A stretch of DNA of 64,000 nt from Candidatus Chloroploca asiatica. Its GTDB lineage: Bacteria; Chloroflexota; Chloroflexia; Chloroflexales; Chloroflexaceae. Below are positions 1 through 64,000 of the stretch, in pieces. The stretch is from the NCBI RefSeq assembly GCF_002532075.1, contig NZ_LYXE01000090.1, forward strand, positions 1 to 64,000, given 5' to 3'. Below the pieces are notes generated by a model, which ran no database searches, was not told where the DNA came from, and saw nothing but the letters and a program-made list of their open reading frames with translations. The position numbers were made by a program, and so were the translations under genes. Position 1 is the stretch's first letter. Every line of letters starts with the position of its first letter.

Positions 1-12
1 GGATGCGGCCTC

Positions 13-76
13 GCCCCGGTACGGGCACCCCTTGCGGGTGCCCCGCCCCGGTACGGGCACCCCTTGCGGGTGCCCC
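13..76. repeat. Two tandem 32-bp GC-rich palindromic units
   Basis: Two identical 32-bp units lie head to tail at 13-44 and 45-76. Each contains the inverted repeat GGGCACCC-CTTGC-GGGTGCCC, an 8-bp stem with a 5-nt loop. The motif resembles the GGGGCAC/GTGCCCC palindromes at 24.4 and 46.3 kb, so it is probably one intergenic repeat family. No spacer-like sequence separates the copies, so it is not a CRISPR. The repeat may continue upstream of the window. Confidence 0.85.
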
Positions 77-123
77 GTTGTATCCGATTTCGTATGATGC
101 AATCGCCCTAGTGGTGGAATAGA

Positions 124-152
124 CACTCCTATGGCCTATCCAGATAGGAGTG
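124..152 (-). terminator. Gene-end hairpin after the double-GNAT gene
   Basis: A perfect 9-bp inverted repeat (CACTCCTAT at 124-132 with ATAGGAGTG at 144-152, 11-nt loop) begins five bases beyond the stop codon of the minus-strand GNAT gene. No U-tract follows, so intrinsic termination is possible but unproven. It may instead protect the 3' end of the transcript. Confidence 0.5.
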
Positions 153-157
153 CGATA

Positions 158-1228
158 TTACACTACTGGATTGAGAACCTGCGCCTGCACGGGCTGGTCG
201 AGCGGTGCGCCAAAGGTGGCTGACGTCAACGGAATGGCAGGAGCAACAGAACGCTCAAGCAGGACAAGACCAGGCTGTCGCTCGAAGCCGTGGTTGAGGT
301 TAATCGCGAGCATCCCGGCATTCGTATTTTCTACCCAGGTGACAATGCGGCGAAAGCCATGCCGCTGGGCGTAGTCAATGGTCAACAACTTCATCACGCG
401 GGCCAGACCCTTGCCACGATACGCGGGCAATGTCCCGGTCAATTCCTGATAGAGCGTATCGGGGGTATCGGCGCGACCTTGGAGAAAACTGAGGCCAACA
501 TACTGGTCGCCATCGCGAATGACAAAGAAGGCATCAAAGAGTGCCTGGGGTGATTCAATCGCAAAGGCCGCGAACTCCTCACGCGTCGTAAAGATTTTTT
601 CAGGGATTGGCACCTCGCGGGTTAAGGCAGCGTGGAGCGTATAGATCTTCTCGAGCCAGTCGGGATCCTCAGCACGACACTCGTCCAGGGTCATCATCCG
701 CAAACCATGGTCGGCCTGCAGGCGTTCAAGACGCGGGGCGAGAGCGACCGGTGCGGTGTGCGCAACCTCAAGCACAAAGGGATTGCTGCGCATCTGCTCG
801 GTGAAGCCATGCCGCTCAAAAGCTTCGCTCAATTCAGGGGCTTGTTCAGGCACAAAAATCCAGAGCGCACGCCCGCCAAGTTCCGCCAGATCCGCCTCCA
901 TCTGACGAAGGAGCGCGGTACCGATCCCACGGCGACGCAGGGCGTGGTGTACCCGAATCACAATCCAGTAGGTCCCAGGGTTTTGCAGCCAGGTCACGGG
1001 GAAGAAGTGGCCGACGCCGATGGTGGCGCCGCTTGCATCCTGGGCGAGGTAGCGCCACGAATGGGCACCGCTGCGCTCGCAGGCGCGGTCGAAGGCGTGC
1101 AGATCATCAAGGCTCGGGGCCTCGTTGTCAAAGGGCTGTTCAACACCTGCCAGCCGATAGAGATCGGCAAACGCTTCATAGTCGGCAGGGGTCATCGTTG
1201 CACGCCGGATGGTCAAGCCAGGTAACAT
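158..1228 (-). CDS. Double GNAT-domain acetyltransferase
   Basis: The 356-residue product has two tandem Gcn5-related N-acetyltransferase folds. The first (about residues 5-160) has the acetyl-CoA-binding core RRRGIGTALLRQME. The second (about 190-340) has a core around YRGKGLARVMKLL followed by NTNAGMLAINLNHGF. This tandem layout is like mycothiol-synthase-type GNATs, but nothing shows the substrate, and no mycothiol genes are nearby. I chose the ATG at 1228 because the protein then begins with the first GNAT strand and a GAGAAAGG ribosome site lies upstream. The longer frame to 1369 adds a non-conserved 47-residue leader. It lies 162 bp downstream of purD on the same strand and may be read from the same transcript. 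Confidence 0.8.
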   Translation of the reverse strand: MLPGLTIRRATMTPADYEAFADLYRLAGVEQPFDNEAPSLDDLHAFDRACERSGAHSWRYLAQDASGATIGVGHFFPVTWLQNPGTYWIVIRVHHALRRRGIGTALLRQMEADLAELGGRALWIFVPEQAPELSEAFERHGFTEQMRSNPFVLEVAHTAPVALAPRLERLQADHGLRMMTLDECRAEDPDWLEKIYTLHAALTREVPIPEKIFTTREEFAAFAIESPQALFDAFFVIRDGDQYVGLSFLQGRADTPDTLYQELTGTLPAYRGKGLARVMKLLTIDYAQRHGFRRIVTWVENTNAGMLAINLNHGFERQPGLVLLERSVAPAIPLTSATFGAPLDQPVQAQVLNPVV

Positions 1229-1390
1229 ATAAGGCCTTTCTCGCTTTGACTGGGCGCGCCAACCGGCAAGCGGGTGAGGGTCGCACTCCCTTCCGCACAT
1301 CAGCTGACACATCACGGCGACCAGTTCACAGAATAGGTGTGATGTCCACCCATACAGTAGCATGCGCACGCACGTCTGGCAAGAGGGTTT

Positions 1391-2635
1391 TTACTCTGCA
1401 CCAATATCAGTGCGATAGTATTTGCCGTCAAACTTGATTCGTTCGGCATATTCATACGCACGTTTGCGCGCTCGGGCCAGGGTGGTACCTACACCAGTGA
1501 CGCCAAGCACGCGCCCGCCATTGGTGCAAAGCCCGCGCCCACCCAGGGTCGTGCCCGCGTGAAAGATGATGACCTGATCATCGTCAATTGCTTCGACCCC
1601 GCTGATCTGGTCGCCCTTACGTGGTTTGCCGGGGTAGCCCTCGGCACAGAGCACAACACAGACGGCATAGCCCCGTCGGCGCCGTAGTTTCTCGGGGTTG
1701 AGCCCGCCCACCGCACAATCGTAAAGCACCTCAAGAAAATCGCCTTCAAGCAGCGGCAGGATCGCCTGAGCTTCAGGGTCACCAAAACGTGCGTTGAACT
1801 CGAGCACCTTTGGACCAGCATCGGTCAGGATCAGGCCACCATAGAGGACACCGCGGAAGGGAATTTCACGGGCAGCCAGTTCGTTCACCACCGGCTGCAA
1901 GCATTGCTGCACGATCTGATCAAGCAGCGCTGGTGGCACATCATCAACGGGGGCCATCACACCCATCCCCCCGGTATTTGGGCCTGTGTCGCCCTCACCA
2001 AAACGCTTGTAGTCACGGGCTGACGGTAGGGGCAAGAGCCGTTGCCCATCACAGAGGGCCATTACCGACACTTCCCGCCCAAACAGGCGCTCTTCAAGCA
2101 ATAAATGGCTGCCCGCCGGTGTTGCGGCGAGGTGATGGATCGCATCAATTGTTTCGCCAATCGTTTCAGGCACGATGACACCCTTGCCCAAGGCAAGCCC
2201 ATCAGCCTTGACGACCCAACTTCGCCCGCTCGCGAAGACAAAAGCCTCGGCATCGGCGGGGTTGGTAAAGACGTGCGACGCCGCTGTTGGCACACCAGCT
2301 GCCGCCATAATTTCTTTGGCAAACGCCTTGCTACTCTCGATGCGCGCCGCAGCGGCTGTTGGCCCAAAGGCCGGAATGCCCGCAGCAAGAAAACGATCAA
2401 CAATACCATCGGCAAGCGGATTATCTGGACCGACAACGAGCAGATCAATGCCTTCGCGTTCGGCAAGATCAACGAGTGCCCCAATGTCGGTCAGTGGAAA
2501 GGGGACGTTTTTGCCATAGACGCCTGTGCCAGCATTGCCAGGCACACACAGCAGCCCGCGCAGATGTGGTGACTGGGCAATCTTCCAGGCCAGGGCATGT
2601 TCGCGCCCCCCCGAACCAATGAGCAAAACCTTCAT
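1391..2635 (-). CDS. purD: Phosphoribosylamine-glycine ligase
   Basis: PurD joins glycine to 5-phosphoribosylamine with ATP, the second step of de novo purine synthesis in the cytoplasm. The 414-residue product starts with the family N-terminus MKVLLIGSGGREHALAWK and has the central ATP-grasp domain (about residues 100-320). Visible motifs include KADGLALGKGV and, near the metal site, LEFNARFGDPEAQAILPLL. Length is normal for the family. It starts 15 bp downstream of the CHAT-NACHT gene on the same strand, so it may be co-transcribed with it. No other pur gene is in the window, so the neighbourhood is not a purine operon. Confidence 0.97.
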   Translation of the reverse strand: MKVLLIGSGGREHALAWKIAQSPHLRGLLCVPGNAGTGVYGKNVPFPLTDIGALVDLAEREGIDLLVVGPDNPLADGIVDRFLAAGIPAFGPTAAAARIESSKAFAKEIMAAAGVPTAASHVFTNPADAEAFVFASGRSWVVKADGLALGKGVIVPETIGETIDAIHHLAATPAGSHLLLEERLFGREVSVMALCDGQRLLPLPSARDYKRFGEGDTGPNTGGMGVMAPVDDVPPALLDQIVQQCLQPVVNELAAREIPFRGVLYGGLILTDAGPKVLEFNARFGDPEAQAILPLLEGDFLEVLYDCAVGGLNPEKLRRRRGYAVCVVLCAEGYPGKPRKGDQISGVEAIDDDQVIIFHAGTTLGGRGLCTNGGRVLGVTGVGTTLARARKRAYEYAERIKFDGKYYRTDIGAE

Positions 2636-2650
2636 AGCACAACCTAAGCC

Positions 2651-5600
2651 CTATAGACGTGAGCCTGAGCCAAGTATAACATACTGGCGTTGTTGGATCG
2701 TGGCAACGGTCTGATACCAATGTTCGCGTAGTTCGAGCGGCCAGCTAGGTACGCGATGGCCCAGATCACGCATGGTCGTCGCATCACCGATCCACGCAAG
2801 CGCCTCGATGGCTTTGCGTCGTAAGTAGAGGTCATGGTCGGCACGGTCTGGTCGACGCGCTGCCACGGTAAAGTCGCCCAGCGCCAGTGGTGGAACTGGC
2901 TCGGCAGCAGCAAGGGTCTGAATGAGTTGTTTGAGTGTAGGCCCCTGGCTGCCATCAACCAGCGGCACATGGCGTTCGGCAATGCCAACCCCGATCCAGG
3001 CCAGTGATTGCAAGGCTTTCGCTTTGATCACCTGCCCCGGATTGGTAATAAGCAAGCGGATCAACCAGTCGACAACCTCGCTGTCGGTCGCCCGTAGACG
3101 CCCCGCAAGATAGGCCAGTTGCTGTGCGGCACTGTCGGCAACCGTCGGGTTGTACCGAATCAAGACCCGGAGGAGCCTGATAACATCCTGTGGGTGAAAG
3201 AGGGTCAGCGCATCAGCCGCAGCCCACATCGTATCCTGCCAATCCTCGCTGATGACCTGCTCGGCGGTGTCGTCAGGGCTCAGAATAACCCGCAGCAAAT
3301 GTCGCGCATCAAGCATCCGCTTTAGGCGGGTGTCAATCATGTCACCGAGCGCAAAGGCCGCCAGCGCCCGTTCTGGGGCCGAGGGCGAGGTATGCAACAA
3401 GGTATGCAACTCGTTGCGACCGGCACTCCCCTGTCGCCAGATCCCCATAAAACGGAGCAAGGTCTGGTCGTCACGCAACTCACGCAACGTCGGAGGGCTG
3501 ACGCCTGCCCCAGGCAAGGCATTGGTGAACGATCCTGCTACGGTTGGCAACCCGGCTGAACGTGGCACAGCCGGTTCGCCCGCCACATTGGACGGTGCTT
3601 TGGCTTCATCAGCGAGCGCGGCAAGATAGATCGTGCGCAGGGCGCGCGCGGCGGCAATGCGAACATTTGTATACTCGTAGCGCGGCCCCGAGGCGCTCGG
3701 GCGTACCCGTTCAATCACGAGACGATGCAACTCGTGACGCACCTGGGGGTACTGCAAGCGTCCCAGCGCCACCACCAGTTGCTCGCGCCGCTCGGCTGAC
3801 GGCTCACGCGTACTGCGTAACCTGAGCACACACGCATCTAGCAACTCCGAGCGCAAGGCCGGATCAAGCCGTGCCTCTTGCTGCGGCGCAAGCGCTTCGA
3901 GGCAACGTGCCGCCATGAGCGCATGGCCGTCACTGCCAGCGCGAATGGCCGAGGCAAGCAACCTGAAGAGTGGGGTGAGATCGTTGAGCATCCCAACTAG
4001 GGCATAGATGACCTCTTCCCACCAGAGCATAAGCTCCTGGTTGGCACACATCGCGATGATATCAGCGAGGCGTTCCTGGCGATCCGCACGGTTCGCCAGG
4101 GCGACGGCGGCACAGTAGGCTTGCAGGTGACTATTGACAAAGCGAGCGGCACTGCTGCCGACGCCGGTCAACAGACGCGCCGCCCGCAACAGGTCGTACA
4201 ACTCTTCGAGGCTATAGTCGCGCTGATGGCGCACGCGTGCCAGCGTGCGAAAGATTGTTGCCAGACTCAGGTGCTCGCGATGCTCCCAGCAACTCTGCCA
4301 GGCCAGGGCGATCAGGCTCGTGCGGGCAGCGGCCCCCAGGCTAAACCGTCGATCAAGGGTGCCAAGCATGCGATCGAGGTAGCTCTGTACCAGTTGATTG
4401 CGGGTAAAGCCATCGGGTGTGGCACTCGTCAGTTGCTCGATCAGCAAGGTCAAGAGACTCGGGTCGCTTGCGAGATTGAGGAGCCGTTTGTCGCGGATCT
4501 GTCGGTAGAGGAGGGCGGCGTTTGACGCATCACGTTGCTGTAGATAGCCAAGGATCTGACGCTCGCCAAGTGGCTGGATCACCAGCACAGACGCCCTGCT
4601 GAGATGGGGGCCAGGATAGCTGTCTTGCGCCGAGGTGACAATAAATCGTTCGTTGGGAAGCCGCTGTGCCAGGCGCATCAGTTCACGGGCGGCTTCACTG
4701 CGCGCACGTTCGGGGAGCGTATCAAGGTCGTCGAAGAGCAGCACAAACCGTGGTGGGCCTTCAGGTTCGCGGGCAGTGTGAGCGTGACGCATCGTTGTAC
4801 CGAGGAACTCGCCGAGGGCCGGTGTAAGCGCACTCACCTGCTCGACAATCTGGCGTTCCAGCCGCTGCTGACCGCGCTGCTGATCATAGCCAATCAGCGA
4901 AATGAAGATCCCAGGGGGCCGCGTGACATCCTGGGTCACCGCCTCGGCCAGTTGGTAGGCCAGGCGGCGCAAGACCGTTGTTTGTCCCGAGTGAGGCGGA
5001 CCAATCAACGCGACGAGATTCGTGCTCGGTGACCTGACAAGCCTCCGTTCTGACCGCAGATGCAAGCCAAGGGTCTGGTCAAGCGTCTCGATCGCCCCCA
5101 TTGCGGCTGGCGCATCTTCGGGTCGCACACGCAACAAATGCCAATCCTGCCCAGCGGCAACCTGCATCACCGCAACATCAATATAGGCGTCGCCACGCCA
5201 ACGCGCAAACTCAGGCTCACGCAAAATGGCCGCCACATACTCCAATTGCGCATTAGGCAGAAAGATTTGCCCGCTGGCATACCGCATATAGAGCACCGGC
5301 GTACTCCACCCAGTTGCCTCGGGGTTGAAGATACGTCGGCGGGCACTATTGACGGCAAAATCAATGGTGCCATCACGCAGCAAAACGTCACTCAGGTGGT
5401 GGGTAAAACTCCGGGCCAACACCACCTCGATCAAGCGTTGCATCGCAAGCACAGCAGGCACCCCGCTCTCGATCAAAAGACGGGTTGCCAAGCTATGCAA
5501 TGCTCCCGCGACGGCACTATTGCAGGCGACCATCAAGACCAGTGAAAGCCGGTGGCTCACGGGCAAGGTGCGGAGCAGGCGAACCAGCGTATTGCTATCA

Positions 5601-6370
5601 TAGAGCAGAGCGCGTCGTGTCTGAGGTTCTTCAAGCACGAGCCGGGTGCCCAGTTCAGGGTGAAACAGACCGTGTCCATAATAGAGCAACACATCATACC
5701 CCGTCTCAGCAGCGGGGGCCTCGGCATCGAGGGTTCCACGAAGCAACGCCGTGCGCAGCGCTTCAGGCGTCGCCAGGGGCAAGACATCACAACGCAACTG
5801 ACCAGCAGCTATCGCGGCACTAAAGCGCGTCTCAAAATCACGCTGCTCGGCCTCACGATCAAGCTCGGCGAGGTGCCAGCGGGCGAGATCGACGGGTGAC
5901 GCTAGCACCATCAGCATGCGGATAGGGCGACGGGCCAGGGGGCGGCCTTCGTCCAGTTCGGCACTTTCGACATACCGTGAAAAGAGAATGCGTGGATCGA
6001 CCGCCAGCGGCCGTGGAGGTTCCAGGCCGCTCGTATCATCAAAATGCATCAACTCCCAGGGGAGTGCGTGCAACGCGGGGGCTGCCGGATCGAGGGCCAG
6101 GCGGAGCCGAAGCTGGTCGTTCCGCGCATTGATGGCCGCCCAGGTCTGTTGAAACATCAGCGCCAGCGGCCCACTGAAGAGTTGATGAAAAAGGCGGAGC
6201 CCGGTCGCAACGAGGGTTTGCGGATCGGATGCATCAGGCACCGTCTCGGAGTCAAGCGTCAGCGTCGTACGCTCACGCCGACCACTGGCGAGCCAGAGGT
6301 CAACGGTATAGCGTTGCGGCGCACCATCGGGATGGCGCAGCACACGGACAAACATATCCTCAATTGCCAT
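2651..6370 (-). CDS. CHAT protease-NACHT-helical repeat protein
   Basis: The 1,239-residue product has three parts. Residues 1-370 form a CHAT (caspase-like) domain with the PWEL motif near 104, the catalytic His in YYGHG (about 233) and the catalytic Cys in VACNSA (about 283). Residues 450-690 look like a NACHT/STAND NTPase with Walker B LLFDDLD (about 544-550) and NERFIVTS after it. The Walker A is GPPHSGQT (457-464), with Gln in place of the invariant Lys. The rest is alpha-helical and HEAT-like, suited to ligand or partner sensing. Such proteins are generally threshold-activated proteases in stress, signalling or phage defence. I chose the ATG at 6370 (AGGA upstream) over an in-frame TTG at 6376. 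It overlaps the upstream GGDEF gene by 11 bp. The target is unknown. Confidence 0.85.
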   Translation of the reverse strand: MAIEDMFVRVLRHPDGAPQRYTVDLWLASGRRERTTLTLDSETVPDASDPQTLVATGLRLFHQLFSGPLALMFQQTWAAINARNDQLRLRLALDPAAPALHALPWELMHFDDTSGLEPPRPLAVDPRILFSRYVESAELDEGRPLARRPIRMLMVLASPVDLARWHLAELDREAEQRDFETRFSAAIAAGQLRCDVLPLATPEALRTALLRGTLDAEAPAAETGYDVLLYYGHGLFHPELGTRLVLEEPQTRRALLYDSNTLVRLLRTLPVSHRLSLVLMVACNSAVAGALHSLATRLLIESGVPAVLAMQRLIEVVLARSFTHHLSDVLLRDGTIDFAVNSARRRIFNPEATGWSTPVLYMRYASGQIFLPNAQLEYVAAILREPEFARWRGDAYIDVAVMQVAAGQDWHLLRVRPEDAPAAMGAIETLDQTLGLHLRSERRLVRSPSTNLVALIGPPHSGQTTVLRRLAYQLAEAVTQDVTRPPGIFISLIGYDQQRGQQRLERQIVEQVSALTPALGEFLGTTMRHAHTAREPEGPPRFVLLFDDLDTLPERARSEAARELMRLAQRLPNERFIVTSAQDSYPGPHLSRASVLVIQPLGERQILGYLQQRDASNAALLYRQIRDKRLLNLASDPSLLTLLIEQLTSATPDGFTRNQLVQSYLDRMLGTLDRRFSLGAAARTSLIALAWQSCWEHREHLSLATIFRTLARVRHQRDYSLEELYDLLRAARLLTGVGSSAARFVNSHLQAYCAAVALANRADRQERLADIIAMCANQELMLWWEEVIYALVGMLNDLTPLFRLLASAIRAGSDGHALMAARCLEALAPQQEARLDPALRSELLDACVLRLRSTREPSAERREQLVVALGRLQYPQVRHELHRLVIERVRPSASGPRYEYTNVRIAAARALRTIYLAALADEAKAPSNVAGEPAVPRSAGLPTVAGSFTNALPGAGVSPPTLRELRDDQTLLRFMGIWRQGSAGRNELHTLLHTSPSAPERALAAFALGDMIDTRLKRMLDARHLLRVILSPDDTAEQVISEDWQDTMWAAADALTLFHPQDVIRLLRVLIRYNPTVADSAAQQLAYLAGRLRATDSEVVDWLIRLLITNPGQVIKAKALQSLAWIGVGIAERHVPLVDGSQGPTLKQLIQTLAAAEPVPPLALGDFTVAARRPDRADHDLYLRRKAIEALAWIGDATTMRDLGHRVPSWPLELREHWYQTVATIQQRQYVILGSGSRL

Positions 6371-7598
6371 GGGCAACTGTCCTTGTGACTAGCATATGTT
6401 CGACATGGTTCTTCCCACCTGCTTTAGCCTTGTAGAGCGCGAGATCGGCCAGTTTGATCACATTCGCCAAAGACTTTTCATCGCCAGTATAGGTTGCAAT
6501 ACCGATACTAATCGTCACATACGCACTGGCCTCGCTTGACTTATGAGGAATGCGCAGGGCCTCGACATTTGCGCAGAGCAACCCACCAAGCTCGAGCGCA
6601 CCCTCGACGCCAGTGTAGGGCAAGAGAATGCCAAACTCTTCACCGCCATACCGGGCCACCAGATCACCAGGGCGTTTCAAGACCTGCTTGAGCACCTGGG
6701 CCACTTGTTTCAGACACTCATCGCCTGCGGGATGACCATAGGTATCATTATACGCCTTAAAATTGTCGATATCACAGATCGCAATCGAGAGAGGTACCTT
6801 ATTGCGTTTGCTATGCAAATATTCACGTTTGACCTGCTCATCGAAATAACGACGGTTATGGATACGCGTCAACCCATCGAGATCCGAGAGATCTTCCAGG
6901 ATCTTGATCGTATGGCCTAATTTTGAGCCAAAAACACCGATCAGGCTACCCCCTACCACACCAAAAAAGAGGTGACTGAAGAGCAACGCCCACGGCATCG
7001 AAAAGGCAACCGGAAACGAGACACTGATCCCGCCGCGGATATCACCAACCTGATAGCCCTGCTTTTCATGGCACTGCAAACAACTCTGCTGCGTAATCAG
7101 GGGAGCCATATACTGAAAAAACATCGTGTCGCCGTCCTGGGCATAGCCTGTATACTCGGTCTTGACACGCTCTTCAAAGATCCGCAGCGCTTCGGCTTCC
7201 CAATCTTCAGGAGCATTCGCCGGACGAATCGGGTTCAGACTGGTAATATGCAGATTGATATTGTCTTGTTGATTCGCAAGTTCGGCAATCAAGCGGGTCA
7301 TATAGGCTGGATTGATCAGGGTCAACATCGTGCCATCAGTCGTCGTCAGATCGCGATGGGCAACCTCAAGGTAGGGGTTCGGTTCCACCTCGTCTGAGAC
7401 CGGCATATAGACCCCGCCGTGCTGTGAATTCCACGCACGGGTGGTGACAATCAGGTCGAAGATAACCCGGCCATTTTGCAGATAAATGTCGTGCTGCTTC
7501 TGGCGTACCTGGACAATATTCCAGGCCGCCGAAAGGCTGATCAGAACGAGCCACCCGATGACTCCGGCAATGATGTACGGTCTGGCTTTGCTTGTCAT
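6360..7598 (-). CDS. Haem-binding sensor diguanylate cyclase (DUF3365-GGDEF)
   Basis: The 412-residue membrane protein makes cyclic di-GMP from two GTP. A first membrane helix (about 8-28) leads into an extracytoplasmic DUF3365/Tll0287-like sensor. This domain has one CxxCH motif (CLQCH, 173-177), so covalent c-type haem is likely. A second helix (about 203-225) connects to a GGDEF domain with an intact active site GGEEF (318-322) and an RxxD product-inhibition site (RPGD, 309-312) exactly five residues before it. The start is the ATG at 7598, with GGAG about 10 nt upstream and a sensible N-terminal helix. The longer frame to 7757 adds an implausible leader. Its end overlaps the CHAT-NACHT start, so the two are translationally coupled. 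Redox or gas sensing is inferred. Confidence 0.9.
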   Translation of the reverse strand: MTSKARPYIIAGVIGWLVLISLSAAWNIVQVRQKQHDIYLQNGRVIFDLIVTTRAWNSQHGGVYMPVSDEVEPNPYLEVAHRDLTTTDGTMLTLINPAYMTRLIAELANQQDNINLHITSLNPIRPANAPEDWEAEALRIFEERVKTEYTGYAQDGDTMFFQYMAPLITQQSCLQCHEKQGYQVGDIRGGISVSFPVAFSMPWALLFSHLFFGVVGGSLIGVFGSKLGHTIKILEDLSDLDGLTRIHNRRYFDEQVKREYLHSKRNKVPLSIAICDIDNFKAYNDTYGHPAGDECLKQVAQVLKQVLKRPGDLVARYGGEEFGILLPYTGVEGALELGGLLCANVEALRIPHKSSEASAYVTISIGIATYTGDEKSLANVIKLADLALYKAKAGGKNHVEHMLVTRTVAHGN

Positions 7599-7692
7599 AG
7601 CGCTGCTCCGTGTGTGCGTGAACGTATGGCTCTGCTCTGTCCCTGCGTACGCGAGGAGGTGAACTAGCGGCCCTGTGGCCTCAGCTGTTTGG

Positions 7693-7739
7693 CATTCGCT
7701 AGAACAAAGCCAACTACGTTGGCTTTGTTCTAGCGAATG
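7693..7739. repeat. 22-bp perfect inverted repeat
   Basis: The arms at 7693-7714 and 7718-7739 are perfectly complementary over 22 bp around a 3-nt loop. The element lies between the GGDEF start and the LuxR terminator, so it is upstream of one gene and downstream of another. There is no U-tract. It belongs to the class of very long intergenic hairpins seen repeatedly in this window (16.7, 19.6 and 50.4 kb). Confidence 0.8.
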
Positions 7740-7778
7740 TAGCCGTGTTTCAGTCAACCTATTTGTTGGTATCTCGTT

Positions 7779-7832
7779 AAAAATAAGGATACCCCCAACG
7801 GATTACCACGCTATTACCAGCGCGGGGGGGTA
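7779..7832 (-). terminator. Intrinsic terminator of the LuxR regulator
   Basis: On the minus strand, just after the LuxR stop codon, TACCCCC (7832-7826) pairs with GGGGGTA (7796-7790). A small CGCT/AGCG hairpin is nested inside, and the T-rich stretch TCCTTATTTTTAAC follows. This is one of the few gene ends in the window with both a GC-rich stem and a clear U-tract. Confidence 0.6.
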
Positions 7833-7839
7833 ACGGAGG

Positions 7840-10590
7840 CTAGCGCGTAGCAGGTGCATCCAACGCAAGCAGGCCCAGTGCGTGGGCCGTCATCACAGCT
7901 TCGCGGCGACTATGCACGCCAAGTTTGTCGTAGATGGTCGTAGTATGCTTCCGTACGGTATTAGGGGCAATCACGAGGTGCCGGGCAATTTCTTTATCGG
8001 ACCAGCGCAAGGCGAGCAGACCGAGAATTTCGGCTTCGCGGGTTGTGAGCAACTCGGGGAGGCTGCCCCGGGCCAGCACCCGGGTTGCAGGTGTCGTTTC
8101 GTCTGGATGGGAGCCACTGGTGGCAAAGAGTTGCTGCAGATAGGGCCGCGCAAGGCCTCGCTCACGCAGGGCATCGAGGAGTGGCCTGAGGCCTGAGCCA
8201 AGATCGAGCAGCGTGCGGACAAAGCCAGCGGCAGAGGCACGCTGTAGAGCCTGTTCGAGCAGGGTCAGGGCCTGCTCGGTCTGGCCCTGGGCATGGCGCA
8301 CGACGGCTTGCATCGCAAGACCACTGATCTGCAAGCGCGTCTGGGGCACCTGGGCAACTTTAGCAAACCATGACGCCAGGAGCAGATCGGCCTGCCTCAG
8401 GCTGACCAGATCACCCGCAGCCACCAATGCCTGAACCTTGCTCAGGCAGGGAATGCTGACCGAAAGCATAAATCCGGGATGCAAATGATCGACAGCGATC
8501 CCTGCGGCACTGCACAACGCCGAAGCCACATCACCCCGCGCCAGTGCCACCTGAACCGCACAACTCAGCGCCTGATGCCGCAAAAAGACCCCACCGACTT
8601 CATTGGCAAAGACGAGGGCTTCCTGCGCAAAGACCTCAGCTTCGGCGAGCGAGCCGCGGGCCAGCGCAATCAGGGCCAACCCGATCACCCCATTGCTATA
8701 CCCAGGGTAAGACACTTTGTATTTGCGCCTGGCGAGCATCTGAAACTGAGCCTCTGCCGCAGCAAGATCGTTCCGTTCGTAGGCCACCATGCCCAGGCTA
8801 TACGCCGCATAGCCGAGCCAGAAATCACTTGACTGGTTGCTAACTACAAAATCATATAACTGTTGCGCATAGTCCTGCTGCGCCGATAGATCGCCGATCA
8901 GATGGGCCATCCAGCAGAGCCCGGTCGCACGACAGAGAGGCTGTTGCGGGCGCAAGGCGGCGAGCGTAGCGGGCAGATCGGCTTCCAACAACGCAACCCC
9001 CTCAGCAAAGCGGTTGGCCCCTGCATAGGCAAGACCGAGTGCGAGCAGCACCTGCGTACCAAGGGCAGGTGTTGGGCCAAGCTTGAGCGCTACCTCGAAC
9101 GAACGGATTGCCTTGGTAGCGTCACCCTCCCACAGGGCAAGGATCCCACGCAAGGCAGCAAGATCAGCCTGAAACCGCTCCGTCGAAGGCAACGGATCGT
9201 GCGTACCAGGTGTGGCAAGCAATTGATCAATCTGCGCCAGACGCCGCTGGAGTTGCAGGAGATCGCGGCCAAAGATTGCGAGGCGAGCCGCGATCAAGGT
9301 CAAGCCTGGGCGACGATCGATCACGTGTGATGGCAGGCGTTGCAACCAATAGTCTGGAGAAGTTGGCAACACATCCTGGCCCATTGTCGGCATCAACAAC
9401 TGCTCAATCAGCCTAGCGGCCCCATCCTCATTGCCAGCAGCGAGCAAATGACGGAGGGCCTCTTCATCAAATCCCTGGGCCTGAAACCAGTCGGCAGCAC
9501 GCTGGTGTAGCAGCGCAAACTGTGTCTCACCATATTGAGACTGGGCGTAGCGCACAAGCAGATCGCGAAAGAGATGATGAAACCGATACCACTGGTGGGC
9601 CTCATCAAGCGGAATCACAAAGAGATTGGCGAGCAGCAACGTCTGAAGACGACCTTCGGCAGCATAGATCGCCTCAGGTGTCCCAAGCAACGCCGCACAC
9701 AACCCGGCGCAGAACCGCTCGGGAACGGCCAGGGCCAGCAAGGTCTGCTGCATCTCGGCAGGCTGATGTGCCAGCACCTCATCGGCCAGATATTCGGCGA
9801 TCTGGCGTGTGACAACGGAAAAAGACTGGGCCGATGCCATCGAGTCGCGCTGGGCCAGGGCCGCCAGTTGCACCGCAATCGCCCAGCCGTCGGTCTGTTC
9901 TTGTAACGCATCAACATAGGGTGACGGTGGAGGCGCACCCTGCAGGTTGGTCAGCAACGCTGTCGTCTCGGCAGGAGTAAAGCGCAACGCATCGGCGCGA
10001 AGCTCAACAAGTTGCTGCTCAGCACGCAGACGGGCCAGAGACAGCGGCGGATCAGTGCGCGAGATCACCACCAGACGGCACGAGGGGGGCAGATGGCGCA
10101 CAAAATAGGCCACAGCCTGATGGATTGGCTCAGACGTGAGCATGTGGTAATCATCGAGCACCAGGGTTACCTGGTCGGTGAGCGTATTCAGATCAACGAG
10201 CAGTGCCTGAAGGAGTACATAGGGCGGCGGGAGTTTTGGTGCGGTAAAGAGATCGCGTATGGTCGTAAGCGGTTGCTCGATGGCCTCTTCGATCGCACCG
10301 GCAACCAGGGCCAGGAAACGCTCACTCGCTTGATCATATTCATCGAGGGTTACCCAGGCAAACCGTGAACGAGCATGCGCATCCCGCGTTGCCTGCGCTT
10401 CCTGGTGGTAAAGCCACTGGGCCACCAGGGTTGACTTGCCAAAACCCGCCGGAGCCACGACCAGCACCAGTTTTGCATCAGGCAGAGCTTCCACAGATGG
10501 AAACAATCGTGTACGCTCAACCCACGCCTCGAGTCTCTGCGGAGGGCGCAGCTTTGTGGGTACGAGCAGCACGAATGGATTGACAGCCAA
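7840..10590 (-). CDS. LuxR-family LAL/MalT-like transcriptional regulator
   Basis: The 916-residue product is a STAND-class regulator. An N-terminal NTPase has Walker A APAGFGKST (about 46-54) and Walker B LVLDDYH. A long helical TPR-like middle (about 400-800) follows, then a C-terminal LuxR helix-turn-helix (about 850-905, with TTREAEILGLLA and APNTVRKHTTTIYDKL). Proteins of this class bind an inducer and ATP, oligomerise, then activate promoters. The start is probably a TTG at 10590 preceded by GAGGA; the spacing is short, so it is uncertain. The gene is divergent from the MFS-peptidase block across a 277-bp gap and is a plausible regulator of it. The inducer is unknown. Confidence 0.9.
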   Translation of the reverse strand: MAVNPFVLLVPTKLRPPQRLEAWVERTRLFPSVEALPDAKLVLVVAPAGFGKSTLVAQWLYHQEAQATRDAHARSRFAWVTLDEYDQASERFLALVAGAIEEAIEQPLTTIRDLFTAPKLPPPYVLLQALLVDLNTLTDQVTLVLDDYHMLTSEPIHQAVAYFVRHLPPSCRLVVISRTDPPLSLARLRAEQQLVELRADALRFTPAETTALLTNLQGAPPPSPYVDALQEQTDGWAIAVQLAALAQRDSMASAQSFSVVTRQIAEYLADEVLAHQPAEMQQTLLALAVPERFCAGLCAALLGTPEAIYAAEGRLQTLLLANLFVIPLDEAHQWYRFHHLFRDLLVRYAQSQYGETQFALLHQRAADWFQAQGFDEEALRHLLAAGNEDGAARLIEQLLMPTMGQDVLPTSPDYWLQRLPSHVIDRRPGLTLIAARLAIFGRDLLQLQRRLAQIDQLLATPGTHDPLPSTERFQADLAALRGILALWEGDATKAIRSFEVALKLGPTPALGTQVLLALGLAYAGANRFAEGVALLEADLPATLAALRPQQPLCRATGLCWMAHLIGDLSAQQDYAQQLYDFVVSNQSSDFWLGYAAYSLGMVAYERNDLAAAEAQFQMLARRKYKVSYPGYSNGVIGLALIALARGSLAEAEVFAQEALVFANEVGGVFLRHQALSCAVQVALARGDVASALCSAAGIAVDHLHPGFMLSVSIPCLSKVQALVAAGDLVSLRQADLLLASWFAKVAQVPQTRLQISGLAMQAVVRHAQGQTEQALTLLEQALQRASAAGFVRTLLDLGSGLRPLLDALRERGLARPYLQQLFATSGSHPDETTPATRVLARGSLPELLTTREAEILGLLALRWSDKEIARHLVIAPNTVRKHTTTIYDKLGVHSRREAVMTAHALGLLALDAPATR

Positions 10591-10867
10591 TATCCTCGCT
10601 CCTCTGGCAGAGCATCACAGCCTATAATCTATACCTATTTATTATACCTGAGTTCATCATAAAACAATCTATCCTTTAACAGGTGAGATACCCAGAAAAT
10701 ACTGCACTTTGAGTGATGCAACTGAGAATCTGAGGTACTATAATCGGGATTGTCTCTAAAAGCGCTGTATATTGATGTTAGGTAGCAAGCGATGTGCATG
10801 GAACCTCATAGCTCATCGTCTTTTGCCGTGCGTGCCGTAGACCTGTTCAAGAGAGAAACAAACGTGT
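10591..10867. promoter_or_regulatory. Divergent promoter region, LuxR versus MFS
   Basis: This 277-bp AT-rich gap separates two divergent genes. On the minus strand a TATAAT (10646-10641) preceded by TTGTTT at 15 bp fits a LuxR-gene promoter. On the plus strand a TATAAT at 10739-10744 fits the MFS gene, giving a leader of about 115 nt, but I see no good -35 box. A missing -35 is compatible with activator control, which suits a LuxR-type neighbour. No operator palindrome was identified. Confidence 0.45.
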
Positions 10868-12544
10868 ATGACTAGTTCTTTAGGCGCAACCACGTCAAGT
10901 GCCGAAGCAACAGCAAAAGCCTCGTGGTTTCCGATGTTGATCATCAGTCTGGCCCAGATCCAACTGGCCTTCAATGTGAGTGCCCTCCAGGTTTCCATTG
11001 GTGGCATTGTTGAGGATTTCAACACCTCGCCAACCAGTGTCAGCACCGCCCTTGTGGTCTACTCACTCGCCGTGGCTGCGTTTGTCATGCTTGGGGCCAA
11101 ACTCGACAAGATGATTGGTTCACGGTTGATGTTCCAGGGTGGCATCCTGGTGCATGGTGTGGCGATGGGCATGATGGCCCTGAGTACAACGCCGAATCGG
11201 ATGATCCAGATCCAGGGCCTAGCCGGACTGGTGGCGGCGCTGATGGTGCCGTCGCTGGTCGTCTTGATCGCAACCCACTATCGGGGCAAGCAGCAAGCGC
11301 AGGCGCTTGGATTGCTCGGGGCTGCTCAGGCTTCGGCAGGTGTGCTCGCCTTCTTGATTGCCGGTGCACTCGGCACATTCCTTAGCTGGCGGTATGCCTT
11401 CGGGTTGCTTGTCTTTGTGGCAATGGCGATCTTTTTCCTCAGTTTTCGCCTTAAGCACGTGCCACGGCAAACCGGCATGAAGATTGATTGGAATGGCGTG
11501 CTCCTCATTGCTTCTGCCGTCACTCTGCTCAGCCTCGGTTTCAATTACCTCAATGCCTGGGGCATCCTTGTTGCAACTTCCAATGCGCCTTTCAATATCC
11601 TCGGTCTTTCGCCCGCCCCAATCATGATTGTGTTTGGCATTATACTCGGGCAACTCTTCTTTTCCTGGTCGTATCTGCGTGGCAAAAAGGGCAAGCCAAC
11701 CCTGATTGCTCTTGAAGTGCTCGACACTCCTGAAGAACGGTATACGACCTATGTCCTTTTGATCATTGGGGCGCTCGGACCGGCGATCAACTTCCTGATC
11801 CCGCTCTACATCCAGATTGTGCAGGGGCGAAGTAGCTTGCAAACGGCCGTCGCGGTGATTCCCTATTCGCTGGCGATCTTCTTTGGGACGGCGATGATCG
11901 TCCGCCTCTTTGATCGTCTGACCCCGCGCATGATTGCGCGCTATGCCTTCGTTACGATTGTGGTGGGCCTGATCATGCTTGCCTTTACGGTCTCGAATGA
12001 CTGGGGCACGCCAATGGTCATTCTTAGCCTCGTCATTGTTGGTGTGGCCGAAGGTTCGCTGCTGACCCTGGTCTTCAATGTGCTCGTTTCAGCTTCACCC
12101 AAAGAACTGGCTGGTGATGTTGGGGCCTTGCGCGGTACCGTCAATAATCTCTCGACGGCCCTCGGTACGGCGATGGTTGGGGCGCTTGCCGTCGGCATCC
12201 TCGGGGTGCTCATCGCGGGCCTCGCGACGAATCATCCCTCCATTCCGCCTCAGTTGCTCGATCAGGTAAATCTCGACAATGTCAATTTCGTGAGCAATGA
12301 CCAACTCGAGGCGATCCTGTCAGAGACGAATGCAACCCCCGAAGAGGTTGCCGCAGCCGTTGCGATCAATGAGGACGCCCGTCTCCGTGCGCTCAAGGCG
12401 TCCTTCCTGGCCCTGGCAGGGGTCGCAATGCTCGCCATTGTGCCCGCTGGCGGGCTGCCAAATGTCTTGCCTGGTGAAATGCCAGTTGATCAGCCGCAAA
12501 AAGGTGCCGCGAGCCGGAAGAAGAAGGCTCGTACCACTGCCTAG
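10868..12544 (+). CDS. MFS drug-resistance-type transporter (DHA2-like)
   Basis: The 558-residue protein has about 14 hydrophobic segments, the number typical of the 14-helix DHA2 exporters. The conserved loop between helices 2 and 3 reads GAKLDKMIGSR. Helix 4 to 5 shows LGLLGAAQASAGVLAFLIAG, close to the exporter motif C region. Near residues 470-510 a soluble insert separates the last two helices, and the C-terminus is basic (SRKKKA). It should export small molecules by proton antiport; the substrate is not readable. It is the first gene of a plus-strand run and is followed after 15 bp by an M20 peptidase, so peptides or peptide-derived compounds are a possible cargo. Confidence 0.88.
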   Translation: MTSSLGATTSSAEATAKASWFPMLIISLAQIQLAFNVSALQVSIGGIVEDFNTSPTSVSTALVVYSLAVAAFVMLGAKLDKMIGSRLMFQGGILVHGVAMGMMALSTTPNRMIQIQGLAGLVAALMVPSLVVLIATHYRGKQQAQALGLLGAAQASAGVLAFLIAGALGTFLSWRYAFGLLVFVAMAIFFLSFRLKHVPRQTGMKIDWNGVLLIASAVTLLSLGFNYLNAWGILVATSNAPFNILGLSPAPIMIVFGIILGQLFFSWSYLRGKKGKPTLIALEVLDTPEERYTTYVLLIIGALGPAINFLIPLYIQIVQGRSSLQTAVAVIPYSLAIFFGTAMIVRLFDRLTPRMIARYAFVTIVVGLIMLAFTVSNDWGTPMVILSLVIVGVAEGSLLTLVFNVLVSASPKELAGDVGALRGTVNNLSTALGTAMVGALAVGILGVLIAGLATNHPSIPPQLLDQVNLDNVNFVSNDQLEAILSETNATPEEVAAAVAINEDARLRALKASFLALAGVAMLAIVPAGGLPNVLPGEMPVDQPQKGAASRKKKARTTA

Positions 12545-12559
12545 AAGAGGATAAGTGTT

Positions 12560-13942
12560 ATGACCATTTCAAGTCAAGAGGCACGTGCTTTTTCACGCGC
12601 ACAAGGGGCCAGGTTTGTCGAGGAGTTGTTTGCCTTTTTGCGCATCCCTAGCCTGAGTGGCGATCCGGCCTATGCCCCTGATGTCCGCCGGGCCGCCGAG
12701 TGGCTGGCCGAGCATATGCAGGGCCTGGGGCTCGCCAATGTCCAGGTGATGGAGACAGCCGGGCATCCGGTGGTCTATGGCGAGTGGCTCGGGGCTGGCC
12801 CCGATAAGCCGACGGTGCTGGTCTATGGGCATTACGATGTGGTGCCTGCCGAGATGAGTGATGGCTGGCAGACGCCGCCCTTCGAGCCGGTCGAGCGCGA
12901 TGGCCGCATCTATGCGCGTGGCGCAACCGACGATAAGGGGCAGCTCTTCATTCACGTCAAAGCACTCGAGGCGTATCTGAAGACGAGCGGGGCCGCTCCC
13001 ATCAATGTGAAATTTTTGATCGAAGGCGAAGAAGAAGTCTCATCACCGAATTTGCGGCCCTTTATCGAAGCGCATCTCGATCTGCTCAAGGCTGATGTCT
13101 GTGTGATCAGTGACTCGTCGATGCGCACCATTGATGAGCCGGCGATTACCCATAGCCTCCGCGGCATGACCTATCTGGAGATCGAGGTCACTGGGCCGAC
13201 CGACGATCTGCATAGTGGCTTCTGGGGCGGCGCAACCCATAATCCGGCGCTCGCCCTCGTCGAGATCCTTGGCAAGCTCTATCATCCCGACAATACGATT
13301 GCGGTGCCTGGCTTCTATGATGATGTCGTTGCCCTCACCGACGAAGAACGGGCGATGATCGCGAAGACCGATCTCTCGGAAGCGCAGTTCAAGCAGTCAA
13401 CCGGGGTTCCGGACGTCTGGGGTGATCGCACCTACACCATCCGCGAGCGCGTCTCGGCGCGTCCGACCCTCGATATCAATGGGCTCTGGAGTGGCTGGAG
13501 CGGCCCTGGCCCCAAGACGATCATTCCGGCGAAAGCGTCGGCCAAGCTCAGTTCACGCCTGGTCGCCAATCAGAATCCACACAAGATCTATGCACAGATC
13601 AAAGCCTATATCGAGTCAATCACCCCGCCAACGGTCAAGGTGACGGTCAAACTCTTGACCACGGGTGAACCGGCCCTGATTGATTTCAACCTGCCTGCGA
13701 TGCAGGCGGCTGCGCGTGCCTACGAAAAGGGGTGGGGCGCGACCCCGGTCTTTACCCGCGGCGGTGGCAGCATTCCAGTCGTGGCCGATTTTGTCACCCT
13801 GATGCAGATTCCGGTCGTGATGATGGGCTATGGTCTTGACGATGACGGCTTGCATGCTGCCAACGAAAGCTATAGTATTGAAATGTTCCAGCGTGGCATC
13901 GAAACAGCGATTGTCTACCTGGAAGAATTGGCTGCACTCTAA
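12560..13942 (+). CDS. M20 family dipeptidase
   Basis: The 460-residue zinc peptidase of the M20 family (CNDP/PepV-like dipeptidases) hydrolyses dipeptides or short peptides in the cytoplasm. Metal and catalytic residues are visible: His91 and Asp93 in GHYDVVP, the bridging Asp124 in GATDDKG, and Glu157/158 in EGEEEVSS. A dimerisation lid domain (about 200-360) has the expected DLHSGFWGG segment. AGAGGA lies ahead of the ATG. It sits 15 bp after the MFS gene and 12 bp before pepT, so all are probably one operon. Confidence 0.93.
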   Translation: MTISSQEARAFSRAQGARFVEELFAFLRIPSLSGDPAYAPDVRRAAEWLAEHMQGLGLANVQVMETAGHPVVYGEWLGAGPDKPTVLVYGHYDVVPAEMSDGWQTPPFEPVERDGRIYARGATDDKGQLFIHVKALEAYLKTSGAAPINVKFLIEGEEEVSSPNLRPFIEAHLDLLKADVCVISDSSMRTIDEPAITHSLRGMTYLEIEVTGPTDDLHSGFWGGATHNPALALVEILGKLYHPDNTIAVPGFYDDVVALTDEERAMIAKTDLSEAQFKQSTGVPDVWGDRTYTIRERVSARPTLDINGLWSGWSGPGPKTIIPAKASAKLSSRLVANQNPHKIYAQIKAYIESITPPTVKVTVKLLTTGEPALIDFNLPAMQAAARAYEKGWGATPVFTRGGGSIPVVADFVTLMQIPVVMMGYGLDDDGLHAANESYSIEMFQRGIETAIVYLEELAAL

Positions 13943-13954
13943 AGGAGAAAGACC

Positions 13955-15199
13955 GTGCATACCGCATTTGCTGCCGAACTCGAAGAACGTCTTGTCCGTT
14001 ATGCTCGCCTTGATACGCAGGCCGACGAAAGCTCGTCAACCACACCGAGTACCGCGAAACAGTACGATCTGCTCAACCTGCTCGTCGAAGAATTACAGGC
14101 GATCGGGGCCGAAGAGGTCACCCTGACCCCGTATGGGGCGGTGCTGGCAACCATCCCGGCAACGGTCGCTCATTCGGTACCAACAATTGCCTTTCTTGCG
14201 CACGTTGATACGGCCCCTGCCTTCAATGGCACCGGCGTCAAGCCCATTGTCCATCGCAACTACGCTGGCAACCCGATCGTGTTGCCTGATGATCCCCACC
14301 AGGTGCTCGCAACTGATCATTTCCCCTATCTCGAAACGAAGATCGGGGACGATATTATTACGGCGAGCGGCACGACCCTGCTCGGTGCCGATGACAAGGC
14401 CGGCATTGCGATCATTATGACCATGGCGCACCATCTGTTGCAGGAACGAACGGTTCCTCATGGAAAAATTCGGCTCTGCTTTACGCCTGATGAGGAAATC
14501 GGGCGCGGTGTGCATCCTGCTTTGCCCAAGGATCTTCAGGCCGACGTGGCCTATACGCTTGATGGTGGCCCGCTCGGCGAAGTGGTCTATGAGACCTTTT
14601 CAGCCGATAAGGCGACCGTCCAGATCACCGGGGTCTCGATTCACCCCGGCAATGCCAAAGATGAACTGGTCAATGCGTTGCATCTGGCGGCGAAGGTTAT
14701 TGATACGCTGCCCCAGGTGACGATGACGCCCGAGACGACTGATGGCCGCCAGGGTTTTATCCATGTCTATCAGATGACTGGCACGGCTGCCGCCGCCGAG
14801 TTGCATTTCATTCTGCGCGACTTCGAGCGCGAAGGCTTGCAGGCCCACGGCGATCTGTTGCAACAGGTCTGCGCGACGATCCAGGCGACCGAGCCGCGAG
14901 CACAGATTACCTGTACCATCACGCCCCAGTATCGCAACATGCGCTATTGGCTCGAACACGATATGCGTCCGGTAGAGCTTGCCCTTGAAGCCTGCCAGCA
15001 ACTTGGCATCGAGCCCTTCTCGCCGCCGACCCGCGGTGGTACCGATGGCTCGCGCCTCACTGAAATGGGTGTACCGACGCCGAATCTCTTTACCGGGATG
15101 CAGAATATCCACGGTCCGCTCGAGTGGATCAGTGTCCAGGATATGGTTCACGCAACCGCTGTGTGTATCAAACTCGCCCAACTCTGGAGCAAAGGCTAA
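13955..15199 (+). CDS. pepT: Peptidase T (tripeptide aminopeptidase)
   Basis: PepT removes the N-terminal residue from tripeptides in the cytoplasm. The 414-residue product shows the M20B signature: His83 and Asp85 in AHVDTAP, Asp146 in GADDKAG, and Glu180/181 in TPDEEIG. The pepT-typical segment NPIVLPDDP is present. The start is a GTG at 13955, fixed by AAGGAGA nine bases upstream, and the length matches the family. It lies 12 bp after the M20 dipeptidase and 6 bp before pepA, a tight set of complementary peptidases. Confidence 0.95.
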   Translation: MHTAFAAELEERLVRYARLDTQADESSSTTPSTAKQYDLLNLLVEELQAIGAEEVTLTPYGAVLATIPATVAHSVPTIAFLAHVDTAPAFNGTGVKPIVHRNYAGNPIVLPDDPHQVLATDHFPYLETKIGDDIITASGTTLLGADDKAGIAIIMTMAHHLLQERTVPHGKIRLCFTPDEEIGRGVHPALPKDLQADVAYTLDGGPLGEVVYETFSADKATVQITGVSIHPGNAKDELVNALHLAAKVIDTLPQVTMTPETTDGRQGFIHVYQMTGTAAAAELHFILRDFEREGLQAHGDLLQQVCATIQATEPRAQITCTITPQYRNMRYWLEHDMRPVELALEACQQLGIEPFSPPTRGGTDGSRLTEMGVPTPNLFTGMQNIHGPLEWISVQDMVHATAVCIKLAQLWSKG

Positions 15200-15205
15200 A
15201 CCAGC

Positions 15206-16666
15206 ATGAAGATAACGCTTACAACTGGCAGTGTGATCAACGAAGCAGTTGATCTAGCTATTCTGGCATGCCTCGAAGATGCGCCCCTCGCCGAAGCGGT
15301 GGTCAGTCTGATCGAGGCGGCTGATTTCAGTGGCAAAACGAGTCAGACCCGGCTCCTCTATCCACGCGGGGCCGTTCTTCCGAAACGCCTGCTCTTACTT
15401 GGTCTCGGCCCAGCTGACAAACTCACCGCCGAGACACTGCGCCGGGCGGCGGCGACCGCAGTGCGTCAGGCCCGGGACTTGCAGGTTGCCAGCGTGGCCT
15501 TTGGGCTCAATGATCAACTGGAACTGGCGCCCGCCCTGATCGGTCAGGCCCTTGCCGAAGGGGCCGAGCTTGGGGCCTATCGCTATCTGCGCTACAAGAC
15601 TGGCCTCAAGCCCGAGCAGACCTTTGCGGTCGAGGCAATGACCCTGGTGACGCCAGAGGCGAGCGAGGAAATGCAAGCCGGGGTTGCCCTCGGTCAGACC
15701 ATTGCCCGTGGCGTTATGTTGGCGCGTGATCTCGTCAATGCACCCGGTGGCAGCTTGCCGCCAGCGGCGCTTGCCAATGAAGCCGTGGCCCTCGGTGAGC
15801 GCACCGAGGTCACGGTCACCATCTTTGACAAAACCCGTCTGACGGAAGAAGGCTTTGGTGGCCTGCTCGCCGTTGGTCAGGGTTCGGCCAATGAGCCACG
15901 GTTTATCGTGATGGAGTACGGCGAAGCAGCCGAAGGGCGGCCAACAATCTGTCTTGTTGGCAAAGGCCTCACGTTTGACAGTGGTGGTCTGTCGCTCAAA
16001 CCGTGGGAAGCCATGACCACGATGAAGTCTGATATGGGCGGCAGTGCGGCTGTCCTGGGGGCCATGCAGGTCATTGCTGAACTGCAACTCCCGTTGCATG
16101 TCGTGGGTCTCGTGCCCTCGGCTGAGAATATGCCGAGCAGCACCTCGTACCGACCTGATGATGTGCTTACCACCTTGAGTGGAAAAACGATCGAGGTACT
16201 CAATACCGATGCCGAAGGACGGATCGTCCTAGCCGACGCGCTCTTCTATGCCCAGCGCTACAACCCCGCCGCGATCATCGAACTTTCGACGCTCACCGGG
16301 GCGATTGTGGTTGCCCTTGGTTCGCATGCAACGGGGATGATGGGAACCAATCAGGAACTTGCCGACGCGATCAAGCAAGCAGGGGAAACAACCGGCGAAC
16401 GCGTCTGGCAGCTGCCGCTCTGGGAAGAGTATCACGAGATGATCAAGAGCGAGATCGCCGATCTCAAAAACATCGGTGGTCGCCAGGCTGGCTCGATCAC
16501 GGCCGGGGCCTTTCTTGCGGCCTTTGTTGGTGACTATCCTTTTGTTCACCTCGACATTGCTGGCACCGCCTATGCCGAAAAACCGGCACGACCTTATGAC
16601 GTCGCAGGTGGCACAGGGGTAGGGGTACGCTTGCTCACCGAGTTCTTACGCCAGTACACTCGATAA
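15206..16666 (+). CDS. pepA: Leucyl aminopeptidase (M17)
   Basis: PepA is a hexameric two-metal aminopeptidase that releases N-terminal residues from peptides. The 486-residue product has an N-terminal macro-like domain (about 1-150) and a C-terminal catalytic domain. The active-site Lys and Asp are in VGKGLTFDSGGLSLKP, and further metal ligands are in KSDMGGSA and the signature NTDAEGRIVLADAL. It starts 6 bp after pepT. The operon appears to pause after it, because the next 174 bp carry a long hairpin module before the AbgT gene. Confidence 0.97.
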   Translation: MKITLTTGSVINEAVDLAILACLEDAPLAEAVVSLIEAADFSGKTSQTRLLYPRGAVLPKRLLLLGLGPADKLTAETLRRAAATAVRQARDLQVASVAFGLNDQLELAPALIGQALAEGAELGAYRYLRYKTGLKPEQTFAVEAMTLVTPEASEEMQAGVALGQTIARGVMLARDLVNAPGGSLPPAALANEAVALGERTEVTVTIFDKTRLTEEGFGGLLAVGQGSANEPRFIVMEYGEAAEGRPTICLVGKGLTFDSGGLSLKPWEAMTTMKSDMGGSAAVLGAMQVIAELQLPLHVVGLVPSAENMPSSTSYRPDDVLTTLSGKTIEVLNTDAEGRIVLADALFYAQRYNPAAIIELSTLTGAIVVALGSHATGMMGTNQELADAIKQAGETTGERVWQLPLWEEYHEMIKSEIADLKNIGGRQAGSITAGAFLAAFVGDYPFVHLDIAGTAYAEKPARPYDVAGGTGVGVRLLTEFLRQYTR

Positions 16667-16690
16667 GTCGTTCTCTAGGTGATAGGGGGT

Positions 16691-16801
16691 CGTGCGTATG
16701 CTGGCGAGAAGAACCAGTTTTGCTGGTTCTTCTCGCTAGCATACGCACGAGTTTTGAGGGTGAAAGCCCTAACGTTCTAGAAGCATAGTGGCGTGCCACT
16801 A
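16691..16801. repeat. Multi-hairpin intergenic module, copy 1
   Basis: A 27-bp inverted repeat with one wobble (arms 16691-16717 and 16723-16749, loop TTTTG) is followed by GTTTTGAGGGTGAAAGCCCT (a small hairpin). Next come AACGTT and GCATAGTGGCGTGCCACTA, whose TAGTGGC/GCCACTA arms lie at 16786-16801. The order long hairpin, GGTTTTGAGGG..CCC hairpin, AACGTT-like link, GCATA(T)GGGG-like hairpin is shared with copies at 44.0 and 52.9 kb. It sits 40 bp ahead of the AbgT start and may also end the pepA transcript. Confidence 0.75.
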
Positions 16802-16840
16802 CAAGCTCAGTGATCATCAGACGAACGCCAGGAGGCATCA

Positions 16841-18505
16841 ATGGCTGCAGAAACGACCAAGTCAAAAGAACCAGGTGAGGGTGGATTTGTGCAGAAATTG
16901 CTGGATGGCATTGAAAAGGTGGGCAATAAAGTCCCCCATCCAGTCATTATGTTCCTCTATTTGATCGCGATTATTGCTGTGCTGTCGCAAATCCTTTACA
17001 TGTTTCGCGTCAGCGTGACCGAAGAGATCGCGATACCGGTGCCTATTGAGATCTTGCGCGATGTACGTGATGCGCTCGGTGGTTCGATCGTTGCCTATGA
17101 TGTGTATACGGGGCAACCTGCCTACATTCCCGAATTCATTATTGAAGAACAGACGATTCCCATCCAGAGTCTGCTCACCGTACCGGGTTTACGGTTTGTC
17201 TTCTCGTCGTTTGTCGCGAACTTTGCCGGGTTTGGGGTGGTTGCGGTCACCCTGGTCGCGATGGCTGGCGTCGGTGTTGCCGAACAGGCTGGCATGATGG
17301 CGGCGCTGATTCGCAAACTGGTCAAAGTGGCCCCGCGTAATCTGATCGCCTTCATTCTCATCCTCGTCGGCGTGCTCTCCAGTGTCGCTTCAGATGCTGG
17401 GTACTTGATCCTCATCCCGCTTGCAGCAACGGCCTTCCTCACCCTGGGGCGCCACCCACTAGCCGGTATGGCGGCAGCCTTCGCTGGCGTCAGCGCGATC
17501 TTTGCGGTCAATGTGCTCATTACGCCCATTGATAGCATGATCACCGAGATTACTAATGAGGCGATTGGGCTGGCCGGCGGGGCTCCAATCACCGTGACGG
17601 CCAACTACTTCTTCAGTGTGGCCTCAACGCTGATCTTGACCGTTGTCGCGGTCATTGTCACCGAGCGCATCATCGAGCCGCGGCTGGGCAAGTACGAGGG
17701 CGAAGGTTTGATCGGTGATGAGGAGCTCGATCCCGAGGCCGCCAAAGCTGAGGCGCGGGGCTTGCAATACGCCCTCTATGGCTTCCTGATTGTGTTCGGC
17801 GTTGTGCTGCTGCTCTCGCTGCCCCCGGGTGCCCCACTACGCCACCCCGTGACCGGCAATCTGATCGGCACCACGCCCTTTATGGATAGCCTGATCTTCA
17901 TTATCTCGCTCATCTTTCTTATTTCAGGCATTGGCTATGGGCTCGGAGCGAAGACGATCAAGAGCAGCAATGATGTGATCAGTGCCGTTACCAAGACCTT
18001 TGCCGGTCTTTCGGGGCTGATCTTTATGCTGCTGATGATCAGTCAGTTCATCGCCTTCTTCAACTATACCAACCTGCCCCGCGTGATTGCGGTCGTGCTG
18101 GCCAATGCACTGGAACAGGCCAATATTGGGGCTTTGCCTCTGCTTGTCGGCATGATTCTCGTCATTATCCTGCTCAACTTTATCATTCCCGGTGTCGTGC
18201 CCAAATGGGCTATCTTTGCCCCGATCTTTATTCCACTCTTTATTCGTCTTGAAGTTGCCCCTCAGACCGTCTTGGCGGCCTATCGGATTGGTGACTCGCC
18301 GACCAATGTGCTCACCCCGTTGATGGTCTATTTGCCCTTCATTGTCACCGTGGCCCAGAAGTATCAGAAAGATGCCGGCCTTGGTACCGTGATCGCGTTG
18401 ATGATCCCCTACACGCTTGTGATCGCCATCGTCTGGATCCTGCTCTTTGTGGTCTGGTTCTTGCTTGGTATTCCACTCGGCCCGGGCTACCCTGTCAATG
18501 TGTAG
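16841..18505 (+). CDS. AbgT-family transporter
   Basis: The 554-residue inner-membrane protein has about 11-13 hydrophobic helices and clear AbgT family sequence. Examples are VGNKVPHPVIMFLYL at the N-terminus, SDAGYLILIPLAA, and GDSPTNVLTPLMVYLP near the end. AbgT proteins take up p-aminobenzoyl-glutamate or export antifolates such as sulfonamides. An AGGAGG site lies ahead of the ATG. Placed directly after three peptidases, uptake of a dipeptide-like compound followed by hydrolysis is a reasonable inference, but export cannot be excluded. Confidence 0.93.
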   Translation: MAAETTKSKEPGEGGFVQKLLDGIEKVGNKVPHPVIMFLYLIAIIAVLSQILYMFRVSVTEEIAIPVPIEILRDVRDALGGSIVAYDVYTGQPAYIPEFIIEEQTIPIQSLLTVPGLRFVFSSFVANFAGFGVVAVTLVAMAGVGVAEQAGMMAALIRKLVKVAPRNLIAFILILVGVLSSVASDAGYLILIPLAATAFLTLGRHPLAGMAAAFAGVSAIFAVNVLITPIDSMITEITNEAIGLAGGAPITVTANYFFSVASTLILTVVAVIVTERIIEPRLGKYEGEGLIGDEELDPEAAKAEARGLQYALYGFLIVFGVVLLLSLPPGAPLRHPVTGNLIGTTPFMDSLIFIISLIFLISGIGYGLGAKTIKSSNDVISAVTKTFAGLSGLIFMLLMISQFIAFFNYTNLPRVIAVVLANALEQANIGALPLLVGMILVIILLNFIIPGVVPKWAIFAPIFIPLFIRLEVAPQTVLAAYRIGDSPTNVLTPLMVYLPFIVTVAQKYQKDAGLGTVIALMIPYTLVIAIVWILLFVVWFLLGIPLGPGYPVNV

Positions 18506-18535
18506 AAGCGTTGCCTCTCGTCACCCTTCGCCTGG

Positions 18536-18676
18536 GAGCGAGGGCTTCCCGCCCTCGGGGTGCGAGCGAGGGTGGAAGCCCTCGCTCGCAGGGTTGCCTG
18601 TTGCCCCTCATGTGAACAGTTACGCAGCTTTTTCCGCAGGGCGCAGTAGCCAGCGAAACTGGCTGCTGCACCCTGC
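18536..18676. repeat. Two intergenic hairpins between AbgT and ZIP-like genes
   Basis: The first hairpin is a perfect 14-bp stem (GAGCGAGGGCTTCC at 18536-18549 with 18574-18587). Its 24-nt loop contains a further GAGCGAGGG copy. The second is an 18-bp stem with two G.U pairs (18636-18653 with 18659-18676, loop CGAAA). Neither has a U-tract. They probably bound the AbgT transcript. Confidence 0.7.
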
Positions 18677-18721
18677 GTTCGCTGCATGAGTCTCAACGGC
18701 CATCACAGATGTACGAGGATC

Positions 18722-19453
18722 ATGACTGAATTTCAACTTGTCCTCATCATTGCCAGCATCGCCGCTTTCTTCACCTATCTGGGTGCCCCGCTTGCCGAGG
18801 CGTTCGAGGTTCCCCATCTGGTCATTAGTGCAGCCCTTCAGTTTGCGGCAGGCGTGATTATGGCCCTGGTCGCCTTTAGTCTGATGCCTCCCGCGATCCG
18901 TCTCGGCCCATTAACGTGGGTACTCGGGGCGTTTTTTGTGGGGGGCCTCCTCTACGTCATCCTTGAATATGTCTCGGTCTGGGCGCTTAGCAAACCTGAT
19001 CTTGCCCAGGATAATTCTGCTTCGCTCGGTCTCTATATTGGCATTCTCGTTGATCTGCTGATTGATGGGATGGTCATTGGCATCGGCTCGACATTGACCA
19101 TCAAGACTGGTCTGTTGCTCGCGCTTGGTATGTCAATCAGCACGGCACCGCTTGCGTTTGTCATTACGGCGACGGCGAAACGCCAGGGCGTTCCTCGTCG
19201 GCGCCGTCGTCTGCTCTCGTTTCTCTTTATTGCTGCCATCATTGGTGGTGCGGTGATCGGCTATCTGGTCTTGCGCAATCAATCCCTCGAGGTACGACTG
19301 ATCCTAGTAGCCCTCGCTTCCGGGTTTTTGATCACGACGATTACCCAGGGGATGATCCCCGAAGCGAATAAAGAGGGCGAACCGGGTTTTGCTGGGGTCT
19401 TATTTGTCGGCGGTATTTCGCTCTATGCGTTGATGACGCTCGGTTTGCAATAA
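18722..19453 (+). CDS. ZIP-like metal transporter family membrane protein
   Basis: The 243-residue protein has about eight hydrophobic helices and a basic cytoplasmic loop (KRQGVPRRRRRLL) where ZIP proteins have their variable loop. The helix with GILVDLLIDGMVIGIG resembles the metal-binding fourth helix of ZIP transporters. It lacks the usual His there and has Asp residues instead, so metal transport is only likely. The ATG at 18722 is preferred (GAGGA just upstream) over an ATG 36 bp earlier. A 54-codon membrane ORF follows after 9 bp. Confidence 0.7.
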   Translation: MTEFQLVLIIASIAAFFTYLGAPLAEAFEVPHLVISAALQFAAGVIMALVAFSLMPPAIRLGPLTWVLGAFFVGGLLYVILEYVSVWALSKPDLAQDNSASLGLYIGILVDLLIDGMVIGIGSTLTIKTGLLLALGMSISTAPLAFVITATAKRQGVPRRRRRLLSFLFIAAIIGGAVIGYLVLRNQSLEVRLILVALASGFLITTITQGMIPEANKEGEPGFAGVLFVGGISLYALMTLGLQ

Positions 19454-19462
19454 GGAAAAGAT

Positions 19463-19627
19463 ATGCGTCTCTATGTGCTCTATGCGCTTTTATTCGCTTC
19501 ACTGGTGATCGCTGCAATTGAGGCGACCCCGGGCCTTTCTGATCGCCTGCGCCGGTTTTTGGTGATTGCGGTAGCATTGCTGGTGATGTTGCCGTCGGTG
19601 ATCTATTTGATCTTTGGTGGCGGGTAG
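19463..19627 (+). CDS. 54-residue membrane miniprotein
   Basis: A 55-codon reading frame starts with ATG at 19463, nine bases after the ZIP-like stop, with AAGGAAAA as its ribosome site. The product has two hydrophobic stretches (about residues 4-20, LYVLYALLFASLVIAAI, and 32-50, FLVIAVALLVMLPSVIYL) joined by a short charged loop, DRLRR. It ends with a perfect 16-bp hairpin four bases later. Codon use and spacing look like a genuine gene. I do not recognise a family. A helper or regulator of the adjacent transporter is the simplest guess. Confidence 0.65.
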   Translation: MRLYVLYALLFASLVIAAIEATPGLSDRLRRFLVIAVALLVMLPSVIYLIFGGG

Positions 19628-19630
19628 AAC

Positions 19631-19665
19631 TATCAACCAGGCCAGCCACGCTGGCCTGGTTGATA
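19631..19665 (+). terminator. 16-bp gene-end hairpin
   Basis: TATCAACCAGGCCAGC (19631-19646) pairs perfectly with 19650-19665 around the loop CAC, right after the miniprotein stop. The convergent cytochrome gene ends nearby. Its own small hairpin, TGAGGG/CCCTCA (19747-19764), overlaps its stop codon. The phrase AGGGCTGGCACC occurs twice in the gap (19675 and 19750). Confidence 0.6.
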
Positions 19666-19761
19666 CGAGAAGGCTAGGGCTGGCACCGAGTATGCGCTGA
19701 AGTGACAGCAGGGGATGTCGATGCTGGCCTGGTCAACACCAGAGGTTGAGGGCTGGCACCC

Positions 19762-20907
19762 TCACTCAACAGGATCGCTGAAACGCGGATCGGTGACAAA
19801 CGTTTCGTCGGTCAGCGCTTCGAGGAAGGCGATTAGATCAGCGCGCTCTTGATCGGTCAGAGCAAAGCCGGTGATCAGGCTGCTCTTGTAGGGGTTCTGG
19901 CGCCCGTCGCCAGCATACGGCCCTTCGGTCAGCTGCCGTCCACCGGCTTCATACAACCGGATGACCTCTTCCAGCGTAGCAACCCTGCCGTCGTGCATAT
20001 ACGGAGCAGTGAGGGCCACATTGCGCAGACTCGGAGCCCGAAAGCGGCCCATGTCTGCCGGGTTTCCGCTAGCCTCGGCGAGTCCGTGCTGTCCCTCCGG
20101 ATACACCCCTGTGCCATCAAGGTTGTAGAGGCCGATGTTGTGAAAAGGAACGGCCCCGACCGACTCGCCCTGTACCCGCGTCGAGCCGGTGAAGTTGAAG
20201 CCGCCGTGACACTGCGCACAACCGAGTTCAGGCCCAAAGAAGCGTTGTGCCCCACGCAACGCCGCTGGTGAAAGGGCGGTTGCGTCACCAGCCTGATAGC
20301 GATCATACGGTGCGTCAGCCGTGATCAGCGTACGCACAAACGCCGCCAACGCCTTGTAGATCTGCTCCCAACCCATTGGGTCAGGGTCATGCGGGAACGC
20401 TCGCGCAAAACGCTGCGGATAGACGCCATCCTGCCTCAGACGCGCCAGGATCGTGGCCTGTTGACCCGCTACACCCATTTCATCCGGGGCCGTGCCCGCA
20501 AAGAGCCGCTCAAGATGCTGCTCAAGCGTCGTGAGCTCTGGCTGCGCCCACGTCAGCGTGCGTGCATAGGCGACATTGCCAAGTCCCTGTGTATTGCGGT
20601 GATGGAGCGTGCCAGTTGCATTGACGGCACGAGCGCGGCCATCAGTAAACGCCAGCGCCTGGATATGGCACGTTGCACAGGCAACCGTCGCTGGCCCCGA
20701 GAGACGCTCTTCATAAAAGAGGGCCCGGCCCAGTTCGATCTTCGCCGTCTCCATCGGGTTAGCGGCTGGTACCTCGGGCAACGGCCATGCGGCAGGCAGA
20801 GCCCAGTCAAACACCTGAGCCGTTTCAGGCACGGTCGCACGACATCCGCCTGCGAGCACGAGCAGACCAAGCACAACTGCAATAAGTGTTCTACGCATCA
20901 ACATCAT
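19762..20907 (-). CDS. Di-haem cytochrome c peroxidase family lipoprotein
   Basis: The 381-residue exported protein belongs to the bacterial di-haem peroxidase (CcpA/MauG/MbnH) superfamily. A signal peptide ending LVLAGGC suggests a lipoprotein anchored at about Cys22. Two CxxCH haem sites are present: CATCH (77-81) and CAQCH (230-234). The family's FRAPSLRNVALTAPYMHDG segment supplies a distal haem ligand. It could reduce peroxide or oxidise a protein or metal-chelating partner; the sequence does not separate these. Its ATG directly follows the TAA of the upstream membrane-protein gene, so the two are coupled, and it closes the argS run. Confidence 0.9.
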   Translation of the reverse strand: MMLMRRTLIAVVLGLLVLAGGCRATVPETAQVFDWALPAAWPLPEVPAANPMETAKIELGRALFYEERLSGPATVACATCHIQALAFTDGRARAVNATGTLHHRNTQGLGNVAYARTLTWAQPELTTLEQHLERLFAGTAPDEMGVAGQQATILARLRQDGVYPQRFARAFPHDPDPMGWEQIYKALAAFVRTLITADAPYDRYQAGDATALSPAALRGAQRFFGPELGCAQCHGGFNFTGSTRVQGESVGAVPFHNIGLYNLDGTGVYPEGQHGLAEASGNPADMGRFRAPSLRNVALTAPYMHDGRVATLEEVIRLYEAGGRQLTEGPYAGDGRQNPYKSSLITGFALTDQERADLIAFLEALTDETFVTDPRFSDPVE

Positions 20908-21801
20908 TTACGAACGCAAAGCACCAAATTGCTGCCGTACCACGTGCCACATCCCCCGTACCCGGCGATCAAGCCCAAGCAAGAACAAGCCCAAAAACAT
21001 CAAAGGAAGGGCCGGCCAGAGCAATTCGAAGATCGGCGCATCATGATGAAAATTGGGTAAATTTGCGACCAGCCAGATGCAGACACCACCGGCAAAGCCC
21101 GCGAGGCCCGCACGAATGCCAACCAGCAGGCCCAGGGTCAACAGCGCCAGTGGCACGCCCGCTGGATGCTCGGGAATGCGCCCGATCAACAGGGGTATGC
21201 TCAAGAGCGCGACACCAGCCACAACCAACAAGAGAGCAATGCGGCGTCGCCAACCAGTTGGTTGCTCAAAGAGTGGTGCCGCATAAGGATCGGCAGGTGG
21301 CGGAGGAACCAGTTGTTCGAGGTGATCAGGGTATGGATAGCCCTCGGTTGCCTTGATCAGAGCAAGGGCCAGTCCCTGCGTGCAAGCCTCTTCCGCAATT
21401 GCTAGCATGGCGGGAAGCCCAGCCAACTCATCGGGCAGGGCCTTCAGTTCAACCGAGGTAGCAGGCAAACACGAGGCCAAGGCAACCGGCACCGGTTCAT
21501 ACGCAACCGTCAGATCAATGCATATCAGCGTATGCACCCGATGGCTACGTTGCGCATCAACCATCAATGCATCACGCAGTGGCATCGCGCCAAGCGCACG
21601 TTGCATCCAATCGGTCAACAGCCGATCAAGCTCACGGGCCTCAATGGCCGAGAGTGAACTACCAAAGGTCCCCGCCCGCAACGCATCACGTAACTGCCGG
21701 GGTGTCCAGTCGCGCAGCATCGTCAAGACCGTCGCACGATCATATGCGACGAGGAACATTGACGCCATCAACGAAGATCGTGTCCGCAACCTGCTTCTCA
21801 C
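20908..21801 (-). CDS. Unknown membrane protein with cytoplasmic N-terminal domain
   Basis: The product of about 297 residues is not recognised. The first half is soluble and rich in charged helices. The second half has about four hydrophobic segments, starting at RRRIALLLVVAGVALLSIPL and ending with ALPLMFLGLFLLGLDRRVRG. A proline-rich hinge (LVPPPPADP) separates them. The likely start is the GTG at 21801, which overlaps the HAD stop as GTGA, a classic coupling arrangement. Internal ATGs at the MASMFL segment are alternatives. The stop touches the ATG of the di-haem peroxidase, so an assembly or partner role for that cytochrome is possible but inferred only from position. Confidence 0.65.
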   Translation of the reverse strand: MRSRLRTRSSLMASMFLVAYDRATVLTMLRDWTPRQLRDALRAGTFGSSLSAIEARELDRLLTDWMQRALGAMPLRDALMVDAQRSHRVHTLICIDLTVAYEPVPVALASCLPATSVELKALPDELAGLPAMLAIAEEACTQGLALALIKATEGYPYPDHLEQLVPPPPADPYAAPLFEQPTGWRRRIALLLVVAGVALLSIPLLIGRIPEHPAGVPLALLTLGLLVGIRAGLAGFAGGVCIWLVANLPNFHHDAPIFELLWPALPLMFLGLFLLGLDRRVRGMWHVVRQQFGALRS

Positions 21802-22592
21802 AATGCACACCAACTTGACAATAATGCAGGAAGATCGGCGATGATCACATCAGGCTTGATCGAACCTGTTGTGGCTTCTTCACGTCCACTGACCCCGGTC
21901 AACACCAGCACCGAGGGCATGCCTGCGGCGAGCGCACCGGCAATATCCGTATCAAGGCGATCACCAACGACCAGCGTCTGCTCCACTGTGCTTCCAAGCA
22001 TGGCAGCCCCGATCGCAAACATCGTTGGTTGCGGTTTACCGATTACCACCGGTACCACGTCAGTCGCCGCAACAAGCGCCGCAGTCACCGCCCCTGCCCC
22101 CGGAATCAAGCCCTCTTCCGACGGAAACGTCTTATCCGGGTTAGTGGCGATATAGGTCGCCCCGCCCCGAATAAAGAGAGTCGCCTGCCGCAGGGTCTCA
22201 TAGGTGAGGGTGAAATCGGCCCCCTGCACCACAAGTTCAGGCAAGACGGTATCTTCCACAAAATAGCCGTCCCCAAAGATCGCCTCACGCAAACCCTGCA
22301 TGCCCACCACAAACACCCGCGTCCCCAGAGGATAGGTCGTGCGCAAATAACGACCTGTCGCCACCGCCGAGGTAATGACACGGTCGGGCGGCATGGTGAT
22401 GCCCATGGCCGCAAGTTTATCGGCATACTGCGCCGGGGTCAGCGAGGCATTATTGGTAATGCAGCCATAGCCAAACGAGCGCTGATCGAGCCAATTCAGC
22501 AGTTCGTGTACCCCGGGCAGCACCTGCTTGCCCCGGTAGAGCACGCCGTCCATATCGAAGAGAACCGCACGGATCGAACGTAGAATATCCAT
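21798..22592 (-). CDS. HAD-IIA phosphatase (NagD/AraL-like)
   Basis: The 264-residue cytoplasmic phosphatase has the HAD nucleophile motif LFDMDGVLYRG (Asp13 and Asp15), motif II in ITNNAS, the IIA cap domain, and motif IV in VVGDRLDTDIAGALAAGM. NagD-type enzymes hydrolyse sugar phosphates or nucleotides; the true substrate cannot be read. The ATG at 22592 lies one base after the argS stop. The 3' end overlaps the next gene by four bases. The operon order suggests housekeeping co-expression rather than a shared pathway. Confidence 0.9.
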   Translation of the reverse strand: MDILRSIRAVLFDMDGVLYRGKQVLPGVHELLNWLDQRSFGYGCITNNASLTPAQYADKLAAMGITMPPDRVITSAVATGRYLRTTYPLGTRVFVVGMQGLREAIFGDGYFVEDTVLPELVVQGADFTLTYETLRQATLFIRGGATYIATNPDKTFPSEEGLIPGAGAVTAALVAATDVVPVVIGKPQPTMFAIGAAMLGSTVEQTLVVGDRLDTDIAGALAAGMPSVLVLTGVSGREEATTGSIKPDVIIADLPALLSSWCAL

Positions 22593-22593
22593 A

Positions 22594-24321
22594 TCACATC
22601 CGCTCTGGTGCTTGAATGCCAAGTAAGCTCAGACCATTGTGCAATGCCTGCGCAGTGGCAGCGACCAGGCTTAAACGGGCCCCCCGCAACAGCGCTGTTT
22701 CCGCCTTGAGGACAGGGCACTGTTCAAAAAAGACGCCGAACTCACGCGCCGTGGTATAACACCAATCGGCTACGACAAACGGCGCATAGCGCGCGCCTGC
22801 CTCGCGCACTGCCTCGGGGAGCCGGGCGAGATGTTTGATCAGACGTGTCTCAGAGGGATGCACCAGCAAGGAAAGCTCACCGCCCGGGCCTTCGCCGCCA
22901 TCCTCACGTGCTCGCCGCAAGAGCGAACGACAACGGGCATAGCTATACTGCAGATACGTGGCACTATTGCCCTCGGTTGCCAGCATCCGCTCCCAATCGA
23001 GCGTAATATTGCGCTTAGGATCTTGATAGAGATCATTATAGACCACGGCGCCGACGCCGACCGCTTCAGCCACAGCATCCTTTTCGGCCTCAGGCAGATC
23101 GGGGCTCTTGCGTTCAACCACCGCCCGTGCCCGACTCACCGCATCATCAAGCAGCGCTTCGAGATAGACCATATTGCCCCGTCGCGTCGAGAGCGGCTGC
23201 CCCTGGGCATCAAAGACCGTGCCAAAGGCAACGTGGGTCAACTCCACCTCTTGCGCGTACCCCATCGCCCGCATCAACGCAAAGAGCTGCCGCAAATGCA
23301 GGGCCTGCGGTTCACCGATGACATAGACAATCTTCTGGGGGTTAAACTCACGCATACGAAAGACGATGGTCGCCACATCGCGTGTCATATAGAGGGTGCC
23401 GCTATCACTGCGCTGGAGCAAGAAGGTGGGCAGGTTCTGCAGGTTCTCGATCACCACCGCCCCACCCGCATCACGGTAGGCTACCCCGCAGTCAAGGGCT
23501 TCCTGGATCACCCCAGCCAGCATTGGCTCATAGAAACTCTCGCCGTAGGCATGGTCGATCTTGACGCCCAGCCGATCATAGTTGCGCTGGGCCGCCTCCA
23601 TAGTCAGATCAACACTCCACTGCCAGAGCTCACGGGCCTGCGGGTCGCCCTGTTCAAGGCGCAGTGACCACTGGCGGGCAAGCTCGTCGAGGGCGGAATC
23701 ATCTTTCGCCGCAGCGGCAAAACGGGCATACTGGGCCTCGAGTGCCTCCAACGCGGCTTCGCCAACACCCTCGGGCTTACCTTCATGCTCAATCGATGCC
23801 AACACAACCCCAAACTGTTTGCCCCAATCCCCCAGATGATTATCACCAATGACCTCGTACCCTAGGGCACGATAAAGATTGACTATCGCCTGCCCGATGA
23901 TCGTCGAGCGGATATGACCGACATGCATCCGTTTCGCAATATTCGGGGCCGAATAATCAACCACAACGCGCTGAGCATGCCCATCGCGATGGGTGCCATA
24001 ACACGTTCCTGTAGCGAAGATCTCGTTGAGCACCGTGACAGCCAGGCGTTCAGGGTGCATACTAAAGTTCAAAAATGGCCCGACAGCCTCCACCTTGCCA
24101 ATCAGACTATTGTCGTCCACCCGGATCGCTGCCGCAAGATCAGTTGCTAATTGTGGGGCGACCAGGCCTTGTTCTTTCGCCAGACGAAAGGTCGGAAAGG
24201 CCAGATCCGCCGGAATATTGGGCCTGGGCGTCGTCAACTCGATCTGGCCCACTTCGGCCTGACCGGTTGCCGCAATCGCCTCGCGAACCTCAGTTGTAAA
24301 GCGTTCTAACGCATAATTCAT
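22594..24321 (-). CDS. argS: Arginyl-tRNA synthetase
   Basis: ArgRS charges tRNA-Arg with arginine. The 575-residue class Ia enzyme has the N-terminal additional domain (about 1-100), the HIGH-like motif HVGH (133-136) within APNIAKRMHVGHIRST, and a C-terminal DALR anticodon-binding domain. The KMSKS region is the degenerate STRRGNMVYLEALL, as in many ArgRS that lack a canonical KMSKS. The ATG at 24321 has GGAGAG eight bases upstream, and a good promoter precedes it. It heads a four-gene run on the minus strand. Confidence 0.96.
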   Translation of the reverse strand: MNYALERFTTEVREAIAATGQAEVGQIELTTPRPNIPADLAFPTFRLAKEQGLVAPQLATDLAAAIRVDDNSLIGKVEAVGPFLNFSMHPERLAVTVLNEIFATGTCYGTHRDGHAQRVVVDYSAPNIAKRMHVGHIRSTIIGQAIVNLYRALGYEVIGDNHLGDWGKQFGVVLASIEHEGKPEGVGEAALEALEAQYARFAAAAKDDSALDELARQWSLRLEQGDPQARELWQWSVDLTMEAAQRNYDRLGVKIDHAYGESFYEPMLAGVIQEALDCGVAYRDAGGAVVIENLQNLPTFLLQRSDSGTLYMTRDVATIVFRMREFNPQKIVYVIGEPQALHLRQLFALMRAMGYAQEVELTHVAFGTVFDAQGQPLSTRRGNMVYLEALLDDAVSRARAVVERKSPDLPEAEKDAVAEAVGVGAVVYNDLYQDPKRNITLDWERMLATEGNSATYLQYSYARCRSLLRRAREDGGEGPGGELSLLVHPSETRLIKHLARLPEAVREAGARYAPFVVADWCYTTAREFGVFFEQCPVLKAETALLRGARLSLVAATAQALHNGLSLLGIQAPERM

Positions 24322-24351
24322 GCTTGTCTCTCCAGTTGTACACACGGTGTC

Positions 24352-24380
24352 AGTATAAAGCCGCTCGCCATTTGGCGCAA
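24352..24380 (-). promoter_or_regulatory. argS operon promoter
   Basis: On the minus strand TTGCGC (24380-24375) and TATACT (24357-24352) are separated by exactly 17 bp. They would give a leader of about 25 nt with the GGAGAG ribosome site. The fit to a housekeeping sigma consensus is good. Confidence 0.5.
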
Positions 24381-24396
24381 CCATTGCCGTGCGTAA

Positions 24397-24467
24397 GTAG
24401 GGGCGCAGCAGCCATCACAGGGGCGTTCCTTCAACGGGCGGGCCATGTTGGGCTGCTGCGCCCCTAC
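24397..24467. repeat. 17-bp inverted repeat at the nuclease gene start
   Basis: GTAGGGGCGCAGCAGCC (24397-24413) pairs perfectly with 24451-24467 across a 37-nt loop. The right arm is inside the first codons of the Rpn-family gene, and the frame is open only from the left arm onward. It belongs with the GGGGC..GCCCC palindromes at 13-76 and 46266-46312. The location suggests the element inserted into, or trimmed, the gene's 5' end. Confidence 0.75.
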
Positions 24468-25548
24468 ACGCTACGTCGCCCCGTTGCTCGAACTGCTCTT
24501 CCCGGCGGTCTGGCGCACCGTGGATTGGCAGCAACCCGTCATCTTCCGGGATACCGAACTGCAGCAACTTGACCCAGATGTCAATCGCGGCAAGCACCGC
24601 ATCGACAAACTCGTGCAGGTTCAGGCTCTCGATGGCACGCCACGCACGATCTTCATGCACCTGGAAGTCCAGTCCCAGCGCGATCCCACCTTCGCCGAAC
24701 GCATGTTTTGTTACCACGCCCAGATCTTCGTCCGCGAACGCCACCCGGTGATCAGCCTCGCCGTCTTGAGCGATGACCAACCGGGGTGGCACCCGCGCTC
24801 CTTTGGCTACGCCGAGGCCGGGTGCGTGGTGCGGCTTGAGTTCCCCACAGTCAAACTCTTGGATCTTGACTTGACAATGCTCGAAGCCAGCCGCACCCCC
24901 ATCGCGATGGTCATCCTGATCCATCGCGACGCGCAGGCGACTCGGGGGCAACCCGAGGAACGCCTCCGGCGCAAATTGGCCCGCTTTCGCACCTTCTTCC
25001 GCAACGGATACAGTGCCACCGATATGCGCCGACTCTATCGCGTGCTCGATCAGATGCTGCGCCTCGACCCGCGCATGCACGCGACGGTTCGTGCTACAAT
25101 GCGCCTCATTGAACAGGAGGAGACCCAGATGGACACCTTTGTGACCAGTATCGAAGAACTTGCCTTTGCCGAGGGGCTTGAGCAAGGCATCGAGAAGGGG
25201 CTTGAGCAAGGCATCGAGAAGGGGCTTGAGCAAGGCATCGAGAAGGGGCTTGAGCAAGGCATCGAGAAGGGGCTTGAGCAAGGCATCGAGAAGGGGCTTG
25301 AGCAAGGCATCGAGAAGGGGCTTGAGCAAGGCATCGAGAAGGGGCTTGAGCAAGGCCGCCACCAGACCCTGCAAACTGTGGTACTGCGCCAACTGACTCG
25401 GCGTTGCGGGCCACTATCTGAGCCGGTGCAGCATCAACTCGTCACCCTGAGCCCTGAACATCTCCTGGACTTGAGTGAGAGCCTGCTCGATTTTACGAGT
25501 CTGGATGATCTCCAAAACTGGTTGGCCCGCATGTGCCCATCGGAATAA
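24445..25548 (+). CDS. Rpn-family PD-(D/E)XK nuclease, probably 5'-shortened
   Basis: The 367-residue protein resembles recombination-promoting nucleases (formerly called Rpn or ISNCY-type transposases). The nuclease core keeps Asp54 (RIDKLVQV) and the Glu-x-Gln pair (HLEVQ, 74-76). The C-terminal DUF4351-like segment (LTRRCGPLS...LLDFTSLDDLQNWL) is complete. The usual first helix before FFPE/LFP appears short. The first ten residues are encoded by a palindromic repeat arm, and no ribosome site is visible, so expression is doubtful. Residues 245-304 are seven exact LEQGIEKG repeats plus LEQG. Rpn proteins are linked to DNA cleavage and phage defence. It stands alone between repeats, suggesting a mobile unit. 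Confidence 0.75.
   Translation: MLGCCAPTRYVAPLLELLFPAVWRTVDWQQPVIFRDTELQQLDPDVNRGKHRIDKLVQVQALDGTPRTIFMHLEVQSQRDPTFAERMFCYHAQIFVRERHPVISLAVLSDDQPGWHPRSFGYAEAGCVVRLEFPTVKLLDLDLTMLEASRTPIAMVILIHRDAQATRGQPEERLRRKLARFRTFFRNGYSATDMRRLYRVLDQMLRLDPRMHATVRATMRLIEQEETQMDTFVTSIEELAFAEGLEQGIEKGLEQGIEKGLEQGIEKGLEQGIEKGLEQGIEKGLEQGIEKGLEQGIEKGLEQGRHQTLQTVVLRQLTRRCGPLSEPVQHQLVTLSPEHLLDLSESLLDFTSLDDLQNWLARMCPSE
25177..25356 (+). repeat. Perfect 24-bp tandem repeat, 7.5 copies
   Basis: The unit runs from 25177 and recurs at exact 24-bp steps through 25344, followed by a 12-bp partial copy. All seven copies are identical at the DNA level. Each encodes LEQGIEKG in frame, so copy-number change alters protein length without a frameshift. 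Perfect identity implies recent expansion or active homogenisation. Confidence 0.95.
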
Positions 25549-25590
25549 GCCGGCCTCCTGCAGGCAAAGCAACGTACGGGCACGGCGCCG

Positions 25591-25629
25591 CCCGGCCCCC
25601 ACGCCCGGCCCCCACGCCCGGCCCCCGTT
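25591..25629. repeat. Short 13-bp GC-rich tandem repeat
   Basis: CCCGGCCCCCACG occurs at 25591-25603 and 25604-25616, with a third partial copy. It lies just after the Rpn-family gene and before the 3' end of the convergent histidine kinase. The preceding bases (GGGCACGGCGCCGCCC) are palindromic and resemble the repeat on the other side of the nuclease gene. Confidence 0.7.
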
Positions 25630-25647
25630 CGCGTCTACCGCCAGATA

Positions 25648-28605
25648 CTACTCATTGGTGGCAAATGGGAGACAAATGCGAAAGCGACTCCCCTGCGCAG
25701 GCTCGCTCTCCACGCTTAACGCCCCATGATGCGCCTGCACGATGCCCTGCACCGCAGCCAGACCAAGTCCTCTGCCGGTGAACTTGGTACTGAAAAAGGG
25801 ATCGAAAATACGACGAAGGGCCACTGCTTCGATCCCACACCCGGTGTCGTGAACCTCCAGGTAGGCATAGCGGCCCGGCTCGGCGGCATTGATACTGGCA
25901 TGCCTTAGGATCGCGTCTGTTAGATCGCACTGGCCTGTGCTCACGGTAATCTCCCCATGCTCCATTGCCTCGATCGCTTCAATCGCGTTGGTCAGCAGAC
26001 TCCGTAGCATCTGGCGGAGCTGGGTTTCATCGGCGTGGATCAGGGGCAGATCAGGTTCGAGACAGTAGTGGATCGCAATGGTATGTGGGAGCGTGAGCCT
26101 AATAAGTTCGCTCTGTTCGCGCACAATGAGGTTGAGGTCAACCGGGACAAGATGAAATGCCCCGCGCCCTGCATACGCAAGCATCTGTGCGGTCAGTTCG
26201 GCGGCACGGCGTGCCCCCAGCATAATTGCATTCAGACTGTCGTGAACCTCACTCCCCGGCGGTGTATCGAGGCGGGCGAGCTCGGCGTAGCCCAGGATGG
26301 TCGAGAGGATATTGTTAAAATCGTGGGCAACGCCGCCCGCTAGGATGGCGAGACTCTCGAGTCGTTGCGCTTCTAGCAGTTTGCGCTGGATGAGTTCGCG
26401 TTGGGCTTCACTCTCTTTGCGTGCGGTGATGTCGAGGGTGACAATGGCCGACCCCATGCCCGCAACGGGCAACGGTGCGGCGCTGATGCTTGCCCAGCGC
26501 CGTTTGCCATCCGGTCGGATGATGCCGATTTCGGCGTCACGCACGATCTCACCGTTGGCCGCACGGATCGTTGGAAAAGCGTCGAAGGGGATCGGCACGC
26601 CATCGGGGTAAAGATACTGGATCTTCCGGTAACCCCCGGCCAGTATTTCGCTCACCTCCATCCCCAGAATCTGTCCAACGGTACGATTAAGCTGAAGAGG
26701 CCGTCGTTTTGGGTCAACAATTGAGACGCCAACCGGCAAGATATCAAAGAGTGTCCGCAACAGACTTTCGCGCTCGCGTAGTTCCTCTTCGTGCTTCCAG
26801 CGTCGCAAGGTACTCCCGATCAGTCCGGTTGCCAGTTGCAACAAGATGTAATCCTGTTCTTGCCAACGCTGGGCTGTGGTGCAATGGTAAAAGCCAAGGG
26901 CACCGGCAAGCTCTTCTCCGGTCTGCATCGTCAAAAAGAGAAATGATGCGATGCCAAGTGGCTCCATCAACGCGGCTAACTCTGGCGCCTGGGTGCGTAG
27001 GCTCTCGATCGTGCCACTAACCGCTCTGCCCTGACGAGGATCAATCCGGAACTGCACCGGGATCTTGTTCCAGGGCAGGCGCGGCAACGGTTGATGCGGG
27101 GGCAGCAAAAAGGCAGGGCGCGCTATCGTTATCGTTTGATCAAGGCAAAGACCCAACTCGGGATCACGTACGCCTCGTAGCAAGACAATGCGATCAACAT
27201 CAATCCCGTCAAGCAAGCTTCCCAGGGCTTCACGCAACACCTGCTCGCGCTCGACCGGGGTATTGACCGGTCGAATCAAGATCTGCGAGCATGCAAAGAG
27301 GACGGCTTGATAGCGCCGATCCTGTTCGACCTTGAGCTGCGACTGCTTTTGGCTCGTAATATCCATCTCGATGCCGTCCCACAGCACATGGTGGGCATCA
27401 AGTCGCCGCGGTCGTTGGCGTATCCGACTCCACCGCTCGCCCCACGGGGTCATTTTCCGCACCTCTATATCGAGCGGGGCAAAGGCGGCACGGGCCTGCT
27501 GCTCGGCCTCATGCAGCCGCTGACGATCTTCGGGAACCAGTAACTCGTAGAGAAGTTCTGGCTTCTTGAGCGCCTGCGCTGGCGTAGAGCCCGACAGTTG
27601 CTCGACACCAGCACTGACATAGGTGAAACGTCCGGAACCATTGTCAACGACGAGTTCTTGATAGAGCATAACGCCCGGCAGGTTGTCGCCAATCGCCCCA
27701 AGTTGCGCTTCGCGTTCCTCCAAGTCATCGGTACGCTCGCTCACGAGGTACTCCAGGTCGCGATTGAGCGCCTCGAGCCGCTTTTCAGCCTGTGTTCGTT
27801 CCTGATCGATGCGATCAAAGGCGTGCGCCACCTGATAAAAGAGGAACAGGTTGCCTATGATCACTATGATCAAGCCCAGGATCGCTCCGCTAAAACCTGT
27901 CTGCCAGGTAATCCAGGCCACGAGCCACCCAATCAGCAAGAGCACAAAGCTGCCTGCCACAAGCCGCCGCAGGATCTGTCCACCCTGACTTGCACGCAAG
28001 CTCAAGGCCATAGACCCACGGTCAGGGTTCATCGTGAGCCCGGCAAGCGCCAGTAACAAGACAGCCACTGAACCATGCAGCGACGTGCCACGCGCAAGTG
28101 GACGCAAACTCATACTGACTGGCAAAAAGCTCATAATGGCAATCAGCCCATACAGAGCCAACCCCAGGGCACAGAGTTGCGCCAGCCGAACGTTGCGCTC
28201 GGTTGGGTTTTCGCGTAAGAATATAGCTACCCCGACAAGCAGGATCGTCAAGATGACCATCGGCACAAAGGCAAGCGGCGAGCCAGCCGATCCCACCTCA
28301 AACACCGGCACTAGACCATCCCACAAGAAAGTGCTGAGATAGAGCACGCCAAGGACAACGGCACTGCCAATCATCACGCCTGCCAGGAGGCGCGTCAGAC
28401 GTCCTGGCACAAGCAGCATCAATGTTGCAATCAGCAACATCCCAGCATTCAACGGTCTCAGTGGGGGTAAGGCCGGGTGCAATTGCGCCAGAAGAGGAAG
28501 ATCGGCGATCCAGCCTACTAGCGCGAGTAGGCTGATGCTGATCGCAAAGGCAACAGCGCCGATCTGTAGGTACCGAAGATACCGAAAGATGGGAGACATC
28601 ATCAT
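25648..28605 (-). CDS. Membrane hybrid-sensor histidine kinase (PAS-GAF-PAS)
   Basis: The 985-residue kinase has about eight N-terminal membrane helices (1-260), a coiled coil (265-300), and a PAS domain (about 300-420). A GAF-like domain (about 435-600), a second PAS domain (about 615-730) and a kinase core follow. The phospho-accepting His761 is in GGVAHDFNNILST, the NtrB-like type. N (LLTNAIEA), G1 (VHDTGCGI), F (FDPFFSTKF) and G2 (GRGLGLAAVQ) boxes are intact. No receiver domain or response regulator is in or next to it, so it is an orphan kinase. Three ATG codons in a row mark the start, without a clear ribosome site. Signal unknown. Confidence 0.93.
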   Translation of the reverse strand: MMMSPIFRYLRYLQIGAVAFAISISLLALVGWIADLPLLAQLHPALPPLRPLNAGMLLIATLMLLVPGRLTRLLAGVMIGSAVVLGVLYLSTFLWDGLVPVFEVGSAGSPLAFVPMVILTILLVGVAIFLRENPTERNVRLAQLCALGLALYGLIAIMSFLPVSMSLRPLARGTSLHGSVAVLLLALAGLTMNPDRGSMALSLRASQGGQILRRLVAGSFVLLLIGWLVAWITWQTGFSGAILGLIIVIIGNLFLFYQVAHAFDRIDQERTQAEKRLEALNRDLEYLVSERTDDLEEREAQLGAIGDNLPGVMLYQELVVDNGSGRFTYVSAGVEQLSGSTPAQALKKPELLYELLVPEDRQRLHEAEQQARAAFAPLDIEVRKMTPWGERWSRIRQRPRRLDAHHVLWDGIEMDITSQKQSQLKVEQDRRYQAVLFACSQILIRPVNTPVEREQVLREALGSLLDGIDVDRIVLLRGVRDPELGLCLDQTITIARPAFLLPPHQPLPRLPWNKIPVQFRIDPRQGRAVSGTIESLRTQAPELAALMEPLGIASFLFLTMQTGEELAGALGFYHCTTAQRWQEQDYILLQLATGLIGSTLRRWKHEEELRERESLLRTLFDILPVGVSIVDPKRRPLQLNRTVGQILGMEVSEILAGGYRKIQYLYPDGVPIPFDAFPTIRAANGEIVRDAEIGIIRPDGKRRWASISAAPLPVAGMGSAIVTLDITARKESEAQRELIQRKLLEAQRLESLAILAGGVAHDFNNILSTILGYAELARLDTPPGSEVHDSLNAIMLGARRAAELTAQMLAYAGRGAFHLVPVDLNLIVREQSELIRLTLPHTIAIHYCLEPDLPLIHADETQLRQMLRSLLTNAIEAIEAMEHGEITVSTGQCDLTDAILRHASINAAEPGRYAYLEVHDTGCGIEAVALRRIFDPFFSTKFTGRGLGLAAVQGIVQAHHGALSVESEPAQGSRFRICLPFATNE

Positions 28606-28624
28606 CGGGCTTGTCTAAGGGTAG

Positions 28625-28660
28625 TCTGCGCAATGCCGTGGATCGCACGCATTGCGCAGA
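28625..28660. terminator. Hairpin after carB
   Basis: TCTGCGCAATG (28625-28635) pairs perfectly with CATTGCGCAGA (28650-28660). The element lies downstream of carB and upstream of the histidine kinase, both on the minus strand. It probably separates their transcripts. No strong U-tract is present. Confidence 0.5.
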
Positions 28661-28688
28661 GATCTAGTAATAGTCAGACATAGCAAGC

Positions 28689-31600
28689 CTATATGCGCTC
28701 CTGCAAGCTATGAACTGTCCAGACATCGTCAGCCAGCGCACGGATAGCCTGCACAGCGGCAGCAGCCCCCGACAGGGTGGTCAGCATTGGTACCCCATAG
28801 GTGATCGCGGCACGCCTGATCGCAACTTCGTCAAAGAAACTCGCTTTGCCGAGGGGCGTATTGACAATCAGCGCAATCTCGTTATTCTTGACATAGTCAA
28901 CCGCGTTCGGTCGCCCTTCGTTCACCTTGTAAATCGAAGTCACCGTCAGGCCGTGCTCGCGCAGAGACGCCGCCGTGCCTCCCGTCGCCAAGAGTTCGAA
29001 GCCCATCGCCGCAAGGTCGCGGGCAATCGGGAGCAACGAGGCTTTGTCACGATCATTGACACTCAAAAAGGCCTTCCCACTGAGCGGAAGATCCTGTCCA
29101 CACCCTAGTTGCGCCTTGGCAAAAGCCTCGCCAAAGGTTGCTCCACTCCCCATAGCTTCCCCCGTCGAGCGCATCTCGGGGCCAAGCAGGGTGTCTACCC
29201 CAGGGAACCGCGCCCACGGCAAGACAACTTCTTTGACGTGGTATTTCTGGTTGTGTTCACCCGTGTCAAGCTTGTGACTGATCACCGGCTCGGTCTGACC
29301 CGGTACCATAACATGCAGGTACTGATCATCAAGCCGCAGCTGCGCCCCGCCTGCACATTGCGCCGCAATCTGCGCCCACGGTGTCCCCGTCGCTTTGGCG
29401 ACAAAGGGGATCGTACGCGACGCCCGCGGATTCACTTCCAGCACATAGACAATGCCGTCTTTCATGGCGTACTGAACATTCATCAACCCGACGACTCCAA
29501 GCGCCCGAGCCAGTTGAACCGTATAGGTTTGCATCATGGCAACATGTTCCGGGGCCACCATATAGGTTGGAATAACACACGCACTGTCGCCACTATGCAC
29601 CCCGGCAAGCTCGATCTGCTCCATAATGCCTGCAATCACAACTTCACTGCCATCGGCGACACAATCTACATCCATTTCGAAGGCGTCTTCGAGGAAACGG
29701 TCGATCAGGACGGGATGCTCAGGTGAGGCGTCAACCGCTTCGCGCATGTAGCGTTCGAGCGTTTCATCGTCATAGACAATCGCCATGGCCCGCCCTCCCA
29801 GCACATACGAGGGCCGAACAACCACCGGGTAGCTGATGGTGCGGGCAACTTCCAGGGCTTCTTCACCCGAGGTGGCACTGCCATGCGCAGGCGCCGGTAT
29901 GTCAAGCCGCCCGAGCAGCGCCCCAAACCGATCGCGATCCTCGGCAAGGTCAATCGAGTCGGGCGCGGTTCCCCAGATGGGCACACCAGCAGCCTCGAGT
30001 GCCCGGGCCAGTTTCAATGGTGTTTGTCCACCAAATTGTACCAGCACACCATCTGGTTCTTCCAGATCAACAATGTTCAGCACATCTTCCAACGTTAATG
30101 GCTCAAAATAGAGCCGATCAGCTGTATCATAATCGGTCGAGACTGTTTCTGGGTTACAGTTGACCATAATCGTCTCGTAGCCGATGCTCCGCAAGCCAAA
30201 GACGGCGTGGACACAGCAATAGTCAAATTCGATGCCCTGTCCAATCCGATTCGGCCCCGACCCGAGAATGATCACCTTTTTGCGTGTGCTTGGCTCAGCC
30301 TCGTCTTCGCTCTCGTAGCTTGAATAGAGATAGGGCGTGAACGCGGGAAACTCGGCGGCACATGTGTCAACCCGGTGAAACGTAGGAAAAATCCCCAACT
30401 CTTTGCGGCGCGCTCGTACCGCAAGTTCAGCGTCCCACGCATGCCTCAGTCTCGGCGCACGCAGCAAATAGGCAAGTTGTGCGTCACCAAAGCCCATCCG
30501 TTTCGCCTGACGCAGCAGGTCAGCCGGGACATTGCTAAGATCAAAGGCGCGCAGACGGCCTTCGAGGTTGACGATCTGCTCGAACTGTTCCAGGAACCAG
30601 GGGTCAATATGGGTCAGAGCATTGATTTGCGCCACATTCATGCCACTCTGCAGCGCGTAGCGCAGATAAAAGTAGCGCTCAGGATTGGGCGTGATCAGCC
30701 GCTCGCGCACGCGCTCGGGGTTGATCTGGTCTTTGCCATCGGCCCCCCAACCCAGGCGTCCCTGCTCGAGCGAGCGCCAGGCTTTTTGAAAAGCCTCGGG
30801 AAAGGTACGCCCGATCGCCATCACTTCCCCGACCGATTTCATGCTAGTCGTCAGGGTCTGATCGGCTTGCGGGAATTTCTCGAAGGTCCAGCGCGGGATC
30901 TTTACCACCACATAGTCAAGCGTTGGTTCAAAACTCGCTGGGGTTTCCCGTGTAATATCATTCGGAAGTTCGTCAAGCGTATAGCCAATCGCGAGCTTGG
31001 CGGCAATTTTGGCAATCGGGAAGCCAGTCGCTTTCGAGGCCAGGGCCGATGAACGCGATACCCGCGGATTCATCTCGATCACATAGATGCGCCCGTCGGT
31101 CGGGCTAATCGCAAATTGCACATTCGAGCCACCCGTCTCGACACCAACCGCACGCAACACCGCCAATGCCTGATCACGCAGTTGCTGGTATTCACGATCC
31201 GTCAACGTCATCGCCGGGGCAACCGTCACCGAGTCACCCGTATGCACGCCCATTGGATCGATATTCTCAATCGAGCAGATGATCACCCCGTTGTCCATTC
31301 GGTCGCGCATCACCTCAAGCTCGAATTCCTTCCAGCCGAGCACACTCTCTTCAATCAAGACTTGATTAACTGGTGAAGCATCGAGGCCCCGTTCCACAAT
31401 TTCTTTGAACTCTTCGAGGTTATACGCAATGCCGCCACCAGCCCCGCCAAGGGTAAACGAAGGGCGAATGATCGCCGGAAAGCCGACTTGACCGATCAGC
31501 GCCATGGCTTCATCAACGCTATGCACGGTGCCCGAGCGGGGCACCTGTAACCCGATCTCGATCATCTTGTCTTTGAAGCGCTGGCGATCTTCGGCAATGC

Positions 31601-31970
31601 GTACCGCTTCGACCGAGGCCCCGATTAACTCAACGCCATAGCGCTCAAGGACGCCAGCCTCGTGCAGGTCTACCGCCAGGTTGAGCGCCGTCTGACCGCC
31701 AACCGTCGGCAACAGCGCATCAGGACGCTCGCGGGCAATAATGCGTTCAACACTCGCCACCGTCAGTGGCTCAATGTAGGTTGCATCGGCTAGCCCCGGA
31801 TCGGTCATAATCGTCGCTGGATTCGAATTGACCAGCACCACACGATAGCCCTCTTCCCGCAAGGCTTTGCACGCCTGAGCACCCGAATAGTCGAACTCAC
31901 AGGCCTGACCGATCACAATCGGTCCCGACCCGATAATTAAAATAGTAGTAAGATCGTTGCGCCTGGGCAT
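28689..31970 (-). CDS. carB: Carbamoyl-phosphate synthase large subunit
   Basis: CarB makes carbamoyl phosphate from bicarbonate, ammonia and two ATP, feeding pyrimidine and arginine synthesis. The 1,093-residue product has the two homologous ATP-grasp halves, recognisable from the paired segments [17 protein letters not shown] and [16 protein letters not shown]. An oligomerisation region lies between them, and a C-terminal MGS-like allosteric domain (about 950-1,093) is present. Length is normal. The glutaminase subunit gene carA is not adjacent, so the two subunits are encoded apart. GAGGAG lies about 14 nt upstream of the ATG. Confidence 0.98.
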
Positions 31971-32113
31971 TCTGTGGTCTCGCTCCTCTCGCTGATCGTA
32001 GGCACACTCGAGTATGCCTCTGTCGAGGCCGATTATACCATTGCGTCTGCCTCGCTTGTCGCAAGCAAGGCCAGTGGTCTAACCCCTGGCTTTGCTTGCA
32101 AATTCTCCTCATC

Positions 32114-32147
32114 GCAAAAAATGCCAGCAAAGCTGGCATTTTTTTGC
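32114..32147. terminator. Bidirectional intrinsic terminator
   Basis: AAAAAATGCCAGC (32116-32128) pairs with GCTGGCATTTTTT (32132-32144) around AAA, with A- and T-runs on the flanks. It lies eleven bases beyond the Gmad2-protein stop and isolates it from carB. It is the clearest rho-independent terminator in the window. Confidence 0.85.
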
Positions 32148-32156
32148 GACCATCCA

Positions 32157-34370
32157 TCAAGGTGCCCGTGGCTGTGGTGGCGGGGCCACCACTAACCTGA
32201 TGCTCGTTTCAGCAAACGGCACCAGCAATCGGTCATTCTGGTCAGCCAACCGTACCGTGATCTCGCCTCCCGCTGGTGGCACCGTAAAGAGCACCGGCCC
32301 ACTAAAGACAAACCCGATCCCCGGCACCTCGCGGACACTCAATTCGCCTTTACCAAGCTCATTGCCCGCCGCATCTGTGACCGTGTAGACCAGGCGACTC
32401 TGAAAAGGTGCCAGCGCTGTCGTGCCATCAAAGATCGCCGGGCTACCCACAACGGTGTCGGTTACCGGTGAGGTGACATTGATGACCTGTTGATCCCCCG
32501 CTGGCCCGATACTCGTTGGCGTCGGCGGTTGCGCTCGTGGGTTGACCTGCAACTGCACGATGGCACTCGCGATGATCTGTCCGGCCCCATCGCGATCATA
32601 GATCTCGACCGCAATCGCCCCGCCCTGCACCGGCTCGGTAAAGTTCAATGAGGCGGTAAAGGGGACATTGACTTGCCCCGTCTGCCCCGCGACCGGGAAA
32701 CTACCTTGCCCAAGCGTCTCACGGGTCAGGGTGCGCACGACATAGTAGAGCTCACGGAACTGCGGATAGAGCGCCGCCCGTCCGGTAATGACGACTGGAC
32801 TGCCAACAGTTGTCCCGGTCGGCGGGGTCTCGATCGTGATCGCTTGGCGCGTCGGCGGTGGAACGGGTGTCGCTGTAGGGGCTGGCGTCGCTGTAGGGGC
32901 TGGCGTCGCCGTTGGTGTCGGTGGGCCGGCCACATTCAGCGGCAGCGTCACACTCGTCATCACCTGGCCGGTGTTGGGGTCAAGCTCAAGCAACTCGAGG
33001 TTGATCGAACCACCGCCCTGGGGTAGGTTAAAGAAGATCTGGCTATTAAAACGACCACCACCCTCTTGCGAGCCGCTAACGCCAAACTGCCCGGTACCAA
33101 GTTGCTGCCCATTAACATCACGTACCCGGAAGGTCAACTGACTGTTGGGTGGCAACTGCACCGTGCGTCCAGCAATCGTCATTGGGCTGCCCACCGTCGT
33201 TCCCGCAGGCGGTGACTCGATAATGATGGCCTGCGCTTGCGGTGCGACATTCAGGTCGAGCCGTGCCGAAGCAATAATCTCGTTGGTGCTTGCATTCTGA
33301 TCGGCAATTTCAATCGTGATCCGTCCACCAGTCACTGGCAAATTAAACGTGACCGACGCATTGAAAATGGCCGGCCCTCCCTCGGCCCCCAGCACCGGGA
33401 AGAAACCATTGCCCAGATCACGGCCAGCCGCATCAAAGACCCGGTAGAGCAAGTTGCCCTGGAAGGGGAAACGCGCCGTGCGCCCGGTCAGAGTCACCGG
33501 GCTGCCCACAGTCGTCCCTGGTGGCGGTGACTCGACCACGATCGCCTGGGGCGGTGCAACCACCATCACCAACTGGGTACTTGCCACGGCTGGTGCCCCC
33601 GGTGCGCCTGGCTCAAGCACTTCGAGCGTCACCGCGCCACCCTCCAGGGGAGGATTGAAGCCAATCGAAGCCGTAAAGCTCCCCTGTCCCTCGGCGGTAA
33701 CATTCACCGGGAAGACCCCATTGCCAATGATAGTGCCTGCCGCATCACGCATCACAAAGGTCAGACTGTTGCCCGCCGGGGGCACGGTCGTGCGCCCGGC
33801 AATTGTTACCGGGCTGCCAACGGTTGTCCCTGGTGGCGGTGAGTCAAGCGTAATCGCCTGGGCCTGTGGCTCAGGGGTTGGTTCCCCTTCCCCCGTCGCG
33901 CCATTTGACGGACTCAGATTCACCGAAACCGAGGCAATCGCCATGGTCGAACCATCAGCCGCACTGATCTCTAGCACCTCGATCCGCCCCGGCCCACCCT
34001 GCTCAAGGGTGTAGGGGATTTCACCAGCAAAGACGCCTGGGCCCCCCAGATCGTCCTGAAGCGCCTCGGCCGTAAAGAAGCCCTCGGCCAGCAAACCTCC
34101 GCCTGGCCCAAAGAGGCGGTAGTTCAGATTGGCCTCAAAGGGCATGATCGTCACATCACCAGTGACCACAATTGGACTGGTTACCGTAGCATCTGTTGTC
34201 GGACTCAGTATCGTGATCGTTCGTCGTGGCGGCACGGGCGTCGTCTGCTCAGGGGTTGGGGTCGGAGTGCTTCCCCCAAACCCACAACCACTCAGCAGCA
34301 ATACAAGCCCCAGCATCACCATCGTCCATCGCCATTGCCACCAGTGTACATATTTGTGCACATGGCACAT
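32157..34370 (-). CDS. Lipoprotein with six Gmad2-like Ig domains
   Basis: The 737-residue exported protein has a signal ending LLLSGCGFGG, so Cys29 or so should be lipidated. Six domains of about 100 residues follow, each opening with a version of the pattern I-x-SPPPGTTVGSPVTI-x-G. This is the Gmad2 (spore-germination immunoglobulin-like) fold found in bacterial surface proteins. Domain 4 and 5 are joined by a Thr-Pro-Ala linker (TPAPTATPAPTATP) encoded by an 18-bp tandem repeat. GAGGT precedes the ATG at 34370. An adhesive or structural role at the cell surface is likely. It lies downstream of the S9 peptidase, separated by a hairpin. Confidence 0.88.
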   Translation of the reverse strand: MCHVHKYVHWWQWRWTMVMLGLVLLLSGCGFGGSTPTPTPEQTTPVPPRRTITILSPTTDATVTSPIVVTGDVTIMPFEANLNYRLFGPGGGLLAEGFFTAEALQDDLGGPGVFAGEIPYTLEQGGPGRIEVLEISAADGSTMAIASVSVNLSPSNGATGEGEPTPEPQAQAITLDSPPPGTTVGSPVTIAGRTTVPPAGNSLTFVMRDAAGTIIGNGVFPVNVTAEGQGSFTASIGFNPPLEGGAVTLEVLEPGAPGAPAVASTQLVMVVAPPQAIVVESPPPGTTVGSPVTLTGRTARFPFQGNLLYRVFDAAGRDLGNGFFPVLGAEGGPAIFNASVTFNLPVTGGRITIEIADQNASTNEIIASARLDLNVAPQAQAIIIESPPAGTTVGSPMTIAGRTVQLPPNSQLTFRVRDVNGQQLGTGQFGVSGSQEGGGRFNSQIFFNLPQGGGSINLELLELDPNTGQVMTSVTLPLNVAGPPTPTATPAPTATPAPTATPVPPPTRQAITIETPPTGTTVGSPVVITGRAALYPQFRELYYVVRTLTRETLGQGSFPVAGQTGQVNVPFTASLNFTEPVQGGAIAVEIYDRDGAGQIIASAIVQLQVNPRAQPPTPTSIGPAGDQQVINVTSPVTDTVVGSPAIFDGTTALAPFQSRLVYTVTDAAGNELGKGELSVREVPGIGFVFSGPVLFTVPPAGGEITVRLADQNDRLLVPFAETSIRLVVAPPPQPRAP

Positions 34371-34387
34371 CGTAGTACCTCACAATC

Positions 34388-34427
34388 GACAGGTCAACTG
34401 CGAAACGACGCTCACAGTTGACCTGTC
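34388..34427. terminator. Hairpin between S9 peptidase and Gmad2 genes
   Basis: GACAGGTCAACTG (34388-34400) pairs perfectly with CAGTTGACCTGTC (34415-34427), a 13-bp stem with a 14-nt loop. It lies 30 bases beyond the S9 stop and just before the Gmad2 start. No U-tract, so read-through with processing is possible. Confidence 0.5.
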
Positions 34428-34457
34428 CTTCAACGTTTGCTCTCACTAACGACCGAC

Positions 34458-36803
34458 TTAACGCAAGTACTGCCGGAACCAACTTACTTGCTCTTGCGCC
34501 GCATAGAGTTGATTCTCGTCATCAAAGAGGCCGTGACCCTCACCAAAGAACTTGACCATCCGTGCCGGCACCTTACGATTGACCAATTGCAGATGCAGAT
34601 TCTCGTTCTGCACAATCGGCAGGAAATCACCCGTACCGTGGAAGGTCAGGACAGGCGTGCGAATACGGCTAACATTGTACGACGGCGAGTCGTTCTGATA
34701 CTCTTGCGGGATAGTAAAGGGGGGCAACCCCATCAAATGTGGCATCAGCGAGGCATACCCACGGTTCCACTCGGTGATCGTATCAACCAGCGCACACTGC
34801 GGATTGGCCGCACTGTAGAGCGTTGGGTGGCGTACAATGCTCTGCAAGGTAAAGTAGCCGCCGTACGAGCACCCCGTAATGCCTACCCTGCCCTGGCGTG
34901 TCCACCCACGGCGGATCATCTCGCGCACAATCGCAGCCTGTTCGTCAATATCAATTGCCCCAAAATTGCTGCCATCAGCCAGGCTATTAAAGATCGCTGG
35001 CGTATACCCAGGACGCCCCGCTACCGGCGTGACGAGCAAGGCCAAGCCCATACTCGGCAGCAACGCATACGGATCTTCCACATTCGTCAACCACCGATTG
35101 ATCATCGCTGACCCAGGGCCACCCTGTTGCCACACGATAATCGGCACATTGCGTGGCGGGAAGGCCGCTCCAGCCGGTTGAATCAGCACCCCAACCCGCG
35201 TTTGCCCATTTGGCAGCCGGAAACTCACCGGATCCTGGCGGAGATTCGCAAACACGCGCAACTCTTCGCCCACCCAGGTCAGACGGGCCAGACCGCGGCC
35301 ATCCCAACCCATCCGATAGATGTCGGGCGGCTCGGTAAACGAGGTGTGCGTAAAGACGATCTGGCGGCTACGGTTCGTGGTAAAGACATTGTAATAGGCC
35401 CCTGCACGATTCGACAGGTTGCGCACTTCGCCACTGCGTCGGTTGTAGTAATAGACATGGCGATCCGTCCCACGGGCCGCACGGAAGATAAGCTCATCCT
35501 GCGAGACCATTTCACCGACGACACTCGCAAAGGCCGCACTGCTAAAGAGATTATTTTCAAACCGCCCTAGTTCACGGAGTTGACGGTCATAGAAACGGTA
35601 CGAAAGCCGCTCACTGAACTGCAACGCATAGATCGGGTGCGTGCGCCCACGGATGCGTGCCGGGTGCCAAGCCTCGACAAGCAATACCTGACCATCAGGT
35701 GACCAGTCGCTCGCAAAGAGCACCGGCGGCGCGGCAGCACCTTTGTCGGGCTGCAAAAGCTGCACGGCACCGCTCACCGTATCCATCACATACGTGTTGT
35801 TATTCTGCAACACCGGATTGATCGACGGGGGCAGATTGCCGGTCACGTCACGGTAGACCTCTTCCGAGAGCAGGGCACCATCAAAGATAAAACGCTGATC
35901 CTCAAAATCGGCCAATCCATAAATCGAAAACGCCAACTGGTTGCCATCTGGTGTCCAGACGGCACTTGCCAACGCCGAGGCAATATCAATTGTGGTTACA
36001 TACCGCGAACCCTGGTCAACGGTGTAGAGCAACAGATCAAGCGAGGTTGGCGTAACCGCCACCGTCTCGGTCTCATCACCCTCTTGCATCATCCACATCC
36101 GCTGCAACGCGACGGCATGTTGGCGCTGCGCCTGGGCAATCCGTCCCTGCATCGCCGCAGGTGCAACCGGACGATCCGTCACTATCGCACTTGCGGGTCG
36201 CGGGTGTCCAATACGCACCCGTACTGGCTTGGAAAAATCCTCCTCGCCCGCTGCTTCCTCAGGAAAGAGTACGAGCAAAAACCGGTTCAGGTCGGGTGAA
36301 ATCGAGACAAGCCCTGTATCAACAGGCAACCGCAGCGGCATCACGCTCAACTCGAGGGTCGACCGATTGATCCCCAGTTTCACAAACGCATCTTCAGGCT
36401 CAAAGGCACGAAGATCAAGCGCGACTGAACCCAGCGTCTCGTTGTCGAGCCACGCAAAATCAGAAAAACCAAGCAAGGGGAGGGGGATAAATGGCCCGAA
36501 GAGTTCCGGATCAATAACGACGGTCGATCCATCCTGAATGTTCAAAAAGCCGATCGTCTCATCCGATGTATAAAGAATGGTCTGATCATCGGGACTCACT
36601 GGACTTGACGGTACGGTGTAGACAGTCTCACCCTGGAGTCGTGCGATACGCTCAACTTCTTCTTCACTCAAAAGATCCGGCGGACGTTTCTCATCGAAAC
36701 GAACTGACACAACATTGTTGGGGCCTGTCTGGGCCTGGACAGGCGTCACACTGGCAGCCATTGCCACAATCAGCAGCACGAACATCCATGTGTGGAGACG
36801 CAT
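34458..36803 (-). CDS. Secreted S9 family (prolyl oligopeptidase-like) peptidase
   Basis: The 781-residue exported serine peptidase has a signal peptide (residues 1-26, ending PVQAQ) and a beta-propeller-like N-terminal half. A C-terminal alpha/beta-hydrolase domain carries the catalytic Ser in GITGCSYGGYF, Asp in FHGTGDFLPI and His in GEGHGLFDDENQ. Family members cleave short peptides, often dipeptides from the N-terminus. The ATG at 36803 has AAGGAG seven bases upstream; the longer frame to 36923 includes promoter sequence. It is divergent from the LCP gene. Outer location suggests scavenging of extracellular peptides, which would match the peptidases at 12-17 kb. Confidence 0.92.
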   Translation of the reverse strand: MRLHTWMFVLLIVAMAASVTPVQAQTGPNNVVSVRFDEKRPPDLLSEEEVERIARLQGETVYTVPSSPVSPDDQTILYTSDETIGFLNIQDGSTVVIDPELFGPFIPLPLLGFSDFAWLDNETLGSVALDLRAFEPEDAFVKLGINRSTLELSVMPLRLPVDTGLVSISPDLNRFLLVLFPEEAAGEEDFSKPVRVRIGHPRPASAIVTDRPVAPAAMQGRIAQAQRQHAVALQRMWMMQEGDETETVAVTPTSLDLLLYTVDQGSRYVTTIDIASALASAVWTPDGNQLAFSIYGLADFEDQRFIFDGALLSEEVYRDVTGNLPPSINPVLQNNNTYVMDTVSGAVQLLQPDKGAAAPPVLFASDWSPDGQVLLVEAWHPARIRGRTHPIYALQFSERLSYRFYDRQLRELGRFENNLFSSAAFASVVGEMVSQDELIFRAARGTDRHVYYYNRRSGEVRNLSNRAGAYYNVFTTNRSRQIVFTHTSFTEPPDIYRMGWDGRGLARLTWVGEELRVFANLRQDPVSFRLPNGQTRVGVLIQPAGAAFPPRNVPIIVWQQGGPGSAMINRWLTNVEDPYALLPSMGLALLVTPVAGRPGYTPAIFNSLADGSNFGAIDIDEQAAIVREMIRRGWTRQGRVGITGCSYGGYFTLQSIVRHPTLYSAANPQCALVDTITEWNRGYASLMPHLMGLPPFTIPQEYQNDSPSYNVSRIRTPVLTFHGTGDFLPIVQNENLHLQLVNRKVPARMVKFFGEGHGLFDDENQLYAAQEQVSWFRQYLR

Positions 36804-36845
36804 ATGCACTCCTTCTTGCACATCAGTCAGCATTGAAATGTGGCT

Positions 36846-36878
36846 ATCATACCAGATTTTGTCAGAAAATGATATACT
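36846..36878. promoter_or_regulatory. Divergent extended -10 promoters, S9 peptidase and LCP
   Basis: On the minus strand TGG-TATGAT (36854-36846) is an extended -10 that would start the S9 transcript about 36 nt before its ATG. On the plus strand TGA-TATACT (36870-36878) is an extended -10 for the LCP gene. Neither has an obvious -35, as expected for extended -10 promoters. The two lie only some 15 bp apart, so they may compete. Confidence 0.45.
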
Positions 36879-36943
36879 GAACAGACTACTAAGGTACCTT
36901 GCAACCTTGTCTAACCCATCCACGAACAGCAGGATTGTCAGTT

Positions 36944-38719
36944 ATGGAGTGTCGTGAGGCGCAGAGCTTGATCGATGCAGGTGTTCGACCTGGATCTACG
37001 AATCAACAGCGAAAACAACTTGGTTTTCATATCGCTCAGTGTCCTGAGTGTCGTGCCTACCTTACAGATATCACGCCCCTAGTGAGCCCACGGCCCGCGC
37101 CCACCACCCTGGGCACATCAGTGGCTCACCTCGAAGCGCCGACAGCCCGCCCGCTCGAAAACCCGGCACCAGCCGCATCACCCCTCAGCCCCGACGGGTC
37201 GACAACCTACACGGACGTACCCGCACCTCACGCGGACGCGCCAGTGGCCCTGCCGCCCGCAAACCCGGTGCCACTATATGGCGTGACCCCAAACGAGCAT
37301 GACGCTTCCGATCTCCTCACTTCGCTTCTAATGGATAGCCCTGAACCACCGCCACCACTCAGGCGCCGTCGGGCAGTGTTGTCGCCGCATCGGCGCCCGC
37401 CACCCTGGCTTACCTATGTCGTCATAAGTCTGCTTGGTGCCCTGGCCTTGAGCCTGGGCTTCACCGCCGGACGAGTGGCCCGTGCCGCGTATACGATTCG
37501 TGAGAATGTAGCGGCCATGCAAGTGGCACCTGCGGCTCCTCGTGCAGTCACACCTGCCCTCGTTGTCCCTACCGAATCTTCGGGCTTTTCAGTGCCAACG
37601 TCGCTTGCCACAACAGACGCTGTTGGCACCGAACTATTGCTTCCTTCACCAACGCCGACGCCAGCAGTTGCCATTGCGGCAACCGAAATCGCTATTGCAA
37701 CAGCCCTGGCGCTGATGACCCCTTCGAGCCTCCCCATCGAAGCGACCGCTGTCCCTTATCTTGCGCCTTCAGTAGAACCAGATGCCGGGCTTGTGATGGT
37801 ACCTTCACCAACCACTGATCCGGCCCCACCAGACCTGAGTCCGACCCCTATCAGGCTGCCAACCATTGATGGCACGGTGCCACTGCCGACCCTGATCCCA
37901 ACGATCAATGTGGTGCCAGCAAGCACGCAACCACAACATATTTTGCTGCTTGGCAGCGACCGACGGCCCGGTGAGGGGTGGCAGAATCGGTCTGATGCGA
38001 TTATGATCGTACGGGTTGAGCCTGATACCCAGCGGATCGCCCTGCTCTCACTCCCTCGCGATCTTATTGTGGAAATCCCGGGCTATGGCTGGGCACGCAT
38101 CAATGCGATGACGGCCTACAGCGGCCTTGATCCTGGGGCTGGTTCGGGGATCGAGCTTGCCCGCAAAACGGTCAGTAACCTCCTCGATCTCCCCATCGAC
38201 TATGTCGTACGCGCCGATTTCCAGGCTTTTATGACCGCGATCGATGCAATTGGCGGCATTGAGATCAATGTCGAAACTGAACTCTATGATCCAATGTATC
38301 CAACCATTGATTATGGTTATATGGTGGCCCATTTCTTGCCGGGCACACAATGGATGGACGGGTACTCGGCCCTGATCTATAGCCGTATCCGGCATCCCGA
38401 CAGCGACTATGCGCGCTCACGCCGCCAGCAAGAAGTTATTCAGGCGATTATGAGCCGGGTGCGTGACCAAAATATTATTGTCCAGGCCCAGATGCTTTCT
38501 GATTTGAGTACCGCGTTACGCGATCATATGGTGACCGATTTTTCCCTTGAAGAGATGATCGGTCTGGCCTGGGCTTTTCGCAACTTTTCACCTGAAGATG
38601 TTGAGCGCTATACTCTCGACGAAAACCTGACCACCGTCGGGCTTCCCGGCGATCAGTATGCCATCACGACCTCATCCTGGGCGCTTCAACTTGTCCGTAG
38701 CCAACTCGTTGGGCAGTGA
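36944..38719 (+). CDS. LytR-CpsA-Psr protein with N-terminal zinc finger
   Basis: The 591-residue protein combines three parts. Residues 1-45 form an anti-sigma-type zinc finger (Cys3, then His29-x3-Cys33-x2-Cys36, in FHIAQCPECRAYL). A Pro/Ala-rich stretch leads to one membrane helix (about 155-176). Outside the membrane, after a Pro/Thr-rich stalk, is an LCP domain from about residue 330 (HILLLGSDRRPG, SLPRDLIVEIPGYG). It ends with RIRHPDSDYARSRRQQEVI, which holds the family's pyrophosphate-binding Arg residues. LCP enzymes attach glycopolymers to the cell wall. The ATG at 36944 is chosen because the zinc finger begins there. The fusion suggests a cytoplasmic sensing or sigma-binding head on a wall ligase. 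Confidence 0.88.
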   Translation: MECREAQSLIDAGVRPGSTNQQRKQLGFHIAQCPECRAYLTDITPLVSPRPAPTTLGTSVAHLEAPTARPLENPAPAASPLSPDGSTTYTDVPAPHADAPVALPPANPVPLYGVTPNEHDASDLLTSLLMDSPEPPPPLRRRRAVLSPHRRPPPWLTYVVISLLGALALSLGFTAGRVARAAYTIRENVAAMQVAPAAPRAVTPALVVPTESSGFSVPTSLATTDAVGTELLLPSPTPTPAVAIAATEIAIATALALMTPSSLPIEATAVPYLAPSVEPDAGLVMVPSPTTDPAPPDLSPTPIRLPTIDGTVPLPTLIPTINVVPASTQPQHILLLGSDRRPGEGWQNRSDAIMIVRVEPDTQRIALLSLPRDLIVEIPGYGWARINAMTAYSGLDPGAGSGIELARKTVSNLLDLPIDYVVRADFQAFMTAIDAIGGIEINVETELYDPMYPTIDYGYMVAHFLPGTQWMDGYSALIYSRIRHPDSDYARSRRQQEVIQAIMSRVRDQNIIVQAQMLSDLSTALRDHMVTDFSLEEMIGLAWAFRNFSPEDVERYTLDENLTTVGLPGDQYAITTSSWALQLVRSQLVGQ

Positions 38720-38762
38720 TGTGTCAAAACGTAGCGTCTCTGCGTCTTTGCGTCAACACGGA

Positions 38763-39800
38763 TCAACGCACGTACACCCCGATTGCATCAGGGACTGCTC
38801 GCGGCGAACCGGGCCAGATCGGTTGCCCGCGCCAGGTCGCCTGCGTTGAGGTGTCGTCGTCACCACCAAGGGCATCCCGGCATCCCATCGCCCGCAATGC
38901 CTGCGCCAGCTCGATCCCGGTGATCCCCCGGCTGTTCGCCAGCACGACAAACGAGTGCCCGTTGGGAAGATCACCTACACAGACAGCCGTTTTCGGATAG
39001 GTGCCCTGATAGATCATGATCCGCCAGTCGAGTTGCACAAAATCTTCGTTCAACGGGTTAAACGGAAGCTCGCCGTCACCAGGTTCAATGCGCTCAGGAT
39101 TGGCAATCTTGCCCTCCCAGAGGATCACCGGCCCCCCACCGACAGCCTGCCAACAGGCGGCAAGTGCCGTCGCATCAAAGAGCCCGATCAACGCCCGCTG
39201 GTCATAGGTGAGACAGAGCACCCCTCGCCCTGCGTTGACCCGGTGGATCACCCCGTTGATCACAACACTTCCTTCATTGGACGTGCGGACAGCCCCGTGA
39301 AAGCCAAAGGCCATCGCGGCGAGCAGTTCCAGACCTTCACGCTGTGCATACGGGGCATTGGCCATCGTCGCCACCGTCGCAAGGTGGCGTTGCCGATCCA
39401 ACCAGATGGTGTCACCATGCTCATCGCTGCCAGGAAGCGCACCATCGGCCGTAATCAGTTCGAGATGCACCATCTCATCAAGCCGCACAACAATGTAGGC
39501 CAGTTCGCCACCACCCACTGGCCGCCGGTACCATTCCACCCGCCCCTCAGCGACCCGCTCTTGTAGGCTGCTGTCACGGTTGAAGGCTTCAAGTTGCTCG
39601 TTTGCCGCCGGTTGCATCATTCCAACCACCGCGTTGGCTCGTCCCACCAGCGCGTCTGCCCCTCGCGAACCCTGTTCGGTTGACGCAAACCCCCACCGTG
39701 AGAGAGTCGCTCGGCTGCCTGAAAAAGCTTGCACAACCATGACGAGCACGGCAAGTGGGACAAGCAATAGCGCAAGGTACTGTACACGACGAAGACTCAT
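38763..39800 (-). CDS. Phosphodiester glycosidase (NAGPA/DUF2233) family protein
   Basis: The 345-residue exported protein has one N-terminal membrane helix (about 7-25) and a C-terminal NAGPA-like domain. Typical segments are INGVIHRVNAGRGVLCLTYD and the final NGHSFVVLANSRGITGIEL. Family members cleave N-acetylglucosamine-1-phosphodiesters in cell-surface polymers, including teichoic-acid-type linkages. The ATG at 39800 sits six bases after a TATAAT on the minus strand and has no ribosome site, so a leaderless mRNA is likely. It converges with the LCP gene and is divergent from CapA. All three fit envelope glycopolymer work. Confidence 0.8.
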   Translation of the reverse strand: MSLRRVQYLALLLVPLAVLVMVVQAFSGSRATLSRWGFASTEQGSRGADALVGRANAVVGMMQPAANEQLEAFNRDSSLQERVAEGRVEWYRRPVGGGELAYIVVRLDEMVHLELITADGALPGSDEHGDTIWLDRQRHLATVATMANAPYAQREGLELLAAMAFGFHGAVRTSNEGSVVINGVIHRVNAGRGVLCLTYDQRALIGLFDATALAACWQAVGGGPVILWEGKIANPERIEPGDGELPFNPLNEDFVQLDWRIMIYQGTYPKTAVCVGDLPNGHSFVVLANSRGITGIELAQALRAMGCRDALGGDDDTSTQATWRGQPIWPGSPRAVPDAIGVYVR

Positions 39801-39806
39801 GGGTGT

Positions 39807-39859
39807 ATTATAGAACAAACGCGAATGAGCGGCCTTCCAGTTGAGCCTTGTGGTATTAT
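39807..39859. promoter_or_regulatory. Two divergent leaderless promoters
   Basis: On the minus strand TATAAT (39812-39807) ends six bases before the glycosidase ATG. On the plus strand the extended -10 TGG-TATTAT (39851-39859) ends seven bases before the CapA ATG at 39867. Both spacings place the transcription start at the A of the ATG. Neither gene has a Shine-Dalgarno sequence, and no good -35 was seen. These observations together support leaderless transcription in both directions. Confidence 0.55.
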
Positions 39860-39866
39860 AGCATGT

Positions 39867-42110
39867 ATGTGCAATAAACACCCTCTCACCAGTCAAAGCC
39901 TTATCTTACTCGTCCTTCTTCTGCTGCTCGGGCCACATCCTGTGGCGGCCCAGCGCAGCGACGGACTGGATCTGCCCCTCACCATGGCCAATCAGTGTGG
40001 CCATGGTGACGAGATCCATTTCACCTTCGCGGCCACCGGTGATACCTTCCCCCACGAAAATATTCAGGCCGTCGGTGAGCTGCTGGGGTACGATGTGCTC
40101 TTTGATGCCGTGCGCCCCTTTTTGCAGGCCGCCGATCTTGCCTATACCAATTTTGATGGCGCGATGCTAGCTGGCGCTGGCTATACCGGCTATCCCGCTT
40201 TTAACTATAATCCGGCCCTCGCAACAGCCCTCCGCAATGCCGGGATCGATCTCGTCTCGACCGCCAATAATCATATCCTCGACCGCGGCCCCGAAGGTCT
40301 CGATGCAACCCTCGCTGTCCTTGATGCCAATGGTCTTGCCCATCACGGGGCAGTACCCAGTACGGCGACGGAACGCCCGCCCTATCTACCGCTGACCTTG
40401 ACCCGTGATGGGGTGAGCATAACCATTGGTTTTATCGCGGCGACCTGGGGCACCAATGGCATTCCCGATTCGTTTCAACAAGTCAATTTACTCTATCAGC
40501 GCAATGCATATGGCGAACAGGGCGGGGTTCGCCAGAGCGTCCTTGATGCAGTGGCGCAGGCGGCCCGCGAAACCGATCTGGTCATCGTCGCCACCCACTG
40601 GGGCTTCGAGTATGAGTTCTATCCCCACGCGAGCCAGATCGAAGCCGCCCAGAGCCTCGCCGCAGCGGGTGCCGATGTGATCCTCGGGGCCCAACCCCAT
40701 ACGTTGCAACCAGTCGATCTGCTGGTCAATGGCGACCGTACAACCCTGGTGATCTATTCGCTCGCCAATTTCCTGGCATCACAGGGGGCCTTTCAGTCGC
40801 AGTCGTTTGCCGCAACGTCGGTCATCTTCTATGTCGGCCTCGCCCGTGCCAGCGATGGAACCGTCCGTATCACCGGGTATCGCTATCTGCCGACGATCCA
40901 TATCGAGGCCGATACGCGACCGGCCCCATTGCGCCCCGGTGAAGACGAGCGGGTAATGAACCATGTGCGCACCATCATGCGCGATCCCACCGGCATACGC
41001 CAGGTTCCTGCATTGCCACCTGAACCCGGAACACGCATTGAGGTCTGCCCAGAGGTGCGTCTGGCCGAGGTGCCAAGACATCCCATCCCCGGCGATTTCG
41101 CGCAGCATTATCAGACCCTTGGAGGCCTCGCACCCCGCCCACTGACCGATGCCATTGCTGTTCTTGGCTTGCCTCTCGGTGACATCACACATGAGCCAGG
41201 AGGTGATTGCGCCACGACTGTGCCCGTGTTCTACACTGAGCGCCAACGCCTCGAATGGCACGCCCAACAGCCCTGGCCCTATCGGGTCGTCGGTACGCAG
41301 CTTGGTACCGCAACCTTCCAGCGGCGCTATCCTGGTCTGCCGGTCGAGCGCCGTACCGATCTTGAGGCCCGTGATGCGTTTGCTGATCCCCGTTTTCGTG
41401 CTTTTTATCTGGAGTATGGCGGATTGAATATCTTTGGCTATCCAATTAGTGGTTCGCTCAATGAAGACCATCCGACGACTGGGGTTCCGACAACGGTACA
41501 GTATTTTGAACGTGCGCGCTTTGAACTGGCAACCGGTGTGTCTCCCGATGCCCCGCTCTCTGATCAGGTGCGCGCAGGGTTGCTTGGGGCCGAACTTCGT
41601 GCCCTCGGCGGCGCTGCGATGCTCTGTCCACATCTCGGTCAACTACCGACCCCAGGAGCAGTGAGTCAACCTGTCGCCCCTGCTTCACCGTTACCAGACA
41701 CGGCTGTGGTGCAACCAGGTTCTGATGGGCTCGTTGAAATCCTTGCTCAGGCAACCGCAGGTTCACCCGGCTGGTTTGCGTTTGTGGTGATTGCAGGGCT
41801 CGTCATTGCGCTCATCGCCTTGATCGTCATGGCTATCAACGATTGGCAGAACTACCGCCGCCGTCTGAGTCGGCAGGGCTATCGCCATCGCCGCACGGCC
41901 CACGAACGGTTTGCGGCTTCAACAGCACCTCCCGATCCAGCGCAACCTCTTGCTGAGGATGGCTTGCCCACCGTTGAGACTGGTACGACGCGCCGTGTTC
42001 CCGTGCGCCCATCCTCCCCGAAAGGCTCGACGCCACCCGCGCCTCCTCCTCACCCCAGGTCGGATGATGATGATGATGATCTCTTGAAGGAGTTGCTTGG
42101 ACGGCAGTAG
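39867..42110 (+). CDS. CapA-family (PGA_cap) exported protein
   Basis: The 747-residue protein has a signal peptide (ending HPVAAQ) and a CapA/PgsA-type metallophosphatase-like domain (about 40-330). Its motifs are AATGDTFPHENI, YTNFDGAM, STANNHILDRG, ATHWGFEYEFYPH and GAQPHTLQ. CapA proteins act in poly-gamma-glutamate or other capsule synthesis and export. A second region (about 380-600) is less clear. Near the C-terminus is a membrane helix (AFVVIAGLVIALIALIVMAI) followed by a basic, proline-rich tail. The tail has six Asp residues encoded by six GAT codons (42063-42080). The ATG at 39867 follows from the leaderless promoter and leaves a proper signal peptide. Confidence 0.87.
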   Translation: MCNKHPLTSQSLILLVLLLLLGPHPVAAQRSDGLDLPLTMANQCGHGDEIHFTFAATGDTFPHENIQAVGELLGYDVLFDAVRPFLQAADLAYTNFDGAMLAGAGYTGYPAFNYNPALATALRNAGIDLVSTANNHILDRGPEGLDATLAVLDANGLAHHGAVPSTATERPPYLPLTLTRDGVSITIGFIAATWGTNGIPDSFQQVNLLYQRNAYGEQGGVRQSVLDAVAQAARETDLVIVATHWGFEYEFYPHASQIEAAQSLAAAGADVILGAQPHTLQPVDLLVNGDRTTLVIYSLANFLASQGAFQSQSFAATSVIFYVGLARASDGTVRITGYRYLPTIHIEADTRPAPLRPGEDERVMNHVRTIMRDPTGIRQVPALPPEPGTRIEVCPEVRLAEVPRHPIPGDFAQHYQTLGGLAPRPLTDAIAVLGLPLGDITHEPGGDCATTVPVFYTERQRLEWHAQQPWPYRVVGTQLGTATFQRRYPGLPVERRTDLEARDAFADPRFRAFYLEYGGLNIFGYPISGSLNEDHPTTGVPTTVQYFERARFELATGVSPDAPLSDQVRAGLLGAELRALGGAAMLCPHLGQLPTPGAVSQPVAPASPLPDTAVVQPGSDGLVEILAQATAGSPGWFAFVVIAGLVIALIALIVMAINDWQNYRRRLSRQGYRHRRTAHERFAASTAPPDPAQPLAEDGLPTVETGTTRRVPVRPSSPKGSTPPAPPPHPRSDDDDDDLLKELLGRQ

Positions 42111-42148
42111 TTTCTGGTAACATGATCAGCGTCTTTTGTAACACGATC

Positions 42149-42157
42149 TGGTATGCT
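42149..42157 (+). promoter_or_regulatory. Extended -10 ahead of the biotin carboxylase gene
   Basis: TGG-TATGCT (42149-42157) matches the extended -10 pattern seen at three other promoters of this region. It would give a leader of about 60 nt. No convincing -35 was found. Confidence 0.35.
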
Positions 42158-42227
42158 AACATTGGCCTGGCGTTGTGGCCTTGCCGTAGCGCCGGGGTAG
42201 TCGCATTGAATGCAACGGTCTAATCCT

Positions 42228-44006
42228 ATGTTTGACACAGTACTGATTGCGAACCGCGGTGAAATTGCCATTCGTGTCATGCGTGCCTGCCGTGAACTTG
42301 GCATGCGTGCTGTTGCCGTCTATTCCGAGGCCGACCGTGATGCACCCCACGTGGCCTATGCCGATGCCGCCTATTTGCTCGGGCCCGCTCCTTCCTCTGA
42401 AAGCTATTTGAACATTCCACGCCTGATCGAGGTTGCGCGCGAAGCCGGGGCCGGGGCCATCCATCCTGGCTATGGGTTTCTCGCCGAGAACCCTGATTTC
42501 GCCCGCGCTGTCGCCGAGGCTGGTATGGTTTTTGTTGGTCCCCCCCCCGAGGCGATGGAACGCATGGGCGGCAAGACGGCCGCCCGCAGTGAGGCGACCG
42601 CCGCTGGGGTGCCCGTGGTGCCCGGTACACTTGAACCCCTCGATGACCTCGCCGAGATTAGTCGCCTCGCCGATGAGTTCGGCTATCCTATCGCAATCAA
42701 GGCGGTGGGCGGCGGTGGCGGTCGTGGCCTCCGTGTTGTCCGCGCCGCCAGCGAGATTAGCGATGCCTTCGCAAGCGCTCGCCGCGAGGCTGAAACGTCG
42801 TTCAAGAATAGCGCCCTCTATGTCGAAAAATATTTGCCTTCGCCTCGCCATATCGAAATTCAGATCCTCGCTGATACCCACGGCAATGTGGTTCATCTCG
42901 GCGAACGTGATTGCTCGATCCAGCGCCGCCATCAAAAACTGATCGAAGAGTCGCCCTCGCCTGCCCTTACTCCCGAATTGCGCCTCGAGATGGGCCAGGC
43001 CGCTGTGCGCCTCGCCAAAGCCGTCAACTATTTCAGCGCTGGCACGCTCGAGTTTCTCTTCCAGGATGGCGAGTACTATTTCCTGGAAATGAATACCCGC
43101 ATCCAGGTCGAACATACTGTCACCGAGATGGTCTATGGCGTTGACCTCGTCAAGGCGCAGTTGCGCATCGCACGCGGCGAGCCACTCTGGATGCGCCAGG
43201 AAGATCTGACGCCCCGTGGCCACGCGATCGAGTGCCGGATCAATGCCGAAGATCCCCTCCATAATTTCCGCCCTGCCCTCGGGACCATCACGACCTATCA
43301 CGAACCTTCAGGCCTCGGTGTGCGCGTGGATAGCGGCGTCCGGCCCAACTATACGATCCCTGAGTACTACGACTCGCTCCTGGCGAAACTCGTTGTCTGG
43401 GCTGAAACTCGCCCCGAGGCAATTAGCCGTGGTCTGCGCGCCCTCGCTGAGTATGACCTTGGTGGCGTTGCGACAACAATTCCTTTCCATCGCGCTGCCC
43501 TTGGTCATCCTGTGTTTGCTAGCGGCACCGATATCAGTGTCAATTTCATTGCCCAACATCCTGAACTTGTTGAAACCGCCCGTGCCCTCAGTGCCTCGCT
43601 TGAACCCGTTGAAGCCGATGCTGCGGCTGAGCCACGTACCTTTACCGTTGAGGTCAATCATCGCCGCTTCGGGGTCAAGGTCTTTGGGGTCGGCGCCCTC
43701 GCTGCTGCCCCGGCATCCGGTGCGGCACCGACTCGTACTGGCAAACCCGTCGGCAAAGCCAAGAAGGCTACCGGAGGGCCAAAGGTTGATGGCGTGATCA
43801 GCCCGATCCAGGGCCGTGTCGCTGCGGTGCGCGCTGAACCCGGCCAGCAGGTCGAGGCTGGTCAGGTGCTCTTTATTATTGAAGCCATGAAGATGGAAAA
43901 TGAGATCACGGCCCCCCACGCCGGGACAATCGCAGAAGTACGGGTGCAGGTCGGCGCAACAATTGAAACGGGTGGGGTGCTCGCGACCTACGCAGCCCAT
44001 GCATAA
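42228..44006 (+). CDS. accC: Biotin carboxylase fused to biotin carrier domain
   Basis: The 592-residue protein carries both the ATP-dependent biotin carboxylase (about 1-450) and a C-terminal biotinyl domain (about 520-592). Motifs include MFDTVLIANRGEIAIRVMRA, the ATP-grasp loop GGGGGRGLRVV, and EMNTRIQVEHTVTE. The biotin-accepting Lys555 lies in EAMKMEN, 37 residues from the end. A Lys/Pro/Ala linker joins the parts. It supplies carboxybiotin to an acyl-CoA carboxylase (acetyl-, propionyl- or methylcrotonyl-CoA); the carboxyltransferase is not in the window. The ATG at 42228 fits the family N-terminus; another lies six codons upstream. Residues GPPPE are encoded over a run of nine C (42540-42548). 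Confidence 0.93.
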   Translation: MFDTVLIANRGEIAIRVMRACRELGMRAVAVYSEADRDAPHVAYADAAYLLGPAPSSESYLNIPRLIEVAREAGAGAIHPGYGFLAENPDFARAVAEAGMVFVGPPPEAMERMGGKTAARSEATAAGVPVVPGTLEPLDDLAEISRLADEFGYPIAIKAVGGGGGRGLRVVRAASEISDAFASARREAETSFKNSALYVEKYLPSPRHIEIQILADTHGNVVHLGERDCSIQRRHQKLIEESPSPALTPELRLEMGQAAVRLAKAVNYFSAGTLEFLFQDGEYYFLEMNTRIQVEHTVTEMVYGVDLVKAQLRIARGEPLWMRQEDLTPRGHAIECRINAEDPLHNFRPALGTITTYHEPSGLGVRVDSGVRPNYTIPEYYDSLLAKLVVWAETRPEAISRGLRALAEYDLGGVATTIPFHRAALGHPVFASGTDISVNFIAQHPELVETARALSASLEPVEADAAAEPRTFTVEVNHRRFGVKVFGVGALAAAPASGAAPTRTGKPVGKAKKATGGPKVDGVISPIQGRVAAVRAEPGQQVEAGQVLFIIEAMKMENEITAPHAGTIAEVRVQVGATIETGGVLATYAAHA

Positions 44007-44024
44007 GCTGCCGGCTAGGGGTTT

Positions 44025-44155
44025 GGGGACCTACAGTCCCCGAAAATTCGCTTGTGCTGATGTAAATCGCGCACGAAACTGGCAGTTTGCGCCAGCACAA
44101 GCATGGGTTTTTCGGGCGCTAGCCCGTAACGTAAGGCATATGGGGCAAGCCCCAT
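44025..44155. repeat. Multi-hairpin intergenic module, copy 2
   Basis: Four hairpins in order: GGGGAC/GTCCCC (44025-44041); GCTTGTGCTG/CAGCACAAGC (44050-44059 with 44093-44102, long loop); CGGGC/GCCCG (44113-44126); and ATGGGGC/GCCCCAT (44140-44155). The link GCATGGGTTTTTCGGGCGCT and the AACGT spacer match copies at 16.7 and 52.9 kb. The module ends 20 bp before the GNAT start. Confidence 0.8.
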
Positions 44156-44174
44156 CTGGTAGGTTCCTGAACGT

Positions 44175-44807
44175 ATGTTGCACGATCCTGTAACGCTTCA
44201 GGTTGCGACCATTGACGATCTTCAGCCGCTGGCCGAACTGGTCGCCCAACTTCATCAGCATGAACTTCCCGGTTACCTGCACAGCTCTCTGGCTGGGCAG
44301 GTACCGTTGTTCCGTTATCTGCTCGCCCACGAGTTTCAAGATGGTACACGGGGGCGTTTTCTCTTTCGTGATGAACACGGTACCCCAGTGAGCACGGCCA
44401 GTATCCGGCTTCCTGACGATCCGATGTTTTCGCCGCTGCCCTCGAAGCTCTTTTCGACAGCCCTGCATACGTTGGGCGTTGCCGATACGCTGCGTTTCTT
44501 CTGGACAATGGTGCGGGGTTCGCTCTTTGCCGATCCACCCTTGCAACAGGGTGAGAGCTTTATGTATAGTGTGGTGGTGAGCCAGACGATGCGCAGCCGG
44601 GGCATTGGTACCGCAATGATGCACCAGATGGAAGCCTATGCCCGCGCTGAAGGCGCAACGTCAACGATGCTCCGTGTTATTATTGGCAATACGCAGGCGC
44701 GCCATTTTTACCTCAAGCTTGGCTATGAGGTCGTGAGCCGTACACCCGCCTGGGCCGACCATGTGATCTTGCCAAGTGAGTTGCTGCGCAAAGACGTAGC
44801 CAGTTGA
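44175..44807 (+). CDS. GNAT-family N-acetyltransferase
   Basis: The 210-residue product has one GNAT fold. The acetyl-CoA-binding strand-loop is VVVSQTMRSRGIGTAMMHQM (about 133-152), followed by LRVIIGNTQARHFYLKLGYE, the usual C-terminal half. The acceptor is unknown. It begins 20 bp after the multi-hairpin repeat and ends 14 bp before proS, so the two are likely co-transcribed. No clear ribosome site was seen. Confidence 0.88.
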   Translation: MLHDPVTLQVATIDDLQPLAELVAQLHQHELPGYLHSSLAGQVPLFRYLLAHEFQDGTRGRFLFRDEHGTPVSTASIRLPDDPMFSPLPSKLFSTALHTLGVADTLRFFWTMVRGSLFADPPLQQGESFMYSVVVSQTMRSRGIGTAMMHQMEAYARAEGATSTMLRVIIGNTQARHFYLKLGYEVVSRTPAWADHVILPSELLRKDVAS

Positions 44808-44821
44808 AGGAATCCAAACCT

Positions 44822-46264
44822 ATGCCCAAAGAGACAATTACAACCCGTGCCCTTGATTATAACCAGTGGTACCTTGATATTGTCCGTGAAGCCGATCTCG
44901 CTGAGGCAGCCGAAGTCGTGCGTGGCTGCATCGTCTTTAAGGCGACAGGGTACGCGATCTGGGAAATGATGCAACGTGAACTCGATAACCGGATCAAGGC
45001 CACCGGTCACGAGAATATCTATTTTCCATTGCTGATTCCCAAGAGTTTTATTATGAAGGAGGCTGAGCACGTTGATGGCTTTGCCCCCGAGGTCGCTGAG
45101 GTGACCCGCGCCGGCGGTGAAGAATTGGCTGAACCCTATGTGATTCGTCCGACGAGCGAGACGATCATTGGCTATTTCTATAGCAAATGGGTGCGCTCGT
45201 ACCGCGATCTGCCTCTGCTTTACAATCAGTGGTGCAATGTGATGCGCTGGGAGATGCGCACCCGTCCCTTTTTACGTACCGCCGAGTTCCTCTGGCAAGA
45301 AGGCCATACCGCCCACGTTGATGAGGCCGAGGCCGAGGCCGAGACGCTCCGTATTCTCTTCGATGTCTATGCCGATTTCGCCGAGCAGGTGATGGCGGTG
45401 CCCGTCATCCGTGGCCTCAAAACCGAAAAAGAGAAGTTCCCCGGTGCTCTGCGTTCGTATTGCATCGAGGCGATGATGCAGGATGGCCGCGCCCTGCAGT
45501 CCGGTACCTCGCATAACCTCGGCCAGAACTTTGCACGGGCCTTTGATATTACCTTTACCGATCAGCATAATACGATCCAACATTGCTGGACAACAAGCTG
45601 GGGCGTTTCGACCCGTCTCATCGGGGCGCTTATTATGACCCACTCCGACGACGAGGGACTGGTCTTGCCGCCTCGCCTCGCCCCAATCCAGGTCGTGCTG
45701 GTGCCGATCTATAAGAATGAGGACGAACGGGCCAAGGTGATGGAGGCGGTTGACCGCCTGACCGCCGACTGGAAGGGCCGCCTCCGCTTTAAGGTTGACG
45801 ACCGCGATAATTTCACCCCTGGCTATAAGTTCAATGAGTGGGAACTCAAGGGCGTGCCGATCCGGGTTGAGGTTGGCCCGAAAGATGTCGAAAAGGGGAG
45901 TGTCGCGGTCGCACGCCGTGATATGCCCGGCAAAGCCGGCAAGCAGTTTGTGCCCCAAGTTGGCCTGACCGACTATCTGCTCACGCTGCTCGAAGCAATC
46001 CAGGTAGCCCTCTTCGAGCGAGCCCTTGCCTTCCGCAGTGACCGTACCGCCACGGTTACCACCTATGACGAGCTCAAAGCCCAGATTGAACGTGGGTTTG
46101 CCCTCGCCTACTGGGATGGCACCACCGAAGACGAGAAACGCATCCAGGACGAAACCCGGGCAACGATTCGCTGCATCCCCCTCGACCAGTCTGATGCCCC
46201 AGGCATCTGTGTCTATACCGGGCGACCAACTACACGCCAGGTCATCTTTGCCCGCGCATATTAA
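44822..46264 (+). CDS. proS: Prolyl-tRNA synthetase (short, archaeal/eukaryote-like type)
   Basis: ProRS charges tRNA-Pro with proline. The 480-residue class II enzyme lacks the long editing insertion of the common bacterial type. It matches the shorter archaeal-type form found in Thermus and Chloroflexota. Motif 2 is in the WEMRTRPFLRTAEFLWQEGH region, and motif 3 lies near TSWGVSTRLIGALIMTHSD. A C-terminal anticodon-binding domain and zinc-like tail follow. The ATG at 44822 has AAGGA nine bases upstream; a TTG six codons earlier is less likely. It converges with the methyltransferase gene across a GC-rich hairpin. Confidence 0.95.
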   Translation: MPKETITTRALDYNQWYLDIVREADLAEAAEVVRGCIVFKATGYAIWEMMQRELDNRIKATGHENIYFPLLIPKSFIMKEAEHVDGFAPEVAEVTRAGGEELAEPYVIRPTSETIIGYFYSKWVRSYRDLPLLYNQWCNVMRWEMRTRPFLRTAEFLWQEGHTAHVDEAEAEAETLRILFDVYADFAEQVMAVPVIRGLKTEKEKFPGALRSYCIEAMMQDGRALQSGTSHNLGQNFARAFDITFTDQHNTIQHCWTTSWGVSTRLIGALIMTHSDDEGLVLPPRLAPIQVVLVPIYKNEDERAKVMEAVDRLTADWKGRLRFKVDDRDNFTPGYKFNEWELKGVPIRVEVGPKDVEKGSVAVARRDMPGKAGKQFVPQVGLTDYLLTLLEAIQVALFERALAFRSDRTATVTTYDELKAQIERGFALAYWDGTTEDEKRIQDETRATIRCIPLDQSDAPGICVYTGRPTTRQVIFARAY

Positions 46265-46265
46265 C

Positions 46266-46312
46266 CGGTCGGGGCACGGCGGCGGTCGGGGCACGGCGCT
46301 GCCGTGCCCCTA
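46266..46312. repeat. Duplicated GC-rich motif ending in a hairpin
   Basis: CGGTCGGGGCACGGC occurs twice (46266 and 46284). The second copy forms a hairpin, GGGGCACGGC (46288-46297) with GCCGTGCCCC (46301-46310). It separates two convergent genes and probably terminates both. The 3' arm reaches the stop codon of the minus-strand methyltransferase. It belongs with the palindromes at 13-76 and 24.4 kb. Confidence 0.7.
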
Positions 46313-47485
46313 CGATCCCGCCAAAACTCGATACCCTTCGCACGCTGCCGCAACCGTTACCGTGTCAAAATGCGCCTGCATCACGCGCTCGTAGGGTAAA
46401 AAACGATTGGCAACAATCAACAAGGTGCCCCCTGGGAGCAGGACGCTCCGTGCCTCACGCAGAAATGCCTCGGCCATCGCGGTGTCAATCGTTTTGCCCG
46501 TGTGAAAGGGCGGATTGCTGAGAATGAGATCGTATGCGTTCCCCAAGACCGCTTCAAGCCCATCACTTGGACGCACCGCTATCTGACTCAACGCAAGGCG
46601 TTCCACATTCTCATGGGCCGCCGCAAGCGCCAGCAGATTCACGTCAACGAGATCGACCTGTTTCGCGCCAAGTTGTGCCGCCGCGATGCCGATCACTCCG
46701 TAGCCGCATCCGACATCAAGCACGCGCTTGCCGGTACACCGTGATCCGAGCTGGCTCAACAAAAAGGCCGTCCCTGCATCGAGGTGCTCAGCACTGAAGA
46801 CGCCTGGCAAGCTGACCAGTTCGCAGGTCCCTCCTGGGAGATCGACCGTGAGCGGCATCCAACTTCCCGGCATAATCCCTGGCAACGTCGTCCAGGCCGG
46901 TGGCGCGGCAAGAGGCTGCATGCGATGTGCCTCAGCGACACGACACCCTTTCCCATAACCAAGAACATGCATCTTCCCGGTTAAGGCCTGCGCGTCGGCA
47001 ATCAGTGAGCGCACGCCGCTCGCCTGAGCCCCGACGATATTCAGTATGCCCTCGGGCCGCAGGTAGGCTTGCGCTTCGAGCAACCAGCGCCGCCCCAGGG
47101 CGCGACTCTTCGGGCTGAACAGAATGACCCGGTCAAACGCCTCAGTCACAGCAGGGAGCGCATTGTTCGCACCACGTAGCTCAACTCCGCTGACTTGATT
47201 AGCTGCAAAGGTCAGCTGCGCCATCCGTAGCGCAATCAGATCGTTCTCGATGAGTACCAGGTGCCCTCGGGTGAGGTGACGGGCCAGCACAACACCAAGC
47301 GCGCCATGGCCTGCCCCCATCAGCAAGACACGTTCCGTCGCGGCTGGACGAATCAGGTTTGCCGCAAGCTCCGAGGCCTCAAGCAGCAAATGGGCCGCCG
47401 CAAGCCCTGGCTTGCTTGCCACCTCGACCATCGTGCCAGCCAGATCCGCCTGAAAAAAGAAGGGGGCGTGGTAGTTAGCCGACAT
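46310..47485 (-). CDS. RsmC-like class I methyltransferase
   Basis: The 391-residue protein has two Rossmann-type domains, the layout of RsmC/RlmG 16S/23S guanine-N2 methyltransferases. The degenerate N-terminal domain has LLMGAGHGALGVVLA. The C-terminal catalytic domain binds SAM at VLDVGCGYGVIGIAAA and has the base-methylation motif SNPPFHTG. It is likely to modify rRNA. The ATG at 47485 overlaps the fructosamine-kinase stop by 11 bp, so the genes are coupled. The longer frame to 47530 would run back into the kinase gene. It is the last gene of a three-gene minus-strand operon. Confidence 0.87.
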   Translation of the reverse strand: MSANYHAPFFFQADLAGTMVEVASKPGLAAAHLLLEASELAANLIRPAATERVLLMGAGHGALGVVLARHLTRGHLVLIENDLIALRMAQLTFAANQVSGVELRGANNALPAVTEAFDRVILFSPKSRALGRRWLLEAQAYLRPEGILNIVGAQASGVRSLIADAQALTGKMHVLGYGKGCRVAEAHRMQPLAAPPAWTTLPGIMPGSWMPLTVDLPGGTCELVSLPGVFSAEHLDAGTAFLLSQLGSRCTGKRVLDVGCGYGVIGIAAAQLGAKQVDLVDVNLLALAAAHENVERLALSQIAVRPSDGLEAVLGNAYDLILSNPPFHTGKTIDTAMAEAFLREARSVLLPGGTLLIVANRFLPYERVMQAHFDTVTVAAACEGYRVLAGS

Positions 47486-48347
47486 AACGCCGTACAATCT
47501 GATCAACCTGAGTTGCATACCCCAGCCCAAACAGGTTCAAGTGGTTGAGCAAATGATAGAGATTATAGAGATCCCGGCGTTCGGCGTAGCCTGGTTCGAG
47601 CGGCCACGCAGCCTGATACGCCGCATAAAAGCGCGGCCCAAAACCACCAAACAACTCGGTATACGCCAGTTCCGCTTCACGGTGACTAAACGAAACCGCA
47701 GGATCGATCAAAATCGGGGTGCCGTCAGCCAGGCCCACGAGGTTGCCACTCCAAAGATCACCATGGATCAGCGCCGGTTCGCCAGGAATCGCAAGCCATT
47801 CTTCGATGCGCGAGACAAGGCGTTCGAGCGCAGCATGACGCGACGTGGTCAAGAAACCATTGGCTACCGCCAGTTTGATTTGGGGTAACAGACGGCATTC
47901 GCGAAAAAACGTTGGCCACGAAGGCGTCCAGCTATTTACCTGCGGCGTACCCCCAAGAAAATTGTCCTGTTCCAGCCCAAATGCCGCCTGGGTCGTACGG
48001 TGCAGTTGGGCCAGGTTGGTTCCAAGCACGGCCTGATCAGGTTCCATGCCGTTGCTCGTGATCCATTCACTCAACACAAAGGCAATGCCGCATGTGCCAT
48101 CATCAGCGGCAACAACCTGCGGCACACGGACACAACCTGCGTCCGCGAGGCGACGCAACCCATCCGCCTCGGCAGCAACCATTGCCCGCGCAGGCCCACG
48201 GGTCGCCCACTTCAATGCATAACTCACACCCTGCGTATGCACTCGTGTGAGCTGCGCACCAAAACTTCCTCCCATTGGGGTCACGGTTATCAGCGGTGCC
48301 CCGAGCCGTTGCTCGATTACCGCCTGAAGTTGATCAGGCATATGCAT
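47475..48347 (-). CDS. Fructosamine/ribulosamine 3-kinase family protein
   Basis: The 290-residue kinase belongs to the FN3K family. It phosphorylates the sugar part of glycated amines so that the adduct breaks down. The catalytic loop is LIHGDLWSGNLV and the metal-binding Asp is in LIDPAVSFSHREAELA, both typical. Bacterial members often prefer ribulosamines or erythrulosamines. The ATG at 48347 is close to GAGGGTG, nine bases after the phosphatase stop. Its neighbour is a low-molecular-weight phosphatase, the enzyme type reported to act on the same sugar-amine phosphates. Confidence 0.92.
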   Translation of the reverse strand: MHMPDQLQAVIEQRLGAPLITVTPMGGSFGAQLTRVHTQGVSYALKWATRGPARAMVAAEADGLRRLADAGCVRVPQVVAADDGTCGIAFVLSEWITSNGMEPDQAVLGTNLAQLHRTTQAAFGLEQDNFLGGTPQVNSWTPSWPTFFRECRLLPQIKLAVANGFLTTSRHAALERLVSRIEEWLAIPGEPALIHGDLWSGNLVGLADGTPILIDPAVSFSHREAELAYTELFGGFGPRFYAAYQAAWPLEPGYAERRDLYNLYHLLNHLNLFGLGYATQVDQIVRRYVG

Positions 48348-48355
48348 AGACACCC

Positions 48356-48847
48356 TCAAAACCCTCGTTCAGCACGAATATGGACGAGCAGGGCGCGACA
48401 GCCTTTTTCAACAAGTTCATACACGTGCTCAAAAGCACCACTATAGTATGGATCGGGCACTTCACCCCCAGAAATATCAGGGCTATCGGTAACATAATCG
48501 AGCAAAAGACGGGTTCGTTCGCGCGCTGCAGGCTGACTTTGTGTGATCGTGGCAATATTTTCACGATCCATTGCAACAATATAATCAAAGGTCGTGCTAT
48601 CTTCGTTCTTCAGACGACGTGCGCGCTGATCGCCAACGTCAATCCCGTGTCGCTTCAAGACCGCACTCGTTGCATAATGCGGGGCCTCACCAGCATGCCA
48701 TCCACCTGTTCCCGCCGAGTCAATCACAAAAGCATCCTCTAACCCTGCTTCAAGAACAAGGTGGCGAAAGAGCGCTTCGGCCATTGGCGAACGACAAATA
48801 TTGCCCATACAAACAAATAAAACCCGCACAGGCTGCTCTGAACTCAT
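48356..48847 (-). CDS. Low-molecular-weight protein tyrosine phosphatase family
   Basis: The 163-residue phosphatase has the P-loop CMGNICRS (Cys13 to Ser20, CX5R) and the late general acid in VPDPYYSG. It may act on phosphotyrosine. Next to a fructosamine kinase it may instead hydrolyse the 5-phosphate of ribulosamine or erythrulosamine adducts. The ATG at 48847 has AGGAG eight bases upstream; the frame to 48874 adds nine unsupported residues. It heads the three-gene run, divergent from rpsA. Confidence 0.93.
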   Translation of the reverse strand: MSSEQPVRVLFVCMGNICRSPMAEALFRHLVLEAGLEDAFVIDSAGTGGWHAGEAPHYATSAVLKRHGIDVGDQRARRLKNEDSTTFDYIVAMDRENIATITQSQPAARERTRLLLDYVTDSPDISGGEVPDPYYSGAFEHVYELVEKGCRALLVHIRAERGF

Positions 48848-48948
48848 CGTTGACTCCTGCAAGATATTTGACAACCGGGAATATCTCCCCTATAATTGTC
48901 CGTATTGTAAAACATAGTTGTGACATCCGCTCTGGTTTGACCTTCCAG

Positions 48949-48954
48949 TATAAT
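48949..48954 (+). promoter_or_regulatory. -10 element of the rpsA leader
   Basis: A perfect TATAAT lies 230 bp upstream of rpsA. I could not find a good -35 at 16-18 bp, so it may rely on an activator or another sigma factor. Transcription would start near 48961, giving a leader of about 220 nt. Confidence 0.5.
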
Positions 48955-48955
48955 A

Positions 48956-49125
48956 CATCATCTTTCTACATGATGAGGACGGAGAACCAGCCACCTGGTA
49001 AAGCCTGCATAAAGGCACTGGCGTGGAGAGCGCAAAGCTGTTGCTAACAGCTTCCTAGCGTATCCATGCTCATCTCACGCGATATACATTTCGCGCCTGC
49101 CTACATCAGGATGGCGTTTTTTTTT
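48956..49125 (+). ncRNA. Structured leader or small RNA upstream of rpsA
   Basis: By eye this region folds as a multibranch. GATGAG (48972-48977) and GGA (48981-48983) pair with CTCATC (49069-49074) and TCC (49063-49065). This encloses ACCAG/CTGGT (48986-48999), GCCT/AGGC (49003-49016) and AAGCTGTT/AACAGCTT (49035-49053). A CGCGA/TCGCG hairpin (49078-49095) and CGCC/GGCG followed by nine T (49117-49125) come next. A T-run 58 bases before the rpsA ATG would suit an attenuator or the end of a separate small RNA. I recognise no known riboswitch. A CACACAGCTGTGT palindrome and the GAGGAGG site lie between it and rpsA. Confidence 0.4.
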
Positions 49126-49183
49126 GGTCATGGCGTGCGGAATGCACACAGCTGTGTAAATCTCTTCGAGGAGGCTTTGAAGC

Positions 49184-50416
49184 ATGTCGGTGCAATCGGA
49201 TCAGATCACATTAGAGGATCAGGAGGATCTTGACTGGACGTTGTTATTAGATGAGTATGATTATGCCCGTCCGCAGCGTGGTGAGTTGCGTGAGGGTATG
49301 GTGATGCAAATTGAAGATAACGGCGTGCTTGTTTCGATCGGGACGAAGCGTGAAGGTGTTATCCCTTCGCAAGACCTGCGCCAGATGGGCGATGAATTCC
49401 TGAGTACGCTTCAGGTTGGCGAAACAATTCAGGTCTATGTCCAGGAACCTGAAAACCGAGATGGTGATCTTATCCTCTCCCTGACGATGGTTCAGGTGGC
49501 AAAAGACTGGGAATATGCCGAGCAACTCTTTAAGGATGGCGGTATTACCCGTTGCAAGGTAATCGGGTTTAATAAGGGTGGCCTTCTGGTGCAGTTCAAC
49601 CGCATCCGTGGTTTTGTGCCTGCCTCACAGGTTGCACAGTTACACGGACGTACTGCTGCCGAGGAACGCCAGCAGGCGCTGCAAAAGATGGTCAATCAAG
49701 AGATCCCGCTCAAGGTGATTGAGGTTGACCGCGAGCGCAATCGGCTCGTGCTCTCCGAGCGTAGCGCAACTCAAGAGTGGCGCAAGGCGCAGAAGATCCG
49801 GCTCTTGACCGAACTCCAGCCCGGTGATGTGTTGAGCGGGCGCGTCAATCAGTTGACGAACTTCGGGGCCTTTATTGACCTCGGGGGTGCCGATGGGCTG
49901 GCTCATATTTCTGAGTTGAGCTGGCAGCGCGTCAACCATCCCCGCGAGGTGCTCCAGCCCGGCCAGGAAGTCAAGGTGGTTGTGGTCGAAATTGACCGTG
50001 ACCGCGAGCGCATCGGGCTCTCGATCCGTCAACTCCAGGCTAATCCCTGGGATACGATTGATCAGCGCTATACCCTCGGTCAACTGGTCACTGGCCCCGT
50101 TACCAATGTTACCCCCTTTGGGGCGTTTGTGCAGGTCGAAGAGGCCGTCGAGGGGCTCATTCACGCTAGTGAACTTGATGTTGACCCCCAGACCCAGCCA
50201 CGTGATGTGTTGCAGCCCGGCCAGGAAGTGACGGCAAAGGTGATTAGCCTTGATCGTCAGCGCCAGCGGATGGGTCTGTCACTCCGCCGCATCGCTGAAA
50301 ATGATAAAGAAGGCGAAGAAGCCGCTGAGCCTGAGCCAGTTGAGGCCCAGCCTGCGTCAGAGACCGAGGCTCCGGCTGAGGTCAATGCGACCGCCGAAGC
50401 AACTGCAACTGAATAG
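49184..50416 (+). CDS. rpsA: Ribosomal protein S1 homologue, four S1 domains
   Basis: The 410-residue protein carries four S1 RNA-binding domains at about 32-103, 118-195, 212-284 and 298-370. The last two are most regular (GRVNQLTNFGAFIDLGGADG and GPVTNVTPFGAFVQVEE). The tail is acidic and rich in Ala, Glu and Pro. It helps the small ribosomal subunit bind mRNA. Four domains rather than six is common outside Proteobacteria. A strong GAGGAGG site precedes the ATG. A 23-bp perfect hairpin follows the stop. Confidence 0.93.
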   Translation: MSVQSDQITLEDQEDLDWTLLLDEYDYARPQRGELREGMVMQIEDNGVLVSIGTKREGVIPSQDLRQMGDEFLSTLQVGETIQVYVQEPENRDGDLILSLTMVQVAKDWEYAEQLFKDGGITRCKVIGFNKGGLLVQFNRIRGFVPASQVAQLHGRTAAEERQQALQKMVNQEIPLKVIEVDRERNRLVLSERSATQEWRKAQKIRLLTELQPGDVLSGRVNQLTNFGAFIDLGGADGLAHISELSWQRVNHPREVLQPGQEVKVVVVEIDRDRERIGLSIRQLQANPWDTIDQRYTLGQLVTGPVTNVTPFGAFVQVEEAVEGLIHASELDVDPQTQPRDVLQPGQEVTAKVISLDRQRQRMGLSLRRIAENDKEGEEAAEPEPVEAQPASETEAPAEVNATAEATATE

Positions 50417-50431
50417 CTCTATGCGAGCCAG

Positions 50432-50483
50432 AACAGAAACGGGTGAGAAGCGATGGATTGATCGCTTCTCACCCGTTTCTGTT
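50432..50483 (+). terminator. 23-bp perfect hairpin after rpsA
   Basis: Arms at 50432-50454 and 50461-50483 are perfectly complementary over 23 bp with a 6-nt loop (GGATTG). It starts 15 bases after the rpsA stop codon. There is no long U-tract, only TTGTAT. Its arms are longer than any typical terminator stem. Confidence 0.65.
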
Positions 50484-50531
50484 GTATCATAGAGTGCGGT
50501 TGTCTGTGTTGAGCAAAGGTACTACACTACG

Positions 50532-51524
50532 ATGCGCATCCTTTCTGCTGCTGATGTCCAGGCCGCTGTTTCGATGCCCGAGGCGATCAATGCCGTCGAG
50601 TCAGCTTTTGTGCAGCTTTCAGCTGGGCACGCCGAGGTTCCCATCCGTACCCATGTTGATACGCCTGCATATCAGGCAACCAGCCTCTTTATGCCCGCTC
50701 GACTTGACCATGCCACCCACGCAGCCCTGGGCATGAAAGTGGTCTCGATCTTCCCCCAGAATGCAAACCATAGTGCGCCGACGATTTATGCGCTGGTAAC
50801 CTTGCTTGATCCCGCTACTGGGCGTCCGGTGGCCCTGCTTGATGGTACGTATCTCACCGCGCTGCGTACCGGGGCGGCGTCAGGCGTGGCGACCCGGCAT
50901 CTGGCACGTGCTGATGCACACGTGCTCGCCCTCTTTGGGGCCGGTGCGCAGGCCCTCCCCCAGGCACTCGCCGTCTGGAATGAACGCCCACTTGAGCGGA
51001 TCTGGCTGGTCAATCGCCGTCGTGAACGCGGCGAAGCACTGGCAAGACTGATGCATGAGGCTGGGATCACCTGTGAGCTCCAGCTTGCCTCAACTGCTGA
51101 CGAGGCCCTCGCCGAGGCTGAGCTTGTGTGTACCGCGACTTCGGCGACCGATCCACTCTTTGCTGATACGGCCTTACGCAAAGGTGTGCATATCAATGCC
51201 ATCGGGGCCTATCGCCCGACAATGGCCGAAATCCCCCTCGCCACGGTGGCCCGCGCCCGGGTTGTGGTTGATCAGCATCAGGCCGCATGGGCCGAGGCTG
51301 GTGAACTGGTGCGTGCCCGTGATGCGGGTCTGATCACGCCTGAACATATTGTTGGTGAACTCGGCGCAGTGGCCGCCGGGATCGTTGTTGGACGTACGAC
51401 TGACGAGGAAGTAACGCTCTTTAAGTCGGTTGGCAATGCCGTTCAGGATCTTGCTGTTGCGCATCTTGCTTGGCAGCGTGCCTGTGAATTAAATCTTGGC
51501 GTTGAAGTTGCGTTGATGGAATAA
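50532..51524 (+). CDS. Ornithine cyclodeaminase / mu-crystallin family protein
   Basis: The 330-residue NAD(P)-dependent enzyme has the family N-terminal substrate domain and a Rossmann fold with [14 protein letters not shown] (about 134). The segment [20 protein letters not shown] is the family signature. Members include ornithine cyclodeaminase, alanine dehydrogenase and delta1-pyrroline-2-carboxylate reductase. The sequence does not tell these apart. It is 11 bp from ugd and likely co-transcribed with it. Confidence 0.92.
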
Positions 51525-51535
51525 GGAGGAGTCCC

Positions 51536-52882
51536 TTGAGCAATATCTGTGTGGTGGGCACGGGCTATGTCGGCTTGACCACGGGAGTCTGTTTCGCTGA
51601 CCTCGGCAATACCGTGAACTGTATCGAGATCGATCCCGCTAAGCTGGAATTGTTGCGGAGCGGAAAGTCCCCGATTTATGAGCCGGGCCTGGAAGAATTG
51701 CAAGAACGCAATATGCGCGCCGGACGGCTCCGCTTTACCGATAATTACGCGCTTGGCCTCGCTGATGCCCGGTTGATCTTTATTACGGTTGGGACACCAA
51801 TGGGTGACGATGGCGCGGCCGATCTCTCCTATGTCAAAGCGGCAGCACTGGGCATTGGGCAGCATCTGACCCGCGATGCCATTATCATTGATAAGAGTAC
51901 GGTGCCCGTTGGTACCGGTGATATGGTCTTTTCGATTATCGCTGAACATGCCGCCCCGGGCATCCACTTCTCGGTTGTTTCGAATCCCGAGTTTCTGCGC
52001 GAGGGCAGCGCACTGACCGATTTCTTCAAGCCCGACCGGATTGTCCTTGGCTCAACGGATCAGAAGGCCGCCGAAGAGGTCGCCGAGTTGCATGCACCCC
52101 TTGGCGCACCGATCATTATCACTGACCTCCGTACCGCCGAGATGATTAAGTATGCGTCGAATGCGTTCCTCGCAACCCGTATCTCGTTTATCAATGAGAT
52201 CGCCCAGATCTGTGAGCGCCTCGGGGCCGATGTCCGCGAGGTGGCCCGTGGCATGGGGGCCGATAAACGCATTGGGCCCCATTTCCTCGATGCGGGTATT
52301 GGCTATGGGGGCTCCTGTTTCCCCAAAGATGTCCTCGCGCTTCACCATATGGCGGCTTCCGCTGGCTGCCATCCGCAGTTACTTCAGGCCGTGATGGAGA
52401 TTAATCAGTCGGCGCGTGAACGGTTTGTCCAGAAGGTCGAGACGTTGCTTGGTGATCTGGACGGCAAGTATATCGGGGTGCTCGGCCTGTCGTTCAAGCC
52501 GAATACCGATGATATCCGTGAAGCTCCGAGCATTGATATCATTCGGGCTCTCCAGGCGAAGGGTGCCCGCGTCAAGGCCTATGATCCGGTTGCAATGGAA
52601 AATGCTGGCGAGGTCATGCCCGAAGTGACCTTCTGCGCCACGGCCTATGATGTCGCCAAAGAGGCCGACGCACTCCTGCTTGTGACCGAGTGGAATGAGT
52701 TCAAGCAGATCAACTGGGATAAGATCCGCAGCTTTATGCGCCAACCTATTGTCGTTGATGGACGCAATCTCTATGATCCTCAGGAGATGGCAAGCCGTGG
52801 CTTTACGTATTGGGGCGTCGGTCGCGGGAGTCGTGATGATCTCGATCTGAAACCAAAAGATCACGGCCTGCTCACAACATAA
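51536..52882 (+). CDS. ugd: UDP-glucose 6-dehydrogenase
   Basis: Ugd oxidises UDP-glucose twice with NAD to UDP-glucuronate, a precursor for capsule and wall polysaccharide. The 448-residue enzyme has the N-terminal NAD site [19 protein letters not shown], the central helix domain, the catalytic Cys in [14 protein letters not shown], and a C-terminal UDP-binding domain ([16 protein letters not shown]). The start is a TTG at 51536, fixed by AAGGAGG six bases away. Its product could feed the surface-polymer genes at 37-42 kb. Confidence 0.95.
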
Positions 52883-52892
52883 ACGCCCGTCG

Positions 52893-53012
52893 CTTGGGGG
52901 TGTGAGGGCGCAACCCCCAAGTATCACGCTTGTGCTGGCGCAAACAGCCAGCACAAGCATAGGTTTTGAGGGCGCTAGCCCGAAAGTTCATGCGCATGGG
53001 GCGCAGTCCCCA
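52893..53012. repeat. Multi-hairpin intergenic module, copy 3
   Basis: Four hairpins in order: CTTGGGGGT/ACCCCCAAG (52893-52921); GCTTGTGCTGGC/GCCAGCACAAGC (52928-52958, perfect 12 bp); GGGC/GCCC in GAGGGCGCTAGCCC (52970-52981); and TGGGG/CCCCA (52997-53012). The long-hairpin arms and the GGTTTTGAGGGCGCTAGCCC stretch are near-identical to copy 2 at 44.0 kb. It ends 24 bp before the nadC start, with GTGGAG between. Confidence 0.85.
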
Positions 53013-53036
53013 GTCCTCTCGCTTGTGGAGCTCTCT

Positions 53037-53885
53037 ATGGAACTGCCCACCACCCTGGTCCGCGAATTGCTTACGCGTGCGCTGACCGAGGATCTTGGAA
53101 GTGGTGATCTGACAACGCAGGCCGTGATTCCTGCGTCGGCACACGTGGAAGCAGCCTTTGTCTTCCGCGAGGCCGGCCTTGTCTGTGGCCTCGACGTCGT
53201 CGCCGCCACCTTTACGCTCGTTGATCCCACACTCGTTGTGATGCCCCTGGTGCAAGAAGGCGCCCAGGTTGCCCCCGGTACCGTGGTGGCAACCGTGAGC
53301 GGCTCAGCCCGTGGGGTGCTGACCGGAGAGCGCGTCGCGCTCAATCTTTTTCAACGCATGAGTGGCATTGCAACCCTCGCAGCACGCTATGTCGCTGCAG
53401 TCGCTGGAACGAAAGCTCGGATTCTCGATACACGCAAGACAACACCCGGCCTGCGCCTCCTCGAAAAGTATGCTGTGCGGCTTGGTGGCGCGACAAATCA
53501 CCGCTTCGGGTTGTATGATGGCGTGATGCTCAAAGATAATCACCTCGCCATCCTCGCCGCTCAGGGCATTGGTCTGGGGGCAGCAGTGCAGCAAGCGCGT
53601 GCAGCGGTTGGGCCAATGGTGCGTGTCGAGGTCGAAGTTGAAACGGTGGCTCAGGCTGGCGAAGCCGCCGAGGCGGGTGCCGATCTCATTATGCTTGATA
53701 ATATGCCCCCTGAAGCGATGCGTGCCGCCGTGAGCCTCGTGCAAGGACGCGCCTTGCTTGAAGCCAGTGGAGGTGTTACGCTGGAACGAGTACGGGCAAT
53801 TGCCGAGAGCGGAGTCGATTATATTAGTGTCGGTGCGCTGACCCATGCAGCGCGCGCGCTGGATATTGGGCTTGATATTGGGTAA
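53037..53885 (+). CDS. nadC: Nicotinate-nucleotide pyrophosphorylase (QPRTase)
   Basis: NadC turns quinolinate and PRPP into nicotinate mononucleotide in NAD synthesis. The 282-residue protein has the N-terminal alpha/beta domain (TEDLGSGDLTT) and the barrel with DTRKTTPGLRLLEKYAV, GGATNHRFGLYDGVMLKDNH and the phosphate loop EASGGVTLERVR. The ATG at 53037 follows GTGGAG and gives the family N-terminus; the frame to 52902 runs into the repeat. It stands alone, without nadA or nadB in the window. Confidence 0.96.
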   Translation: MELPTTLVRELLTRALTEDLGSGDLTTQAVIPASAHVEAAFVFREAGLVCGLDVVAATFTLVDPTLVVMPLVQEGAQVAPGTVVATVSGSARGVLTGERVALNLFQRMSGIATLAARYVAAVAGTKARILDTRKTTPGLRLLEKYAVRLGGATNHRFGLYDGVMLKDNHLAILAAQGIGLGAAVQQARAAVGPMVRVEVEVETVAQAGEAAEAGADLIMLDNMPPEAMRAAVSLVQGRALLEASGGVTLERVRAIAESGVDYISVGALTHAARALDIGLDIG

Positions 53886-53960
53886 TATGTTTGACATGCA
53901 AAGAACGCTCCTGTAGAATAGCAGTATTACATAAACCTGAAAGTGATCCTGAATATTTTG

Positions 53961-54002
53961 AATGAGCCGGGCGCATGGCGCCAGTCATGCGCCCGACTCA
54001 TT
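53961..54002 (+). terminator. 17-bp hairpin after nadC
   Basis: Arms at 53961-53977 and 53986-54002 pair over 17 positions with one mismatch; the loop is GCGCCAGT. TTCCGTTGTTTT follows. It lies 75 bp beyond the nadC stop and 57 bp before glgE, so it separates NAD synthesis from the glucan genes. Confidence 0.6.
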
Positions 54003-54058
54003 CCGTTGTTTTCGCCCCTACCCAATGCGGGGAAGAGGCGGAATGAGGGGAGCTGGAG

Positions 54059-56092
54059 ATGCCAGCGAAGCTAAAAACGCCCACGAAGGGCACAACGGTG
54101 GCCGAAGCCGCCACACATAATGGGTTGGCCGCCTTTGGTGAGGGACGGCAGCGCGTCTTGATTGAACACGTTACCCCCCAGGTTGATGCAGGGCATTATC
54201 CGATCAAACGAGTTGTCGGTGATCTCGTGACGGTCGAAGCTGATATCTTTGCCGATGGGCACGATGTGCTCGCTGCTGTGTTGCGCGTGCGCGGCCCCGC
54301 TGATCAGTCCTGGCACGAGATGCCGATGACGCTTCTCGGCAATGACCACTGGCGCGGTGTCTTCAGTGTTGAGACGATAGGTACCTATACCTATACCCTG
54401 GTCGCCTGGATTGATCGTTTTGCCACCTGGGAACATCAGTTGCACAAACGCGTTGAGGCGGGGCAAGAGGTGCAGGTCGATCTGTTGATCGGCGCAGCCC
54501 TGGTCGATGAGGCAGCAGCACATGCACCTGATCCGGTGGCCGCAACGCTGCACGGTTTCGCCGCAGCCTTGCGTGCGGGTGACGCCGAAGCTGCCTTTAC
54601 CCCTGAACTGGCCCGCCTGATGAGCCTACACCTGCCACGCCAATTTGCGACAGCCTTTGAGCGCGAATTGCATGTCACAGTTGATCGCCCGCTGGCACGC
54701 TTTTCGGCATGGTATGAACTCTTTCCCCGTTCGGCTGCGCTTGAGCCAGGGAAGCATGGGACATTTATGGATGTAATTGCTCGCTTGCCCTATGTGGCCG
54801 AGTTGGGCTTTGATATCCTCTATCTGCCCCCGATTCACCCGATTGGCCGCCAGTTCCGTAAGGGCAAAAATAATAGTGTCACGGCGCTGCCTGGTGAACC
54901 TGGTAGCCCCTGGGCGATCGGCGGACCTGAAGGCGGCCATAAGGCGATCCATCCTGAACTGGGTACCCTTGAGGATTTTCACGAACTTGTCGCTGCAGCA
55001 CGAAGCTATGGCCTCGAGCTTGCCCTCGATATTGCCTTTCAGTGTTCGCCTGACCATCCCTATGTGCGTGAACATCCCGAATGGTTCCGCGCACGACCCG
55101 ATGGTACCATCCAGTATGCCGAGAATCCACCGAAAAAGTATCAGGATATCTATCCCTTCGACTTTGAAACCAGTGATTGGCAGGGTCTCTGGTATGAGCT
55201 CAAGAGTGTTTTTGAGTACTGGATTGCCCAGGGCGTAACGGTCTTTCGCGTTGACAACCCCCACACCAAGAGTTTTCGTTTCTGGGAGTGGTGCATTGGT
55301 AGCCTGAAGCGCGACCATCCTGAGTTAATCTTTCTCTCTGAGGCGTTTACCCGCCCCCGAGTGACATATAATCTTGCCAAGCTTGGTTTTACCCAAAGCT
55401 ATACTTATTTTACGTGGCGCACCCAGCGTTGGGAACTGGCCGAGTATCTGCTCGAGTTGACCCAGACCGAGATCAAAGATTATTTTGGCCCGAATTTCTG
55501 GCCCAATACGCCTGATATTCTGACGCCTCAGTTCTATCCCGGGCACCGCTCGGTCTTTCTGACCCGCGTGGCCATGGCAGCGACAATGATGGCAAGCTGG
55601 GGCATGTATGGCCCCGTCTATGAACTGATGCAACACGTGCCTGCACAGGGCCGGGAAGAGTATCTCAATAACGAGAAGTATGAGATCCGCCACTGGGATC
55701 TCGACGACCCAAACAGTCTGCGTACCTTCATTGCACGCCTGAACCAGATCCGTAAAACGAATTTGCCGCTTCAGCGCAATGCGAACGTGCGCGTGCATCC
55801 GGTCGATCGCAACTTTGCGCTGAACGAACAACTCTTTGCCTATAGCAAAACAACCGATAATGCCACTCACATCATTCTCGTTGTGGTCAATCTTGACCCC
55901 GAGCAGGTACAGAGTGGCTGGGTGCAGGTACCAGTCGATGAGTGGCACCTCGGAGCAACTTATCTTGCTCACGATCTGTTGCGCAACGAACGGTATGTGT
56001 GGCAGGGAGAATATAATTATGTCTCACTTGATCCTGCGACGATGCCCGTCCATATCTTCCGGCTAGAACGCCAGGAGGAACTGCCTAGATAG
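54059..56092 (+). CDS. glgE: Maltosyltransferase GlgE
   Basis: GlgE transfers maltose from maltose-1-phosphate to the end of an alpha-1,4-glucan. The 677-residue GH13_3 enzyme has the N-terminal and dimer domains (about 30-220). The catalytic barrel carries the nucleophile Asp399 in VFRVDNPHTKS and the acid Glu428 in FLSEAFTRPR, positions close to those of characterised GlgE. QSYTYFTWR and the C-terminal beta domain complete it. The ATG at 54059 has GGAG right upstream. It is 34 bp ahead of treS-mak, which should produce its substrate. Confidence 0.97.
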   Translation: MPAKLKTPTKGTTVAEAATHNGLAAFGEGRQRVLIEHVTPQVDAGHYPIKRVVGDLVTVEADIFADGHDVLAAVLRVRGPADQSWHEMPMTLLGNDHWRGVFSVETIGTYTYTLVAWIDRFATWEHQLHKRVEAGQEVQVDLLIGAALVDEAAAHAPDPVAATLHGFAAALRAGDAEAAFTPELARLMSLHLPRQFATAFERELHVTVDRPLARFSAWYELFPRSAALEPGKHGTFMDVIARLPYVAELGFDILYLPPIHPIGRQFRKGKNNSVTALPGEPGSPWAIGGPEGGHKAIHPELGTLEDFHELVAAARSYGLELALDIAFQCSPDHPYVREHPEWFRARPDGTIQYAENPPKKYQDIYPFDFETSDWQGLWYELKSVFEYWIAQGVTVFRVDNPHTKSFRFWEWCIGSLKRDHPELIFLSEAFTRPRVTYNLAKLGFTQSYTYFTWRTQRWELAEYLLELTQTEIKDYFGPNFWPNTPDILTPQFYPGHRSVFLTRVAMAATMMASWGMYGPVYELMQHVPAQGREEYLNNEKYEIRHWDLDDPNSLRTFIARLNQIRKTNLPLQRNANVRVHPVDRNFALNEQLFAYSKTTDNATHIILVVVNLDPEQVQSGWVQVPVDEWHLGATYLAHDLLRNERYVWQGEYNYVSLDPATMPVHIFRLERQEELPR

Positions 56093-56126
56093 CGTGCTGA
56101 CCGTTTTTGATGCCCTTTAGGAGAAC

Positions 56127-59100
56127 ATGGCGACAGTAAAGCAGACCCGACCGAGCCGGACGCCGCAGGTTTTTGCGCATGATCCGCTCTGGTATAAAGA
56201 CGCGATTATTTACGAGGTACACGTTCGAGCCTTCGCTGATAGTGATGGCGACGGGATTGGCGATTTCAAGGGGCTGACGAGCAAGCTCGATTATCTGCAG
56301 GAACTAGGCGTGACCGCCATCTGGTTGTTGCCCTTTTATCCTTCGCCCCTCAAAGATGATGGCTATGATATCGCGGATTACACCGATGTTCACCCATCAT
56401 ATGGCGATATCGCCGATGTACGCCTCTTTATTCGTGAGGCGCATCGGCGTGGCCTGCGGGTCATCACCGAATTGGTGTGCAATCATACCTCTGATCAACA
56501 TCCCTGGTTCCAGCGTGCGCGCCGTGCCCGTCCCGGTACCTCCCAGCGGGATTTCTATGTCTGGAGTGATACGTCCCAGAAGTATAGCGATGCGCGCATT
56601 ATTTTCAAAGATTTCGAGACCTCAAACTGGACCTGGGATCCGGTTGCCGGGGCCTACTATTGGCATCGCTTCTACAGCCACCAACCTGACCTGAACTTCG
56701 AGAATCCGGCCGTGCATCGGGCGATCTTTAAGGCGATGGAGTTCTGGCTTGATATGGGGGTGGATGGTCTTCGCCTTGATGCCATCCCCTATCTCTATGA
56801 AGAAGAGGGGACAAATTGCGAAAATCTGCCCCAGACGCATGTCTTTCTGAAGAAGTTGCGCCAGCAACTCGATGCCAAATATCCGGGACGTATGTTCCTC
56901 GCCGAGGCAAACCAGTGGCCGGAAGATCTGATTTCCTATTTCGGGGATGGCGATGAGTGCCATATGGCGTTCCATTTCTCGGTGATGCCCCGCCTCTATA
57001 TGGCGGTACATCAAGAGAATCGCTTCCCGATCATTGATATTATGCATCAGACGCCGACGATTCCTGAGGCATGCCAGTGGGCGATCTTCCTCCGTAACCA
57101 CGATGAGTTGACCCTCGAGATGGTGACCGATGAAGAGCGCGACTATATGTATCGTTTCTATGCCAAAGATCCGCAGGCCCGGATCAATCTTGGCATTCGT
57201 CGCCGCCTCGCCCCGTTGCTCGGCAATCATCGGCGCAAGATCGAACTGATGAATGGCTTGCTCTTTTCGTTGCCCGGCACGCCGGTGCTCTATTATGGCG
57301 ACGAGATTGGCATGGGTGACAACATCTATCTCGGCGATCGCAATGGGGTGCGTACCCCCATGCAGTGGGCCGGGGATCGCAATGCTGGCTTTTCACGCAC
57401 GAATCCACAACGCCTCTTTCTGCCGGTCATCACCGACCCCGAGTATCACTACGAGATGGTCAATGTTGAAAACCAACTTGCCAATCAGCACTCGTTGCTC
57501 TGGTGGACGCGACGGCTGATCGCGCTGCGGAAACGCTATAAGGCGTTTGGCCGAGGTACACTCGAATTTCTCCATCCCGAAAACCGCAAGGTGCTCTGCT
57601 TTATTCGGCGCTATGAAGAAGAGACAATCCTTGTTATTGCCAATCTCTCGCGGTTTGTGCAAGGGGTTGAACTGGATCTTGCGGCCTTCCGGGGGATGAT
57701 GCTGGTCGAGATGTTCGGCCAGGTCGAGTTTCCACCGGTGGGCGACCATCCCTATTTCATCACCGTTGGTCCGCATAGTTTCTACTGGTTTAGCCTGGTG
57801 CCCCAGCGTGCCGAAGGTGTGCGCAGCGATGGAAGCGGACTGGTTGAGACTGCGGATGTGCCGTTACTCACCATTGAAGCCGGTGGTTGGGACGCAATCT
57901 TTTATGATGGCCGCCAGGCACAACTGGAACGGGTCTTGCCTGATTATTTGCGGCCACGTCGCTGGTTTGGGGCCAAGGCACGTCGGATGAAGCATGTGCA
58001 TATTACCGATGTGGTGATGGTGCCTCATGATGATACGCTCTCCTACCTTGTCCTGGTAACGGTTCAGTACACCGAAGGAAGCGCTGAAACCTATCTCTTG
58101 CCGATGGCGTATGCCGAAGGCGAACGGAGCCGCGATATTCTCGCCGATGCACACCACGCGGTCATTGCGCGTCTGCGGGTCAACGATCAGCAGGAAGAAC
58201 CTGGTATTCTCTATGAACCCTTGATTGACCGTGCGTTCTGTGCGATGCTGCTCGATCTCATCGTTGGTCGACGCCGCTTGCGCAGTGAACATGGGGCCGA
58301 ATTGACGGCAGCAACAACCCGAGCGCTACGTGGCCTCGTTGGTGATGGGGCGGGCCTTGAAGCTTCCGTGATGCGTGGTGAGCAGAGCAATACCTCGATC
58401 AACTTTGGTGGACGGATGATTATGAAGCTCTTCCGCAAAGTTGATACCGGCGTCAATCCCGATCTCGAAATTGGACGCTACCTCACCGATGAGGCTGGCT
58501 ATGTCCATACCCCGCCACTGGCTGGGGCGATCGAGTATACACGGCCTGGCGAAGAAGCGATCACGCTGGCCCTGTTGCAAGGCTTTGTGCCCAATGAGGG
58601 CGATGCCTTCGATTTTGCGATTGATGTCCTCAATGGCTATTTTGACCATGTGCTGGTTGAGCCCGAACTCGTCGCACCAAAGACCGAGGTGACGATTGCG
58701 GCGCTGCTTGATGCCGACGTTGAACCACCAGCCCCCGGGGGTGAGTTGCTCAGTGCCTATCTCGACTCGGCTCAGTTGTTGGGCAAACGTACCGCCGAAT
58801 TGCACCTGGCCCTCGCACGCGGTAAATCATCGGCGTTTGCGCCTGAACCCTTCTCCCTGCTCTATCAACGCTCGCTCTACCAGTCGGTGCGCAGTTTGAC
58901 CGCCGAAACCCTCCAAGGCTTGCGCAAGGTGCTGCCAGGCTTGCCCGAAAATATCCGCGAAGATGCCAGTCAGTTGCTGACGCTTGAGTCAGAGTTGATG
59001 GCGCGCTTCCGCCGGATTAGTGCGACGAAGATCGAGGCCACGCGAACCCGGATTCACGGTGATTACCACCTCGAACAGGTGCTTTACACTGGCCTTGATT

Positions 59101-59507
59101 TTATGATTATTGACTTTGAAGGTGAGCCGATCCGTCCGATTAGCGAGCGCCGGATTAAGCGTTCACCGCTACGTGATATCGCAGGGATGCTGCGGTCGTA
59201 TCAGTATGCAGCCTATTCCAGCTATTTCGGGCGCCTCCAATCGACTGCGCTGTCGCCCGAAGAGACGGCACGTCTGCGCCAATGGGCCGATTTCTGGGCC
59301 TTCTGGGTTGGTGCCGCGTTCCTGCGCAGCTATCGTGAACATACTGAAGGGGCTTCGTTTGTGCCCGCTGCACGGGGCGATCTTGAGACCCTCCTTGAGG
59401 TCTTTTACCTCGAAAAGGCAGTCTATGAGGTTGCCTATGAAATGAATAACCGCCCCACCTGGCTCAGTATTCCGCTTAGTGGAATTTTGCGCCAGATTAC
59501 AGGGTAA
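56127..59507 (+). CDS. treS: Trehalose synthase-maltokinase fusion
   Basis: The 1,126-residue fused enzyme isomerises trehalose to maltose and then phosphorylates maltose to maltose-1-phosphate. The TreS half (1-560) is GH13, with nucleophile Asp218 (GLRLDAIPY), acid Glu260 (FLAEANQWP) and FLRNHDE. The maltokinase half (about 580-1,126) has the cap domain (LPDYLRPRRWFGAKAR) and the kinase residues His977-Gly-Asp979 in RIHGDYHLEQ and IIDFEGEP. The fusion should hand maltose directly to the kinase. It lies between glgE and glgB. GGAG precedes the ATG. Confidence 0.96.
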   Translation: MATVKQTRPSRTPQVFAHDPLWYKDAIIYEVHVRAFADSDGDGIGDFKGLTSKLDYLQELGVTAIWLLPFYPSPLKDDGYDIADYTDVHPSYGDIADVRLFIREAHRRGLRVITELVCNHTSDQHPWFQRARRARPGTSQRDFYVWSDTSQKYSDARIIFKDFETSNWTWDPVAGAYYWHRFYSHQPDLNFENPAVHRAIFKAMEFWLDMGVDGLRLDAIPYLYEEEGTNCENLPQTHVFLKKLRQQLDAKYPGRMFLAEANQWPEDLISYFGDGDECHMAFHFSVMPRLYMAVHQENRFPIIDIMHQTPTIPEACQWAIFLRNHDELTLEMVTDEERDYMYRFYAKDPQARINLGIRRRLAPLLGNHRRKIELMNGLLFSLPGTPVLYYGDEIGMGDNIYLGDRNGVRTPMQWAGDRNAGFSRTNPQRLFLPVITDPEYHYEMVNVENQLANQHSLLWWTRRLIALRKRYKAFGRGTLEFLHPENRKVLCFIRRYEEETILVIANLSRFVQGVELDLAAFRGMMLVEMFGQVEFPPVGDHPYFITVGPHSFYWFSLVPQRAEGVRSDGSGLVETADVPLLTIEAGGWDAIFYDGRQAQLERVLPDYLRPRRWFGAKARRMKHVHITDVVMVPHDDTLSYLVLVTVQYTEGSAETYLLPMAYAEGERSRDILADAHHAVIARLRVNDQQEEPGILYEPLIDRAFCAMLLDLIVGRRRLRSEHGAELTAATTRALRGLVGDGAGLEASVMRGEQSNTSINFGGRMIMKLFRKVDTGVNPDLEIGRYLTDEAGYVHTPPLAGAIEYTRPGEEAITLALLQGFVPNEGDAFDFAIDVLNGYFDHVLVEPELVAPKTEVTIAALLDADVEPPAPGGELLSAYLDSAQLLGKRTAELHLALARGKSSAFAPEPFSLLYQRSLYQSVRSLTAETLQGLRKVLPGLPENIREDASQLLTLESELMARFRRISATKIEATRTRIHGDYHLEQVLYTGLDFMIIDFEGEPIRPISERRIKRSPLRDIAGMLRSYQYAAYSSYFGRLQSTALSPEETARLRQWADFWAFWVGAAFLRSYREHTEGASFVPAARGDLETLLEVFYLEKAVYEVAYEMNNRPTWLSIPLSGILRQITG

Positions 59508-59548
59508 ACTTCTCTAGATAGAAGTTCTGCCCATTTGACGAGGAATAT

Positions 59549-61705
59549 ATGTCAGAAGAGTCTAAAAAACCACGTCGTAGTCGTGCAAAAAAAACGACAC
59601 CGTCACCCGAATCAGTGCTTGAAACGACAACCGCCCCTGAAGCGGATACGCCAGTTACGCTTACCGAGCCGCCAGTTGAGGCAGCGAGTCAGGCTGACGA
59701 AGCAGTCGTTACCACAACCGAAGATTCGGGTGCGCCAGAACCTGTGGCGGAACCTGTGCCCTCAGTTCCGCCGTCGATCCCGATCTCTGTGCCAGCGCCT
59801 TTCTATCCCGGATCGCCGATTCTGACTGATGATGATATCTACATCTTCAATGAAGGCAACCACTTTCGCTTGTACGAGAAACTGGGAGCGCATATCACGA
59901 CAGTGGATGGTCAGGAAGGCACTTATTTTGCCGTCTGGGCCCCGAATGCCGAGTATGTTGCGGTCATTGGTGCCTGGAATAACTGGCAGCCGGGTCACAA
60001 TCCGCTCAAGGTTCGCGGTGACTCGGGGATCTGGGAAGCCTTTGTGCCTGGGGTTGTCAAAGGGGCGAGTTATAAGTTCCACGTCTCGTCGCGCTTTCAC
60101 GCCTACAAAGAAGATAAGACCGATCCGCTAGGGATTATGTATGAGGTCTCGCCTGGTACCGCCGCGATTGTCTGGGATCGTGAGTACACCTGGAATGATG
60201 AGGCCTGGATCGAGAGCCGCGCACAGCGTCAGAACTTGAATACGCCAATGTCGATCTATGAGGTTCACCTCGGATCGTGGATGCGTGTGCCCGAAGAAGG
60301 CGGACGCTCTTTGTCGTATCGCGAGATTGCGCCCAGGCTTGCCGAACACGTCAAGCGCTGTGGCTTTACCCATATCGAGCTGCTCCCCATCACCGAGCAT
60401 CCCTTCTTTGGCTCGTGGGGCTATCAGACGACGGGCTTTTTTGCTCCGACCAGTCGCTACGGAACGCCCCAGGATTTCATGTACTTTGTGGATTATCTCC
60501 ATCAGCACGGGATCGGGATTATTCTCGACTGGGTGCCTTCACACTTTCCTACTGATGGCTTTGGCCTGAGTTACTTTGATGGGACCCATCTGTATGAACA
60601 TGCCGACCCCCGTAAGGGCTTTCATCCCGATTGGGGAAGCTACATCTTTAACTATGGGCGCAACGAAGTGCGGAGTTTCCTGATCAGTTCAGCCCTCTGT
60701 TGGCTCGATACGTTCCATCTTGATGGGTTGCGGGTTGACGCCGTCGCCAGTATGCTCTATCTCGACTATTCGCGGCAGCCGGGCGAGTGGATTCCCAACC
60801 AGTATGGTGGGAACGAGAATATCGATGCGATCATGTTCTTGCGTCAGTTCAATACCGAAGTCTACAAGAACGTCCCTGGTACGCAGACAATCGCCGAAGA
60901 GAGCACGGCATGGCCGATGGTTTCACGCCCGACCTATGTGGGGGGACTCGGCTTTGGGTTCAAGTGGGACATGGGCTGGATGCACGATACGCTCTCGTAT
61001 TTCCAGCGCGATCCGATCTTCCGGCGGTTCCACCACAACGAATTGACCTTCCGCGGGCTCTATATGTTCACCGAGAACTACGTGCTCTCGATCTCGCACG
61101 ATGAAGTAGTGCATGGCAAGGGTTCATTGCTCGACAAGATGTCAGGTGATGTCTGGCAGAAGTTTGCGAACCTGCGCCTCCTCTATAGCTATATGTATGG
61201 TCAGCCAGGCAAGAAGCTTATTTTTATGGGGAGTGAGTTTGGTCAGTGGCGTGAGTGGAAACACGACGAGAGCCTTGATTGGCATCTGATGATGTTCCCC
61301 TCGCATCGCGGGATCACTGATACACTCGCCGATCTCAATCGCCTCTATGTGAGCGAGCCAGCCCTGGCTGAACTCGATGCCGATCCGGATGGCTACGAGT
61401 GGATCGATGCGAATGATGCTGATAATAGCACCTACAGCTTCTTGCGCAAGGCCCGCTCGAATGGCGATCAGATCCTGGTCGTGATGAATGCAACCCCGAT
61501 TATCCGTGAAAACTACCGTGTCGGGGTGCCACGTGGTGGTTGGTGGGAAGAGCTCTTCAATAGCGATGCCAAGGAGTACTGGGGCAGTGGCGTTGGCAAT
61601 GCTGGCGGTGTCATGGCCGATGACCAGCCAAGTCACAATCGTCCCTTCTCGCTCAACATCGACCTGCCCCCGCTTGGTGCCATCTTCTTCAAGAGTCGCG
61701 GGTAG
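59549..61705 (+). CDS. glgB: 1,4-alpha-glucan branching enzyme
   Basis: GlgB makes alpha-1,6 branches in glycogen-like glucan. The 718-residue GH13_9 enzyme has an early CBM48 domain (about 120-210) and a barrel with [10 protein letters not shown], nucleophile Asp397 ([11 protein letters not shown]), acid Glu450/451 (TIAEEST) and [13 protein letters not shown]. The first 85 or so residues are a disordered Lys/Thr/Pro/Glu-rich extension. The gene lies 41 bp after treS-mak, completing the GlgE pathway. A 13-bp hairpin ends it. Confidence 0.97.
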
Positions 61706-61709
61706 TGAG

Positions 61710-61738
61710 GGTTGAGGCCAGGGTGCCTGGCCTCAACC
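61710..61738 (+). terminator. 13-bp hairpin after glgB
   Basis: GGTTGAGGCCAGG (61710-61722) pairs perfectly with CCTGGCCTCAACC (61726-61738), loop GTG, four bases after the glgB stop. No U-tract is present. A weaker TTGAAGGG/CCCTCAA hairpin follows at about 61757-61779. Confidence 0.6.
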
Positions 61739-61807
61739 TACGCCCTTCGGCGGGGCTTGAAGGGTCCGATGGCCCTCAACATCTTTCTTTCGCGCAAAAA
61801 AGTTGAG

Positions 61808-61900
61808 TTGGGGATACCGCCCCCAAGAAGTTTGCTTGTTCTGGTGGAAGGTTTGTAGGGCGACAGCGCTACATTTAAGCGACATAGGGCCATTGGCCTA
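61808..61900. repeat. Multi-hairpin intergenic module, diverged copy 4
   Basis: TTGGGG/CCCCAA (61808-61826) is followed by GCTTGTTCTGG, which resembles the GCTTGTGCTGG arm of copies 2 and 3. TGTAG/CTACA (61854-61873) and a TAGGGCC/GGCCTA hairpin (61885-61900) complete it. The order resembles copies 1-3 and it again ends directly before a gene, here six bases ahead of the GH57 ATG. Sequence match is partial. Confidence 0.5.
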
Positions 61901-61906
61901 CACCAC

Positions 61907-64000
61907 ATGCTTATGCCTGAGCGATATATCTGTATACACGGCCACTTCTATCAACCACCACGCGAAAATCCATGGATCGAGTCGATCGAGCGGCAAGATT
62001 CGGCCTACCCCTACCACGACTGGAACGAACGCATTACGGCTGAGTGCTATGAAGAGAACGCGGCTTCGCGGATTCTTGATGCCCAGGATCAGATTGTTCG
62101 CATTGTCAACAACTACAGCCGCATTAGTTTCAATGTTGGCCCTACTCTGCTAAGTTGGCTTGCCGAAAAATCCCCCCGTGTCTACCAGGCGATCCTTGAT
62201 GGCGATGCCGAGAGCATTCGCTATTTTGGGCGTGGCTCGGCGATGGCCCAGTGTTACAACCATATCATTATGCCGCTCGCCTCGCGACGCGATAAGCTGA
62301 CTCAGGTGCGCTGGGGGATTGCTGATTTTATCTATCGCTTTGGTCGTCATCCCGAGGGGATGTGGCTACCCGAGACGGCTGTCGATCTTGAAACCCTCGA
62401 TATGATGGCTGAGCACGGGATTACCTTTACGATCCTTGAGCCGCATCAGGTCAGCCATTGTCGGAAACTTGGCGATTTGGTCTGGAACGATGTGCGTGGC
62501 GGTCGCATTGATCCGACCCGCCCCTATCGTGTGCAACTGCCGAGTGGCCGTACGATCGCCGTTTTCTTTTATGATGGCCCGGTCTCGCGCGCCGTTGCGT
62601 TTGAACGCCTCCTCGTCAATGGTTCAACCTTTGCTGCCCGCATCGCCGGAACCTTTAGTGAGTATCGCCCCTGGCCCGAGCTTGCCAATATCGCGACAGA
62701 TGGCGAAACGTATGGTCATCATCATCGCCATGGAGATATGGCCCTTGCCTATGCCCTGCAGTATATCGAAGAACGTGGCCTCGCACGTCTGACCAACTAT
62801 GCCGCCTACCTTGCGGCCTATCCGCCTACCGACGAAGTGCAACTTGTCGAGCAGACAGCGTGGAGTTGTGTGCATGGCGTTGGTCGCTGGAGTACCGATT
62901 GTGGCTGCAATAGCGGCGGCAATCCGGGTTGGCGTCAGACGTGGCGCGCACCACTACGTGCCGCGCTTGATTGGGTGCGCGATACGGTTGCCCCACGCTT
63001 CGAGGGGCTTGGTCGGCATTTGTTGCATGATCCCTGGGCCGCCCGTGATGACTATATCCAGGTGGTACTCGAACGAACCCCTGAACGCATCGAGGCCTTC
63101 CTTCAACGGCATGCCCGCCCCTCGCTTGACGAGAGCCAGCGCATCGCGGTGCTGAAATTGATGGAACTTCAGCGTCACCTGATGTTGATGTATACCTCGT
63201 GCGGCTGGTTCTTTGACGATCTCGCGGGGATCGAGACAGTGCAGGTGATCATGTATGCGGGACGGGCAATTCAGCTTGCCCATGAGCTCTTTGGTGAAGA
63301 TTATGAGCCCAGTTTTCTCTCACGGCTCGCGCAGGCCCAGAGCAATGATCCCGCCGAGGGCGATGGCCGCCAGATCTATGAGCGCAAGGTGCGCCCAGCG
63401 ATCGTCGATTTGCGCAAGGTCGGGGCTCACTATGCGATGTCTTCGCTCTTTACTGGTTACGAAGAGCGCGCCCAGGTCTATAGTTATATTGTTGAACACG
63501 AAGATTATCATCTGCTCCCCTCGGGCAAGGCCCGCCTCGCCATGGGTCGGATGCACATTCGTTCGGTAATCACCGGCGAAGCGGCCCGCCTGAGTTTTGG
63601 GGTCTTGCATATGGGTGACCACAATATCTCGGGTGGTGTGCGCGAGTATCAGGGCGAGACGGCCTATCACCTGATGATCGAAGAGTTGAGCGAGCTCTTT
63701 CTGCGCGCAGATCTTCCTGGTGTGATTCGCATGATTGATCATACGTTTGGTCGCGATGCGTCGTCACTCAAGTTGCTCTTTGGCGACGAGCAGCGCAAGA
63801 TCTTGAAGATTGTGCTCGATTCGAGCCTCGCTGATGCGGCGGCTTCGTATCGGCGGATTTATGAGCAGTACGCTCCTTTGATGCGTTTTCTGGCGAGCCT
63901 TGGGACGCCGGTACCCAACGAATTTCAGATTGCAGCTGAATTCGCCCTCAATACCGAGTTTCGCCAACTGCTCGAAGCTGACACCCTCGATCTTGACCGC
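61907..64000 (+). CDS. GH57-like/DUF3536 glycoside hydrolase, 3' end outside window
   Basis: The open frame runs from ATG at 61907 through 698 codons to the window edge, so the product is longer than 698 residues. The N-terminal segment HGHFYQPPREN (from residue 11) is the family 57 hallmark. MWLPETAVDLETLDMM and ATDGETYGHH carry the likely catalytic acidic residues. The C-terminal part is DUF3536. Family 57 enzymes act on alpha-glucans as amylases, branching or 4-alpha-glucanotransferase enzymes. It follows glgB after 201 bp, which supports a role in glucan handling. An ATG two codons later is possible. Confidence 0.88.
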   Translation, partial: MLMPERYICIHGHFYQPPRENPWIESIERQDSAYPYHDWNERITAECYEENAASRILDAQDQIVRIVNNYSRISFNVGPTLLSWLAEKSPRVYQAILDGDAESIRYFGRGSAMAQCYNHIIMPLASRRDKLTQVRWGIADFIYRFGRHPEGMWLPETAVDLETLDMMAEHGITFTILEPHQVSHCRKLGDLVWNDVRGGRIDPTRPYRVQLPSGRTIAVFFYDGPVSRAVAFERLLVNGSTFAARIAGTFSEYRPWPELANIATDGETYGHHHRHGDMALAYALQYIEERGLARLTNYAAYLAAYPPTDEVQLVEQTAWSCVHGVGRWSTDCGCNSGGNPGWRQTWRAPLRAALDWVRDTVAPRFEGLGRHLLHDPWAARDDYIQVVLERTPERIEAFLQRHARPSLDESQRIAVLKLMELQRHLMLMYTSCGWFFDDLAGIETVQVIMYAGRAIQLAHELFGEDYEPSFLSRLAQAQSNDPAEGDGRQIYERKVRPAIVDLRKVGAHYAMSSLFTGYEERAQVYSYIVEHEDYHLLPSGKARLAMGRMHIRSVITGEAARLSFGVLHMGDHNISGGVREYQGETAYHLMIEELSELFLRADLPGVIRMIDHTFGRDASSLKLLFGDEQRKILKIVLDSSLADAAASYRRIYEQYAPLMRFLASLGTPVPNEFQIAAEFALNTEFRQLLEADTLDLDR

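Follow-up and report, generated by a model that had tools for sequence, protein, structure and literature searches.

How is a CHAT protease controlled when the NACHT module in the same chain lacks the lysine of its P-loop? The question is raised by a gene of Candidatus Chloroploca asiatica that lies in the window analyzed here, a stretch of 64,000 nucleotides from contig NZ_LYXE01000090.1. The gene occupies 2651..6370 on the minus strand, as do all the features given below, and runs from an ATG at 6370 to a stop codon at 2651-2653, encoding a CHAT-NACHT-HEAT protein of 1239 aa (a mechanical ORF list places the start two codons upstream of this ATG, at a TTG). A caspase-like CHAT protease domain (residues 72-352; 5315..6157) is recognized by Pfam (79.5 bits; cut-off, 24), by its fold and by its His/Cys pair. 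It is followed by a NACHT nucleotide-binding core (residues 448-620; 4511..5029), identified through Pfam, hhalign and its NLR fold; the AAA_22 score is above the Pfam cut-off (27.4 bits against 27) and the NACHT score falls slightly short of its own (25.1 bits against 26.7), which the orthologues of G016 and G026 pass. The AlphaFold2 model (pLDDT, 88) then places HD1, a winged helix and a helical (HD2/ARM-like) part in residues 621-920 (3611..4510), with sub-boundaries drawn by analogy with NLRs. The C-terminal residues 962-1239 (2654..3487) are assigned to HEAT-like helical repeats by a subthreshold Pfam HEAT_2 match (24.8 bits; cut-off, 27.7) and by helices that extend to residue 1195 in the predicted model.

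The first-pass annotation had described the CHAT His/Cys pair as intact, and we found both His233 (codon 5672-5674) and Cys283 (codon 5522-5524) to be invariant in 26/26 non-redundant rows from the family. The predicted CHAT fold matches the CHAT protease SAVED-CHAT (8tl0) with a Z score of 23.9 and an rmsd of 2.0 over 198 residues, and the matches to SAVED-CHAT, Csx29/TPR-CHAT (Craspase) and separase span Z scores of 20.7-23.9. Residues 371-925 of the AlphaFold2 model align with NLRP3, NOD2 and NLRC4 at Z scores of 16-17 over about 410-450 residues, and the predicted fold of this part is thus that of a NACHT-winged helix-HD2 module. The absence of other families from these fold-match lists carries no weight, and profile searches returned no solved relative at E 0.01.

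The P-loop reads GPPHSGQT (residues 457-464; 4979..5002), with Gln463 encoded by CAA (4982-4984), exactly as the first-pass annotation had claimed for this frame. That annotation had suggested aligning homologues to see whether the glutamine is conserved, and it had named a sequencing error at the CAA codon, or a lysine in all close relatives, as grounds for refuting its claim. Neither survives the alignment: among the 34 family genomes with a readable motif, the lysine position is occupied by Gln in 32, His in 1, Leu in 1 and Lys in none, and because the glutamine recurs in these 32 genomes with two codons (CAA in 15, CAG in 17), it is attributable neither to chance nor to error. Among these 32 are three incomplete orthologues, those of G011 (L030), G021 (L134) and G064 (L042). 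The two orthologues with His or Leu in its place show, therefore, that glutamine itself is not strictly required. Two distant homologues, L062 and L073, retain the lysine, and from these and from canonical NACHTs it would appear that Lys is the older state; the tree is midpoint rooted and long branches meet in it.

Comparison with control NACHTs from the same family showed that the change to the switch is larger than the first-pass annotation had stated, involving four residues and not the lysine alone. As controls, we took the best Pfam NACHT match in each of 30 family genomes, and because of this choice they lean toward the canonical; the orthologues of G016 and G026 also appear lower in that Pfam NACHT list. 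The control NACHTs have the Walker A Lys, the Walker B Glu and the sensor-1 Arg in 30/30 cases each and the winged-helix His in 27/28 readable cases, with two gaps, whereas the 31 aligned orthologues have the Lys, the Arg and the His in none and the Glu (position 551) in 1. The columns of the two groups were matched by hhalign with a probability of 99.9 over 449 columns, using 22 controls. An earlier regex motif search had found the sensor-1 Arg and the winged-helix His in 23/29 controls each, and since the initial alignment of 22 controls omitted eight, some of them for motifs that the regex had missed, the counts used here come from the alignment of all 30. The 31 orthologue rows are drawn from the 34 genomes in which the Walker A motif can be read (L048 and L145 are one gene, for which L145 was kept, and L148 stands in for L022). 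The three incomplete orthologues were excluded, but they agree with the aligned rows at the positions that can be read: L030 has Ser551, Thr581 and Tyr746, L042 has Ser551, Ser581 and Asn746, and in L134 only the Gln is readable among the switch positions.

In the Chloroploca protein, Walker B reads LLFDDLDT (residues 544-551; 4718..4741), such that the first-pass description of this motif as intact holds for Asp547 and Asp550 but not for the Glu of the control NACHTs, which is replaced by Thr551. The helical sensor, also described as intact, is not: the sensor-1 position reads TSA (residues 579-581; 4628..4636), with Ala581 in place of the Arg, and the winged helix has FVN, with Asn746 (codon 4133..4135), where the control NACHTs have FxH with its His. 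The orthologues do not display the hallmarks of NACHT/NLR STANDs, namely, GxxxxGK[ST], Asp...Asp-Glu, the sensor-1 Arg and the winged-helix His. The skeleton of the pocket is fixed nonetheless, Gly457, Ser461, Gly462, Thr/Ser464 and Asp547 each being present in 31/31 aligned orthologues and an Asp or Glu being present at Walker B position 550 in 31/31.

Loss of the P-loop lysine had been said normally to abolish ATP binding in STAND proteins, which is too strong: according to one report, NLRP3 K232A retains 0.34 of its ATPase turnover in vitro, although its signaling fails, and NLRP3 H522R retains most of its turnover (PMC9633759). Single losses are therefore no proof of a dead site. It is the joint replacement of the Lys, the Walker B Glu, the sensor-1 Arg and the winged-helix His that strengthens, of the two options offered by the first-pass annotation, a nucleotide-independent (or nucleotide-locked) switch, the one that we prefer; the other, in which the protein would be inactive and would regulate a second copy, is a poor fit. 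We consider it reasonably likely that the protein is a CHAT cysteine protease in one chain with an NLR-type NACHT-winged-helix-HEAT part in which the nucleotide switch has been dismantled, i.e., a predicted pseudo-NACHT. Because the switch is without the residues that usually grip and split ATP, the protease is probably under other control, to judge by the sequences compared. The NACHT would no longer run an ADP/ATP cycle, the skeleton of its P-loop would be retained for the fold or would permanently hold one ligand, and the CHAT protease would be switched by the binding of a partner at the HEAT/winged-helix part and by oligomerization.

A useless pocket should drift, and the residues fixed in 31/31 orthologues therefore suggest that something may still be bound. 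On one reading, which we regard as possible but not probable, selection would keep GxxxSGQTT, the Walker B Asp and Asn746 as a neutral pocket for a different ligand, or for a nucleotide held through the relocated Arg499, Arg503 and Arg629, and CHAT would be controlled without an ATP/ADP cycle. A related proposal, about equally doubtful, is that the pocket is still a nucleotide switch that works by other chemistry, with the charge for the phosphates coming from, e.g., Arg499, Arg503 or Arg629, much as WNK kinases have the positive charge for phosphates supplied from elsewhere. Arg499 and Arg503 are each present in 30/31 orthologue rows and Arg629 is present in 31/31, the P-loop Gly/Ser/Thr residues and Asp547 are fixed, and L062 and L073, which keep the Lys, are without these three arginines. 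However, the CHAT-less paralogues also have Gln and yet are without Arg499 and Arg629, the three arginines were chosen post hoc from twelve conserved Arg columns, and the sensor-1 Arg, the Walker B Glu and the winged-helix His are gone as well.

CHAT domains are used in bacterial defense. NACHT modules are too (PMC12169576), and the predicted fold is NLR-like, as would be expected if the protein were an ordinary phage defense STAND, of bNACHT or Avs type, whose P-loop is unusual. We think this improbable. The gene is found in 37/41 family genomes, mostly in a single copy, an even presence within one taxonomic family, and it is under purifying selection, with dN/dS values (by a simple Nei-Gojobori count) well under 1 in seven pairs and of 0.12-0.13 between Chloroploca species; the HEAT part has a value of 0.08, being not computable for the pair L027/L028, and purifying selection acts on it in those pairs for which a value was obtained. 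The Pfam-scanned neighbors have housekeeping or general regulatory domains, with no defense genes among them and no MoxR or vWA genes, the scan having covered part of the neighborhood. PADLOC gave no strong model, its sole match having 13.5 bits over 29 residues (E 0.0095). In Chloroploca the neighbors are a double GNAT, an ORF that by eye we take to be purD-like, a GGDEF protein and a LuxR/MalT protein, all absent from the other genera examined except for one L127 ORF that groups with the purD-like ORF; elsewhere, aldehyde dehydrogenase, a histidine kinase, rho, AIM24, 3-phosphoglycerate dehydrogenase and others partly recur, and no conserved operon partner was seen across the genera examined. 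Thus, the defense or stress setting assumed by the first-pass annotation is supported neither by the scanned neighbors nor by the even distribution. For the predicted pseudo-NACHT, a standing physiological job in these filamentous, photosynthetic bacteria of the Chloroflexus group would fit better than phage defense.

The suggestion that the protein is an inactive copy regulating an active CHAT-NACHT paralogue is less likely still. Further paralogues matching the A1 profile at E 1e-60 or better do occur in three genomes of one genus (G006, G028 and G032), but the other 38/41 family genomes, including that of the window, which has one match to this profile, are without one, and for most genomes the idea is rejected. 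Moreover, the CHAT dyad is intact, and the paralogue P-loops that were read are also altered, with Arg in the CHAT-bearing and Gln in the CHAT-less copies. More distant CHAT proteins also exist in family genomes. A sequencing error or decaying pseudogene, to which the single letter separating CAA from AAA and the splitting of the gene between frames in G022 and G011 might have pointed, is ruled out by the recurrence of Gln in 32/34 genomes with both codons and by the dN/dS values, and the matches listed in the family-genome search contain no internal stop.

Accounts of NLR activation usually center on an exchange of ATP and ADP. Here, a natural, long-conserved family combines a protease, a NACHT and repeats in one chain with four switch residues replaced, and a single purified protein could show what a NACHT does without a nucleotide cycle. 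As a CHAT protease of most of the Chloroflexaceae-type genomes examined, it is also a candidate for involvement in filament biology, alongside the cyanobacterial HetF.

We recognized no literature on the Chloroflexus-group CHAT-NACHT-HEAT family and found no paper that brings together Chloroflexus and the CHAT domain, subscription journals being mostly outside the coverage of the search. The metazoan NLRs NLRP3, NOD2 and NLRC4 are alike in their predicted NACHT-winged helix-HD2 fold, but the Chloroploca protein differs from them in its four replaced switch residues, in its in-chain CHAT protease and in having HEAT-like repeats instead of LRRs. SAVED-CHAT, Csx29/TPR-CHAT and separase share its caspase-like fold and His/Cys dyad; they are switched by a cyclic nucleotide, target RNA or cell cycle control, whereas the Chloroploca CHAT is joined to a predicted pseudo-NACHT. 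HetF of filamentous cyanobacteria has a CHAT domain and is the best NCBIfam match, although the protein, with 50.2 bits where the cut-off is 1200, is not HetF; HetF is described as having TPRs and a membrane helix, with no NACHT named (PMC8406250). The iSTAND and iSTAND2 modules, which belong to MoxR-vWA ternary systems of multicellular bacteria, Chloroflexi included, are described as inactive STANDs whose NTP-binding motifs are eroded (PMC7159879, PMC8195603); by that description, the Chloroploca protein is set apart by being a single chain, by its intact CHAT dyad and by a P-loop skeleton that is preserved. Rice Pb1, ADR1-L2 and NLRC4 P-loop mutants work at least partly without a functional P-loop (PMC3478704) and are alike in that respect, differing as eukaryotic helper NLRs that have no in-chain protease. 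Inactive STANDs and plant NLRs without a working P-loop are thus already in print, and the predicted CHAT pseudo-NACHT is a variant of that kind.

The open frame at 2651-6370 (-) encodes a CHAT-NACHT-HEAT protein of 1239 residues, in which Pfam placed CHAT at residues 72-352 (79.5 bits, cut-off 24), AAA_22 at 451-568 (27.4 bits, cut-off 27) and, below their cut-offs of 26.7 and 27.7, NACHT at 452-611 (25.1 bits) and HEAT_2 at 1045-1124 (24.8 bits). Its Walker A motif (residues 457-464) reads GPPHSGQT, with Gln463 (CAA) in place of the P-loop Lys, as the first-pass annotation had noted. Whether this Gln is conserved in Chloroflexota homologues, the check proposed there, was addressed by searching 61 genomes at the protein level and by running a profile (E 1e-60) against 41 genomes of the taxonomic family. 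The profile search found the protein in 37 of the 41 genomes and did not find it in G015, G025, G017 and G019; three genomes (G009, G018 and G023) held only fragments without Walker A, leaving 34 readable at this position. Gln was present in 32 of these, His in one (G010), Leu in one (G008) and Lys in none, bearing out the conservation of Gln (loci L042 and L047 were tied to genomes G064 and G062 through matching coordinates). Since the Gln is encoded by CAA in 15 genomes and CAG in 17, it is the residue and not the codon that is conserved. Whole-gene pairwise dN/dS was 0.12-0.13 for two Chloroploca pairs and 0.08-0.27 for five other pairs. Among named organisms the protein is nearest to those of Candidatus Chloroploca mongolica, at 95% identity, and Chloroploca sp. 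Khr17, at 94%, which would place the window in Candidatus Chloroploca or a close relative. Two metagenome-derived genomes (G022, locus L026; G011, locus L135) carry the gene broken across frames, perhaps through decay or assembly error.

As controls we used 30 Pfam NACHT loci, one per genome, from the same 41 genomes. A profile of residues 371-925 from 40 family members matched a profile of 22 controls with probability 99.9 over 449 columns, and the enlarged set of 30 agreed with this first set. Walker A Lys (at locus L160 by reading the frame; all reconfirmed in the enlarged alignment), Walker B Glu and sensor-1 Arg were each present in 30/30 controls, and the winged-helix His position held His in 27, Arg in 1 and a gap in 2. 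In contrast, the 31 orthologue rows had Gln (29), His (1) or Leu (1) but no Lys in Walker A, Walker B Glu in a single row, sensor-1 Arg in none, and Asn (26), Tyr (3) or Gln (2) but no His in the winged helix. Gly457, Ser461, Gly462 and Asp547 were retained in all 31 rows, Thr464 in 29 (Ser in 2), Thr465 in 30 and Asp550 in 27 (Glu in 4); in the 26 rows less than 90% identical, the first four were still invariant and Gln463 occurred in 24. The NLRP3 results in PMC9633759 test K232, E306, R351 and H522 in these four switch roles, with turnover relative to the wild type of 0.34 for K232A, 0.22 for E306Q, 0.10 for R351T and 0.17 for H522D, but 0.86 for H522R; signaling fails in K232A. Read against these roles, the residue counts indicate that the orthologues have jointly lost the Walker B acid and as many as three positive charges, whereas the loop and metal-side residues are retained.

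AlphaFold2 gave pLDDT 83.4 and pTM 0.74 for residues 1-1195, and 88.0 and 0.87 for residues 371-925. By fold comparison, the CHAT model resembled SAVED-CHAT 8tl0 (Z 23.9, rmsd 2.0, 198 residues), Csx29 and Craspase TPR-CHAT (Z about 21-23) and separase (Z about 21). The NACHT part resembled NLRP3 8wsm (Z 17.0, rmsd 6.7, 415 residues), NOD2 5irn (Z 16.7, rmsd 6.5, 449 residues) and NLRC4 8fw2 (Z 16.6, rmsd 9.8, 434 residues), the high rmsd values probably arising from domain placement. A sequence-profile search among solved structures gave no match for the protein. As modeled, it has an NLR-like build with the caspase within the same chain.

With the parts, residues and distribution established here, the NACHT-winged helix-HEAT arm would hold and then release the CHAT protease, release perhaps following partner binding or oligomerization without ADP/ATP exchange. 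HEAT-part dN/dS (0.08 in Chloroploca pairs, at most 0.30 in four other pairs) gave no sign of a fast-changing sensor in the pairs measured. The chief difficulty for a cycle-free NACHT is the fixed P-loop skeleton: either it is required for the fold or a ligand remains bound. A testable rival is that the positive charge has been relocated to Arg499, Arg503 and Arg629, as each occurs in almost every orthologue but in none of the Lys-bearing homologues; the CHAT-less paralogues with a Gln P-loop lack Arg499 and Arg629, which counts against relocation there.

These CHAT-less NACHT-HEAT paralogues, with sensor-1 Arg retained (3/3), occur in three Oscillochloris-type genomes (G006, G028 and G032) beside a CHAT-bearing paralogue with the P-loop GGSRISRS (Arg) and the winged-helix His retained (3/3). 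At locus L129 of G006 the two adjoin in overlapping open frames (CHAT-less, 130-3543 (-); CHAT-NACHT, 3495-5909 (-)) and, each without a different part of the switch, could form a complementing pair. Among the 80 stretches kept from a scan of 411 were three distant full-length homologues, from Thermoflexia (L062; GAAGMGKS, Lys; winged-helix His retained), Chloroflexi (L073; GSHGMSKS, Lys) and Caldilineales (L063; Arg in the P-loop) metagenome-assembled genomes, all three of which, as aligned here, have neither the Walker B Glu nor the sensor-1 Arg. Judged from these differing absences, switch parts seem to have been lost on more than one occasion, the Gln form being the one maintained throughout a family; the tree, midpoint-rooted with long branches, does not give the sequence of events. 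A profile was also run against 400 genomes drawn from the phylum, with two candidates scored per genome; beyond the family it recovered no additional full-length member, and the only matches at E 1e-40 or better were two confined to CHAT. Because of these scopes (two candidates per genome, 80 of 411 stretches), further distant members may exist.

The scanned neighbors of the gene in the window encode GNAT, GGDEF and LuxR/MalT proteins, and those farther away an arginyl-tRNA synthetase, carbamoyl-phosphate synthase, biotin carboxylase, a histidine kinase and a GlgE-type glucan cluster (54059-61705 (+): maltosyltransferase, alpha-amylase/maltokinase-cap fusion and branching-enzyme-like protein). 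In other genera the flanking genes differ and are of housekeeping type among those scanned; PADLOC returned a single weak match. The protein at 161-1390 (-) has two stretches matching GNAT acetyltransferase domains, and the LuxR/MalT-type regulator two genes off (7840-10590 (-)) serves as an in-window control, its P-loop reading APAGFGKST (Lys) by eye. The upstream Tll0287-like/GGDEF gene (6360-7757 (-)) overlaps the CHAT-NACHT ATG at 6370 by 11 bases; the two are neighbors in 3/3 Chloroploca genomes and in none of the other genera examined, so their coupling may be a Chloroploca trait.

Literature searches found no publication on this CHAT-NACHT-HEAT family. Chloroflexi caspase-homologue proteins with NACHT or NB-ARC were noted earlier in PMC3501461. 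Inactive STANDs and P-loop-less NLRs are already in print. As described in PMC7159879 and PMC8195603, iSTAND and iSTAND2 are inactive STANDs of multicellular bacteria that include Chloroflexi, and resemble in this inactivity what we propose for the CHAT-NACHT-HEAT protein. Similarly, PMC3478704 describes rice Pb1, which has no P-loop, degenerate plant NLRs, and functions that NLRC4 and ADR1-L2 carry out independently of the P-loop, so that the cycle-free NACHT proposed here has precedents of a related kind.
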